Of a DNA stretch of 64,000 nt, positions 1 to 64,000 are shown piece by piece. The notes beneath the pieces are model-generated. The model searched no databases. It was given only the letters and a program-made list of their open reading frames with translations, and was not told where the DNA came from. The position numbers were made by a program, and so were the translations under genes. The DNA comes from Eucommia ulmoides (lineage: Eukaryota > Streptophyta > Magnoliopsida > Garryales > Eucommiaceae): NCBI GenBank assembly GCA_016647705.1, contig CM028334.1, positions 14,120,402 through 14,184,401 on the forward strand, read 5' to 3'. How positions within the stretch are numbered: the first letter of the stretch is position 1; each line of letters opens with the position of its first letter.

Positions 1-698
1 GACATGTGATTACTGTAAAAAAAAAAAAAAATCAGTTTACGGTAAGGATACATAGAATCCAAAATATATTTAAAAGGCTATAAAGTATACTACAAAGTAC
101 TGCAAAAATTAAAGATTAAGATTTACTGCAAAGCCTATAAAAAAAGACAAAAACTGTACCAAACCTAACAAATTAAATTTCGTCACCCCTATAGAGAAAA
201 AATTGACCACGTGAATTGAATGGATGTCAATTTTATTTTATTTTAAATTCTTACATATTTTTTTTAGTTGTTTACAATATTTAAAAAATCGGAATCTCCT
301 TTAAAAAAATGAAAATATTAATAAAAAAAAATGATGAAACTGATGGGCAATTTATTTTTTTTTCTATTAAATTCTTACATATTTTTTTTAGTTGTTTAAA
401 ATATTTAAAAAATAGGAATCTACTTTAAAAAAAATTAAAATATTAATAAAAAATACTTTTTTTTAGCTGTTTAAAAATAGGAATCTCCTTAAAAAATGAT
501 GAAACCGGCCGGAATCTCTTCAAAATTAAAATTTAAAAAAAAAAAAAAAACCAAAAAAAAAATTAAATTTTAAACGGCTGGAATCTCTTAAAAAAAAAGA
601 AAATATTAAAAAAATAAATAAAAAATTTAAAGACTGGTTTATTAATTCTTAAAAATAAATTTAGTTCTAAAAAAAAATTAATTCTTAAAAAAAAATTG

Positions 699-732
<34 letters not shown>

Positions 733-1290
733 GAAAGCAAAACTGGCCGTTGGACGGCCGGTTTCTTAAAAGAAATTAATTTAAAAAATTGAAAATTTAA
801 AACTAAAAAACAAAAACAAAAACAAAACCGGCAGTCCGCTGGCCGGTTTTTTAAAATATTAAATTAAAAATAAAAATATTGGCCGTCAGACGGCGGGTTT
901 TAATTCCGGTTTCCCTAAAAAAAAAAAAAAAATGAACCAAAAAAATATTAAAATTTTAAAAAAAAAGTGAAAAAAAAAATAATCGGCCATCGGACATCTA
1001 TTCCCTGAATAATAGTAAGGGAAAGAGATCCAAATTGGAAAATGTATATGTAATCGACAAATTATATATAAATAAAAAATAAAAATAAAAACAATTGAGT
1101 TCAAATTCTCACTGCAAAAAACATAGATTTTTTACTGAAGAATTGTACTGTGGAAGATAAGATTTTGATGAGGATTCTCACAGCAAAAAGAAATGATTTG
1201 ACATTTAACTAAAAATCAGAATCTTTAAATGAATTTGGATGATAAACATCAAGTTTGTATATTTATTTTAAAACGGTAGATCATTACTTT
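1..1290. repeat. AT-rich upstream region with GGCC hairpins
   Basis: No gene is visible. The DNA is very rich in A and T with long A runs, and is broken by short GC-rich imperfect palindromes of the form GGCC-N8-10-GGCCGG near 743-768, 826-851 and 880-905. The same hairpin type recurs in the first intron of the following PMD gene and downstream of it, so this stretch is probably part of the same mobile unit, perhaps a long terminal repeat of MULE type. That reading is inference. The left boundary is outside the window or not recognisable. Confidence 0.4.
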
Positions 1291-1293
1291 CTT

Positions 1294-1302
1294 CTATAAA
1301 TA
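1294..1302 (+). promoter_or_regulatory. Candidate TATA box of the PMD gene
   Basis: CTATAAATA lies in a CT/AT-rich context. It is followed from about 1325 by a pyrimidine-rich stretch that ends in a plausible splice donor, TTGAG|GTTAGT, near 1480. This fits a non-coding first exon followed by a 1.1 kb intron before the ATG at 2641. Called by position and motif only. Confidence 0.45.
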
Positions 1303-1481
1303 CCTAAATACTTTCTTTTCAGTACACTCATTCTGTTATTACTTGAGTTTTCTCATTCTCTTATTTTGTTCGTTACTTGAGCTCAATAGACTATTTTGGA
1401 GTCTAAAGCTTCATCTATTATTTGATCTTCTCATTCTACTATTACCGGTATTTTGGAGTTTCAGTTTCATCTATTATTTGA

Positions 1482-2640
1482 GGTTAGTAATAATACATTA
1501 TTTTAGTTAAATTTTTTAGATGTTAATATATGTTTTCATGTTAAAATTTGTGTAATTATGTTTTTATGCTTATAGCATTATTTGTTGGTAATTTGTTTAA
1601 ATGTCAATATATGTTTTTATGTTAGATTTTGCGTAAATATTATTTTATAGTTAATATAGTCATGTTTTTATGTTAATCATTTAGATTTAGACAAAAAAAT
1701 AAAAGTAACTTTAGTATAAAATGTCATTTAACCAAAAAGAAGTTGTATTTTTTAATAACAATAAAAATATATATTTAATTAACATGCCAATCAAAATTAT
1801 TAACATATATATATTTAACTAACATGCCAATAAAAATATATAGTTAATTAACAATAAAAATATATATTTCATTAACAATAAAAATATATATGTAATTAAT
1901 GTTCCCATAAAAAAAAAAAAAAAAAAAAAACAATTATCTTTGTTATTAATAAATAAAATAAAAATAAAAATATTTATTATTTACAAATTAAAAAACAATA
2001 GAGAAATCGGCGCTCACAAGGCCAGATTCTGTTAGAATCCGGTTGGGCTGGCTTCTCTTTGTTATTAATAAATAAAAAAAAATAAAAATAATTCTATTTG
2101 TTAGTAATAAATGAAATAAAAATAAAAACAATTATTATCCGGCCCTTATGGGGCCGGATTCTATTTTTTCTTTTTTAAATTCGGCCATATGAGGGGCCGG
2201 TTTCTCTTTGTTATTAATAAATAAAATAAAAATAAAAACAATTATTATTTACTATAATAATAAAAAAATAAAAACAATAGAGAATCCGGATAGAGTTGTG
2301 CTACCGCAATAGTCGTAGAGTAGAAATATTATTTTGCTATAATTTATTACTATAGTTTAGTTTAATGTCATCACCTCAAGTAATCTTTACTTTAATGTTA
2401 CTATTATATTTTTGTTAATTGATAAATGTTATTAGGACGTGCCTATCGTAAAATTTTCAGTTACTATGTAAAATAAAATTTCTTTAGTCGTACAGTAAAT
2501 ATACTTCTTTTATATAAGTTATTATTATAATTTCATTTAATGTTATTACCTTATGTAATCTTTATTTTAATTTTACTGTTATATTTTTTTTATTGGTAGA
2601 TGTTATTATTGTATACATGTTATAATATTTTTCAATTACT
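1482..2640. repeat. Putative first intron with GGCC hairpins
   Basis: AT-rich DNA with repeated TTGTTATTAATAAATAAAA blocks alternating with GC-rich hairpins at about 2007-2055, 2138-2160 and 2182-2207. The block-plus-hairpin unit is repeated three times with variation. No coding potential is seen. Confidence 0.45.
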
Positions 2641-4525
2641 ATGGACGATACCATTGCTAGACCCATTGATCCTATACTATTGACAAATTAAGCAAACTAC
2701 AGGTCCTCTATGGTTTGATATTCTCAGGTACAAATTTCAAGTTATAATTTTAATTCATAAATATTACATTATATTTGTTATAATTAAAAAAGTTTGCTTT
2801 TATTTTATATTGCGCAAGACGACGTTTCCCCATTGAGGTGCAGGTAAACGGAGTTAGCACATTGGCGTGAGACGTTGGACCGCAGAATAATCTATTATTT
2901 ACACATTGCGGGTTTTTATGGAATATATCGCCTTGGCAATAGGAAATTAGACCACCCCTTAATCACGGCGTTAGTGGAGAGATAGAGACAAGAGATGCAC
3001 ACATTTCATTTCTCGAGCGAGGAGTGCACGGTAATATTGCAGGATGTAGGAATTTTATTGGGCCTCCCTATCGAGGGCCTTACCGTGACCGGCATAGACA
3101 ACAATTACGAGATTAGTAACTGGCAAGCGAGGTGTGATGATATCTTTGGAGTGACGCCTCCAGCAACAGAAATCAAAGATAATGGATTGAGGATGAACTA
3201 GATATTGGGGACACCTTTAGCCAATTACTAGTTGATGTTGACGATGAGACGATCAAGCAATATGCTCGGGCGTATATACTCCACAAGATTGGAGGAGTAT
3301 TATTCCCCGACAAATCGAGTACAACTATGAAGCTTATGTACCTGCCCATACTCGAAGACTTCGATTCGATTGGGAGTTACAGTTGGGGCACTGCTTGTTT
3401 AGAAGTACTCTACAGAGAGTTGTGTCAAGCAACTAGGCCGTCGGCAAACCGGATTGCATGATGTCTAATCTTATTGCAGGTTCTTTAATACACACACACA
3501 CACACACACATATACATATATATGGGCACATTATATTAAAACGTTAACTGTATATATTTGTTTTTCTGTATTCATAGATTTGGGCATGGGAGCGGTTACC
3601 TGTAATCAGACCACAAAGATTGCAGTTAACGACGGAGGGTGATAAGGGCCTTGATCTTGGGGTAATAGTGCTCCCACGCGGTCCTTACGGATGCCCGTGG
3701 ATGTCACAAATGACTCTGGATAGGACAATTGTCCATGTCTTAGCTGCGTATCGAGATCAGCTTGACTATCTCGAACTCGATGAGGTGCATTAATTTACTG
3801 TTAATCTACTTAAGTTACAATTATTAGTCATTATAGTCTCATTGACATTTTGTTATTTGTATGTCGTAGTTTGTATGGTTACCTTACACAGAATATGTCA
3901 TCGCCTCTTTGCCCAGGTATGGCCTCAGTGGCGCCGCTAGTTGGAGGAGTGTCTGTCCTTTTATATATTTCGACGTAGTGGAATGGCATCGACCAAATCG
4001 CGTCTTCCGATAGTTTAGATTTTGACAGCCTACTCCGCTTGACCCTTCAGAGGATGACAAGGACAGGGTTCACATGATCGATCGTCGGGGTCGATCGAAT
4101 GTCAACTGGGCAGACTTTCACAGTTCCTATATTCACGCGTGGAACAACAGGCTTGCCACTGTTGTTACAAGAGAGCCTACATTCAGGCCGATAGCGCGTG
4201 ACGATTCATATTACATATGGTATCGACGCATTACCCGTATGTTTGTCGGTAATCCATTGCCGCGCCCAGACGAAGAGTATCGTAGAGCAACGGTTATGGC
4301 ACGCATACTGGTAAACTAGAATATTTATTACTATATTGTTGTTGTCAATATTCATTTATAATGTAATTGTACTTATGGATATTGTTTAATTTAGGGTCAG
4401 GGGATGCTCCAAATACAAGAACTTGTTAGCGATTATGTACGTACTGGAATAGTACAACTTGTGGATCTTCCTCAAATGCAACATATGTTATCCATTTGTA
4501 ACTCTACACTTACATATTATAATCG

Positions 4526-5280
4526 CACTACAAGAAAAATGACTTTCGGCTACGAAATATAAATTTCGTAGCTAAATGTTAATTTTTTGCAACGAATTAT
4601 AAACATTGTGGCAGAAAGTTGATTTTTCTTACTTTTTTTTTTTTTTTTTTTACCTACGAATGATAATTTCTAGCTAATTGATTTCCCGCCAAAATACTTT
4701 TGGCGCAAATGGTACAACTATGAAATTGATTCGTAGCCAAAAATATTTTTAAATTATTAGCTAGGACAATTATTTTTTTCGTAGCCAATAAATTTGGTGC
4801 TAAATTTGAAACAATGGGAAGCAATTTCGCTACGAAAGATACCGTAGAGAAAAATTAGTATTTTGCGCTACGAAAGTAATTTTTTGTAGGAAAATTTCTT
4901 CCCGCCATAATTTTTTTGGCGCAAATAGTATAACTACGAACACGATTAGTAGCGCAAAAAAAAAACAAGTTATTTAAATACAATCTACGATGAATATTTT
5001 TTTCGTTGTCAATAAATTTTGGGAAATTTTTTTAATCAGTAATAAAAAAATATCGCTACAAAAAATACCGTCGGAAAAGTTTTGTAATTTGCACTACGAA
5101 AATAAAATTATCAAAAAAACTAACATTCAATTATCATTATTGCAATATTTTTGTAGAGAAAAATTAATTTTTTAATTACTTTAGCTATTCAGCATATTTT
5201 TTGTCATAAAAAAATTTAGCGCTAAAATTTTAATTGGTAAAAAATAATTTGTCACGATAAGTACTGTAACAGAAATTTTT
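4526..5280 (+). repeat. CACTA 1 left TIR and subterminal repeats
   Basis: The 31 bp TIR occupies 4526-4556. Downstream, short GCTACGAA/TTCGTAGC words recur about every 30-60 bases in both orientations, the usual transposase-binding architecture of CACTA ends. The opposite end (about 10590-11145) mirrors it. Confidence 0.85.
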
Positions 5281-5394
5281 TTAATTTAAATTAACAGAAT
5301 TAATTTTGAAAAAAAATAAATAAATAAAAGCCTAAAATCAAAAAACTCAAAATACATAAAACAAACCCTAAAATCCCACCCACCCCAAGAACTG

Positions 5395-6045
5395 ATCTGT
5401 TCCGTCAGGCCCCGTTTGGTTAGTGTTCTCAACCAAACCCAACTCAACCCAACCCAAAACTTTTGGGTTTGATTTTTGGGAACACGTTTGGTAAACATAA
5501 AACTCAACCCAACTCAACCCAAAAAATAGGAATTGATTCTCAAAATCCTAAAGAAACCAGAAATAAAAAAAAATTGTTTCTTTTTGTGCCCAAAAAACTC
5601 AATCCAAAGTTCTCAACTTCCGACTTCATCTGCCGGCCGACCACTACCACCCGCCGCCGTCTGCCGCCGCCGGCCACCTTCCGGAGACCATCGCCGGCCG
5701 TCCGGCGACCGCCCGCCGTCTCCGGCCACCTCCGACGACCTTCCGCTGCCGCCGGCCATCTCCGGCAACCGTCGGTGCCGCCGGCGTCCACCTCCGGCGA
5801 TCGTCGCCGGCCACCTCCGCCGCTGCCGCCAGTCGTCCGGCCACCGCCACCGCTGTCCGGCCACCACCAAGCAAAAAAAAACATTCAAAAAAAAAAATTA
5901 GTTTTAGGATAAAATTGTTACCAAGCACATTCTGTTCTCAGCACAAAACAAAAATTGTCGTTACCAAACGTAATTCTGTTCCCAAAATTCTCAACCCAAC
6001 CCAATTCAACTCAACCCAACCCATTCCAGTTGGGTTCAGAAAAGT
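5395..6045. mobile_element. Possible nested hAT-like element with a GC-rich core
   Basis: Related sequence in inverted orientation lies at the two sides: CGTTTGGT and CAACCCAACTCAACCC words at 5408-5520, and their complements at 5930-6040. Between them is a strongly GC-rich block (about 5630-5870) made of CCGGCCACC/TCCGGCGA-like units, unlike the AT-rich surroundings. Open frames in the block read as Pro/Arg- or Gly/Arg-rich strings in several frames on both strands, as expected of GC-rich simple sequence, so I call no gene. The transposon class is a guess from the CGTTTGGT-type ends. Confidence 0.35.
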
Positions 6046-7500
6046 GGAAACACTAACGCCACCTCAAATACCGCCTACGCCTAAACCTCCAGCCATTCCG
6101 CTCCCACTCTCCACGCCGGAAATCATCGTGCATCCCCATCCTCTCTCACGAATCCATACATCCCATAAATCTCTCATCCTCTCTTCATCCCTCCCCATAA
6201 ATCAATGACTTCCTCCCTCTCCATTCCAATCTTCCTCCCTCTCCATTTCAATCTTCGATTATCCTATTTCCTGCAAGACCACTACAAGATTGGTTGGAGA
6301 ACAGCCTGCAATTCGCCAGAGAACAGCCTAAAATTTGCGTTTTGGAAACATATTTCACGTTCTCAGGTAATTTCTTTGATAATTCATGTTATTTTGCAAA
6401 GTTTTGTTTGGCCCCTTTACTTATTAGAGACCCAATTTTTCATGCCTTGCATGCTTCTGATTAATTGAAGACTAAAATTTCAATTTGGGGAACTGTCCAT
6501 TTCAAGAGGTATGCATTTCAAATCTTGAACCCTCTTTTACTATTATTTAAAATTTCTACTTCATCATTGACTTTGGTTTAACTGGAGTTCTTATTACATT
6601 GATAATTCATGTTCTAGCAACTATTTGCGTGTCTTAACAACATATGTCATCAATGAAGTGTAAATAGAGATATCAAAACAAATATATTACTGAAAGAGAG
6701 CGAGAGAGGGAAGGGAATGGTGCAATGGTGAATTCTAACCCTGTTCTATTTTTCTACAAAATCTTGAAGCCTCTTTGCAACTAAACAGACAAGATAGAGA
6801 GAGTCTAATGGCCGTCAGTAGTTGTTACTTTCAAAGTTCACTTCTTACATGCTACCATATGTTGAACCACTCATTAGTCTAATTTTCAAGCATAAATTTA
6901 TGAACAACATTACTACAGCGCAAAAAGGTGTACAAGTAGTCGTACACGATTAGTAAATAGTGGATCCTACCAATAACTATTGCAGTCCACTCTCTATCCA
7001 ATGGGATTAAAACACTTGTCTACTAAGAACTAACCTATGCTTACTGTTTGTGACACATTATTGTGATTTTAATATTTTTGAAGAAGGCCTCCTCACAAAA
7101 TACCCGTGTATTATATAGCATTAGTAAATTAACTAGAATTCCCAACAATTAACTAGACCGCCTGTTGAATTTCTACACGAACTTCTATAGCACGTTTATT
7201 ATGAAGATGGTAGTAAAATGCTTAAGAGGCAGAAGTGGCTATTACTGTTACTCTCTCTCTCTATGTTGATAAGTTATCAAATAGGTATAAACAAAGGTTC
7301 CCAAGAGGCAAAACCCATGTGCAAGTGACAACCAAGGAGAAAAAAACTTCACAAAAAAAGCTAAAAAAATTGAGCCACACAAATGCCTTTTACAACATTA
7401 TTGAAAAATATAGAAATACATTTCTTTCATTAACAAAGCTTAAATACTCATTATATCTTTTTAAAATTAGCATTTTTTTAATTTTTATTTTTTAATAATT
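6046..7500 (+). other. CACTA 1 interior upstream of the transposase
   Basis: From 6205 a short frame beginning MTSSLSIPIFLPL runs to a plausible donor, TCTCAG|GTAATT, near 6367. It could be a 5' exon of the transposase gene or a captured host exon. The rest is AT-rich intron-like DNA with no recognisable coding content, ending in a polypyrimidine tract and TTTTTCTAG just before the ATG at 7515. Confidence 0.3.
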
Positions 7501-7514
7501 TTGTTTTTCTAGGC

Positions 7515-8433
7515 ATGGATAAAAGTTGGATGAATTTGAATGATATATTTTTCAAAGAGTACATGGATGGCGTAAAAAGTTTTATTAATTTTACGAAAAA
7601 TAGTGTTAACGTGGACGGTTTGATATGTTGTCCTTGTCGAAATTGTCTCAACACGCGCTTCAAATCATTGGCAGCCATTGAGGATGATTTATGTATTCGA
7701 GGGATAGATAGAACTTACAAGGAATGGATATTACATGGGGAAAAAGCTTTAACCGATTTCTGTTTTCAAGCTACGAACACCGATGATAAGGAGATCCGTT
7801 TTGAAGAGGATAATGATGATGAATTGCTAGAGATGTTAGAGGATGTGAGAAAAGGAAATTTAATAGAAAATGCTTGTGATGAATCAGATAAAATAGATGA
7901 AGGAGATTCTGGATCATTTTCTAACTTATTAAAAGAGGCTAAACGTGAATTATATCCAAGTTGTTCTACACATTTTGTGTTATCTTTTATAGTGAAGTTG
8001 CTCCATTTTAAGGTCTTGAACAAGTGGAGTAACAAATCAATCGACATGTTCCTGCCCTTCTTAAAAGAGGTGTTACCTGAGGGCGAGAGGCTTCCATCAA
8101 CCATGTATGAGGCTAAAAAGATTTTACGTGACTTAGGGCTGGGTTATGTGTCCATTGATGCTTACAAATTTGATTGTGCATTGTTTTGGAAGGATCATGA
8201 AAATGATGAATGTTGCCATGTGTGCGGGGAGTCACAATACAAAGAGTAAAATAATTCCACACAAGGTGCTACGATACTTTCCGGTAAAATCGAGATTGCA
8301 GCGATTGTTTATGTCTAGAAAAACCTCACGTGACATGAGGTGGCACAAGGAAAAGAAAGAGAATGAGGATGGAATTATGAGGCATCCCGCAACTACTAAT
8401 TATGTAATTATCAATCAATCCATTAGTTGGTGA
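7515..8433 (+). pseudogene. TNP2-like CACTA transposase, N-terminal remnant
   Basis: The frame from 7515 gives 244 residues. It starts MDKSWMNLNDIFFKEYMDGV and carries the transposase-associated domain of En/Spm TNP2 proteins: CPCRNCLN near residues 38-45, and GIDRTYKEWILHGE around residues 62-76. An acidic linker follows, then the block containing LPSTMYEAKKILRDLGLGY and a CxxC near the end (CHVCGE). The reading then shifts frame near 8245 and continues from about 8250 with IPHKVLRYFPVKSRLQRLF, MRWHKEK and GIMRHPA, all typical of TNP2. The coding sense stops near 8395-8433, just before captured host DNA at 8483. Full TNP2 proteins are several hundred residues longer and include the catalytic region, which is absent here. 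The remnant cannot supply transposition by itself. Confidence 0.9.
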
Positions 8434-8482
8434 ATACCCCCTCCGTATATATATTTATCTAATGTGAAGTATATATATGTAG

Positions 8483-8649
8483 GTGGAATGACAGAGCAGA
8501 AGAAAGTTCAAAGGCGGAAGGTCCTTGCCAAGTTGTCGAAGGAAAATATTTTGATATTAGGACCTACATTCATCAAGGTTGGCCAGCAGTTCTCTACAAG
8601 GATGGACATTCTTGCTTAAGAATATTTTGATCAATTATTAGAGCTTCAG
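8483..8649 (+). pseudogene. Captured exon of an ABC1K8-like chloroplast kinase
   Basis: After a TATATATGTAG acceptor the frame reads GMTEQKKVQRRKVLAKLSK, then ILGPTFIKVGQQFSTRMD, ending EYFDQLLELQ before a CAG|GTCATA donor. This matches the start of the ABC1/UbiB kinase domain, including the KxGQ motif (KVGQ), and is closest in wording to plant ABC1K8 (OSA1/ATH13) proteins. Those are plastid kinases linked to lipid homeostasis and stress tolerance. One in-frame stop is present (TAA where the family has Gln, in DILA*EY). Only one exon is kept, with splice borders preserved, so it was copied as DNA rather than from mRNA. It lies on the same strand as the transposase. It could be spliced into a transposon transcript, but no functional product is expected. 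Confidence 0.85.
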
Positions 8650-9106
8650 GTCATATATCTTTTTTTCCCTTCATTTTTGAACATCATTACTCCAGAGTTC
8701 TCATATTGTTGTATGTTTGTCTATAAAATTGTACTCTACCATCTATTGTCGGTGTTCTTAAGCCATTTCTTTTTAACCATGGGCTATTTTGTAGTTCCAC
8801 ATGTTATCTACAGTTTCTCGTCAGTTTATATATTCCTATAAAGCTGGGAACAAAAGCATAAGTACCGGAACAACAAATATGTTTTTGTTTTGCTTGAAGA
8901 ATTCAGAACAAATTTCAAAAATGAATAAGTTAAATGCTAATTAATGTAAATCCAACTCTTTATCTATAGATTTGTTTTTCAATAATTACTTAATCAATTA
9001 AGCATTTAATAAATTTAACAATTAAATTTCACTACTTACCAGTTCTCAACGATTAAATCTTTAGTTTTACCAAATGTACTCTTAGCTTTCTTTGTTCTCA
9101 CTACAG
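8650..9106. other. Intron-like DNA between captured exons
   Basis: AT-rich sequence without coding sense. It starts with a splice donor (CAG|GTCATA) and ends in TTTGTTCTCACTACAG, a good acceptor. The halves may come from two different host introns joined by capture; no junction is obvious by eye. Confidence 0.4.
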
Positions 9107-9518
9107 TTTATTACATCACAATTGGGTACAAACACCGTTGACCAACTTTCTTGGATAACGCTTTGGTGTCGACCCATCGGAAGTCCATGTTAATGTATGG
9201 TGTATTAGGCTAAATGACATCCCTGTGTTTGAAGACCAGGAAGCTTCTTGGTTAATAAATACATTCTGTCTCAAGGATCAATTGTTGCTTAATTTTTATT
9301 CACAAAGCCGTTTCCCTCACGAGGGAACTGAACAGAGCAGCCTGTCCACGGTGAAGTGCCTTATAAACTTTACTTTCGTTATCGCTATTACTGTTGTCTG
9401 TACATTCATGACCTTTTTCTTGTTAATTTGGTTCAAAATATATGTTTCCTTGGTTGGTGCATACTTGACTTCTGCTACGTATTTTAATGTTCGGCCATGG
9501 CCGATTATGGCTATGTGA
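9107..9518 (+). pseudogene. Captured exon of an LPAT4/5-like acyltransferase
   Basis: The sequence encodes the C-terminal part of plant 1-acyl-sn-glycerol-3-phosphate acyltransferases of the LPAT4/LPAT5 type: ITIGYKHR, PTFLDN, GVDPSEVHVNV, then LLLNFYSQSRFPHEGTE, followed by two hydrophobic stretches (INFTFVIAITVVCTFMTFF and IWFKIYVSLVGAYLTSATYF) that match the membrane segments of the family. The intact enzymes acylate lysophosphatidic acid in the ER. The HX4D catalytic region lies upstream in the parent protein and is not in this fragment. The copy has one in-frame stop (TGA where Cys is expected after YKHR) and one single-base frameshift just after PTFLDN. From about 9163 the frame is open to the stop at 9518. 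The acceptor before 9107 is preserved. Confidence 0.85.
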
Positions 9519-9974
9519 AAAAACTGCATTCAAAGTGATTGATTCGTCCATGTATTTGACGCGAAGGTGAAGTTACTGTTATGTTCTCTATTTCTTTTTC
9601 TGGTTTCTGTTTGTTCCCTCTTTACGTGCTCAGTTTTGTCCTATTTTCATGACAACAAGGTCAACTTTTTTAGCAGGTGTTTCATGAACAAACTGCTGAA
9701 ATTGAGCTATTAATTATTAGTTATGATTTACTTGAAGTTTAATTTTGTACCTGGTTTGCTCTCTCTATATGCACTTTCTACAGTTTTTTTATTGTATTTG
9801 GTGGCTGAAAAAGTACTTCATTTGTTAAATATGCGTCTCTAATTATTTCAAATGCTTGGTTAGAAAGAATAAAATGCTTGGCGAAAACAAGAATAGAAAG
9901 GATGATCTATTTTGTTATTATGTTCAAAAACTTGTGTTACTTTTTTTATAAATGTATTTTTTTGGCAGCTATAA
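9519..9974. other. CACTA 1 interior, no recognisable gene
   Basis: T-rich sequence that could be 3' untranslated or intron DNA belonging to the captured LPAT-like fragment. Nothing else is recognised. It ends in TTTTTTTGGCAG, a good splice acceptor, at about 9967. Confidence 0.35.
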
Positions 9975-10111
9975 TGGGATCCTCATGTACTCCCTTGAAG
10001 CTGCTAAAATTGTTTTTTGCAGTTGCCGCCATAGTCGTGGGTGTTGCGGCTACGATTTTTGCAAGGAGAACCAAAGCTACTGATGTAATTGACGTAATTC
10101 AGTTAAGTTAG
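9975..10111 (+). other. Short ORF, possible third captured fragment
   Basis: Starting at ATGGGATCC the frame reads MGSSCTPLKLLKLFFAVAAI and continues with a hydrophobic stretch (AAIVVGVAATIFA), then basic residues, ending at a stop near 10109. It would be a 45-residue peptide with one membrane segment, preceded by a good splice acceptor. I do not recognise the parent protein. It may be an exon of a third captured host gene or chance. Confidence 0.35.
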
Positions 10112-10589
10112 CATTTTTTTTTTCATTTTTCTACCCTCATTTTATATTTTGTTCCCATTTCCTGTTCTGTTTCGAATTTTTTAGGTGGTTGTTCTCATTT
10201 TATATTATGTTCCCATTTCCTGTTCTGTTTCCAATTTTTTAGGTTGTTGTTTTGAGCTGCAGTTCTTCATATTCCATTCCTTGATTTTTTCCTCTTCATA
10301 TAATGAGTTTTTATGTGTTATTATACTCAGTTAACATATTAACGTTTTTAATTTGGTGTCATTGTTTTTCTTGTAGATGACGGATTGGTAACGAATAAAG
10401 ATCGTTTTACATAAATTTAACACACAACTAGAAATTTTAGCTGTATTTGTTTTGGTTTTTGTTTTTTTTTTTTTTTTTTTTTGTTTTTTTATGAATTTTT
10501 TTAATTGTGTTTAGAATCTTTATCCGTTAATGTATTATTTTTGTTGAATTGTTTCAATTGATAAAATTGTATTTGACAATTTGATTTAA
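10112..10589. other. T-rich CACTA interior with a short direct repeat
   Basis: A segment containing TATGTTCCCATTTCCTGTTC is duplicated in tandem at about 10140-10190 and 10196-10245. The remainder is T-rich with a T19-like tract near 10463-10481. No coding sense. Confidence 0.4.
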
Positions 10590-11145
10590 AGAATATGCAA
10601 TTTTTTGGCAACGAATTTATTTTATCGTTGAAAGTGATGGTTTAGCTTTGACTACACACAATCATGTTCGTAGCAAAATTAGTTTGTTAATTTGCAACAG
10701 TTCATAATATGAATTCTCGTTGCTAATAGTTTTATTCTCTACAAAATAGATATTTGTTGCGCAAAATCATTATTTTTCTCTACGAATAATATTTTGTAGA
10801 GAAATAGGTCATTTTGCAACGGATTATTTGTTGTAGCGAACTACATTGTTTTGCGACAAAATGTTACATTCGTTGCAGTTAATAGGTGACCATTTTTGTT
10901 GCAAAAGATGTTCTTTTAGCTACAAAATTGACATTTGTCTTGAAAACAAATGCCTCAATCATCGTAGCAAAACATTAACATTTTTGCTACGAAAATGTAC
11001 ATTTCGTTGCCAAATATCTTCTGCCACGGACCTACCGCTACGAACCTAGCTACGACAAATATTCGTTGACAAAAAGATTTTATTACGAAATGTTAAGTTT
11101 TACCTACGAATTAATTCGTAGCCGAAAGTCATTTTTCTTGTAGTG
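10590..11145 (-). repeat. CACTA 1 right subterminal repeats and TIR
   Basis: Repeated TTGCTACGAA/TTCGTTGC-type words in both orientations precede the 31 bp TIR at 11115-11145, the exact inverse of 4526-4556. Confidence 0.85.
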
Positions 11146-11745
11146 TCGCGACGAGACGAGCACCCCACGACAACGATTCCCCTTCCCCTCCCAACCTTCG
11201 GCGCATGTTCCCTCCCATTCCCATCATTCCACGCCTGTTCTGTCCCCCTCCCATTCTTCAGTACCTGTTTCGTTCCCCTCCCAACCTTCCGCGCCTTTCC
11301 CGACGGTAATCTTTCATCCAACGAGCTTTATATTTCCGGACCACCAGACGCCTTACAGCTCTTGGCAAAGGCACGCAGAGGCTTCAACATCAACGTTCTA
11401 TAATCCACATGAATCTGTGTTTCATCAGTATGCGTCAAGTGGTGGCCCCTATCATACTCCAACAGACGATGTTTACCACGTGTCAACGGATTTTCCACCA
11501 CCCTATCTGCCCATTTCACATGGCGGTCCTGTACGACAAGTATCACTTGTGTCGTGGACCTTTGGGGATGCAGATATGAGCTTCATTACACAGCTGACAG
11601 AGATACAAGATGACGATATGCAATAAAGGTTACATCAACATGCCAGTCATGGTGGGGAAGTAGAGACACAGGCAGGAGATGACGAACCCCTGCCTGTTCG
11701 GAGACAGAGAAAGAATACACGAAGGCCACGCTGCGGGACTGATTA

Positions 11746-12323
11746 GATTAGATTTTGTTTGTATTAATGTAATTTAAAAATTGCACAATTGATAAAATGA
11801 CATATTTAAACGGACTAGAAGATTACCAATTTTGTTACGAAAAATATTTTATTCAGAAATTTCGAATTAAAAAACGGTAATTAATTTATGTCCCAAATTG
11901 GCCCTTTTTTTTATTTTTTTTTATTTTTACATTCATACAAATTATATATAATTTTATTTTCAAAATATTTAAAATAATTATATATATATACATACATTTA
12001 AGATTCTGGTCGTGCATCGTGGGAAGGCCGGAATCAAAATTAATTTCGGCCGTCGCATGGCCAGAATCAAAATTGAATTTGTTAAGAATAAATAAAATTC
12101 AAGAAAATATTGTTAAAATAAACGCAGATTTTAATAAATTTGTTTAGTTTGTTGAATTTTTCTGAATCTAATTAAATATTTCTTTCTTTCTTTCTTTTTT
12201 TTTGTAATATTTTAAAAATGTTCAAATTTTTTTTTTTTTATTTATTTTTTTTTTTTTTTAAGAAAACAGCCGGAATCAAAATTTCAATTCCAACCTAAAT
12301 TTTTTTTTTTTTTGAACAACACT
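11746..12323. repeat. AT-rich DNA with GGCC hairpins downstream of the PMD gene
   Basis: Two hairpins like those upstream of the PMD gene lie near 12005-12032 and 12043-12066 (GGCC arms ending in GGAATC/AGAATC). The rest is poly-T and AT-rich. It probably pairs with the hairpin DNA at 1-2300 as the other flank of a PMD-carrying mobile unit; I cannot define exact ends. Confidence 0.4.
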
Positions 12324-13860
12324 TTTAAAACGCCTATTATTTAAAAGTTATTCACTTGTCCGTATTTACTTCTTCAAGTTTTATTACGTAGTCTTAGGAA
12401 CCCAGTTTACGTACAAAAGAATTGGGTTTGTTTCGGTTACGGATAAACCGTCTTTTGTTTAATCAAAGTTATAAAAAAAAAAAAAAAAAACTGCATCGTC
12501 ATCGAAACAACTCATCCGATCAACTTTGACAATTATTTAAAAGTTATCCACTAGTCCGTTTTTATTTCTTGAAGTTTTATTACGTAGCCTTAGGAACCTA
12601 GTTTAAGTACAAAAAATTGGGTTCATTTCGGTTACGGATATACCATCTTTTGTATACTCAAAGTTACCAAAAAAAAATGCATCATCATTGAAACAACTCA
12701 TCCGACCAACTTTGACGATTATTTAAAAATTATTCACTTGTCCGTTTTTACTTCTTCAAGTTTTATTACGTAGTCTTAAGAACCCAGTTTAAGTACAAAA
12801 AAATTGGGTTCATTTCGGTTACGGATAGACCGTCTTTTGTTTACTCAAAGTTGCCAAAAGAATTGGATTCATTTCAGTTACGTTGTCATCTTCATCGTCA
12901 TCATCAATTTCTTCCTCCAATTCAACCTGTCCCTTTATTTAATTTTACTTTTTTTTTTTTTGCACTTTCATCTCTGAAACCGTGGGTTTCAATTAAAAAG
13001 TGTTAATTAGATTTTTGTCCCTTTATTTTATTTTAATTTCTATTTTTTCTTTCATTGTTGGCACTTTCTCCGTTCGAGATTGAAGGTTCAGGATTCATCC
13101 CTGTTGCCATTCGTTTGAGGGGGTCCGTTCGTTGAATGTCGCCGTTTATTATATAATTTTAAAAAAAAATTATATTTAATACAAACCTTGGGATTCAATT
13201 AAAAAGTGTTAATTAGATTTTTGTCCCTTTATTTTATTTTAATTTCTATTTTTTCTTTTATTGTTCGCACTTTCGCCGTTCGAGATTGAAGGTTCAGGAT
13301 TCATTCCTGTCACTGTTTGTTTGAGGTGGTCCATTCGTTGACTGTCGCCATTTGTTATATAATTTTTTTTAAAAATTATATTTAATACAAACCTTGGGAT
13401 TCAATTAAAAAGTGTTAATTACATTTTCGTCCCTTTTTTTAATTTTAGTTTTCATTTTTTCTTTGGTTTTTTTTTTTTTTTTCACTTTCGTCTTTCAAAT
13501 TTTGGGTTTCAACTAAAAAGTGTTAACTATATTTTTGTCCCTATATTTAATTTTAATTTTATTTGGCACTTTCATCCCTGAAATCTTCGGTTTCAACTAA
13601 AAAGTGTTAATTACATTTTCTCCCCTTTAATTAATTTTAGTTTGTTTTTTTTTTTACATTTTCATCCTTGAAACTTTGGGTTCAATTACAAAGTATTAAT
13701 TACATTTTTGTCCCTTTGTTTAATTTTAGTTTCTATTTTTTCTATTATTGTGGGCACTTTCGTTCATGAAAACTTAAGTTTCATAAAGGAATTGCATTTT
13801 TATAGGAAACGCGTTTAATTTCTTTATGAAACTTAAATTTTCATGGATGAAAGTGCCAAC
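12324..13860 (+). repeat. Tandem repeat array, ~185 bp monomer plus a second repeat type
   Basis: About three copies of a ~185 bp monomer lie at 12324-12900. Marker words are ACGTAGTCTTAGGAACCCAG, GGTTACGGATA and CAACTCATCCGA. From about 12950 a different tandem unit takes over (TTCAATTAAAAAGTGTTAAT ... GGCACTTTCGTC), repeated five or more times. At 13750-13850 the DNA folds back on itself: GGCACTTTCGTTCATGAAAA and its near complement flank a short loop. Both repeat types recur in the same order at 18385-19320. No coding content. Confidence 0.8.
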
Positions 13861-14088
13861 AATAAAAGGGTCAAAGTGTCAATTTTCACTTTCACCTGTA
13901 CTCGTGTTTCTTGCATCTGCATAATTTAAGTGAGAACATAACAGGCCACCTACTACTGCTAGATCCTTTGAATTCAAGACGCTCAACTTCTATTTCCACA
14001 TTTTCTTCCATTGAAAAGACCATACACAATGTGTAGTCTAGTCTCAACTCCTAAGGCATTTGTCCATACCTAACGATATATTTTTTTA
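13861..14088. other. Unclassified spacer
   Basis: Mixed-composition DNA with no recognisable gene or repeat. It borders the GGGTTAAT-ended element on its right. Confidence 0.3.
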
Positions 14089-15259
14089 GGGTTAATCACA
14101 CTTTACCCCCTTGTGGTTTGGCCCATTTGCATTTTACCCCCTTGTGGTTTAAACGTCGCCACTTACCCCTCCTTTGGTCTTGGACTTAAGTGTCACGGTT
14201 AAAATTAAGGGTAATTTTGTCTATTCACTTTGAAATTAAGGGTAATTTTGTCATTTTGCTCTAACTAATTCAAGGGATCTATTTGCAAAATTTTCAAAAA
14301 CTAAAGGGTCAAAATGTATTTCTTCCTCTGCTCTCTCCCCTCCTGACGACGGTGGCGGCAGCGGCGAAGCTTCTGACATACATATACATACATACATATA
14401 CATACGAATTAGGGTTTCGATTTCGATTTCGAAACTGGGTTTCGATTTCGATTTCAAAATCGTTTTCGGAATCGGATTTCGAAATCGAAATCGAAATCGA
14501 AACCATCGTCTTCGTCTTCGCCATTACTTCGCCATCGTCTTCATCTTCTTCTCCGTTTCTTCTTCCTCTGCTCTCTCCCCTCCCGACGACGGTGGCGGCG
14601 GCAAAGCTTCCGACGCCTTCTCTCTCTCTCTTCTAGGTACCAACCACCCCCATATCGACCACCACCCACAGCGTCGGCCACCCCCAACCCAACCATCCAC
14701 GTATACATACAGATACATATACATACACAATACACATACACATACATATACATACGAACTAGGGTTTCGATTTCGATTTCGAAATTGATTTTGAAATTGA
14801 AATCGAAACCTAGTTTCGAAATCAATTTGGATTTCGAAATCGAAACCCTTGCGTTCGTCTTCGCCGTCGTCTTCTCCGTTTCGATTTCGATTTCGAGGGT
14901 TTTGATTTTGATTTCGAAATCGAAATTGAAATGGAGAGGATGGCGAAGAATACGAAGAAACAATGAGGGAGATCAGACGAAGAAGAAGAAATGAATTGGA
15001 AAAAATTGCATTTATGGCCCTTTAAGTTTTCAAATAGTATTAAAATAACCCTTACCCAATTTTTTTAAGGGTATAAATGTTATTTCATACTATTTAATGG
15101 ATTTCCGTTGACTTCCGTCCATTGACCACTAGAGTTAATGGAAAATGTTACCGTGGCACTTAAGTCCAAAACCACAGAGCAGGTAAGTGGCGATGTTTAA
15201 ACCACAAGGGGTAAAATGCAAATGGGTCAAACAACAAAGGGGTAAAGTGTAATTAACCC
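14089..15259. mobile_element. MULE-like element with GGGTTAATCACACTTTACCC ends, carrying cargo
   Basis: Terminal inverted repeats of about 70 bp start GGGTTAATCACACTTTACCC on the left; the right end is their complement. Flanks are T-rich, so a target duplication is compatible but not diagnostic. The core contains host-like or low-complexity DNA: two copies of a CTCTGCTCTCTCCCCTCC...GACGACGGTGGCGGC segment (near 14320 and 14565), and long runs of the hexamer TTTCGA/TCGAAA pairing both ways (14411-14510 and 14760-14930). The ends are shared with the small foldback MITEs elsewhere in this window. One of those (43214-43478) has a perfect 9 bp target duplication, which points to the Mutator superfamily. 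Confidence 0.7.
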
Positions 15260-15635
15260 TTTTTTTTTTATCACTAAAGTGGGTGTTTTAGTGTAGTTTG
15301 AGATTATTATATATTTGATATCTCAGGTTCTAAATTTATTTCAATCATGTAAGATTAATTTTTTTTTAAGTATTTTCAACGAAAAATAAATTGTAATCTT
15401 AATGGTAACATTTTCGTAATTTCATCATTCTAATAAACCTATATGTTTTTTTCTAAATTTTTTATAACAACGATTGTTCAGAAAAATTAGAGAAGGAGAT
15501 TGAATCATCGTTAGGAAAAAATCTGCTAGATTTAATGCAATTAAAAAAAGACAAAAATATTTCCATTAGAAAGTCTCATGTTGAGAATAACTTAATTTTT
15601 GTCCAAAATCATTAATAATATTTTTAGTTTTGTGA
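15260..15635. other. AT-rich spacer
   Basis: No gene seen. AT-rich DNA joining the GGGTTAAT element to the inverted ~185 bp repeat array. Confidence 0.3.
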
Positions 15636-16148
15636 GATTGGAACAATTTTTTTGACAACTTTGATGACAAAAAACGGTTTATTCGTAACCAAAATGAACT
15701 CAATTTTTTTGTATGTAAACTGCGTTCTTAAGGCTACGTAATAGAACTTAAAAAAGTAAAAACGAACAAGTGAATAACTTTTAAATAATCGTTAAAGTTG
15801 GTAGAATTAGTTGTTTAGATGACGTTGCAGTTTTTTTGACAACTTTGAGTTAACAAAAGATGACCTATCCGTAACCGAAATGAACTTAATTTTTTTGTAC
15901 GTAAACTGGGTTCCTAAGGCTACGTAATAAAACTTAAAAAAGTAAAAACGGATTGGTGAATGACTTTTAAATAATCATCAAAGTTGGTCAAATGAGTTGT
16001 TTCGATGACGTGCAGTTTTTTTGGCAACTTTGAGTTAACAAAAGATGGTCTATCCGTAACCGAAATGAACCCAATTTTTTTGCATGTAAATTAGGTTCCT
16101 AATATGATGTTGTAAAACTTAAAAATATAGAAACAAACTAGTGAATAA
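15636..16148 (-). repeat. ~185 bp tandem repeats, inverted orientation
   Basis: Three copies of the 12.3 kb monomer run on the opposite strand. Successive AACTTTGAGTTAACAAAAGA words start near 15841 and 16026, giving a period of about 185 bp. The array is cut by a solo LTR at 16149 and resumes at 18207. Confidence 0.8.
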
Positions 16149-18206
16149 TGCTGGCCCAGTAGAATACCCAAGAGGGGGGTGAATTGGGTAATTAAAAAAT
16201 ATTATTAGAATAAAACTAGAATAAATCAAATAATTAATTTTATGTCTAAATTAATTATTATCTTTGTACTACAGCGGAATTAATCAATCAACTAAGTGCA
16301 CACCCAAACAGCAAAAATAAATAAATTAATAATGCATCACGCCAAAATATATCATGGTTTACTAAGCTATTCTTGGCTAGTCTAGTCCTTCGAGCCCCAT
16401 AGAGATTTGCACCCACTAATTCTCAAGATTCCTTTAAAGGTAGGAACCAAACCTGCACACCGATTCTTTTACAAACTCAGAATCAGCCTTTACAATTTCC
16501 TTTTCTCAGGCAAAGGAATAACCTCTACTTTTTACAGGTTCAAGAATAACCTATCTTTTTACAGACTAAATATTAACCTAATTCTTTTAATCACTACGGC
16601 TCAACGATCAAAACCTCTCACAAAACACTCCAAATATCCTTTTACCCGGTAAGGATTGAACCGTTACAAAATCACTTAACAAAAAATGCAATTCTTATCC
16701 AAGAAGAATCACTACCTTAATCTCTTTTCAGGAAGAGACTAAAAGTCTTCTACCTTTGATTAAATGTCCCCAATCATATTTAATCCGTCACAACTCACCA
16801 ATACAAAAATTGATAAGTAAATGTCACTTGGAGCTTCTACCACCTCAGTCAAATAAAAACTCAATTAATATACCAACTAGTGATAGAAATACGTGAGATA
16901 CAAAAATCTGATTTTAACAAGAATATACGTGGCAAATTGGAGCACGTAATCAGATTTAATAAATTGTTTAGAGAATATTTTCTTCAAAAATCAAAAATAA
17001 TTTCTAAGATCAATTTCTAAAATAAAATAATAAACAATAAATAATATGGAAAGATCTCACCTGGAATCCACAGAAATAATGATTAGAATAATATAACTTC
17101 AAATCCGGTATCAGCAAGAATAGATCACAGTTGATTATCAAGATCACTCTTAGAATTGCTCACAAACTCTCAGAAAGATATTTCTTAGAAAAGCTCACTC
17201 TTATGATATGATACGATTTCTCTCTTATTTTCTACTACATAATATATGAAATTCACAGGTCTATTTAAAAGAATATGTAATCAGCCTTCTAACGGCTAGT
17301 TTACAAGTGTCATGACAATTAAACGCTCTTATAGACCCCTTATATCATAATGACTTCATTTAGGTTCAATTTCACTTAAAAACAACTTTCAAATCACTCA
17401 ATTAAATCCCCAAAGTATAATAATAGAAACTATTTCATATACCAAATTGAGAAACATTAATATTTAATATACCAAATCAATAGGATTTAATTTATATATG
17501 AACCATTTATTAAATATCACTCAAATCCAAACAAAAAATGACTACTTTTCGATATGATTTCGGATCAAACATTATCCTGAAACAGAGCACTCAGTCGACT
17601 GCCCAGTCGACTTGACGATTCAGGGAGTAGCCTATTCAGTTCATCGGTCGACCGCTCGGTCGACTCTTCGATTAAGAGAGTTTGTCTATCTTTCACCGGT
17701 CGATTTGTCAGTCGACTCTTCGATTTAGAGAGTTCAGCCACCATTGGCTGTTCGACTCCTCAGTCGACTACTCCCTTCTGGATTTTTTCTCTAATCTCGT
17801 TTTTTTCTCACTTTCTTTTAAGATTTTGCCCCTTTATCCATTTTCACCCTTAAATAAGCTCCACTAATATTCTTATATTTCATTTTAGTCATTCAAGATT
17901 ATTTCTTTTCCATTCACATAGGAGCAAATAATTACACTTAACCAAAACACACATAAAAAAAAAAAAAAATCATTTTGTGCCATGTGTGTTCCTAAATGGG
18001 ATATTAAGAGTTAAGATTCACTTTGGTTGTTTTCCATAATTTCTTCAAACTCTTAAATCTTCTTCATCATCTTGATATTTTCATCTAGCATCCATTCAAT
18101 TTGACATCTTCATTATTGGAACTTTAAATCATTGAAACACTTAATCAAATATTAGTTCCACAAAAGCATCAATATTTAATTGTTTATCAAAATCTTAGGA
18201 TCAACA
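16149..18206 (-). mobile_element. Solo LTR, Ty1/Copia SIRE/Maximus-like
   Basis: A 2,058 bp unit has TG...CA ends (minus-strand start TGTTGATCCTAAGATTTTGA) and a perfect 5 bp target duplication AATAA (16144-16148 and 18207-18211). No internal region is present, so it is a solo LTR. The minus-strand start and the CACCCCCCTCTTGGGTATTC word near the other end are typical of SIRE/Maximus Copia LTRs. Repeated CAGTCGAC/GGTCGAC words (17590-17770) also fit. The tandem-repeat monomer continues exactly across the insertion. Confidence 0.85.
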
Positions 18207-18384
18207 AATAACTTTTAAATAATCATCAAAAGTTGGTCGAAGTAGCTATTTTGGATGAATTTTTTTACGATTTGTATAACATTGGAAAAGGGTGTAGGCG
18301 CAACTTCTAGTAATATTTTAATTTAGGTAGTTGTGTCTACACCCTTCTTCAATGTTATACAAATCGTAAAAAAATTCATTCAAA
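18207..18384. repeat. Large hairpin joining opposed repeat arrays
   Basis: Arms of roughly 100 bp, for example ACGATTTGTATAACATTGGA on the left and its near complement on the right, flank a short loop around 18300-18325. The hairpin sits exactly where the inverted array (15636-18250) turns into the direct array (from 18385), so it is the centre of a foldback structure. Confidence 0.8.
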
Positions 18385-19320
18385 ATAGCTCATTTGATCA
18401 ACTTTGACAATTATTTAATAGTTATTCACTAGTCCGTCTATACTTTTTTAAGTTTTATAATGTAACCTTAGGAACCCAGTTTACGTACAAAAAAAAAGGA
18501 TTCATTTCAGTTACGGATAGACCATCTTTTTTTAACTCAAAGTTGCCAAAAAATATTGCACGTCATCAAAACAACTCATTCGACCAACTTTGCTGATTAT
18601 TTAAAAGTTATTCACCAATTCTTTTTTACTTTTTTAAGTTTTATTCTGTAGCCTTAGGAACCCAGTTTACGTATAAAAAATTTGGGTTCATTTAGGTTAT
18701 GGATAGGCCATCTTTTGTTAACTCAAAATTGTCAAAAAAAATTGCATCGTCATCGAAACAACTCATTTGACCAACTTTGAAAATTATTTAAAAGTTAGTC
18801 ACTTGTCCGTTTTTACTTTTTCAAGTTTTATTACGTAACCTTAGGAACCCAGTTTACGTACAAAAAAAATGGATTTTATTTCAGTTATGGATAGGTCGTC
18901 TTTTGTTTACTGAAAGTTGCAAAAAAACAGCATCGTCATCGAAACAACTAATCCGACCAACTTTGACGATTATTTAAAAGGTTCAACTAAAAAGTGTTAA
19001 TTATATTTTTGCTCCTATATTTAATTTTAATTTTTTTTTTGGCACTTTCATTCCTGAAATCTTGGATTTCAACTAAAAAGTGTTAATTACATTTTCTCCC
19101 CTTTAATTAATTTTAGTTTTTTTTTTTTACATTTTCATCCCTGAAACTTTGGGTTCAATTAAAAAGTATTAATTACATTTTTATCTATTTGTTTAATTTT
19201 AGTTTCTATTTTTTCTATTATTGTTGGCACTTTCGTCCACGAACACTTAGGTTTCATAAATGAATTGCGTTTTTATTGGAAACGTGTTTAATTTCTTTAT
19301 GAAAGTCATTTTTAATGTGT
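18385..19320 (+). repeat. ~185 bp tandem repeats and second repeat type, direct orientation
   Basis: About four copies of the ~185 bp monomer to 18980, then the AAAAAGTGTTAAT/GGCACTTTC repeat type to about 19310, in the same order as at 12324-13860. This supports duplication of the whole block. Confidence 0.8.
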
Positions 19321-19700
19321 CGTTAATATTTTTTAAAATTAATTACATTTACCAAATAATTATAATTTATATTTAATTTTTAATTTTGAAATATTAAATA
19401 AACTTTAAAATTATCATAATTTATTCACCACTTTATAATATATATATATATAAGAATAAATAAAAAAAATGGGATGGGGGCTGGGACATGGGGGCATGGG
19501 GGTGGTAGGGGCATGGGGAGAGGGGGGGGCTACCAGTGTGGCAGCCCCATTTGGTGAAATCGGCCTTGTCACGGCCGGTTTCACCAAGAAAAAAAAAATG
19601 GAACCTGGCCGTAAGATGGTCTGTTAGACCCATTTTTGAAAAAAAGATAAAAAGGGACCCCTTTGCGTAATATGACAACTTTTTAGTGGCTTCATTGCTC
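19321..19700. mobile_element. Right end of the foldback/MULE-like element
   Basis: A G-rich stretch (GGGATGGGGG-type, 19470-19530), a GGCC hairpin (19559-19585) and an AT-rich end containing GACCCATTTTT and AAAAGGGACCC match the right terminal part of the complete foldback element at 37337-39301. The border abuts the SSL pseudogene. The corresponding left end was not found with confidence. Confidence 0.55.
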
Positions 19701-19707
19701 CCAATAG

Positions 19708-20558
19708 GTCCAAGGCATTGTGTGACGGCATCGATGACGTAAGCTTGGGAAACCGTTGCGGGAGACCCTTAGGTATTGGATACTATCGTCGTAAAGGCGA
19801 AATATACATAGCCGATGCTTATTATGGGCTCTACGTTATTGGGCCCAATGGCGGACTTGCAAAACAACTTGCCACCGGGGTCGAAGGTGTGCCCTTTAGA
19901 TTTCCAGATGATACTGATATTGATCAACATACCGGCGTCGTGTACATGACGGATGCTAGTTCCGTATACGGATTAGAGTACGTAAATTTCTTTGTGTTTC
20001 CATATGATATTTATTATTGTGTTACAAGGATAGATTGGATGATGTTACTAATTATTATACTCCACATATACGTGTTTTACAGTGAAGCCAATCTTGTGCT
20101 TTCTCGCCGTGACGCAACAGAAAGATTAATAAAATATGATCCCAAAACTAAACAAGTTACAGTTTTGATAAAAGGACTTTGTGGTGGAGTAGGGATGGCA
20201 GTTAGTCAAGATGGTTAGTTTATTATTGTCTCTGAATATGTCATTCAAAGGCTTCAAAAGTATTGGTTAAGAGGTCCTAAAGCAAAATACAGCTAAAATT
20301 TTATTGAACCTCCCAAGTCGTCCAAATAAGATCGTGAGAACTAAAACTGGGGACTTTTGGGTGAAAGTGACTCTCGTTGTACAAAACACCACCACACTCA
20401 TTGGGTACAAGATAAACGGAGATGGCATCATTCTACAAACACAAACTTTCACCCCAGAATTCGATACTACATTGATCACTGAAGTCCATGAACACAGAGG
20501 TGCCCTCTATTTAGGATCTTTGTTTTTTGACCATGTGGGTGTTCAACGGACCTTTTAG
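19708..20558 (+). pseudogene. Strictosidine synthase-like pseudogene, exons 2 and 3
   Basis: Exon 2 (19708-19977) is exactly 270 bp, the same length as exon 2 of the intact SSL gene at 32624-34245. It reads CDGIDDVSLGNRCGRPLGIG, IADAYYGLYVIGPNGGLAKQ and GVVYMTDASSVYGLE. After a 105 bp intron, exon 3 (from about 20083) gives NLVLSRRDATERLIKYDP, YVIQRLQKYWLRGPKA, then RPNKIVRTKTGDFWV and LITEVHEHRGALYLGSL. Exon 1 and its promoter are missing: the sequence starts at the border of a foldback element. There is an in-frame stop near 20216 and a frameshift near 20285. The position of the strictosidine synthase catalytic Glu is Thr (LITEVHEH), as in the intact gene. It is a truncated, inactive relative in opposite orientation to the intact copy. 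Confidence 0.9.
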
Positions 20559-22495
20559 CACTTGCAATAACAAATATCAATTGCCATAAGAAAATATCAT
20601 TCATTAATTAAATCTGCACAAAAATAAATCATTCTTTTTATAGATATATTGTATTTATATTTCTTTATTCTTTCTTAAGTACGGTGCCATAGGGCTCCTA
20701 GAATTTTTCATCGGCTGTCGATTTGTATACTTAATGTTATCCTCTCGGAATCGAAGTTATTTTGTTCGTTAATCAACTTTACCACATATTATTGTTACAT
20801 GCTATACACTAACGTGTTAAGAATTTGATCGTCTATGATTGCTCTTCCATGTAACAAAGTCGTCATTTGATTTACTTCTTGTGCACAACATGTTGGCTTG
20901 TCTATTATTTTCTAAACAATGTATCAAAAAGAAAATTATTCAAGTCACCAGTATTTGGTATCCATTCAACCATTGGAATGTTGTATATGGCTGAGATATG
21001 GGTAGAGCTCTATTGACCGCCTTGTTTTGTACACTAAATATATTAGTATGTTCACTAGAATGTTCATTTCCTAAAGAATAACCAACCGGATTTTATTTTA
21101 TTATTTAATGAATGTGAAAAAGTTTTTCCTTCCGAATAGTCCCTTTGACTCTTCCGTCGAAGTAAATCTAATCAAAATTCCATTAGTACAGAATATATTT
21201 CCTTTTTGATTATGCTATTAATCAATAAGGCAAATTTCTTCCTTCAAAATTATAAAATTCAACTTACTATAACTAACTTGTGTGTAAACATTAACCCAAG
21301 TTAACAAAAAAAAAAATGTATAACGATAACATTATGAACAAATTAAAATCCGTTTTCGTATTGTCTTAGTGTCGACACACTGTAACAAACAAAAAAAAGT
21401 GGGCAAATATGATTTACTGTATTGACCTTCACTTTTACATTGTGTTGTCAACACAATCTGAAGATGCCAATGTCATTGTTAACATTAACAACGAGGGTCA
21501 AAACAGAGTAATAGAAAAAGTAGGACATAAAATTAAATGGAAATATAAATACATATTTTATTAAAAAAGAGAAATTTATTATGTAGTCCTTAAGAGATAT
21601 ATAAATCATAAAGTAGAACCCCAACTAACTTAACAAAGTTTTTAGTCCTCAAAGATGTTTTAGAAAATAGTCCTTACTTATTTGACCTTTTTTTTTTTTC
21701 CCATTATTTATATACAATGTCGTTCCGTAAAAAAAAAAAAACACAACGTGAACATTGAAAAAATCTAAGATCAACGAAAAACCAAGTGGCGTGAACGTTT
21801 CGTCAAAACCACGTTAACATTCACCCAAAGCTACCCAGAACAAACAAATGAAGACAACGAAAACCCATTAAGCTCAACAGAAAGAAAAAAAAAGTGCCAT
21901 CAACATTCACTAGCCATGAATGACACATTCACCACGAACTACTAAAATTGCTATGAACTTTATCGAACCGAAACGAAACAAACAATCAATATGAAAATCA
22001 TTGAGAACATACCTAAAATCAACAAAAAAAAAAATTCACAATGAATTAACAAAACTCCACCACAATCAACAAAAATCAAACACATCCGAACCCCAGTGTG
22101 AGCATACAAAAATACACAATCAAGACCTATAAAGACCCCTAAAGATCAACGGAAAAACATTTGGGTAAATCAATAAGATCTCAACAAATATCCACAAATC
22201 AAAACAAATCTAGGCCAGTGTGAACATTCACACCAGCACAAATCAAGAGCAATGAAAAAAGGTCCTAAAAATGAATAAAAAAACGAACCAACGTGAACAT
22301 GAAGCAAATTGCAAATGAACATCCTCCAACCGACGCGGTGGAAACAAACAATTAGATCTAAAATGAACATGAACATTCAGATCTAAAATGAACATGACCA
22401 TGAACTTGTTCAATGGAATTTCCAATATCTGAATTGGGGAGGATAGAGACAAAGAGAGAGAGAAAGAAAGAGAGTGAAAGATCCGAAGCTGGATG
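20559..22495. other. Intergenic DNA, no recognisable gene
   Basis: Moderately AT-rich DNA. Between about 21560 and 22495 are A-rich stretches with repeated short words (AACATTCA, AAATGAACATGA) that continue after the retrotransposon at 28040. The LTR element at 22501 is therefore inserted inside an older repeat-like unit. No conserved coding sequence recognised. Confidence 0.35.
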
Positions 22496-22500
22496 ATGGT

Positions 22501-24468
22501 TGTGACAACCCGGTTTCCCAGGGCCGAGACTATCGTTTTTCCTATAGAGAATTCTTATCCTACAACCGACTCGTCAACTTCCCAATATACAATATGAGGT
22601 AATTTTTATTAATAATGGCGATAATTCTTGTTACCGATTTTACGACGACAATTATTAAATCTAATAGTTATTATTTAAATATCACCAAATAAAAATTTAA
22701 TCATCTATTTTATATTTAATCCACTCACTTTCTGTACAACGGCAACCAATTTAAAAGTCTCAGATTTATAATTTAAATCCCTATTTCCAATATTTTATTA
22801 ACTTGGATTATCTCAACACCATTTTATCTCAAAATTATTTTTACAGTATATTACAATTTAGACATTTTACAAACAATTTTGAAAATCATACTTATCAATT
22901 CTTCTAATTACAGCAATAAATAATAATTACAATTTTCACAACTCGACATTTCAAATAAAATTCTTCTCTCGTTTTCTCCCAGCCGTCCCTGCAACCAAAC
23001 ACTGTGGGGTTGTGAGCTAACGCTCAGTAGAACTTCAACCCCTTTAATACATACATTTAATCTATCACACAAACCACGTAAACATGCTCGTCATATAAAT
23101 TCCACATCGTTCAACTTTAATAAACACATTTTTCACATTTTATATAATTTCGACGAGTTACCAAATAATTTCATAATCACACAATGCGACAATTAAATAC
23201 AATCAAATACATATATTAGTAGAGTTCGGAATTCTACCTTTCCCGGATTTTCTGCTGGACGCGAGATTGGATTTTTTGTTTTTAGTAGGGTGTTTTATGA
23301 AATTTTCTGTTTCTTTTTTCCTTTTTTTTTTTCTCTCTTTCTTTTTCTTCTTCGTTGTCTGCGTCTGCTTCCTGCTGCAGCCAACATCGTTGCGGAGAAC
23401 TCCCCACCGCCGCGGCAAAAATGCTTCTTCTCTCTTTAATTTACTCACTGACCCGCCACCGCCTAGGCGAACGCGCTCCCCCTTTCTTTCTGATCTGGTC
23501 ACTGAAGCTTCTCCGCCTAGGCGAACTTGCCATCGTTTGACCTGCTCTGTTTTTTCCCGAAAACCAGCCGTCTCTCTCTTTCTCTCTCTCCTCGCTAACT
23601 CCGATCATGCCTAAACACTCACAATGGCTGCCGAACCACAACAAACTCACACCACCAGACCAAACACACACACACATACTTACGATCATCTCTACCACCG
23701 TCGGACCAACTGAATGATGGTACAACACACACACCCACTTCACCGGTGACTCCCTCTGTCTGCGCGCACACCAAGCAACATACCCTGATCATACACATAC
23801 ACACACTCTGACGATCAAAACACACACATAAAACACACAATCATGCACCCCCCCTTCAACAGACTACCACTGACCGTCAAACCTGCTCTCTCTCTCTCTC
23901 TTTCGTTTTTTATTTTTGTTTCCTTTCAACCAACTAACAACGACACACATACACACCACAACAATTTAACACATACGCACATACATGCCATAGACTCACC
24001 GGAGGAACACACCCTCGCCGATGACCCATATGCATACCCACAAGATCACTGGCAACAAAACTGATAAACGACATACACGTATACATGGCAACATACATAC
24101 AAGACAAACACATAATCCCACCGCCGACGAATCCTACACAATCAACGACAAAACAGCACACACGCACATGAACAAATTAGAAACAGAGCATACACATACT
24201 CACCGGAATGACGACCACACCGTCTGCCATTTCTCTCTCTCTCTCTCTCTCTCTCCGATTTCCTATGTTTTCGTTCTACTGAGTTTTGTCGACACAACAC
24301 ACCTACACGAACGTCGATTGCTTCTTCTTTTATTTCGTTTCAGACCGAACGCCCGACCACCTCTCTTTGTTGCCGGCAGCTCTTCTCTCTCTTCTTTCTT
24401 TCTCTTCGTTCTGATCGCTTCTCGATTCTTCCTCTTCCTCTCTCTATGTTCCCCTCCGTATATATGTG

Positions 24469-24511
<43 letters not shown>

Positions 24512-24708
24512 GTTTTATTTGCACTAAACCCCCCCTTTATTTTAGTTAATTTATAAATTAACTCAATCTATAATTTTCATGTTTTGAAAATTACAATTTG
24601 ACCCTTAAACTTTTAAATCAATAATAAATAATGCCATCCACCCCGTTATTTTCAAATGTGCTCAAATGCAACTCAAATTGTACGTATAAGAAAAATCGGG
24701 GTCTTACA
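22501..24708 (-). repeat. 3' LTR of the minus-strand LARD-like element
   Basis: Starts TGTGACAACCCGG and ends GGGGTCTTACA on the plus strand, TG...CA in either orientation. It contains CT-rich and CA-rich low-complexity tracts and a (TA)n run at 24471-24507. Confidence 0.9.
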
Positions 24709-25817
24709 ACCCTTCCCCCCCTAAAAGAAATTTCGTCCCGAAATTTTCGTGGAAAACAATAGGAATTAAAATTTCAATCAAACCAATAAAAATTCAGAAT
24801 CGCACCCCATGGTCATGTTAGTTGCACTTGATTCTAGAACAATGGTTTTTTTTGTAGAGTCCCATAACCGAAAGTCACCCTTAATTCATAACCAACAATC
24901 CGTTCCAACATCGTAATATTTTCATTCGCAGTGGCCCACATGATATCCAATAACTAACAAATAAGGTACACTTTGGTTGGCAACACCTAGCACAGACAAC
25001 CAACTGTCAAAGAATCTTCTGTCTCCAAATGCTTCCGTTGTGCTACTCTAATAAAAACAACAATAAATACAATACATCCTTAAAATGTCACGGTAGTCTC
25101 AGTGGGTTGGATCTATCTCATTCCAACAAAAATTTTCCCATAACCAGCATTTATCCATTTCATCTGACATTTCCAGTAAATCTATTCACAACGATATTTT
25201 CATCCAACATTTAAACCAATAATACTCACAACCACTATCACAAGCAACAGATAGCCCAAACTCCACGTGAACTGGCCTATGAGACGAAAAATCATCAATA
25301 TCAATATTTATATCAAAATTTTCAATAGTCTCATAAACATTCTATAAATATTACCACAATCGAACGTCAAATAATAAATATTTCGCTATATGTCAAAATC
25401 ACATAGATAAGTTTCTAATCACGTCAAAATCATATAAATATCCCTCAAAACACATAAATATCACCAAATCACATCAATACGTATCAAATACGTCAAACGG
25501 GTCATCTATAAGAATTCTTTCTATGCCTCCATGAAAATATTAATGCACATACATCGCCACTTGATAATATCACGTAATTCTGGATGGAAACAAATATGAC
25601 ACATAGATAACGTTTCAGGAATCCATGAAAATGACATAAATCACGTATTATATTAACTTCATACATGCACACATAAAACACATTTCACTTTTATTTCACA
25701 ATTCCGCTAACATTAACAGTTTATTATGATAGATGGGTATCCTAACCCCGGTTCAAAGTGCTCTCCAATCTAAGTTCTAAGTCTGTAGAGTCTATAATCT
25801 AAGCTCTGATACCAATC
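24709..25817 (-). other. Internal region of the LARD-like element
   Basis: No protein-coding similarity. Next to the left LTR is a minus-strand polypurine tract (plus-strand CCCTTCCCCCCT, about 24710-24722) with an ATTTCGTCCCGAAATTT word just inside it, a pattern found near the 3' end of Del/Tekay Gypsy elements. The minus-strand PBS TGGTATCAGAGC lies 3 bases inside the right LTR. Confidence 0.8.
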
Positions 25818-27142
25818 TGTGACGACCTAGTTTCCCAGGGCCGAGACTACGGTTTCTCCTATAGAGAATTCCTATCCTGACGAAAATTATTAAATCTAAT
25901 AGTCACTATTTAAATATCACCAAATAAAAATTTAATCATCCATTTTATATTTAATCCACTCATTTTCTGCACAACGGCGACCAATTTAAAAGTCTCAAAT
26001 TTATAATTTAAATCCCTATTTCCAATATTTTATCAACTCGGATTATCTCAACACCATTTTATGTCAAATTATTTTTACAGTATATTACAATTTAGACATT
26101 TTACAAACAATTTCGAAAATCATACTTCTCAATTCTTCTGATTACAACAATAAATAATAATTACAATTTTCACAACTCGACATTTCAAATAAAATTCTTC
26201 CCTCATTTTTTCCCAACCGTCCCTGCAACCGAACACTGTGAGGTTGCCAGCTAACGCTTAGTAGAATTTCAACCCCTCTAATACATGCATTTAATCTATC
26301 ACATAAACATGCTCGTCATATAAATTTCACATCGTCCAACTTTAATAAACACATTTTTCAAATTTTATATAATTTCGACGAGTTACCAAATAATTTTATA
26401 ATCACACAATGCGACAATTAAATACAATCAAATAGATATATTAGTAGAGTTCGAAATTCAACCTTTCCCAAATTTTCTACTGGCCGTGAGATTGGATTTT
26501 TGGTTTTTAGCAGGGTGTTTTATGAAATTTTATGGGTTTTTTTTCCTTTTCCTTTTCCTTTTTCTCTTTTTCTTTTTCTTTCTTTTTCTTCTTCGTTGTC
26601 TGCATTTGCTTCCTGCTGCGGCGAACTCCCCACCGCCGCGGTTAAGATGCTTCTTCTCTCTTTAATTTACTCACTGACCTGCCACCGCCTAGGCGAACGC
26701 GCTCCTCCTTTCTTTCTGATCTGCTCACTGAAGCTTCTCTGCCTAGGCGAAGCTAGTCACTACCTAAGCGAACTCCCTATCGTCTGACCTACTCTGTTTT
26801 TTCCCGAAAACCAGCTGTCTCTCTCTTTCTCTCTCTCCTCGCAAACTCCGATCATGCCTAAACACTCACGACGGCTGCCAAACCCCAACAAACTCACACC
26901 ACCAGACCACACACACACACACACACACACATACTCACGATCTTCTCTACCACCGTCGAACCAACTGAACGACGGCACAACGCACACAGTCACTTCACCG
27001 GCGACTCCCTCTGTATGCACACACGCGCACACACCAAGCCACATACCCTGATCACACACATACACACATTCCGACGATCAAAACACACACATAAAACACA
27101 CAATCATACACCCCCTTCAACGGACTACCACTGACCGTTGAA

Positions 27143-27186
<44 letters not shown>

Positions 27187-28034
27187 TTCTGTTTCTGTTT
27201 CCTTTCAACCAACCAACGACGACACACATACAAACCGCAACAATTTAACACACACGCACATACATGCCATAGACTCACCGAAGGAACACACCCACGCCGA
27301 CAACCCATACGCATACCCACATGATCACTGGCAACAAAACCGATGAACGACATACACGCATATATGGCAACATACATACACGAAAAACACATAATCCCAC
27401 CGCCGGAGAATCCTACACGATCGACGACAGAACAGCACACACGCACATGAACAAATCATAAACAAAGCATACACACACTCACCGGAGTGACGACCATACC
27501 GTCTGTCGTTTCTCTCTCTCTTTCTCCGATTTCCTCTGTTTTCGTTCTGCTGGGTTTTGTCGACACAACACACCCACGCGAATGTCGATCGCTTCTGCTT
27601 TTATTTTGTTTCAAACCGAATGGCCGACCACCTCCCTTTGATGCCGGCAGCTCCTCTCTCTCTTCGTTCTGATCGCTTCTCGATTCTTCCTCTTCCTCTC
27701 TTTGTGTTCCCCTCCGTATGTATGTGTATAATATATATATATACATATTGATATGTGTGTGTGATCAAACGGCCAGCCAAGTGGCCCTTCTCTCCTCCAT
27801 TAATTTTCACCAACTCTCTCTCTATATATATATAAAATATTTTATTTGCACTAAACCCCCCTTCATTTTAGTTAATTTATAAATTAACTTAATTTATAAT
27901 TTTTATGTTTTGAAAATTACAATTTGACCCTTAAACATTTAAATCAATAATAAATAACGCCATCCACCCCGTTATTTTCAAATGTGCTCAAATGCGACTC
28001 AAATTGTACGTATAAGAAAAATCAGGGTCTTACA
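25818..28034 (-). repeat. 5' LTR of the minus-strand LARD-like element
   Basis: Starts TGTGACGACCTAG and ends CAGGGTCTTACA on the plus strand. It is collinear with the left LTR apart from a few length differences in low-complexity tracts, including a (CT)n run at 27146-27183. Confidence 0.9.
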
Positions 28035-28039
28035 ATGGT

Positions 28040-28341
28040 AGTGTCAAATAGTCCTTTGTCGGAATTCTTCGTAGATCTGAAATGGCTAGAGGTCACAAAT
28101 CTGGGGTTTCACCATGCTCATGCCGACCATTCCAAATTGATGAAATCCATATCTAGAACAATAGATATCGAAAAAACAGATTGTGGCGATGGCAGTGAAT
28201 ATCGATGGGATGGAGTCACGGTAGGAGAGGTTGATGGTATTGTGGCGGTTGATGGAAGCGCAGCGGCTGAGACAAACATGAGGATCGAGATCCCCTAAGC
28301 AAATTGGGGAGAGGGAGGGGCTGAAGAAAAATTAGGGTTAG

Positions 28342-28389
<48 letters not shown>

Positions 28390-29079
28390 GGTGTAATTGT
28401 CCGTTTACATTTTTTTTTTTTTTTTAAATGGTTAGAGGACTAAAAACTAAGAGAGGGATCAAATAATAACCTTTTTGTTTAAAAGGTTCATTGAGGAAAG
28501 ATAAAAGGAAAATTAAGGTTAAGCAATAAAAGACCCTATTAAAAAAAAAATGGTCTTTTTTATTAGGGGTCCTAAAAGTGTGTGTGTATATATATATGGA
28601 CTACAAAAGTTAGACTTGTTCAATAATACCAAAACAATTATCATTCAAAAATTACCCATCCTTTATATATACAAATTCCACTTAATTTTTGAAATTAAAT
28701 TCCTTTGAAATTTTATTTTTTGTATGCATTTTCATTTAAAATGTCATAAACTCCCTTATGTACATTCCAATTATTATCATTATTATTATTATTTTGAATA
28801 TCCATTGAATTTGATTTTTTATTCAAATACCCAAAAATTGAGGTTCTCAACCAAAACGTTAAAAAACTGAACCATTATCAAACAACTCATAACCTTACTA
28901 TATTCTCATGAATGAACCTATTAAAAATCAAATAGAGAACCCAAATCCATTGAATTGAAAAATAAAAAAATTCTACTGAAAATTAATTTTCAATTATATT
29001 CGACTGAAAAATTTACGTAAATCTACTTAAACCTTAATGGAAAATCCACTAATAAAGTCAAAGAAAAAACACATTAAAA
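28040..29079. other. Repeat-like flank and AT-rich DNA, (TA)n at 28346-28387
   Basis: Continuation of the unit interrupted by the LARD insertion. It holds a frame of about 100 codons with no recognised similarity, then a (TA)n microsatellite, then AT-rich DNA without coding sense. Confidence 0.4.
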
Positions 29080-30330
29080 ATTATGGAATCTAAGGGTCTT
29101 CTTTCTCTCTTTCATAGCTATCGCGAAACACTGTCTGGATGCCACCTGATCACCATAGATAATTTCCACTATTCCATCCTTTATGTAATTGATGCATTCA
29201 TGAAACGTGGACGCCACGACTCCTGTTGCATGAAGCCATGGTCGTCCCAAGATTGCATTATACGAAGATCCTGAGCTTCTTAACCAATCTTTCTATTGAT
29301 TCGAGTTGCTGCCCTTAGCTCTTCTGTTGTCTTTATTGCTCTGCCGAGGGCCATATTTCGATGATACCCTTAATTCTCTAGCGTATCTGACATCTTCTAA
29401 CTTCATGTAGGGATTCAACTTTTTCATAAAATTAGTCATATTTTTTAGATTATGCTTCATGAGAGAGTCTTGAAACCGTCAATAACCTAGCCCCAAAGTA
29501 AACACGTTAATGATGAGGTTTGTATCGCATCCCTCAATACATGTTAGTTCTTAATTAAATCGGTTAAGGTATTGACTCAACAAATCCCCTTTCTCCTATA
29601 TTATAGCTAGCAAGTAATCAGCCTCTTTCATTAACCTTTGGTAGGTTATGAAGCAGCTGATGAATTGCTTCCCAAACTCGGTGAACGACGAGATGGAATT
29701 AGGCGAAAGGTTGTGTAACCATCCAAGGCGGATCCTTTTTAGCAAATGCTCTGCATAACATAGAGTTACCTGCTACATAAAGCGCCATGATATACCTGAA
29801 CTAGCAGATATGGTCAACTGGGTCCGTCTTCCCGTCGTACTTCTCGAACTTCATTCGGTCTGAACTTGTCCGAGAGCGGTACCTCTAAGATGTCAGAGGT
29901 GAAAGTCAACCTGGTTCCTTTTAGCAGTACCTCTAGTTCGTCTAATGGCAAGTCTCTTCTTTATGGAATTCTAGTATGCTGAAGAGAAACAATGGTTTCT
30001 TTATGACCGATCACCCTTCTTACTTTAATTAGGCGATTTCTGTTGTTTGTTTAAATAGCTCTTTCCTCCGATGATGATTGCTCCGGATATTTTGGAGACT
30101 TTGCTTCTTCTCCATTACCATTATAATCTCTATCAAAGTGTTAATTCTGGAGTTAGTTGTTTGGACTTCCAGTGGAAGGTCAGCTTGAACTTCTTCCGTC
30201 AGAGCTTCAGTGTTCTTCAACATAGGAGCTTCGTTGTTGTGATCCTAACTGACTCCTCTTTCTCGTAAATGCCTCATCTCGGTATTCGAATTTTTTTTTA
30301 TTGATTTTCCACAGACGATGCCAAATGATA
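29080..30330 (-). mobile_element. Gypsy (Tat lineage) fossil: gag and protease-end fragment
   Basis: Read on the minus strand, the DNA gives gag-type blocks (DPPWMVTQPF, LNRFN, LGLGYRRFQDSLMK-like wording, NLKNMTNFMKKLNPYMKLED) and a block ending YGDQVASRQC after LGRPWLHATGVVASTFHECI, typical of the protease end of Tat/Ogre-lineage Gypsy elements. A CATCGTCTGTGG leader word near 30305-30320 marks the 5' side on the right. The copy is a broken fossil with several breaks, and most of pol is absent. Confidence 0.75.
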
Positions 30331-30960
30331 TTTCCAAAAATCCTTATCACATTGCTAAAGATCTTCACAACTTGCGAATAGGTAACCTGCAAAATTGATA
30401 AGCTCAAAAGGGGACATTGTTGTGGTGTCGGCTAAATAACTTCCGGCGTAAGAATAAGTTAGTCTATTTAGGGTGAAAGCTCAAGTACTTAGATTGTGTT
30501 TGATATGTTGATACCTTCCCTTATCTATAAACCTTCTTTTTCATACCATTTGTTGGTAATTAAAACAATTCCCTATGATCTAGTGCTATTTACAAAGGAT
30601 CTACCAAAGATCTCGTTGTATGAGACAAGTCGGTCACGATCTTCCTTTTGCATGGGATCATGGGGTTGGGCTGATCTTCTTTTGGCCTCCTACGATTTAG
30701 GCTGTGTTTATTATCATACCCAATTCGACCTCTTTACTAATCCTTTTTTTATTATGTTTTTGGGGTACTCTCATGAGTGAACCTTATTCCAGGTGGGCCA
30801 ATGTATTCAACCCGAGGTGACCATCGGGCCACCGTTTCCGGGTTGCTCTCCATAACCTAACCCAACCCATAAAAGCCTTTCAGGGTTCTACTAAACACTA
30901 CACATAGGTGACAATTTCTCCCATATTAGATTCGAATTTTAGACATGAATAAGACCTCAA
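30331..30960 (-). mobile_element. Probable 5' LTR/leader of the Tat-like fossil
   Basis: By position this should be the 5' LTR of the minus-strand element, just beyond the CATCGTCTGTGG leader word. I could not define TG/CA ends or a target duplication, so the extent is approximate. No genes seen. Confidence 0.35.
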
Positions 30961-31200
30961 AACCTGAAAAACATAGGCATTAATTGAACAAGAGATAGAG
31001 ATGGAGTAGTGGGTAGGTCGCAGGAGATGGGGTGGGTGGGTTCATCGGAGATGGAACAGAGGGTAGGGGTAGGGTTGGGAGAGTTCCAGTACGAGGGTTC
31101 ATAGGAGATGGAGCAAGGTAGGGGGTGGGGGGGTTACCAGAGATGAGGGTGGGGTAGGTCTTCAGAGATAGAGTGGGGTGAAAGATAAAGAAAAACAAAA
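30961..31200. mobile_element. G-rich remnant resembling cargo of the 39743-42258 element
   Basis: A GGAGATGG/GGGTGGG-rich stretch is the approximate complement of the CCATCTCC/CCCACCC stretch at 40010-40090 inside the GGATTAAT-ended element. It is probably interior DNA of a related, partly deleted element whose right end is at 31916. Confidence 0.45.
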
Positions 31201-31515
31201 ACACACTAACCCCTTAAGTTTTTGAATGGGGTGATTACACTTTACCCCCTATAGTTAGTATGTTTTGCACTTTGCTCCTCGTCGTATATTCGTCACCAAT
31301 TTGCCTCATGTAGTTAGGTTTTGTTGAACTTTATCCCTTGATGTAGGCCCAACTATAGGGGGTAAAGTAATGACGAGGGGGGTAAAGTTCAACAAAGCTT
31401 AACTACATGAGGCAAATTGGTGATAAAAATACCATAGGGAGCAAAGTGAAAAATGGCCTAACTATAGGGGGTAAAGTGTAATCACTCCATTCGAAAACTT
31501 GAGGGGTTACTGTGT
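31201..31515. mobile_element. Foldback MITE
   Basis: An almost complete palindrome. The left arm runs ACACACTAACCCCTTAAG ... GGTGATTACACTTTACCCCC ..., and the right arm is its complement, about 150 bp per arm with little loop. The terminal motif differs from the other MITEs in the window by extra flanking sequence (AACCCCTTAAG), which is itself palindromic across the element. No coding capacity. Confidence 0.8.
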
Positions 31516-31529
31516 ATTTTTTTTTTTCT

Positions 31530-31916
31530 TTCCCGTAGGCCTAACTACATGGGGTAAAATGTTGATGAGAGGGAAAAAATGCAACAAAGGGCTAACAACT
31601 ACAGGGGCCAAATGGTGACACGAATACCACAGGAGAGCGAAGTGCAAAATAGCCTAACTACAGGGGGCAAAGTATAATTAAACCTTTTTGAATATATACA
31701 AATAGTCCTTAATAAAATGTTTTGAAGGTATAAATGTTATTTAACATTATTTAACGAATTTTTGTTGGCTGTTACTGTTTGACCGTTAGAGTTAACAGAA
31801 AACTTAACTGTTGCATACTTTAGTCCAGAACCACATGAGGTAAGTAGTGACGAAAATACCACAAGGGGGCAACATGAAAAATGACCTAACCACAGGGAGT
31901 AAAGTATAATTAACCC
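31530..31916. mobile_element. Truncated MITE half plus right end of a longer family member
   Basis: 31530-31688 matches the right half of the foldback MITEs (ends AAAGTATAATTAAACC). 31690-31916 matches the right terminal part of the longer GGGTTAAT-ended elements (compare 15010-15259) and ends AAAGTATAATTAACCC. These are nested and partly deleted copies. Confidence 0.65.
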
Positions 31917-32059
31917 TTATTATTATTATTTGTGTAATTTCAACAATAGGGGACCTATTGATGAAAAAAAAAACGAAAAAAAAATAAAATTATAACAATT
32001 TAGGAAGACGGGATAATAATTAATGAAAAATAAAATAAAATGAAAAGAAATAAAGAATT

Positions 32060-32318
32060 GGGTTAATCACACTTTATCCTCCTATGGTTAGGCCATTTTG
32101 CACTTTGTCCCTATAGCATTTTCGTCACCACTTTACGCCCTGTGGCTAGACCTTGATGCACTTTACCTTTTGATGTGGGCCTAACTATAGGGACAAAATG
32201 CTGACGAGGAGAGTAAAGTACAATAAAAGCCTAACCACATGATGCAAAGTGGTGATAAGAATACCACTGAGAGAAAGTGCCAAATAGTCTAATCACGGAG
32301 GTAAAGTATAATTAACCC
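32060..32318. mobile_element. Foldback MITE, 259 bp
   Basis: Starts GGGTTAATCACACTTTATCC and ends with the complement, TAATTAACCC. The whole unit is an imperfect palindrome with the marker TTGATGTGGGCC near its centre. It lies about 300 bp beyond the 3' end of the SSL gene. Confidence 0.85.
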
Positions 32319-32623
32319 TAACAAAATAAAAATTCACCAAAAGGCTTGAATGATTTATTCTCTAATCTCATAGGAAGTTTCTCTCTCCTTCCAATTTTAA
32401 GTATTAGTATTATGTATATAAAAACTTAAATATTAACAACACTTAATGTATATCATTGAAAAATAAGAAAACATTTGTACTATATTATTCTTTTTGCCAT
32501 TATCAACAACATCCAGCTTATGCTAGGTTTAAATTGGCAAGTTCCTTAACAATAAATTATATAAAATACAATAAAATAAAAAAATGGAAAGTTTTGGTCA
32601 ATGTTCTCGTAGAAGTGGCTTCA

Positions 32624-34245
32624 TCATTCAGTCGCCGTGTACTGGAAATTGTTGGAATACCATTGGACACCTACATTGTCTCCATACAGAGATGCTAGAT
32701 ATAATGCATTTCTATGCTCATGAATTTCAGTAATTCCAGTGGCATTAAATTGGGGGAAAGTCTTCGTTTCTAAAACGACGCCATCTCCATTAAATCTATA
32801 ACCCATGAGTGTAATGTTGTTTCCGGTTCCGATAGTCGACGCCACCCAAAAATCTCCTCTTTTAGTCCTTACAATCTTATTTGGAAGGCCTTGGACGTTC
32901 AACAACATTTCTGCGGTGTTTGCTTTAGGACCTCTCAACCAATATTTTTGAAGTCTTCCAATTACATATTCAGTAACAACGATGAAAGAAGCATCCTCAC
33001 TGATTGCCATTCCGGCAGCCCCTGCGAGTCCCCTCATTAATACATCTACTTGTTTAGTTCTTGGGTCATACCTTATCAATCTTCCAGTTGAATCATTACG
33101 AGTAACCACAAGATCTGCTACCCTGGATGAAGTATTTATAAAAAAAATTATGGTTAATTATCCTACTGGAAAAAACATAACATGGAAATGAAACACAAAA
33201 TTGTATTTGCTTACTCTAGCCCGTAGACAGCACTCGCATCAGTCATGTATATGATACCGGTTTGTTGATCAACATCAGTGCCATCAGGGAATCTGAATGG
33301 CACTCCCTCTGCACTAGTGGCAAGTTGCTTTGCAAGTCCTCCTTTAGGCCCAATAACACATAATCCATAAAAAGCATCTGCTACGATTATTTCACCCGTT
33401 TGTCTATAGTACCCGAGACCTAAAGGCCTCCCACAAGTTCTTCCTAGAGATACATTATTTGAGCCATCACACAAGTCCTTCAACCTTAAGAAAAGAAGAA
33501 ATAAGCATGCATGCATTGGTTATAGAAGTAATTAAAATATATTCACCGTAACTTGTAGAGTTTTTCCACTTGGACACAAATATTTTTTGGGTTAATTATA
33601 TTTTACCTTCATGTGGTTAGACCGTTTTGCACTTTGCGCCCTTGTGGTATTTTCGTCACCACTTTGTCCCCAATAGTTAGGTTTTATTGCACTTTACCAC
33701 TTGATGTAGGTCTAACCACATGGGGCAAATGTTGACGAGGGGGTAAAGTACAACAAAGACCTAACCACAGGGGGAAAACGGTGACGCAAATACTACAGGG
33801 AGCAAAGTGTCAAACGGCCTACTCAAAGGGGATAAAGTGTAATTAATCCTATCTTTTTTAACACAATATACTACTTTTAGATAAACCATTATTTATATAT
33901 AAACTATCCAGACATAAACTACAGATTTATCAATGTTTAATTGCATTATGACAAATATATGCAATTTCTTCAAAATCATTATAGTGGGGTAATGTTTTAT
34001 TTTCATTGTTATTGAGCAATATACCTTGTTGGAGCCGTAAATCCAAAGTCGACAAAGCCAAGTTCTCTTCCTTCATATTTGACAACTCTGCCATCAGAGA
34101 TGCTTGTATATGGGCCTCCTCCGTTGTTGTCGAAGACGGTGGACTCGGGGCCAAATGCTGGAACGCGAAGACTTGTAAAGGGTGCAGAAGAAAGCGTGAA
34201 AGAAGGAAAGAAAAGAAGGGAAAAAATGTAGAAAATATTAGCCAT
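32624..34245 (-). CDS. Strictosidine synthase-like protein (SSL), intact
   Basis: Three exons on the minus strand: 34025-34245 (221 bp), 33215-33484 (270 bp) and 32624-33122 (499 bp). The introns are GT-AG, both in phase 2, and total 990 coding bases including the stop (329 residues). The start MANIFYIFSLLFFPSF is a good secretory signal peptide. A Cys pair (residues 79 and 91, in LCDGS and TCGRPLG) matches the conserved disulfide of strictosidine synthase. GEIIVADAFYGL, VPFRFPDGTDVD, GIIYMTDAS and KYWLRGPKANTAEML are family beta-propeller signatures. The catalytic Glu of true strictosidine synthase (Glu309 in Rauvolfia) aligns with Thr 295 in ITEIHEH, so Pictet-Spengler activity is unlikely and the substrate is unknown. 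A plausible TATA box lies 84 bp upstream. Intron 1 carries a foldback MITE. The first intron and exon 1 are duplicated at 58.2 kb, and a broken exon 2-3 relative lies at 19.7 kb. Confidence 0.93.
33589..33849. mobile_element. Foldback MITE in SSL intron 1
   Basis: Starts GGGTTAATTATATTTTACC and ends GTGTAATTAATCC, an imperfect palindrome of 261 bp of the same family as those at 32060 and 43214. T-rich flanks on both sides are compatible with a 9 bp target duplication (near TATTTTTT/TATCTTTTT). It leaves the splice sites untouched but makes up about half of the 540 bp intron. Confidence 0.85.
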
Positions 34246-34327
34246 ATGTGATATGTGCGTCTGTATGCGTGTTTGTATTTTTTCTTTTACTTTCTGGATG
34301 ATGAAACGTAGCCAGTTAAGCATTAGT

Positions 34328-34337
34328 ATTTATAGGC
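34328..34337 (-). promoter_or_regulatory. TATA box of the SSL gene
   Basis: On the minus strand the sequence reads CTATAAATAC, about 84 bp upstream of the start codon, which implies a short 5' leader. The duplicated promoter at 58.6-59.4 kb has the same motif split by an LTR. Confidence 0.75.
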
Positions 34338-35270
34338 GCTGAAATTTGATCCAAGAGTTTGAAAGATAGAAGTAATCTTGGCAGGACTTTTCATACGAAA
34401 AGCATTATAAACAAGCTTTGTAAATAAATGTCACATGCTTTGACATTTCATCTTATTGGGTTGTTGGAGGCTTTTTTCAACGTGATCAAAATTTTCATTC
34501 CTACCTTGGTCTGTTTTTTCTCTTTTCTCTCGTTTGAATCTTAATTACATTGAAAGTCATCGGTAATGTTTCTGATTAGTTGTATACAGAGGGGATTGTC
34601 GTCATTGTATGTATAGAGAGACGACTAATTAAAAGTCAAAGCCGTGATGGTAATGCTAAAAAATTATAATGTTTGGTGGTTCAAATTATAAATAAGTTGT
34701 GATTATCTCTTAATTAATATTTTATGACTTAAACTTGTATTGACGTTGATATGGTCAGAATTTTGATTTTCGTTTTTACTTTCAAAATAATTTTAATATT
34801 TTAGCTTTGAAAATATTGTATTATTATTTCCTAGTAATGTCATCTTATGTTGTGGAATTTAATGAGTTTATTATAATGTTTAGTGGAGATTAAAAGGTTT
34901 AATAACAACGGTCCAAATGAAAACTTTTATAACAAACCCAAACTCCAAAAGTCAGTTTCCTCCCTTATTCTACTGCCCCCCTCTCATTATCCCTCTCACG
35001 ATTTGCATAGGTTTTCGGCCTCTATCTTTTTCTCTTCGCTACAACAAAAGGTAGATATTAGGAGTTATCTTCTTTTTTATTTATTTATTTATTTATTTAT
35101 TTATTTTTGGAGAAAACTAAAGGAATAATGTCCTTTTAAATGTTTACTGTAAATAAAATTGTATTGTCCTTATAAAAAAAAAAAAAAAATCACCAAATAT
35201 GATGAAAATTATAAAATAAAAAAAATCATAGGCCCTTTCATAGAAGAATAAGAACTTAAGGGGCTACTAT
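34338..35270. other. SSL upstream region
   Basis: Promoter-proximal and intergenic DNA. From 34338 to about 34858 it is collinear with 59388-60200 (the duplicate). The rest is AT-rich with an (ATTT)n run near 35081-35106. No gene. Confidence 0.6.
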
Positions 35271-36430
35271 TTGGCTTACTAGGTCAAAAGAGTGACCCAT
35301 TTGATAAACTTCCCGATTTGCCCAACTTTTCATTAATGGCGTTCACCTGCTCCCAGAGGTCTTTGTCAACTCATCAGCCAGGATCACCCTGCTGATTTTT
35401 TTAACCGAGATGTCGAAGAGATTCTATAAATAGTAGGGGAGCATCTCGAGATGATTCAAGAGCCCTACCCAATGCGTAAGTTGGGTGTGTCTCGTTCCTC
35501 GGGGTGGTTGCACCGTTTATTCTTTCTTTTGTTCGTACTAAGAGTTTACGTGGTTCAAGTTGTGAATGCACACAGGGCGCTCCTTCTGACGGCTGGACTT
35601 CGGGATCCCGTCGATTATTCTAGCTTCCTTGACATAGTTTGTCCCTCTCCCTCTGTGGCCTTTTCAGCTCTCATCGGAGATCTTGTTGCTCTATTTGTCG
35701 ATCTTCCACTTGGCGCTGCTCGATGTAATCTTTGCCCCTCATCCGCAATGGCATGTGCCTATCAATGCGGTAGCTCATACTTTTGCGGAACAGGTAGTGG
35801 TGGGGGCAACTGGCTTTGACCGACCTATCTGCCTAGATGCTAAACGCTCAAAGAGAGATCGCGTATCTCTCTCACCAACTCCATGAGAAGCAAAGGAGAC
35901 TCCCCAGATGGCGACTTTGAGATTAGGAACATGGAGTTTCTCCCAACTCAGTTTACTCTTCCTAATCAGGTTCTTGCAAAACAAAGTAATGTGGTTTGGT
36001 CTGCCACAGTTGCATATACGATGTGAGAATTAGTCGAATGTTTCGAGAAAATTTTGAGAGTATTAGCTAGAGAAAATGTTTGTACCTTGCCCGACCCCCC
36101 CCCCCCCCCCCCCCCCCTCTTGATTTTTATAGGCAATAGAAGACTTGTTTTGGCAAGACTCTCCCAAATCTTGGCTCGTTATCATTAATGTGACAAAATT
36201 ATCAGGATATGGAGGTGTTACAACTGTCCCCAGGTAGAAATGGTGGTAATAACGCGTCTTAGAGTTTATAACCCAACTCGGGAGGAAGTATCGAGACTCC
36301 AACTTTTCTTTTCCTAACCGGGTTATTGCCGGGAGTAACATGCTTGGGGAGTAATCTACTCTAGTCAGCAACCCATCTCGGGGTAGGTTCCGTAGCTAGC
36401 ATAGAGCGTTTATGTACCAACACATGCAGA
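35271..36430. mobile_element. LTR-like, unclassified repeat DNA
   Basis: More GC-balanced than its surroundings, with a plus-strand TATA-like CTATAAATAG near 35423 and a minus-strand CCTATAAAAATC near 36130, each followed by leader-like sequence. This is the composition of Gypsy LTRs, but I could not find paired ends, a target duplication or coding domains. A run of 23 C residues (36095-36117) interrupts it. Open frames here show no family resemblance. Confidence 0.35.
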
Positions 36431-37318
36431 ACATGTACTTTTGTAGACACATGGCGATGATATGTATTTGAATCGGATTTCTCTTAATCGAGCTTGCGAA
36501 GATAGTAGTGACTCACACTTACAAATGTAACAAGAGTAGGATTAAAATGCATTATGATGATTAGAATGGACTACAACAAAGTAACAATTTCTTACAAATG
36601 ATAGTAAGTAATTTTTTTCACTTAAAAAAAAAAATATTATGAAAATTAGATGAAAAAGTAAAGATATCTTGAATTTTTTTCCTTTGAGTAAACAGCTAAC
36701 CGAATGGGTATCAACAGATGATGTCCGAAAAAACTTCCTCTCCTCCCCTCAAATTTCACCAAGAAACTTTTACACAAACCTTATCTTCTCACTACGTATT
36801 AATACTAGTTAATACTGGTTTTAGACTGGCATATGATGCGAACTTAGAAAAAAAAAATATTAATATATATTTTTCATTTGAATATTACACATGATTCACA
36901 ACGGAACCTTTAAAATAAATTTTATATATTATACTTTTTATGGAAGTATAACAAAAATAAATTTTAATATCGAGAAATAAAATTAAAATTACAACCTAGA
37001 AAATAATTAATGCCAACCTCTAAGATTATTAATGTTTTGAATCATATTTATTTTCAAAAAATAGTAAATCAATTAGTAAATAAGCTCCATTTTTCAATTT
37101 TTGTAATTTCTTTTTCAAATAATAATCGTAAAATAATCTAAGAGGTCATTTTTATTTTGTTCAATAATATCTATTATTTGGTTAAGAATTGTTATAATAC
37201 TCTTTGAAACACTTGAAATTGAATAAATTTTATATGTAATTAAAGATTGAGAGAGAAATTTTTATAAAAATATTGCACAGAAAAGATATAAGGAAAAAAT
37301 AAGGTGACATATAATTAA

Positions 37319-39554
37319 AGGTTAATTACACTTTACGTGCTATTAACTTTTTTGGGTCCCAAAGGATACGAAATTACAATTATGGGTCCCTTTTATACTT
37401 ATTTACCCAAATGGGTCTTTTCGGCCTTTATAGGGCCCATTTCAACCACCTTCTTTATTTATTTATTTTCCAAAAACGGCCTTTGCCAGGCTGGTTTTAA
37501 AAGAAGGGGCTGCCGGCAGCTCCCTTCCTCGTCATCCCCTTACCATAAAAATAAAAAATAAAAAATAAAAAAAAAAAATTGTTAAAAAAATATATAATAT
37601 ATATACATATTATTTAATCAAATTTATTTTACACACAATTAAATTTTTTTGGGACGCTATTTTTTATGGGACAATATTTTAATTTTAAAAAAAAAAAATA
37701 TTTGATGTAAAGTGACTTGCATATTTTTAATGTTTTCGGCAACTTTTAGTTAATTAACGGTAATATATCGATATTTTAAATAAACAACAATTTTTTGATG
37801 CATAAATTACGTTCAAAACAATCCATAATGTTGTTTACACAATACTAAAAATGAACTGGTAAATAATTTTTAAATAATCGTCAAAGTTGGCCAGATGAGC
37901 TTTTTTTATGACGATACAGTTTTTTTGACAACTTTGAGTTAACAAAATATGGCCTATCCGTAACAGAAATGAACCCAATATTTTTTTGTATATAAACTGT
38001 GTTTGTAATACTACATAATTCAACTCACAATACCGAAAATGAACTACTGATTAATTTTTAAAAAATCGTCAAAATAAAATAAAAAATTCACGTATTTAAT
38101 CTCAAGTCGTTTTTTTATTTCACATGACATCGAACAACTAAAAAAATTAAATATCTTTTAATCTCAGTAATATGCAAATTTTTATACATTCATCTCTAAA
38201 ATTTTGATAGCGAGAACAAAAATAAAAACGACAAGGGAACCCCGGGTTGTATTTAGAAAAGGAAAATTTTTGGAGCCCCGTTGCATAATCTCTTGCATTG
38301 CTTTATGAGGTATAGGTGAGATTTAAATGTTGGACAGTCATCCTACCGAAAAAAAAAAAACCAAAACAAAACCGACACGGGTAGAGTAATTAAATAATTA
38401 GCCAAAAGTTTACTATATTTATTTTGAACCTAATTGACCTAATACTGAAAAAAAAAAAAAAGGTGACCTGACACTATAACAATGGTGTGATGTAGAGGCC
38501 TTGTCAGCTTTTATTAACTCAAAGTTGTCAAAAAATTTGCATCGTTATTGAAGCAACTCATTCAACCAACTTTAACGATTATTTAAAAATTATTCACTAA
38601 TCCGTTTTTAATATTTTGAGTTTTATTTTGTAGTGTTATAAACATAATTTGTATAAGAAATGACCCGGGTCAATTTCGTGTATGGATAAACTACTCGTTT
38701 GTTAACTTTAAATTGCCTAAAAAATTACTCTGTCATCGAAACAACTCATCTAGCCAACTTTAGTGATTTTTTAAAAATCATTCACTTATCCATATTTAGT
38801 ATTGTGAGCTGCATTATAGAGAATTTTGAACGTAATTTACGCACAAAAAATTTGGATTTATTTAAAAAATCGATATACTACCGTTAATTAACTTAAAGTT
38901 ACTAAAAACATTAACAATATACAGGCCATTTTATGTCAAATATTTTTTTTTTTAAATTAAAATAATGTTCCCAAAAAAATAGTGTCCCAAAAAAAAATGA
39001 ATTGAATGTAAAATAAATTTGATTAAATAATATTTATATTTATTATATCTTTTTTTAACCATTTTTTATTTTATTTTATTTTATGGTAAAGGGATGATGG
39101 GGATGAGATGGGGAGGGGGAAGAGGCTGCCAACCTATTTTAAAATCGGCCTTGCAAAGGCCAGTTTTAGAAAAAAATAAAATAAAATAATTGGTTGAAAT
39201 CAGCCCTATAAAGGCCGAAAAGACCCATTTGGGTAAATAAGTTCAAATGGGACCTATAATTGTAATTGAATCTTTTAGGATTCGAAAAGGTAAAGAGCTC
39301 TATGCTTTACCCCTGTGATTAGGCTGTTTTGCACTTTGTCCATGTGATATTCTTGTCACCACTGTCTTCCCCCCCCCCCCCCCCGGAGGCCTTTATTACA
39401 CTTTACCCTCTCGTCAGCACTTTACCCCCTGTAGTTAGGCCTACTTCAAGGGTTAAAGTGCAACAAGACCTCACTATAGGGGCAAAGTGGTGACAAAAAT
39501 ATTACAGATGAGCAAAGTGCAAAATGGTCTAACCACATAAGATGTAATTAACCC
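37319..39554. mobile_element. GGTTAAT-ended MITE split by a foldback element
   Basis: The left end GGTTAATTACACTTTAC (37320-37336) and the right portion from CTTTACCCCTGTGATTAGG (39305) to AATTAACCC (39554) are the two parts of one foldback MITE. The 1.96 kb insertion at 37337-39301 lies between them. A run of 16 C residues sits at 39369-39384. Confidence 0.7.
37337..39301. mobile_element. Complete foldback (long-TIR, MULE-like) element
   Basis: Arms of at least 450 bp: 37337-37800 and 38890-39301 are inverted copies that include GACCCATTTGGG/CCCAAATGGGTC, a GGCC hairpin and the AATCAAATTTATTTTACAC word. Inside each arm are copies of the ~185 bp tandem repeat (inverse at about 37800-38100, direct at about 38510-38920), with a unique centre near 38100-38500. 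The flanks share CTTTAC and fit a 9 bp target duplication with two mismatches (ACACTTTAC/ATGCTTTAC). No transposase, so non-autonomous. It is the complete reference copy for the 12.3-19.7 kb structures. Confidence 0.75.
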
Positions 39555-39742
39555 TCTAATCAATTACAATGAAAAAATAAATCAAAATATGGATAAATTT
39601 CAGTAATGTCCTTTGTCATTTAGAAAAACCTACAACAATATACATTGTAATTTGAAAAATATTTCCAACACCTTTCTTTTGATGTTAAATATAAAATTAT
39701 TTATTTCTTCATGGTGCAATGTCATTGTATTATTAAAAAATA

Positions 39743-42258
39743 GGATTAATTACACTTTATTCCCTACGATTAGGTCGTTTTGTACTTACTTCTATGGTAT
39801 TTGTTTCATCACTTACCCTTCTGTACTTGTGGAATAAAGTGCAATGGTCAAGATTTCTATTAAATTTAACTGTCAACGGAAAAAATCAATAAAAATCAGT
39901 TAGCTTGTGTTAAATGACATTTATACTCTTAAAACATTTTAGTAATGACTGTTTTTATATATTAAAAAACTTAAAGGAAATATTGTGTATTGTATTCTTT
40001 TATTTCATTTATTCATTTCCATCTTCTCCATCTCCCATCCCACCCCCATCTCCGGCGACCCGTCCCCCCACCCTGCTCCATCTCCTACAAACCTACCCAA
40101 CTACAACACACCCACAAACCCGGCGATTTCCGCGGCGAAGAGCTCCTTACCTAGGCCTAATGCCCGCCTCCAACCTCAACCTCCCCTCCTCCACCAGAAC
40201 CGTCCAATCTCTCAGTGAGGTCGGAGCTTTTGCTTTCCAAGCTGAAAACTTCAAATTCGTCGCCAGTCAGTTCAAGTGCCTCCACAACAAGAAATTACCT
40301 TTTTCATTTCAATGGTTCTTCCGTCTCTCTCTCTCTCTCTCTCTCTCTATAATATACAATTCCAAGTAGTTTTTTTAATTGATTATTTAAGGGTTTTTCT
40401 TCCAAAAGTCCCATTTTGAGTTGAGACAACTTTTTAGATCCCACTAAAATCTCTTTCATGTGAAAACTCCTATTTTAACATTTTTAATTTGAAAAGTCCT
40501 ATGTTGAGTTGGCAAATATTTCGTTTTTCCTTTTTTACCCCTAGTTTATTACAAGCAAGAGTTTTTCCTTTTTTACTCCCATTTTTATTTTACTCCCTTT
40601 ATTTAGTATTATTTCAATTTCAAACCCCAATTTTTTTATTTTTCAATTTCACACCTTTTTCTTTATTCTATTTTTCTTTTTTCTTTTTTTCTTTTTATTT
40701 TTGAAACATTTCATTTGTTCCAAATTAAATAGATATCTACTGAAAATAAATTAAGGAGATATCTACTGAAAATAAATTAAGGAGATATCTACTAAACATT
40801 ACATAACTCAATATGTTTCTACAAGACTTGTAGGTGAAATTAAGTAGATATCCAATGAACTAAAAAATATCACAAAATACCACTTACATTGTTCTTCAAT
40901 AGACAACTTTTTAAGGACTATCATTTATTCCAAAAATACAAAAAAAAAAATTATATATATATATATATATATGGAATAAAGAAAAATGTGTGAAATTGAA
41001 AAATAAAGAAATGGAGTTTTGAAATTGAAATAATACTAAATAAAAATAGTAAAATAGAAATGAGAAAAAATAGTGGATCTTTTTTTTTGTTCCAAAATCA
41101 TGAGAGAGAGAGAAAGAGAGAGAGTGAGGTCCAAAATCATGAAGAGAGAGAGAGAGAGAGTGAGTGAGTGGTGAGAAAAGAGAGAGAGAGAGAGGGGGCA
41201 GGCGTGGGCCCGCCTGCCCACTGTCTGCCCAGAGAGAGAGAGACGGCGGGCTCGCCTGCCCAGTGCGCCAGACAGAGAGAGAGAGAGGCAAAATTGGTAA
41301 TTCAATTTTTATGGGGATTTTGGGATGATTAAAAAATCTATGGTCCTTGAAAAGTTGTTTTTTGGATATTTAGGACTGCAGAAAATTTTTTCCATTATTT
41401 AACTGAACTAGAGACGGGGCTCAATTTGCAGATCAACAATTGGGGTTGTTGAAAAACAGTAATTTATGTGCTGTTTATTCCATTCTGGAGGATTGAAATG
41501 GGAAAGCAAGAAAAAATGAAAGTGACGATTCTAGAGATAAAAAGATGGAATAGGTCAATTACAACACACTTTCCGGTACTACTTGCACCAGTGGAGGACG
41601 TGGGGGGCCTGCTTCTTGCAATTGGCTTGGAGAAGGTAGCAGAGGAAGAAGATGGCGGAGGATCTGGCGAGGCAATAGGAATCGTATTATTACACGACGA
41701 TTCCAGATCCGGAGGAGGAGGACCGCATTTGTGACGGATAATTTGTCGGGAATTCGGGAACGGCAAAGAACATGCAACAAGTTGGAGTGGGAGCGACAAT
41801 GTTGGCATGGCAGACGAAGACGACGGAGAGAGGAGGCGTCGATGAGGTCGCCGGAGCCAGAAATGAAGCATGGAGGGCGTGGATTTGGGGAGTGGTACGG
41901 TGAGGGGGTGGTCCGGTGGAGTGGAATTGGGAATTTGAGGGAATTGGGGATTTGATGGGGAGTGGAACGGTGACAGACTGACAGGGAGGAGTGGATTGGA
42001 ATGGTTGGGGTAATAAAAAAAATACATTTTGACCCTTTTAGTTTTTAGATATTTTACAAATAGATCCCCATGAATTAGTTAGAATAAAATGACGAAATTA
42101 TCATTAATTTCAAAGTAAAATGACACACCCTTCATTCTTTTAATTTTAACTATTGCACTTTAGTCCACAAGCACAGATGGGATAAGTGGTGAAAAAAATA
42201 CCACAAAAAAATAAAGTACAAAATGCCCTAACCACAGAAGGTAAAGTATAATTAACCC
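39743..42258. mobile_element. 2.5 kb GGATTAAT-ended element with cargo and a nested foldback
   Basis: Left end GGATTAATTACACTTTATTCC, right end AAGTATAATTAACCC. Flanking words ATTAAAAAATA (left) and TAAAAATTAATT (right) match TATTAAAAATTTAG at the unfilled site in copy Q near 61120. The core has a CCATCTCC/CCCACCC-rich stretch (40020-40120), a (CT)n run and a GGAGGA-rich stretch (41600-41960) with long but low-complexity frames on both strands. I assign no gene. It resembles the cargo-bearing element at 14089-15259. Confidence 0.7.
40391..41392. mobile_element. Nested AT-rich foldback inside the 2.5 kb element
   Basis: A 65 bp inverted repeat (40605-40669 and 40974-41037; arm word TATTATTTCAATTTCAAA) flanks a centre containing three tandem GGAGATATCTACTGAAAATA units. 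A purine-rich GAGAGA region (41100-41290) follows. Outer ends are only weakly similar, so the limits are approximate. Confidence 0.5.
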
Positions 42259-43213
42259 TAAAAATTAATTAAAACTATCTAATAACTCTTATAGCCCTCT
42301 TAAAGAATTACAATTTTGGCCAATTTGATTTTTAAAATTTTTTATTGTAATACAATTCAAATTTCAACTGTTTTTATTACTTTTAAGATCAAATGATGAT
42401 TGTTACATTTTTTTTTTTAATATTTAAAGAGTATTTGGTGCTGCATTTATAAAAATTGTAATTATTTTGAGGATTAATTTTTTTTTATTTGTGTAATAAA
42501 TTTTCAATTTTAATTTTTTTTTAATTATTTTTGGGATTAAATGATAGGGTGTTGCATTTTCTTTAGCATTTAAAGAATACTTGCTACTATTTAAAAAAAA
42601 AATTAAATTATTCTGAGAATTTTTTTATTTTTTTTTTTAAGGAATTTACAATTTATATATAAACTTATTCATTTTTATTTTTATTTTTGAATTGTTTGGT
42701 GAAATCTTCACATGTGACTTTATTTAGTAATAATTTCAATCATGTTCAAATAATAGGCTTGTGAATTTTCTAATTGTTATTTTTAACCATTTATTGTGTT
42801 TTTTTTTTTTTTAACTTGTTAAGGATATGAAATTACTTGTATACGAAATAATATTTTTTCATTATTTCTATCTACACTTATATGAGAAACAAATAATAGA
42901 AACATAGAAAAAGAAAATAATTATTTCTTAAAAGAGATAGTCTAATAGGTGAAACATTTATAACTTTTTATTATATATTTATTTTTAATAATTATATTTT
43001 ATTTAAAAGAAATAGAATTGTCATTTTATATAGAGAATAAGTCATAAATGTGTAAATATTTCACAAAAAATTAGATGTCATCTGTTCGCATGAGTTTTGA
43101 AGTGTCGTTAGATTTCTAAAATGATAGGGGGAACAAAAATATTTTTCTAATTGAAAGGATTGTTTTTGTAAGTTTTTCCAAATGACATGAGAGGGAAGTA
43201 TTCATTAAATAAA

Positions 43214-43478
43214 GGGTTAATTACACTTTATCCCCTATAATTAGTCCATTTTGCACTTTACTCTCCTATGGTATTCTCGTCACCACTTTACCCCCTGTGA
43301 TTAGGTTTTTGTTGCACTTTATCCTCTCTCGTTAGCACTTGAGCCCCTGTAGTTAGGCCTACACCATGGGATACACTGCAACAAAGTCTAACTACAGAGG
43401 GTTAAGTGGTGACGAAAATACCACAAGGAGGCATAGTGCAAATTGACCTAACCACAAGGGGTAAAGTATAATTAATCC
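43214..43478. mobile_element. Foldback MITE with a perfect 9 bp target duplication
   Basis: Starts GGGTTAATTACACTTTATCC and ends AGTATAATTAATCC. Flanked by TTAAATAAA on both sides (43205-43213 and 43479-43487). A 9 bp duplication is the Mutator-superfamily signature, so this copy classifies the whole GGGTTAAT family in the window. Confidence 0.92.
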
Positions 43479-44007
43479 TTAAATAAAAATAAATAAAATT
43501 CACTCAACACACTATATTAATAATAAATAGAAATTAAATTATTAAATTAATAATAAATAATATTTAAATTTATTTAAATATAAAATGTTAAAAAGAGATA
43601 AATTGAGGAAAATAAAGAGATAGATTTTTTTTTTATCATTTAATAGGTTTCGAAATGGAGAATCCATGAGAGGACAAATATTACATTTGGTGAGCACTCA
43701 TTCATTTCAAAGTAAAATCTTTCAATTTTAGGTTTTTAGAAAAAAAAAAAAAAAAAAAAATTCTAAGAATTAATTTTTTTTTTTTTTTTAATTTATGAAA
43801 TTTACAATTTATATATAAACTTAATCATTTTTTTTTTGAATTACTTGGTGAAGTCTTCACATGAGACTTTATTTAGCAATAGTTTCAATTATGTTCAAAT
43901 AGTAGGCTTACGAAATTTCCAATTGTTATTTTTAATCATTTGCTGTGTCTTTTCTTTTTAACTCGTTTAGTATATGAAGTTTCTTCCTTACAAAATAATA
44001 TTTTTAA

Positions 44008-44180
44008 GGGTTAATTATATTTTACCTCCTGTGGTTATGTCGTTTTGTACTTTACTCCCTTATGATATTTTCTTCACCACTTACCCCCTTGTGCTTGTGA
44101 ACTAAAGTGCAACAGTTAAAATTTAGGGTTAATTACATTTTACCCCCTCATAATTAGGTCATTTTGTACTTTACCAGCAT
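44008..44180 (+). mobile_element. Two truncated left ends of the GGGTTAAT family
   Basis: GGGTTAATTATATTTTACC at about 44008 and GGGTTAATTACATTTTACCC at about 44125 lie in the same orientation. Neither has a matching right end nearby, so both are truncated or deleted copies. The second abuts the PMD fragment. Confidence 0.65.
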
Positions 44181-44189
44181 GTATTCGAC

Positions 44190-45360
44190 ATAGTAGTTTT
44201 GTGCTTGAGTCGATTTTCGTACTTCGAGCTCCAGAGGACCTAGTGTTGAGAGATCAGCGCTATCGCGTCCTATTATATCTATTTCTTGGAAGGACCTTCA
44301 TGGATACTTCGAGTTCCACCATCCCTCTCCACTTCGTAGGGACTCTAAGTGATTTAGCCGGCTTGGTAGAGTTGTTTGGGAGAGCTTCACCTTTGCAACC
44401 TTCTTAGAAGGGATGCACTCTAGTTTATCAACTTGCATGTCATGGGATTCTGGCAGTTTCTACCTGTAAGTTCCTTTGACTTCTTCTTTATATTCTTCTT
44501 CTCCATTATTTGGTTTTTTTTTTTTTTTTTTTTCATTTTTTCATGCAGTATTGAGCATATGAGTACTTTTCCTCATGTTGCTGCTATTCTACTGCAGATG
44601 ACTGCTTCCCCGTGGGACAAAGTGGCATCGCTCTATCCTGGATGAAGGGTTCTCCTTTCACAATCGTGTTGTGGCTCACACTCAGCTAGAGTTCCTGGAG
44701 AGATATCATTTGGCAATCATATCGCCGAGACACTTATTGGGCAGAGATGCTTCTTGAGAGGACACTATCGACTCAGTGTCGTATCTTCAGAGGTCCATCT
44801 TCCTAAGGTTTATACATGAGTGAGAGAACTACACCTCAAATCTTTGGTAGGTTATGCCAGCCTCCCGATCCTTTGGCTATGCGATTTGGTCCTTATACTG
44901 ACATTATCGATCCGGATATACTCAATCTAGCGGTTCCAGCAGACGTGCTAGTTGTTCCCTCAATTTCTAAAGAGGAGTACCTTAAGTGGTTTTCACATTT
45001 ATCGATTGGCTCTCAAACGGATGTAGCAAACCTAATGGGAGGTACCTTGCTAGGTCACAGGGTACTGACCTTCTGGGCGAGTCGCAGTGACGAGGAGGTG
45101 GTTCCAGCTTTTAAGCTTAGAACCATCAGGGCTGAGAAAGATGCTCTTAGAGAGGAATACAATTAGCGTCGCCGGCATGGTGAGGATTTGCAATAAGAGA
45201 TATATAGACTTTGCGCGCTATCATATCCAGTTCCTTCACCTATGGCTCGCACAACTATTCTTGGTACAACAGAGTTCATGGTTGACCTGGAGACTTCTAT
45301 CTCTTTCGCTACGCCGACCCTACCGACTGGAGGTTCAGGAAGAAGTATGGATTGACCCAT
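44190..45360 (+). pseudogene. Second plant mobile domain gene fragment (different subfamily)
   Basis: Blocks are VLLYLFLGRTFMDTSSSTIP with ASFATFLEGMHSSLSTC-like wording to a donor near 44466, then from about 44680 WRDIIWQSYRR, YMSERTTPQIFGRLCQPPD and ISKEEYLKWFSHLSIGSQ. A region predicted coiled-coil by composition (LRTIRAEKDALREEYN) follows. The order and spacing match PMD proteins, in which a YLxxxxG block is followed by an ERxxRQFGxxQxxPxxP block and an EYxxWF block. The wording differs from the PMD gene at 2.6 kb, so it is not a simple duplicate. Frameshifts and stops separate the blocks, so it is a pseudogene. It could continue on the far side of CACTA 2 (49.7 kb), but I cannot show that. 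Confidence 0.65.
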
Positions 45361-45768
45361 GTCAGACCCTCAATAGGCGCATACGTTTTGTTTTCCTTTG
45401 GTTGTATATTTATATATCTGGGGATATGTATTGTATAGTTTTACATGTATCATTTTGGGTATGTATTATAGTGGGTGTATTGTTTTTGGACATGTATCAC
45501 GGTGGATATAGTTGTATATGTATCGGGATGGATGTACATATATTTTTCTTTCTTGATGTATACTTTTCTTTATTATTTTACTTACACATAGGATGTTTAT
45601 GCATTATTTTAGTTCTTTATATTCATTATCAGAGGTGGAGTATTGGTAGTGTAGATAGTTAGCTGATAAATCTTATATTTACTTATTCCTTTATTAGCAT
45701 GTATTTCTTTAAATATCTTATGCTAACATCTTTCCTAAAACATAAATAAACCTAACAATGATAACAAA
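45361..45768. other. Spacer between the PMD fragment and CACTA 2
   Basis: T-rich DNA containing repeated ATGTATYRYGGTGG-like words (45420-45540), perhaps intron or 3' DNA of the PMD fragment. Nothing further recognised. Confidence 0.3.
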
Positions 45769-46019
45769 CACTACAAGAAATTTTTTTTTTTATCACGCTT
45801 AGTAAATATAATTTATCTCATTTTTTTAGTAAACTGTGATTATATAATTATACATGCCATTTAATCTCATTTGAAAACAAATGTGTGATGAAAAAATCTT
45901 TTTATCTCATAATTTTAATCAACTATGACAGTATGTAATCACCACGTTTTTTTATTTTAACGGACATAATAAGTTCCCTTCCGCTTTTTTCTTGCCTCTT
46001 AAATACAACGTCTCTTCTT

Positions 46020-46052
46020 TCACTCCCATACCCTAGCAGCCGCGCAGCGACG

Positions 46053-46096
<44 letters not shown>

Positions 46097-46910
46097 TGCG
46101 ATCGATATAGCCTCTCTCTCTCGAAATCTCCATCACAACTCTGGTGATCTCTCCATCACCTTCGCCATCGCCATCACAGCTTTGGCGATCTCTCATCTCG
46201 AAATCGCCATCGATCTCGAAATCAAAATCGAAATCGCCATCGCACATTTGCCATCGCCATCGCACATTTGCCATCGCTATCACTAAGTTTTCTCTCGATC
46301 TCAAAATCGCTGAGATCTCTCTCTCTCGATCTCACTATTGATCTCTCTCTCTTTCTTTAGTGCTACTTCATTACACCTTCTGATGCTGCTCCCGTGGTGT
46401 AGGAAGATAGCAGTCTATCCGCAACTATGAAGCATCCTGCCAACGATGAAGTCGTCTTCAGCAAATGCTACCTCAAATCCGCGGTAGTTCGAGCTTCATG
46501 GTTCAATCGATAGCTTCAAATCAGGACGTCGTACTCCTTCTTCTGAAATTTAATTTCTTCTTCAGGGTTTTAATTTAGATCTTCATTGTCATTGAAAATA
46601 CGTTAAATACCACTGTTAGTTTGGGGCACATTGAGGTTGTATATAACAGTACAACTAAGAGGTGATTTCCCTCGTATATCTTAGTTTTGAATTGGATGCT
46701 TCTATGAATTTTTGGGATTTGTTTGAGCTTTTCTCCTATTTGTCCTTCAAAATTTCAGGGTATTTGTATTTTGATCTTGATTTTCTAGTTGGGTGCTTGA
46801 ATTTCCTTTTGTGCATGTTTCTTGATCTCCATCTTCATTTTGCAACCTATGAGCATATCCCTTTGTTAACTCTGTGACTTTGAGTTGTGTATGCCTTACA
46901 TTCTTAACAG
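46020..46910 (+). other. Leader-like region of CACTA 2
   Basis: A (CT)n tract at 46052-46080 is followed by low-complexity CGAAATCGCCATCG repeats. Then comes mixed DNA containing GTGGTGTAGGAAGATAGCAG and several candidate splice sites, which may be the 5' region of the captured gene or transposon leader. A polypyrimidine tract and TTCTTAACAG end it at 46910. Confidence 0.4.
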
Positions 46911-49263
46911 ATGTCTGCAGCGGCATTTGCTAAAGGCCTCCTTGACTTGGAAGGACAATTAACACCAATCTTGGTATTTGAAGTTGTTTGATTACTCTCT
47001 TGTTCTGTTTATTCATATAACTGAGATGGCTGACAATTTTTTTTTAAGGTTTCACTAGTTATCAAGGACTCCTCTATGTTGGATGGACTTGACAATGCTA
47101 GTATTGAGATGGAAGATGCAAAGGTTTGTGTTTTTCCTTTACCTAGTTCCAACATATTGTATTATATTTGTGTCAAAAATCAAAAGGTTAAATTGATGAA
47201 AATTATCATATCCATCAACTTTGAACATTATTTGATTTTGGTTGAATTAAGTTTGACATGTAGCATACAAGTTATATGTTACAACTCATTTCATAGCTAT
47301 TCATTCTACAGTTCTACCCACATTTCCTGCCTCCATAAGGCCTAGACTAGTTTGGTTCTTTTTTTTTTTATCAAGGATTACTCATAGAGATATTCTGAAG
47401 TGAAGAATCAACAATGGCTTTCTTGATTGATCAAGAGTAGCACATTATGCTTGTGCCCCTTGTAAAGGGAGCGGTGGTCGTATAAATAATCTAGAAAAAT
47501 GCATCCAATAATTGGTTCAATTTCAATTGTAGTGTAGATTTTACGTGAAAATCTAAGTGAGCATCAGTCTTACCCTAATGTATCATCAAGTAATTCAATT
47601 TAGTAGGGGAAAATGGTTATTATGTTTTAATTAGTTGTTAAGGTATTTAGAAGTAAAAAATTTAGGTCGATTGCATGTTCTATTTTTCTATAGCAGTGAT
47701 TCTTTTCCCCAACTTTTTCCCCAGACTCGTTTGAATGAGATGATAACTTCTGGAGTAAAGATAGTTCATAATGGCGGATCATCTGAAAACCCTTGGATGG
47801 TTGATGGGGCTGGACTTCCCCCAAATGCTTCTCAACTTCTGCCTGAACTGGTAATAACTCTTGATATGTCTTGTACTGCTGCCTAGTTTCGTTTGTTTAT
47901 ACTCGGAAATCATAATCCTTGAATAAAGAATCAGTTATCTATCACATGTTTTATTTCGACTAATTCAGGGCTACTTTATGCAATTATAATATGTAATATC
48001 AACGCCAGTTTTCTTCAGAGCCCTAGGTTTCAAAAAAATGGTTAGCAATTGCATGTTAAGAGGAAGGAATGAAATAATGTAAGTGAACGAGAAAATTTTC
48101 TTTAGTTAATTGACCTTTGGTTTGTTTTCCTGCTTTCAAATCTTTCAACTAGGTCAAACTGACTAAAAAGGTCACCGAACAAGTGAGACGTGTTGTCAAT
48201 CTTTTTTCGACTGTGTTTTTGTGTGTGGTTATGGTTGCGGTTGTGGTTGTAGTGCATGCATTCCTATGCTGGTTGCCTGTTTCGTGTGCGATTGTGTGAA
48301 GCTCCTGGAATTTTTTCCTCTAAGTGGTTTTGGTTTCACTAATTATTGGTTTCTTTCTAGTGCTTATAAGAAAGTAGCAAACGATAGATTTTGACTTCTA
48401 CTTATTTACTCATAAGTGGTAAATTTACTCGTGACTCCTTTAGTTTTTCTAAGATTTCACATGAAGCATCTTTATTTTTTTTGGTACTTATCACTTCTTT
48501 CTACTCTCCTTTCTTGAGTGTTTATGATAATTAATAAACAAAGAAGCACTTAAAATAATTCATCCAACCTTATTATCTTTACTATTTGCTTGGAAAATCC
48601 CTCCTTGATCTCCTCTAACCATTGATCTTCCATCCTATAGTGCAATGTAATGTCAAACGTCTATTACCTTTTTCCTTTTGAATGATAAATCTCATTTAAC
48701 TTTAGATGTGTATAACGCAAATTCCATTTCCATCTGTTGCAACATCATCTCCCACTCTAATTTCTAACAGTTTGTCCAAATTTACATTAACGGTTTGTCC
48801 AAATTTAGGAAATTCCATATGGATGTGCCTGAGCAAGGCATTTTGGCTTAACCTGAAATGCTTTAGTTATTTGGTATTGTTTTTGTGACAATGAACCGTT
48901 TTATGTAACATTTAAGATCAAATGAATCTTCTTATGCTTGTCTATTACCACTTGATACATTTTTTGGTTGCTCTAGTGGCTGAATCAAGAGTTGCCATGC
49001 TGAATGATCTACGGAAAAGGGAATTGTGTCTATCGTATTTTTGCTTCCTGTATTCTAATGGAGTGACATAAATTAGCTAGTGATCTTAAAATGCCAAGGA
49101 TGAAGATGAGAAACTTGCAGAGATTGGCTCATATGATGTAATACCTCCACATGATCAAGCAAGGGCACTTGGTAAAACAAATATAGATGTGGATCGTATT
49201 GATGTTTGCTCGGTGTAGAAAACTTGAAAGAGACTTGTATTATGAATGTAAAGAGTAAGCGTT
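46911..49263 (+). pseudogene. Captured VIH1/VIH2-like (PPIP5K) fragment, five exons
   Basis: Exons with GT-AG borders: 46911-46973 (FAKGLLDLEGQLTPIL), 47049-47123 (DSSMLDGLDNASIEMEDAK), 47725-47850 ([18 protein letters not shown]), 48153-48182 or so (VKLTKKVTEQ), and about 49091-49263 ([17 protein letters not shown], then [14 protein letters not shown] in a shifted frame). This is the order found in the phosphatase-domain half of plant diphosphoinositol pentakisphosphate kinases VIH1/VIH2. The intact enzymes make the inositol pyrophosphate InsP8, a phosphate-status signal. Both ends of the parent are missing, including the ATP-grasp kinase domain. In the last exon a short deletion removes the residues between DRI and the FAR block and shifts the frame. 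Introns are retained, so capture was at the DNA level. A spliced transcript could contain about 100 sense codons of VIH sequence. Confidence 0.9.
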
Positions 49264-49734
49264 TATGCTATATGACATTAGTTGTTTTAGAAATATGAAA
49301 TTCATTTTTAGCTAATTTGTGGTAGCATTTTTTTATATAATAGTGCTGCTTTTTTTGTAATTTTTTTTTTAATATATATATATATATATGTGTGAAACTA
49401 TCACAATTTTTATATGTGATAGAAAATAGGGTAACTATCTCGATTTGATACAAAATTGAGATAAATATTGTCCAACTAATCATGTTTTTTTTTTTTTAAT
49501 TTTATCACATATATATGATCTTTTAATCACATTTGAAAACTAAGATTATATGTACTAAGCATCTCGGTTTTTAACTGTGATAAAAAGTCTTTCATCTTGG
49601 TTTTTAACTGTGATAGAAAGTCTACTTTTAATTACACTGCATACTATCACGGTTTGATTTGGGACCGAAAACCGTGACAAAATGCTTTTTATCACGGTTT
49701 TTAACCGTGATAAAATGCCTTTTTTCTTGTAGTG
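49264..49734 (-). repeat. CACTA 2 right subterminal repeats
   Basis: Repeated AACCGTGATAAAA and TATCACGGTT words in both orientations run up to the terminal CTTGTAGTG at 49734. Confidence 0.8.
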
Positions 49735-49802
49735 AAGATTTTATGCAAGAATTTTCTCTATCATATTAAGATCTTATGTTAGGTAGTTTTGGATGACGTT
49801 CC

Positions 49803-49919
49803 TCTTCTCGGGAGAAAGGAAAGCGACTGGTTTGCCATTCTAAAAAGGGTCGTTCATTCTATCATATTGTCACTTCGTTAGAGGCAGGGAGACCTAGCAT
49901 TATAGCTCAGTCTGGACAG
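49803..49919 (+). other. Coding-like exon of unknown origin
   Basis: An open frame of 39 codons reads SSREKGKRLVCHSKKGRSF and then YHIVTSLEAGRPSIIAQSGQ, followed directly by a good donor, CAG|GTAAGA. Composition and the donor suggest a real, formerly coding exon. It could be part of the gene that CACTA 2 entered. I do not recognise it. Confidence 0.35.
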
Positions 49920-51949
49920 GTAAGATCACTACTTATGCAACTTAGTGTGTGAAGCTTTAGTACTTGCTATTTATTTTAAATCAGTCTTATGTATCTTATG
50001 TTAATTGTTTAAATTGGTAATTAATGTTTATATTGTCTTTCGTGATTCCAATTTTCGGAGTTAGGTTAAATACCGTTTTGCCTTTAGCCATTCTAAATTA
50101 ACTTCAACTATATCGAGAAAATGGGAAAAAGGTTACTTGGTGGTTTGCTCAGGCTTTCTACCGGGCTCAAGAATCTTGATAACTGGAATGCCTATCTTCC
50201 TTTGGATAACATAAATTCTTCTTCCTTATTACACTTTTCCTCGTTTTAGTACCTTTGTCCTTCTTTATCCGGTTTTTCCAATCATAGGGGTAGTAAATCA
50301 TCTTAGGTTCATTTATATCCCCTTTTGTTTTCCTAGATTTCCTTTAGTTTAGATTTCAGTGTCTCGACTTATTGTCTTTATCACGGCTTTGTATATATCC
50401 CTCTTTATCTCTTAGAGGATTATTTAACTAAAGTAAGTTTTTAATCTCCATATTCTAGCGTTCAAAAATCGATTTGTAGTAAGTTTTTAATCTCTATAAT
50501 CTAGCGTTCAAAAATCGATTTGTTATCATAATTCTTTACACCAATTTTTTTTTTGGAATATGATAAGCACAATTTTAACAGGAATTTTGAATAGTCACCT
50601 TAGTAGTTTGTTATCCAGGATCGCCTAGTCCAATTCCATTAAGTTTCAATATTTAAATTTTCTAAGATTGTTATTTGAATTGCCAAGGCCCTATATGTTA
50701 CACGAGGTTTCTTCAACAACTTTGCTTCACGTTTTTTGTCTTGGATTGAGGGAAATCAGAATGGGCCTTTCACATTTTCTATCTTGGACTAAGGGCAATC
50801 AGAATGGACCTTCCCAAGATGACTCACAAGAGGGAGAATAGCAGTGATGAAGAAACAAGTGTTAGCTAATGACGATTAACAAATGTTATTATGTCCCGAT
50901 AGTGTTAAGAGAATCTTCTTTTAGTTTTCTTTACTCCATCAAGTAGGGTGTCATACTTTTTATATAATTCATTTAGTGAGCTTTAGGTAGTGATCCCGGT
51001 CCAGTTGGCCCAAGTCAATAGGTGTTGTGACACCCCTACGACTTAATACTTGGATTATATAAAGAGCGTGATTCACCCGACTACTTTCGTGTGACCACTC
51101 AGTGTTTAGAAACTCGTTTTAGAAAAGCCTTTGTTTGTTATTTTCTTTCTCTTAACACATACTTTCAGGATTTTATATTTTTAAAGAACTAGGGTAGTTT
51201 GAGTCAGTCTCAAGGTCTTCGTTGGTTTTGCCCTTATCCTGACTACGTTTCCCATTATTAAGTATTATCTGGATGAAGTCTTATTGTGTTCTTCCATTCT
51301 TGGTTATCTTCAATTCTACAAGGTTCCTTCTACGTTTATTTTAGGTAGGTTTCCATGTACTTTTGAATTGGTTATGTCTTGATAAGTCTTAGTTTATATT
51401 AGTCAATCATTCTTTGTTCAACTACCTGATTTTTCAAGAATTTTTATCAGACGGGTTTAGGCTCTAAGGCTTTATCTATCATTATCCACATCACAAATCT
51501 TCCGGAAATTTCTTCCTTCATTCTTGTTGAGGAGGTCTTCTATACATCTTCAAGGTTACTCGGATACTCTCGGGTTGGAACATGTGTAGTGATTTCACAA
51601 TAGGGATCCTAAGTTTTTCTCCTAACTTTCTTAGATTTTATTAGCAATATCTCACCATCTTTTGGTTGAAACAAGACTTTCCTTTTAACGTTACTTTGGA
51701 TTATGTTTCACCTAAATGTTAAAACCATATTCATCATAAACTTAGTTTTTCTATAGTGTATAAAACTATGATAAACATTTTAACTGTTGAAGGCCTGAAA
51801 TGGAAATTCTAGACAAACTTTAGGTAGATAATAATGTACTTTGTAATAGTAGGGTTATACCTTAGTCACTTATGGACGTTATCTGAACACCAAAATTCCC
51901 TACTTAAGGAAAGCTAAGAAAAGCAAAAAACTAGATAGATTCCAAAATA
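49920..51949. other. Long stretch without recognisable genes
   Basis: Mixed-composition DNA (less AT-rich than the foldback regions), probably the degraded remainder of the minus-strand Ogre/Tat-like element whose gag lies to the right. No conserved domain was read on either strand. A 50 bp segment ending TAGCGTTCAAAAATCGATTT is tandemly duplicated at about 50430-50525. Confidence 0.35.
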
Positions 51950-53729
51950 CATTTAGCTTACTACCCCGTTTACCCTAGCTTGGTTCATGATTCCATCGAA
52001 GTTGACCACTCCAAACTGAACGAGGTCCTCGATATGGTTCAGAAGGTAGTATCCCTGATCGATAAGATAACCAATTCCTCCAGAATGATACTCACAAAAG
52101 GTGTTTTGGTTGAACTGTGGAGAATGTAGGTTAGGTCGGTGGAGAGGAAGAGGTGTAAGTAGGTTATCAATGAGGCTTTGGTGGTATATCCAGGAGGGTG
52201 GAGCGGGGTGTGGTAAATCTTCTATGCTCCTAAGAGGCTCGAGTGTAAGCAAAGTAAAGTGCATGGGTAAAAGCTCGACGTTTGGGGAACGCCCGCTTTT
52301 TAGAGGAGGTCTTGTGTAGGGACTTCTTCTTAGGACTGTGTAGGGACTTCTTCTTAGGACTGTTGATAAGCTAGTGCTTCAATCATCAGTTCCGCATTAG
52401 AGGTCCACTCATTTTTTTAAGTCGTTTTCATTGTCGGCATCATTTTCATACTCATATTCCTATTTAACGGTATATTTGTCGACTTACTTCATCGGCTCCA
52501 AATAGGTTACCCACTAGGCTTTCTCACAATTTCCCAAGGTAATCCATTTTCCGTGTGGCGATTTAGGATCAATTCTCCAAACTCTTAGGTTACCAAAATT
52601 ATTGCAAGTGTCATTTCTACTATGAAGCCTAAGGATTTGTCTTCATGGGTCCTAGGTGGGGATACGGGTTCTTGCTTAATTTTCCCGGGAAGCAGTGCCG
52701 GGTTCTTTTCATTTGCTGATTTCTTCAAGGCAACTATTGTCTCTTGCATCTTGGCGGGGTGACGTGACGTCGATCCCATCTTAGTATCCATAGAATATGA
52801 ACTTTAGGATAGTGGTTCATCAAATGCTATTTCTAAATATTTATCTGAGGCGTATCTTTTTGTTTATTTAAAGGCGAAGGTGATTTATGATTTTATTAGG
52901 ATAAAATTTAAGTGAATTGTTATGGATGAAATGGGCATTTATAATTTAATGTTTACGTTTAATGGTTTATAGTATTAAGTTAGAGAAGGATTCTTGTTCT
53001 TTCCTGCAGTTTGTCCTATATTCAGAATTTTGAAAACATTTTTTTGATGCCGAGCAAGCTAGAAATGTGTAAGATAGAACAAGAACTCTTACACCAATTA
53101 TTATACCCCTACTTGTCCTAGAAGTTTTATTTTGTCTACCTAATATGACAATTACGTAAATAACTATACAAAAGATAAAAACAGAATCTCTCTCCAAGAT
53201 AAGTGTCCTATATAGAACATGGTTTTGGTTATTCCTCTATCCTAGGCTCACTATATGAGGTTATGACTTTTCTTCTAGTGTATCCTAAAAATCTTCAGTT
53301 CCTAGACCTTCAAATCTCCAGCGTCTTCCCCGGGGAAACATCCATTGTTGGTAGGTAGTCCGAATGAGTCGTGTTTCGTAGCCAGATCTTGGGAGAAAGA
53401 CCCCTTGCCTTACTTCTACTAACGCCTCTTTCTATCCTACGGGTTTTCAGGGCTTAGTTCGGTGTAACGTACTCAATGACGTTAGCCCCTACTGCCAGCC
53501 TTTTTATCCCTAAGAGGGTTACGGCTTGGTTTTTCCATCATGATATGCAATGCAACAGTGAGTGCTTGTGCATTGGAGATAGTATACTGTAATAAAATGT
53601 AGGAATATAAAGATAGTATTTAAAATACAGTATTAAAAGATGGTAATATAAATGCAGTAAAAGACATTAAATATGCATGCATGCTAGTATATACAAGACA
53701 TACAAAATAAATTTTTAACTTTATTTATT

Positions 53730-53788
<59 letters not shown>

Positions 53789-53977
53789 CATTATCATTTG
53801 TTTTAATAATTTTTTATTATTATTTCTTATTATTATTATTTATTATTTTTGTAAGGGAATAACTCATGTTTAAAAATTAAAGACGTATTTCTTGATTTTT
53901 ATTTAACCGTGAATATGAATTTAGACTCTGACTAGGCCTGACCCTCTTATGAAAAGTCCTCCAATGGAGTCGCCAAC
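51950..53977 (-). mobile_element. Ogre/Tat-like Gypsy fossil: gag region and leader
   Basis: On the minus strand, 51950-52264 gives LHSPQFNQNTFCEYHSGGIG and DLVQFGVVNFD, the wording around the C-terminal CxYH block of Tat/Ogre gag proteins. 52585-52791 gives another gag-like stretch. The leader near 53955-53977 contains TTGGCGACTCCATTGG next to the LTR, the conserved PBS-adjacent sequence of Ogre-type elements. Pol was not recognised. The copy is a fossil with multiple breaks. Confidence 0.65.
53721..53860. repeat. Compound microsatellite
   Basis: (ATTT)n passes into (ATT)n and then (ATTATC)n, ending in further ATT-type repeats to about 53847. It lies in the leader of the Ogre-like element. 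Confidence 0.9.
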
Positions 53978-55176
53978 TGAAGCACCCTAGATTTTGATAG
54001 CGAAAACAGTAGAAATTCGGGAAGAGGAAGAAACAAATTTCCATTCCTCCCTTGCTAAGTTCTCCAAATCTGTTCATTTTGAAATGGTTTTCCAAGGGAT
54101 TTTCTAGACATTGGTTTTGAAAAACATCTTGGGCTGGGATTTTATATTTAAAATGGCGTCACTACCTAGCATGGGTTAAATGGTGTGCTAGGTCACCAGA
54201 ATTTTATAAATTCATTTTTTATTTTAAAATGGTTCATGTTTTGACTTCATAAGGTCCATGTACCAAAGATATTCCTAAAGTTCGGGGGTCGTTTACTCGT
54301 CTGTAAGCAATACCTTGTCTGAATGAATATTCACTTCTAAAAAATATCCAACTAATTTTTTTTGATTTCATTAACAAAATAATTCCATTCTTTTTTAAAG
54401 TTTTCCCATTTTTTATGTATTCTCACATGATTAAAGTAGTAAAAGTTTAATTATCTATTATGTAACTATAAATGAAAATAAAAACATTTTTCATATTTTT
54501 TCATAATGAAAGCAATAAATATTACACTATACTATACTATTCTAGACAGCGACAACCTAATAGTAGTTTATAATATACAAATATAACCAACTGAACCTTA
54601 TATAGGCTTCTTATATATCTTTGTTTTCATAAGAAATCAGGTCGACATGTAGTTCCGACATGCAAGCTATACTAAATGAAATGGACATGTTTTTGTATAT
54701 TTTAAGAGACTGAACCTTGTATAGGTTGCCTATGTACCTTGGTAAGTAACGAAAGATCAGGCCATCACGTACTTCGTTTATTTTTAAGGTTTAAATGATG
54801 TGGTTTTATTTATTAAAGGAGATTAAACCCTTATGAGGTTGCCCACATACTTTGGTAAATAACCAAAGATCAGGTCTGACGTAGTTCCTTATTTAGGGTT
54901 TTAGTTAATTTTATCTTTAAAACAAGACATCAATCACAACATGATGTATACATAATCTCTTTGATTTTGTCAAGAATACCTTAAACGCACTCATTAGTTT
55001 AGTTTTGTTTTTAAGTTGTTTAGTGAAAAAGAAAAGAACATACCATATATTTATGTCAGTCTTACTCGTAATTAGGAAAAAGGGAAAGATTTCTAAAGAA
55101 GAGTCACACATATTCCTGGAGGAATAGAGACCCTCCCTTTATCCTGAGTTTTTACCTACAAGGGTGTGTCGGTGTA

Positions 55177-55224
<48 letters not shown>

Positions 55225-57435
55225 GTTAGTCCATTAGCCTACTAGGCTGTAATCTTGACATTTAGCATAAAGTAAATCAGTTTATTAATAGTTTATATGG
55301 TTAGGTTCACAGTTATAAGATTAATAGTTTATATGGTTAGGTTAATAGTTATAAGAGTTCAATTTAAAGCATTCTTAAGAGAATCATAGAGACTATGCAT
55401 AACTCATAGTGTAATAGATGTTTTGTTTAGATCCTCACATGTTCTTAACATGTTCTTGATGTCCTTGACATGATTTTGAAAAATTATAATATGGTTTGGT
55501 TTATATGACATAAATTTAATGTTTTTTTTTAGTTATTTATGGGTTATTTAGGTTATGTACATGAACTTAAAGCATATGAACTACTTGATTATGATATATA
55601 CAAAATTAAACCAAGAACAAAGGGTGTTTTCAAGAAAACATACATACTTAAGGGAAGTAGTTTTCCCTATGGGATTACCTCCCTTTCCTTCTTGATCTTC
55701 TTTGCTTGTCTTTGATTGGTGACCGTCAACCTCTTTAGTTTGGCTCCAAGAACCTCAAGAACACATGCCGAGACCAGATTTCAGTAGAATAACAACGTGT
55801 TATTCAAGAGAATTGCTCGAAAATCCTAGCACTTGAGACTATTGCTCGAGCTTAGAGAAAGAAATTAGGTTTTCAAGACTTGAAAAAAATGAGAGCCATC
55901 ACCCCCTATTTATAGGCCAGGACCCTACCATTCATCTATGCACATGGCAATCCAGGCCCTTCGCTGTTTGACCTAGGGAACTTGATCTCTTGTTTTGGTT
56001 TTGATCACTTTTGAACAAATTTTAGGTGTAGGGAAAGATTCTCAAAGATTTGGTAATCATTAACAAATCTTTTCCTAGATTTGGTAATGATTGGAAATCA
56101 TTGGTAATGATTGGAAATAATTACCAACCATTACACTCCCTTGAATCCTATTGGTTACACATGGGTGCATTAATGAGAATATGTGACACTTTTGGTTTGG
56201 TTTAGGGGTTAAGTACTAGTTAGTTTCGCTATTTCAGTTTAGTTACCATCAATGCTTTCAAGATGCATTGTGTGTAGTCTCAATATGTCCTACTAAATTT
56301 AATGCTCTATGATGAGTCATTACTTGGTGAGCACACATTCGGTTAGGTTTTGGTTGAATTGGGTTAGTTTGCCTTGTAACCAACTGTTGGATTTCAAGGT
56401 TTCTAGTTAACCGTAAGATATTTTGATAAAATATCTAGATTCAATGCATCCATCCATTCCATGTCATCCATAAGAAATTAATTCTTGATGGTATATGCAT
56501 TCAATGATCATTAAATGCCTGGTTTAGGTGGCAAACCGGTTTGGTTTGGTTTCGATAACGGGTAGTCACATTTCAAGGCTTCCGGTTAACTCTAAGATAT
56601 TTTGATCAAAATATATTGATAACTTGAATGTTTCCTATCCATTTCATCCCAATAATTTAATGATTTATGGAATGGTAATTTAATGCTTATTAAATACCTA
56701 ACCTAGGTGGCGAACCGAATCGGTTTAGTTTCGATAACGATTGGTCACATCCTAAGTATCTTGGTTTTCTTCCTTAGATACTTGTGTAGAGTATATATAA
56801 TGGTTTCTTGGTGATTTCAAGGATCCTTTTGGGAATTTGAATGTTGGATTGGGACCTTAATCCATTGGGCCTTGGTGATTAACTAAGATGACTTCAGTTT
56901 TGGTTAACTTTAACCCGAGTCTTAATCATTTGTTACATTGTGTAACTTAGAATTTCCATGGCCATTTCATGCCTTTATTTAGTCATTTTAGACTTGTTTT
57001 AATGATATATACTTTAAACAATAATTTAAACACATATATTTGGTGTTGAATAGACGAAACCAGTGATCGTAAATGTTTCAGGGGTCAAAGGTCAAAGTAG
57101 GTAACCGAGGTAATTTGGTAAAATTTATTATAATTGAAGGGTAATATCTAATATTTATCCATATTAGAGGTGATTTAATGAAAATAAATCTTTAATAATG
57201 TCATCTTAGACCCACTTTAATTCTAGAAATTTCGAGGTTGACCCAAAACTTTTACTTTACTGAATTTAGTCAAATTCAACAGTTTTTATGCTTTCTTATA
57301 TTTTTAAGCATTTTCTATATTATCTAGTATGATATAAGGAAGAAATTCATTCCCTTTAAAATTAAGTTTCAAGTTTATTTGAACTTATACTTTCGATTCG
57401 ACACTGATTGGGCAGGACAAAATGCGGGGCTTACA
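53978..57435 (-). repeat. Long 5' LTR of the Ogre/Tat-like element (3.46 kb)
   Basis: On the minus strand it starts TGTAAGCCCCGCATTTTGTC (57435) and ends GGTGCTTCA (53978), TG...CA, immediately followed by the GTTGGCGACTCC leader. The length is in the range known for Ogre-type LTRs. Within it, at about 54590-54890, a ~110 bp unit with ATAGGTTGCC...ACCTTGG...GATCAGG...CGTAGTTCC is repeated three times with drift. A (TA)n tract occupies 55179-55219. No partner LTR is in the window. Confidence 0.75.
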
Positions 57436-58212
57436 TAGGGCCCCAGCCACATGTCCACCATCCTCGTGACGCGGCCACATTTAGGAATCCAAAGTGCCAT
57501 ACAGGAGAATACTCCATCTAAGGATCCTCCCCAGGAATCTCTTTTTCACCTACAGATGAGTAGTGTGCCTCATAGGGATGTTTCAGCCAGAACTCTATAT
57601 CATGCCTCCGAACAGTCAACTTTACGGACTTAGCTGTTTTTCTCAAGTGGCACACTATTTCAGTCCGTTTCTCCTCCAGAACGCTATGGATCTCCAAAAT
57701 CCTCCACCAGCTCACCTCCACAAACTTGATAGAGGCCTAATGGCTTCTCCAAACTGGCCCAAAATTCTAAGTCTAGTGATTATCTCCTAAACGCCCTAGA
57801 TTATCGGCTATAAATACCAGGGGCTATGCAAGCCCGAGGTAACCCTGAATGCTCAAACGCTATTTACATACTTGACACATTTCTGTACCTTTTCTCTCTA
57901 AGCTCTTACTCTCATGCCTACGGGGTTTCTCCATGACAAATTCTGGCCAGACCTTGTGCAGGTACAACTCCCTAAAGGGTAGCACTCTGGACTACAGCAA
58001 GTCAGTCCCCTAGGACGATAACTACAGCTCACTAGAAGAATTTTCAACTCCACCTCAGCAAGAGGACTTACTTGTCAGCAACAGTTTAGCGCCGTCTATG
58101 GGAACTATGCAAAAATCCTTCCCCTATCATTGCTCCCTGCTTAGCTGAGATTTGATGTTCACAAGGTCTGGTAAAAAAGACAGACAAATAACAAAAGAAT
58201 CAGAAAATATGT
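57436..58212 (+). mobile_element. Gypsy fossil: partial 5' LTR, leader and start of gag
   Basis: Plus strand. A TATA-type CTATAAATACC lies near 57810 in an LTR-like region ending about 58080. It is followed by a TTTAGCGCCGTCTATGGG leader (58085-58102), the PBS-adjacent sequence of Tat-lineage Gypsy elements. An ATG at about 58155 starts MFTRSGKKDRQITKE, resembling the start of their gag. It is cut off on the right by the duplicated SSL segment and on the left by the Ogre-like LTR. Confidence 0.65.
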
Positions 58213-58629
58213 TACAACCCACAAATTTATCAATGTTTTATTGCATTATGACAAATATATGCAATTTCTTCAAAATCATTATAGTCGGGTAATGTTTTAT
58301 TTTCATTGTTATTGAGCAATATACCTTGTCGGAGCCATAAATCCGAAGTCTACAAAGCCAAGTTCTCTTCCTTCATATTTGACAACTCTACCATCAGAGA
58401 TGCTTGTATAAGGCCCTCTTTCGTTGTTGTCGAAAACGGTGGACTCAGGGCCAAATGCTAGAATGCGGAGACTTATAAAGGGTACAGAAGAAAGCATGAA
58501 AAAAGGAAAGAAAAGAAGGGAAAAAATGTAGAAAATATTAACCATATGTGATATGTGTGTATGTATGCGTGTTTGTATTTTTTATTTTACTTTCTGGATG
58601 ATGAAACGTACTAGTTAAGCGTTAGTATT

Positions 58630-59382
58630 TGATGTGGATAAAATTTTATCCCCTACCACGTACTCGCCACGTAGATCGAAAATGCCACGTCATCCAACGT
58701 TCTTAATGAGCCTGGTGAATAGATAGCCCAGATATCTCCTCAGGTCGGTAAACATGAAGCACTTGATCGACCGTCAAGCAAGAATCTCCTCAGATATCGC
58801 TAAGGAATAGTAGGTCGGTGTTGTCGTCTCGACCTGCACCTCGGTGCCCAGTCCGACCTGTCCTTCCTAACAAGATTGGCCCATGGGCTTCTCCATCCAT
58901 GTACAAAGGGCACAAGGCCCTAGCCTATAGCCCTAATCTGCTTGTGTTCTCCATGCGCTAGACTGATTAGGCAGTAATCCGAGCTTAAGATCCTAATTTT
59001 CCAGGATGCTAATAATATCATCGTCTATAAATAGAAGGCTTCGCCAAGCCATTCAAGACACTGAAAAACTCATTCAAAAAACTTGAGGTAATGACTTTGT
59101 TTTGTCCAAGTGACCTCCTTTCTTCCCCCCGAGCTTTTACTCTCACGCCGGAGGGGACACATTGGGAACACTCGGGCCCGTCCTGTGTGCAGATACCGAC
59201 CCGAAGATCAGGCCAGACAATGCCTTGTAGTTTGGATGATAGCTCGGTCACGCCCAAGATGAAGTTCCAAGAAGATTGAAGGCTCCAGCATGGGCAAAGA
59301 TATATTCCAGATTAGCTCCAGCTCCCCATGTAGAGGATTGACCGGACCATACTGTCGGTCAGTCCAATTTCCAACACCAACA
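58630..59382. mobile_element. Solo LTR (753 bp) in the duplicated SSL promoter
   Basis: Starts TGATGTGGATAAAATTTTAT and ends TTCCAACACCAACA, TG...CA, with a perfect 5 bp target duplication GTATT (58625-58629 and 59383-59387). It contains its own plus-strand TATA-type CTATAAATAG near 59025. No internal region, so a solo LTR; Gypsy-like by style, family not certain. Confidence 0.85.
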
Positions 59383-59713
59383 GTATTTATGGGCACTAAA
59401 ATTTGATCCAAGAGTTTGAAAGATAGAAGTAATCTTGGCAGGACTTTTCATAAGAAAAGCATTGTAAACAAGCTTTGTAAATAAATGTCTCATGCTTCGA
59501 CATTTCATCTTATTGAATTTCAACTTGGTCAGAATTTTCATTCTTACCTTGGCCTGTTTTTTTCTCTTTTCTCTTGTTTGAATCTTAATTACATTGGAAG
59601 GCCATCGGTAACTGTTTCTGATTCGTTGTATTTACAGAGGGAATTGTCGCCATTGTTATGTACAGAGACGACTAAAAGGCAAAGCGGTGATGGTAATGCT
59701 AAGAAATTGTAAT

Positions 59714-59975
59714 GCGTTAATTATACTTTACCCCCGGTGATTAAACCATTTTGCATTTTATCCCCTATAGTATTCTTGTCACCACTTTGCCCTATATTTT
59801 TAGGTCTTTGTTGCACTTTACTCACCTCGTCTGCAGTTTGCCTCTGTAGTTAAGCCTACATCAAGGGGTAAAGTGCAACAAGGCCTAACATAGGAGATAA
59901 AGTGGTGGCGAAAATACTACATGAGTACAAAGTGCAAAATTACCTAAATACAGAAGGATAAAGTGTAATTAATCC
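59714..59975. mobile_element. Foldback MITE with an unfilled site in the paralogous copy
   Basis: Starts GCGTTAATTATACTTTACCC and ends AAGTGTAATTAATCC. Flanking 9-mers AATTGTAAT and AATTATAAT differ at one base. The intact locus at about 34660-34680 reads through without the element (GCTAAAAAATTATAATGTTTGG), so this insertion post-dates the SSL duplication. Confidence 0.9.
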
Positions 59976-60200
59976 AAATTATAATGTTTGGTGGTCTAAA
60001 TTATAATTAAGTTGGGATTAGATATTTGTATCCAACGTGTACTCTCTAAATAATATTTTATGATTTTACACTTGTATTGATGTTGATATGGTCAGAATTT
60101 TGATTTTCTTTTTTAGTTTTAAAATAATTTTAATATAAAGCTTGTACGGGTTGAAAATATAGTATTATTATTTCCTAATACTGACTGTTATCTTATGTTA

Positions 60201-60574
60201 TGATTAACTAGTTTAGAACCGTGCAAAAAATTATAATAAATTTTTAATATTAAAACATGAAATATATATGTACTATTTAGTTATTTTGATAACAATATCC
60301 AAGAGTGGGTATATAAATTTTATTGAGTAATGACAATTTAAAAATATCAAAAATAAATAGACAATTAAATAGGTTTATATTAGAATATTGAAGAGAATTA
60401 ATATGAGAATAGGATTAGTAGAGAGAATTAATGGTGACCATTGATTTTAGTAGGTTAGATGAAGAGACAAATTGTGAGAGTTAATCGTAATCTTTTATTT
60501 GGATGAGAGAATAAGATTGAGAAGATGATAAGTGTTTTGCTCTCATTCATTCACAAGAAAATACTTCTATATGA
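60201..60574. other. AT-rich spacer
   Basis: AT-rich DNA between the end of the SSL duplication and dispersed repeat copy Q. No gene. Confidence 0.3.
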
Positions 60575-62045
60575 TGGAGTTTAATATGCGGGTCTAGTAA
60601 AAAAATATTAATATATAAATTTTACTTGAATGTTAGACATAACATAAAATTGATCTTTTTAACGTCAATTTTTAAAATTATTAATGTCATCACTCATATT
60701 GAATTTAAAAAAAAAAAAAAAGGGCAAATAAGCTCCTAAAGGGACTTTTGATTTTTGTTTTCAAATAATAGTTTTAAATTAATATAATAGGCTTTTTCTT
60801 ATATTATTTAATAGTTTCTATTAGTTGGTTAAAAATTATTGAAATACTCGTTTGAGAAAATTATTTATATGTAATTAATAGATGAAGAAAGAAAATTTTA
60901 TTAAATGGTTGGATAGAGAGAAGAGGTCGGAAGAAGAGATAAGTTACATATAATTAATTATAATAAAAACAGTCATGAACCATATAGGTAAGTTCTACTG
61001 ATATCCCTTATCATTTGAGAAACCTATAACGATATCCCCTGTCATTTAAAAAATATCTTTGACTCCCATTTCATTTGATGTTAAGTATAAAATTACTTAT
61101 TTGTCTTTATTACTATACTATTAAAAATTTAGTTCAAACTATCTAATCAAAGAATTACTCAAATATCCCTCTTAAAAGAATTACAATTTTGGACAAATTT
61201 TATTTTTGTATTTAAATTTCGTTTGTGTAATACATTTTCAATTCTAAGTTTTCTTTATTACTTTTCAGATCCATTATTAGTTGCTACACATTTTTTTTAG
61301 TATTTAAACAATACTTGGTGCTCAATTTTTTAAATTTGAAATTATTCTAAAAATTAAATATTATTGGTTTATGTAATACATTTCCAATTCTATTTTTTAA
61401 TTACTTTTAGGATCAAATGATTGTTTGTTACAGTTTTTTGGGTATTTAAAGAGAATTGCTATTGAGTTTTTGAAATTTAAAATTATTCTAAGAACCAAAT
61501 ATTTTTTATTTATGAAATTTAATTAAAATTTATATATAAACTATTTCATTTAGTTACATTTTTTTGAATTGTTTGGTGAAATATTAATATGAGACTTTAT
61601 TTAGTAATATTTTCACTCATATTAGAAAAAAATGGGCGTGTGGATTTTTTAATTGGTATTTTTTTTACTTTTTATTATATTTTCACTTTTTATCTCGTTT
61701 TGTATATGAAATTATTTGCATAAAAAGAAAAAAAATCATTATTTCTACTAACACTTATATGAGAAACAATGAATATATATAAAAAAGAAAAGAAAAGAAG
61801 AAAATATCATTACTTGTATCAACACTTATATGTGAAACAAAGAATATATAAAAAATAAATAGATAAATAAAAACTCTAGTAAGTGATTTAAAGGTTTTAT
61901 TTTATTTTTTTTATCATTTAAAACTTGTTTAAATAAAATGTTAAAGAGAGAAAATTGAGAAGAATATATTTGTGAGCATTTAATAGGGATTAAAGGTGTT
62001 AATTGAGAATCAATGAGAATGCAAGAAATATATTTGTTGAGTTCT
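60575..62045 (+). repeat. Dispersed repeat, copy Q (largely unfilled)
   Basis: Collinear, with moderate divergence, with the non-inserted parts of 36830-44000. It lacks the MITEs and foldback elements found in copy P and so gives their empty sites. It is cut at its right end by CACTA 3. AT-rich, non-coding, class unknown. Confidence 0.7.
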
Positions 62046-62306
62046 CACTACAAGAAAAAATAGCATTAGTTACGAACTTTAGCAACGAAAATAAAATTCA
62101 TCGTAAAAGAATAGTATTGGCGACGAAATATAATTTTCACGCAAAAGTTCAAGGACAATTAACCACGACATACAAAAATCGTCACTAAATTTTTTTTTTT
62201 TTTTTCGCGACAAAAGTAAAATATTTGTCATTAAATTAGTCACAAATAATGTATTACTATTTTTCTTCTTTTAGAAACAAATAAAATATAATTAGCAACA
62301 ATTATT

Positions 62307-62873
62307 TTGGTGGCTAAAAAAGTTAGAATTTATAGCGACCATACATTTCCTTTAAATACCAAAATATTAATAATAATATATCTTTCACACCCACATATCC
62401 CAAATACCCAAATTCATCGGCTATTCTTGGTTCTCGATTTCCTTTCATCTTCGTGCCTCTGCTTGGTTCCCAAATTTCATCTTCGCGCCTCTACTTGGTT
62501 CCCAAATTTCATCTTCGCACGTGTTCCCAAATCTTGCCTTGCACATTCTCATGGAAATCTCCACGGTGATTGTTTTCCTTGTTGGCTCCAATTTAGGTCA
62601 AGTTCACGGCTTTTCTTGTTTCACAAATGGAAGTTGCTTCTCTCTTCTTCAATCTCCATTGCCCCTCTTCTCCTCGTAGTCCAATCCGAGGAACCGCTCC
62701 GATTGTGTCTACATAAGTTGTTCACCGCCGCCTTGCAGTACTCCTCCCGGTTGTCGCTGCAATTCGCTCCAAACCTAGCTATCGCCACTCAAATCTCCTC
62801 TTCAATCTCTTCCCTATTGTTAGCCATTGTTGGTTTGCTGGTACGCATCTCTATCTATCTCTCTCTCAATTAG
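62307..62873 (+). other. Possible captured 5' gene region in CACTA 3
   Basis: Composition changes to CT-rich, leader-like DNA from about 62390, with a twice-repeated TTGGTTCCCAAATTTCATCT. An ATG near 62629 starts MEVASLFFNLHCPSSPRSPI, which looks like the beginning of an organelle-targeting presequence (Ser/Arg-rich, few acids), but it meets a stop after about 30 codons; a plausible donor (GGT|ACG) lies near 62840. A longer open frame overlaps it in another reading. I do not recognise the gene; by analogy with CACTA 1 and 2 it may be captured host DNA. Confidence 0.35.
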
Positions 62874-64000
62874 CATCTCAATCTATCTCTCAATTAGAAT
62901 GGAATTTTCATTCTTTTGTCATTATGTACCCTAGCTAAAGAAATTAGAATGAACATCTGTAATAATGTCATACAAAACCCTAATTGATTTTTCTTCAATT
63001 TTTTTGGTGGAATTTTCTATTTTTTAATTCTTTGACTAAAAAACAATGGATCCCTGCAGTGAAAGTGTTTTCAGATTCTGTTCTATTTCGTTCATAGTGT
63101 TTCAATTCCTGTAACATGTAAACTTGGAGTTGGCAAAAAAGGCATGAAAATCCAAATCAATAATGTTTCAAGAACCATAAGTAGCAATTGTTTTGTGTTT
63201 TTGTTTACCATGTTTCCAATTCTATTACCGGAAATCTGAGAACAATTCCGTTTAATTTCAGAAATTTGTTCTAAAATTATTTGGACAAGAACAGAAAAAA
63301 ATTTCCAGAAACAGAAACACTAAAAAAAGGGGGCCTGATTTCTAGAAATCTGAGCCAAATTCAGAAGCTTGAGTCGTTTGTGGGATTGTAGTAAAAATAG
63401 ACATCACCATCAGCCTCCAGCTTGATCTATCTAGTATCCATATAGAGTAATATTAATAATGCATTGGTTTCTTGTTGTGCTTATTCTTTTGTTGGTCCTG
63501 GTGATTTTCAAACCCTCAAGTAGAAGAAATTACTTGATTTTTTTTTTTTTTACATTACTAATTATTGTTTACTCAATTAAACCCTTTTTTGGTAGACTTT
63601 TTTTTTTTTGGATTTTTGAATATTTATCACAATTTACTTTGAAAAAAAAAAAACCAGCAACTTTTTAAAGTATATGTTCAGCAACTTTTAACAAAAACAA
63701 CAACTTTAGAAAAAAATAGCAACTTTTTTATGTATCTGTTCACCAACTTTTTTGGGAAAAAATAACAACTTTCTATTTTAAAAAAAAAAAGAAAACTACA
63801 ACTTTCTATGTTCTGTTTAGAAAAATAGGGCTCTTTCGGCTTGCTAGTAGATTGCTAGAATGTGTAGTTTAACCAAAACTCTGTCAAGCTAAAATTTGAG
63901 CCTCTGGCATAGAATGTTGACTTATAGAGCACTAAATATACAATTCGAGGCAGTTGTTCTGTGTTTCATCTTTATGCTTCTTTTTTTTGGAAACAACTTT
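62874..64000. other. CACTA 3 interior, nothing recognised
   Basis: AT-rich, intron-like DNA with repeated CAACTTTTT/AACAACTTT words from 63650 to 63810. No coding sense. Confidence 0.4.

Follow-up and report, generated by a model that had tools for sequence, protein, structure and literature searches.

A CACTA transposon of Eucommia ulmoides carrying captured VIH DNA, very likely one copy of a multi-copy Pack-CACTA family

The DNA analysed here, called the window, is a stretch of 64,000 nt from Eucommia ulmoides (GCA_016647705.1, CM028334.1:14,120,402-14,184,401, forward strand), and its numbering is used throughout. Between positions 45769 and 49734 lies a non-autonomous CACTA element (Table 1). 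The CACTA ends of the original prediction are borne out by a perfect terminal inverted repeat and by subterminal repeats. The latter, of the ATCACGGTTTTTAACCGTGAT type, stand in direct and inverted orientation at 49561-49726, with a weaker set at 45787-45928. The putative target duplicates that flank the element agree at two of three bases.

By its frame lengths and a Pfam scan, the element is without a transposase of its own. Its longest stop-to-stop frame spans 115 amino acids, and scanning six of its 13 frames of at least 60 amino acids found no Pfam family at E 0.01. Its internal DNA comes from identifiable host genes, namely a VIH gene and the locus of a KH-domain gene. The 5′ stretch at 45769-46607 was also considered as captured gene DNA; this was rejected, as it resembles CACTA backbone.

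Table 1. Features of the element and its borders (window coordinates; exons numbered within the captured fragment, not within the whole VIH gene)
Feature	Position	Strand	Basis
Left flank, putative left target-site duplicate	45766..45768	.	AAA
Left terminal inverted repeat, CACTACAAGAAA	45769..45780	+	All 12 bp identical to the right end in reverse complement
CACTA backbone, 5′ part (subterminal repeats, CT-rich stretch)	45769..46607	+	Genome matches, VIH-less relatives
Captured VIH DNA: partial intron, exons 1-3 and their introns, beginning of exon 4	46608..48189	+	89.97% identity to C15:2736934-2738574
VIH fragment exon 1 (MSAAAFAKGLLDLEGQLTPIL)	46911..46973	+	AG/GT borders match donor
VIH fragment exon 2	47049..47123	+	Donor comparison
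VIH fragment exon 3	47725..47850	+	Donor comparison
VIH exon 4, first part, interrupted	48153..48189	+	Donor comparison
Insert of 902 bp, non-coding (probably intron) DNA of KH-domain gene	48190..49091	+	Matches C7:34478610-34479508
Remainder of VIH exon 4, frameshifted by a 38-bp deletion	49092..49254	+	Donor comparison
Start of next VIH intron; captured VIH DNA ends (donor 2738817)	49255..49292	+	Donor comparison
CACTA backbone, 3′ part, ATCACGGTTTTTAACCGTGAT-type subterminal repeats	49293..49734	+	Repeats, genome matches
Right terminal inverted repeat, TTTCTTGTAGTG	49723..49734	+	Perfect 12-bp pair with left end
Right flank, putative right target-site duplicate	49735..49737	.	AAG, one mismatch to left

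The reading of the locus as a CACTA element that had captured intron-containing VIH DNA held; its count of exons did not. The VIH exons follow the order of the gene, keep their introns, and have the same GT-AG borders as a resident VIH gene, to which the window copy is 90.0% identical over 1645 aligned columns, a match far beyond chance. Because the introns are kept, at the positions that they have in the donor, the capture occurred at the level of DNA, as had been proposed. Similarity to VIH running past the element would have pointed to a resident gene; in a query of 44001-51500 it was confined to 46608-49292. The captured stretch thus begins in VIH intron DNA, upstream of the predicted start at 46911.

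Five exons had been predicted; there are four, the last of them split. What had been taken for "intron 4" is a foreign insert of 902 bp within exon 4, replacing about six bases of it, and the supposed exon 5 is the remainder of exon 4. The insert has three matches in the genome: the window copy, one further copy (L015), and a locus on C7. Its source is non-coding DNA of the KH-domain gene there, probably an intron. The last exon piece also has a deletion of 38 bp that disrupts the reading frame. Thus the fragment, limited to four exons from the phosphatase half and with its frame broken, holds neither a complete kinase nor a complete phosphatase domain. Its His_Phos_2 score is 15.9 bits, under the cut-off of 23.6. 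A search of the PDB with the joined exons gave weak, unrelated matches only. NCBIfam gave no match at E 0.01.

The search for a parent gene in the same genome led to C15, where the donor (C15:2725800-2746200) is a resident and apparently full-length VIH gene. Here, both halves of a VIH/PPIP5K protein are found. The N-terminal kinase is seen as PPIP5K2_N in one exon, and the joined kinase exons match the PPIP5K2 chain 3t7a (E 6.7e-79). The C-terminal histidine phosphatase is seen as His_Phos_2 (E 3.5e-19), although the joined phosphatase exons had no match among solved structures at E 0.01. When a conserved VIH exon from beyond the captured part was searched against the genome, it matched at one place, so a single VIH gene is detected. 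Changes peculiar to the donor fall in 2 of 468 exon columns versus 49 of 1317 intron columns (p 6e-5); judged by this pattern, the donor is under constraint.

The element is, of course, not alone. A search with 46911-47500 returned 33 rows: one for the window itself, two for the donor and 30 for other places, 20 of which were fetched to make, with the window copy, a set of 21. The fetched copies fall into three layouts (A1, A2 and B), with one incomplete copy besides. Both ends are recognisable, within one mismatch, in 15 of the 21; the other six are without one such end. Exact 3-bp target duplicates border 13 of the 15 two-ended copies, the window copy and L023 being the exceptions. These 13 count as 12 independent cases, because L026 and L027 have common flanks and, alone among those fetched, look like a segmental duplication. 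Otherwise flanks differ among the copies, which implies separate insertions. In ten of the 21 (6/6 of A1, 4/8 of B) a piece from the locus of an HflX-type GTPase, probably intron DNA, is present, and it adjoins the VIH DNA in both layouts.

The backbone is larger than this family. Its 5′ part gave 441 first-look candidates in the genome and its 3′ part 580; of the 40 scored in each case, 29 of the 3′ matches stand apart from any VIH match. The VIH-less elements L031 and L032 share with the window copy about the first 171 bases of the 5′ backbone, two elements that have this backbone but no VIH DNA are flanked by exact target duplicates (AAA and TAT), and an element-like locus on C12 matches element bases 183-844. 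Like the donor's intron positions, the 30 further places and these VIH-less relatives support the capture of VIH DNA by a CACTA element. A non-systematic look for a transposase whose ends match the family found none. The neighbouring CACTA element at 4526-11145 was set aside as a demonstrated partner, its subterminal repeats differing when compared by eye.

How the captured DNA has since changed bears on what it is. In 17 copies, singletons occupy 82 of 5864 exon positions and 230 of 17571 intron positions (Fisher p 0.60). Those in exons comprise 60 nonsynonymous, 18 synonymous and 4 stop changes, where 73, 22 and 5% are expected. Exons have changed at the same pace as introns, and the captured VIH DNA drifts neutrally, with no sign of selection on coding content. 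Taken with the CACTA ends, the further copies, the donor loci and the junctions, neutral copies beside a constrained donor make it very likely that the window element belongs to a non-autonomous Pack-CACTA family of many copies, assembled from several genes, in which VIH DNA is a passenger.

Two other readings fare poorly against these data. A new coding gene, giving a truncated VIH peptide from the ATG of exon 1, might be entertained for the window copy, whose aligned VIH codons contain no in-frame stop and whose splice borders are kept. This is most improbable, given the neutral ratio of nonsynonymous, synonymous and stop changes across copies, an exon 4 that in that same copy is frameshifted by a deletion and split by the 902-bp insert, in-frame stops in 6 of 18 copies, and the loss of one or more AG or GT borders in 9 of 18. 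This neutrality argues against a function as protein, and tells little about one as RNA. Correctly ordered VIH exons with their introns are also what one would expect if a resident VIH gene or pseudogene lay by chance between two CACTA-like ends. However, the similarity ends at 46608 and 49292, the VIH gene itself is on C15, and the piece recurs in 30 other places, with the two-ended copies and exact duplicates described above; we give that reading next to no credence.

A variant of the passenger reading, not opposed to it, has VIH DNA captured twice: once for layout A (donor 2736549-2738834) and once for layout B (donor 2732478-2732983 joined to 2737243-2738180). The left and right VIH junctions do differ between A and B. 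In an unrooted tree without outgroup, the relation of donor, A and B is a three-way star, with an ultrafast bootstrap of 100 for A and for B. Distances between A and B (.071-.092, or.101-.109 with L029) exceed those from the donor to A (.061-.069; L029.090) and to B (.057-.068), and 17 fixed sites are peculiar to the donor, 10 to A and 11 to B. Moreover, where A and B overlap, donor-only changes occupy 0 of 209 exon columns and 16 of 684 intron columns; the absence from exons means that this branch hardly resembles unconstrained captured DNA common to A and B. Against this, the same HflX-locus piece adjoins VIH in A1 and B, and 18 copies have in common a 45-bp gap relative to the donor, which, there being no outgroup, could be an insertion in the donor. 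It is also less economical for one family to have captured one gene twice, and the star is accommodated equally well by a single capture followed by an early split. The HflX piece itself, with 135 of 140 columns the same, 2 peculiar to the source, 2 to A and 1 to B, is too short to separate the two histories. On balance, VIH DNA was probably taken up once, and a double capture is rather unlikely.

Under the passenger reading, elements belonging to a large family with this CACTA backbone would have acquired genomic DNA of the resident VIH gene beside the short HflX-type piece. Transposition, duplicating 3 bp of target each time, would then have spread them, the transposase presumably being supplied in trans. 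Internal deletions may have produced A1, A2 and B, in an order suggested by parsimony. In one A2 sublineage (the window copy and L015), the KH-locus piece would have entered exon 4 of VIH, the repair of a break probably having used it as filler. The VIH DNA has since drifted, its coding content bearing no sign of selection.

Could the family act on its donor through RNA? Small RNAs made from its transcripts might silence or methylate the VIH gene, which in such a scheme would be a single-copy master gene of phosphate signalling. According to PMC2528002, transcription of transduplicated sequences may occur, and they may play a regulatory role. There are about 30 copies to one detected VIH gene. 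Of the 486 21-mers in the joined donor exons 1-4, 332 recur exactly in one or more of 18 copies (180 of the 486 in the window copy), as do 853 of 2263 genomic 24-mers. Conversely, the donor has the look of a constrained gene, and the copies drift neutrally, though this bears on coding content only. Such silencing, predicted from sequence matches, seems improbable, and a standing homology-based control, in which small RNAs from the family would tune VIH expression and the level of InsP8, seems marginally more so. Arabidopsis without both VIH genes shows impaired growth and constitutive phosphate-starvation responses (PMC6731061). With a sole VIH gene detected here, any silencing by the copies should therefore be testable and visible.

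The family offers a well-resolved Pack-CACTA case, with donor loci, layouts derivable from one another, a later insert from a second gene and VIH-less relatives; the neutral change in its copies could serve for dating. Gene-capturing CACTA transposons are, of course, already known, and the VIH-carrying family is a clear further example. Catoni 2019 is said to be the founding paper on Pack-CACTA, or Pack-TYPE, elements. Zabala and Vodkin 2007 reportedly described a soybean CACTA element with pieces of several host genes, introns included; the VIH family, in contrast, is known here from DNA rather than from transcription or alternative splicing. Searches of the available literature found no paper tying CACTA transposons to inositol pyrophosphate, and none tying HflX or KH-domain pieces to CACTA capture. 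Gisby and Catoni (2022, PMC8903248) report "low copy number" for the majority of rice and maize CACTA Pack-TYPE elements; the VIH family has more copies, and its cargo is a VIH gene. Class II transduplication in grapevine (PMC2528002) is similar in that CACTA and other elements carry exon and intron pieces of host genes, amplified together. It differs in cargo, and the present case resolves donor loci, layouts and neutral drift for one family.

The VIH-bearing CACTA element of the window (C10:14120402-14184401 in a 946.7-Mb genome of 391 contigs) is bounded by terminal inverted repeats that agree perfectly over 12 bp (CACTACAAGAAA...TTTCTTGTAGTG), and has repeated subterminal motifs. Its 3-bp target duplicate is imperfect, as the bordering bases are AAA on the left and AAG on the right. 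When window 44001-51500 was compared with the donor locus by blastn, only two matches were returned, neither outside the element's ends. The VIH similarity is thus confined to the element, as originally predicted. The second match has lower identity because a 38-bp deletion lies there.

Features of the window element, its donor and related copies
Feature	Location	Size or extent	Remarks
CACTA element	window 45769-49734	3966 bp	
VIH match 1	window 46608-48189	1645 columns	90.0% identity, blastn vs donor locus
VIH match 2	window 49092-49292	239 columns	79.1% identity, blastn vs donor locus
VIH exon 1 of fragment	window 46911-46973	donor length 63	
VIH exon 2 of fragment	window 47049-47123	donor length 75	
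VIH exon 3 of fragment	window 47725-47850	donor length 126	
VIH exon 4 of fragment	window 48153-48189 + 49092-49254	donor length 242	
Insert	window 48190-49091	902 bases	inside VIH exon 4
VIH donor	C15:2720001-2750000		L010-L012
Layout A2	window, L013-L017	donor 2736934 to 2738817	common exon-4 deletion, 38-39 bp
Layout A1	L018, L019, L029, L034, L035, L036	donor 2736549 to 2738817-2738834	
Layout B	L021-L028	donor ~2737243-2738180	
VIH-less backbone member	L031	3598 bp	duplicate AAA; both ends common with element
VIH-less backbone member	L032	3614 bp	duplicate TAT; both ends common with element

The donor is a resident VIH (PPIP5K) gene. One exon encodes PPIP5K2_N, the kinase exons, translated and joined, match PPIP5K2 chain 3t7a (E 6.7e-79), and His_Phos_2 is also matched (E 3.5e-19); the VIH-type exons span ~20 kb, as read by eye without a full gene model. 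A conserved exon from the uncaptured part and PPIP5K2_N each give one match genome-wide. Therefore, at the sensitivity of the searches used, VIH is single-copy in this genome.

The captured VIH exons are real, and their donor counterparts have AG/GT borders. The predicted anatomy of five exons needed correction, as part of it is an insert within exon 4, with junctions GAGAC / insert / CCAAGG where the donor reads GAGACTACTTGCCAAGG. The insert has three matches genome-wide: the window, family copy L015 and C7:34478610-34479508. At this C7 locus, KH-domain exons lie upstream on the same strand (KH_1, E 1e-17 and 1.8e-6); the counterpart of the insert is non-coding and probably an intron, exons being identified on the upstream side only. 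Differences number 34/899 between C7 and window, 48/873 between C7 and L015, and 43/875 between L015 and window. These, with junctions identical in the two copies, are as expected for one insertion before the copies separated. Near the KH-gene locus, frames at L030:5663-6812 (reversed coordinates) resemble, by eye, a Copia-type retrotransposon.

A genome search with window piece 46911-47500 returned 33 rows: the window, two donor rows and at least 30 other places, 20 of which were fetched (17, then 3 more). Both ends were found within one mismatch in 15 of 21 copies examined, and 13 of these 15 have exact 3-bp duplicates, the exceptions being L023 and the window copy. Three layouts of captured DNA, A1, A2 and B, are distinguished. 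Inner VIH deletions occur in A1 copies L034, L035 and L036, and in seven of the eight B copies (all but L025) donor 2732478-2732983, whole or in part, precedes the main VIH segment. The incomplete copy L020 falls with A in the tree. B copies L026 and L027, ~30 kb apart on C8, do not differ in the VIH sequence compared and are flanked by the same bases; they are probably one insertion, later segmentally duplicated with its surroundings.

A third locus also contributed. In all six A1 copies, ~207 bp adjoining the VIH DNA match C8:1706710-1706916, and ~167 bp of this piece are matched in four of the eight B copies. Exons of the C8 locus encode a GTPase (GTP-bdg_N, 6.5e-27; GTP-bdg_M, 1.2e-20), which we take to be of the HflX type. 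Because the piece lies between these exons and upstream frames, it probably represents an intron or a leader. It is missing from the window copy, whose 5' backbone joins donor 2736934 directly, with five overlapping bases at 46608-46612, and A2 looks as if derived from A1 through a single deletion.

The CACTA backbone also occurs without VIH cargo. The 3' end (49293-49734) gave 580 first-look candidates genome-wide; among the 40 scored, 11 are VIH carriers (window included), and the other 29 have no VIH match near them. The 5' end gave 441 candidates, 40 of them scored. Against the window 5' end, A copies show 80-85% identity, the VIH part ~93-96% where aligned apart. Even among A2 copies whose cargo junction is identical, conservation is lower in this way, so the ends change faster in general, which would not on its own point to repeated capture. 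B copies L022-L025 match the window 5' end at 71-74% over 333-446 columns; the remaining B copies with a left-end match reach 85-88%, aligned over 74-75 bases only. The diverged, element-like locus L033 (C12:27911000-27917000) matches the element over bases 183-844 and over some of its 3' subterminal sequence. It shows no CACTA end, even with one mismatch allowed, and may be an ancient relative of the backbone.

Other repeats occur in the window. A second, complete-looking CACTA (4526-11145, 6620 bp, target duplicates TCG/TCG) has a Transpos_assoc ORF at 7515-8249 (E 1.2e-20) and, by eye, subterminal repeats of GCTACGAA type, different from those of the VIH element. Inside it, a frame at 9159-9350 matches acyltransferase C-terminal family PF16076 (E 1.1e-9), perhaps captured from a gene for a lysophosphatidic acid acyltransferase. 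At 62046-64000, a further CACTACAAGAA start is accompanied by a subterminal motif of its own; no exact TTCTTGTAGTG lies rightward of it within the window. A direct repeat of ~1.9 kb (22644-24496 and 25879-27754, 86% identity) lies within strong negative GC skew (-0.35 to -0.44, 22001-28000).

Was VIH DNA captured once or twice? An unrooted tree of 17 copies plus the donor is star-shaped, with donor, A and B as its three arms; A and B are each supported at 100 ultrafast-bootstrap. Distances are.061-.069 for A-donor (L029.090),.057-.068 for B-donor and.071-.092 for A-B (.101-.109 with L029). Over 821 columns, fixed sites number 17 donor-only, 10 A-only and 11 B-only. Donor-private changes in the A/B overlap are few (exon 0/209, intron 16/684 columns), and A and B therefore had only a short common history as captured DNA free of constraint. 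This would fit either an early split after one capture or separate captures.

Separate captures of A and B are allowed by these data: the junctions differ between them, and the star is compatible with two events. Against this, A1 and B copies have the HflX piece in common, and a 45-bp gap relative to the donor, which could instead be an insertion in the donor, is common to the 18 copies compared. For these two reasons we favor one capture followed by deletions, and consider it likely.

Are the copies under coding constraint? Over donor 2736934-2738817 in 17 copies, singleton changes occupy 82/5864 exon and 230/17571 intron positions (Fisher p 0.60). The exon singletons comprise 60 nonsynonymous, 18 synonymous and 4 stop changes, where 73/22/5% are expected from the singletons' own spectrum. 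Donor-only changes number 2/468 in exon and 49/1317 in intron columns (p 6e-5). In-frame stops within aligned codons occur in 6 of 18 copies, and an AG or GT border is lost in 9 of 18; the window copy has neither. Thus, the copies drift and the donor is constrained, a statement that addresses coding function alone. Among the 486 21-mers of the donor's joined exons 1-4, 332 recur exactly in one or more of the 18 copies, the window copy alone having 180; such sharing would permit small-RNA cross-talk between copies and donor.

Related systems are known. PMC8903248 describes Pack-CACTA elements that capture DNA by way of neighbouring insertions and can combine several loci in one element; in rice and maize their copy number is mostly low. 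Grapevine elements, CACTA among them, transduplicate exon and intron DNA, according to PMC2528002, and capture routes are reviewed in PMC13317346. No report of an element with this cargo was found in the open-licence PubMed Central literature. Relative to the reports compared, the E. ulmoides family is distinct in its copy number, its single detected donor gene and its pieces of three loci. It is a well-resolved addition to the known Pack-CACTA type.
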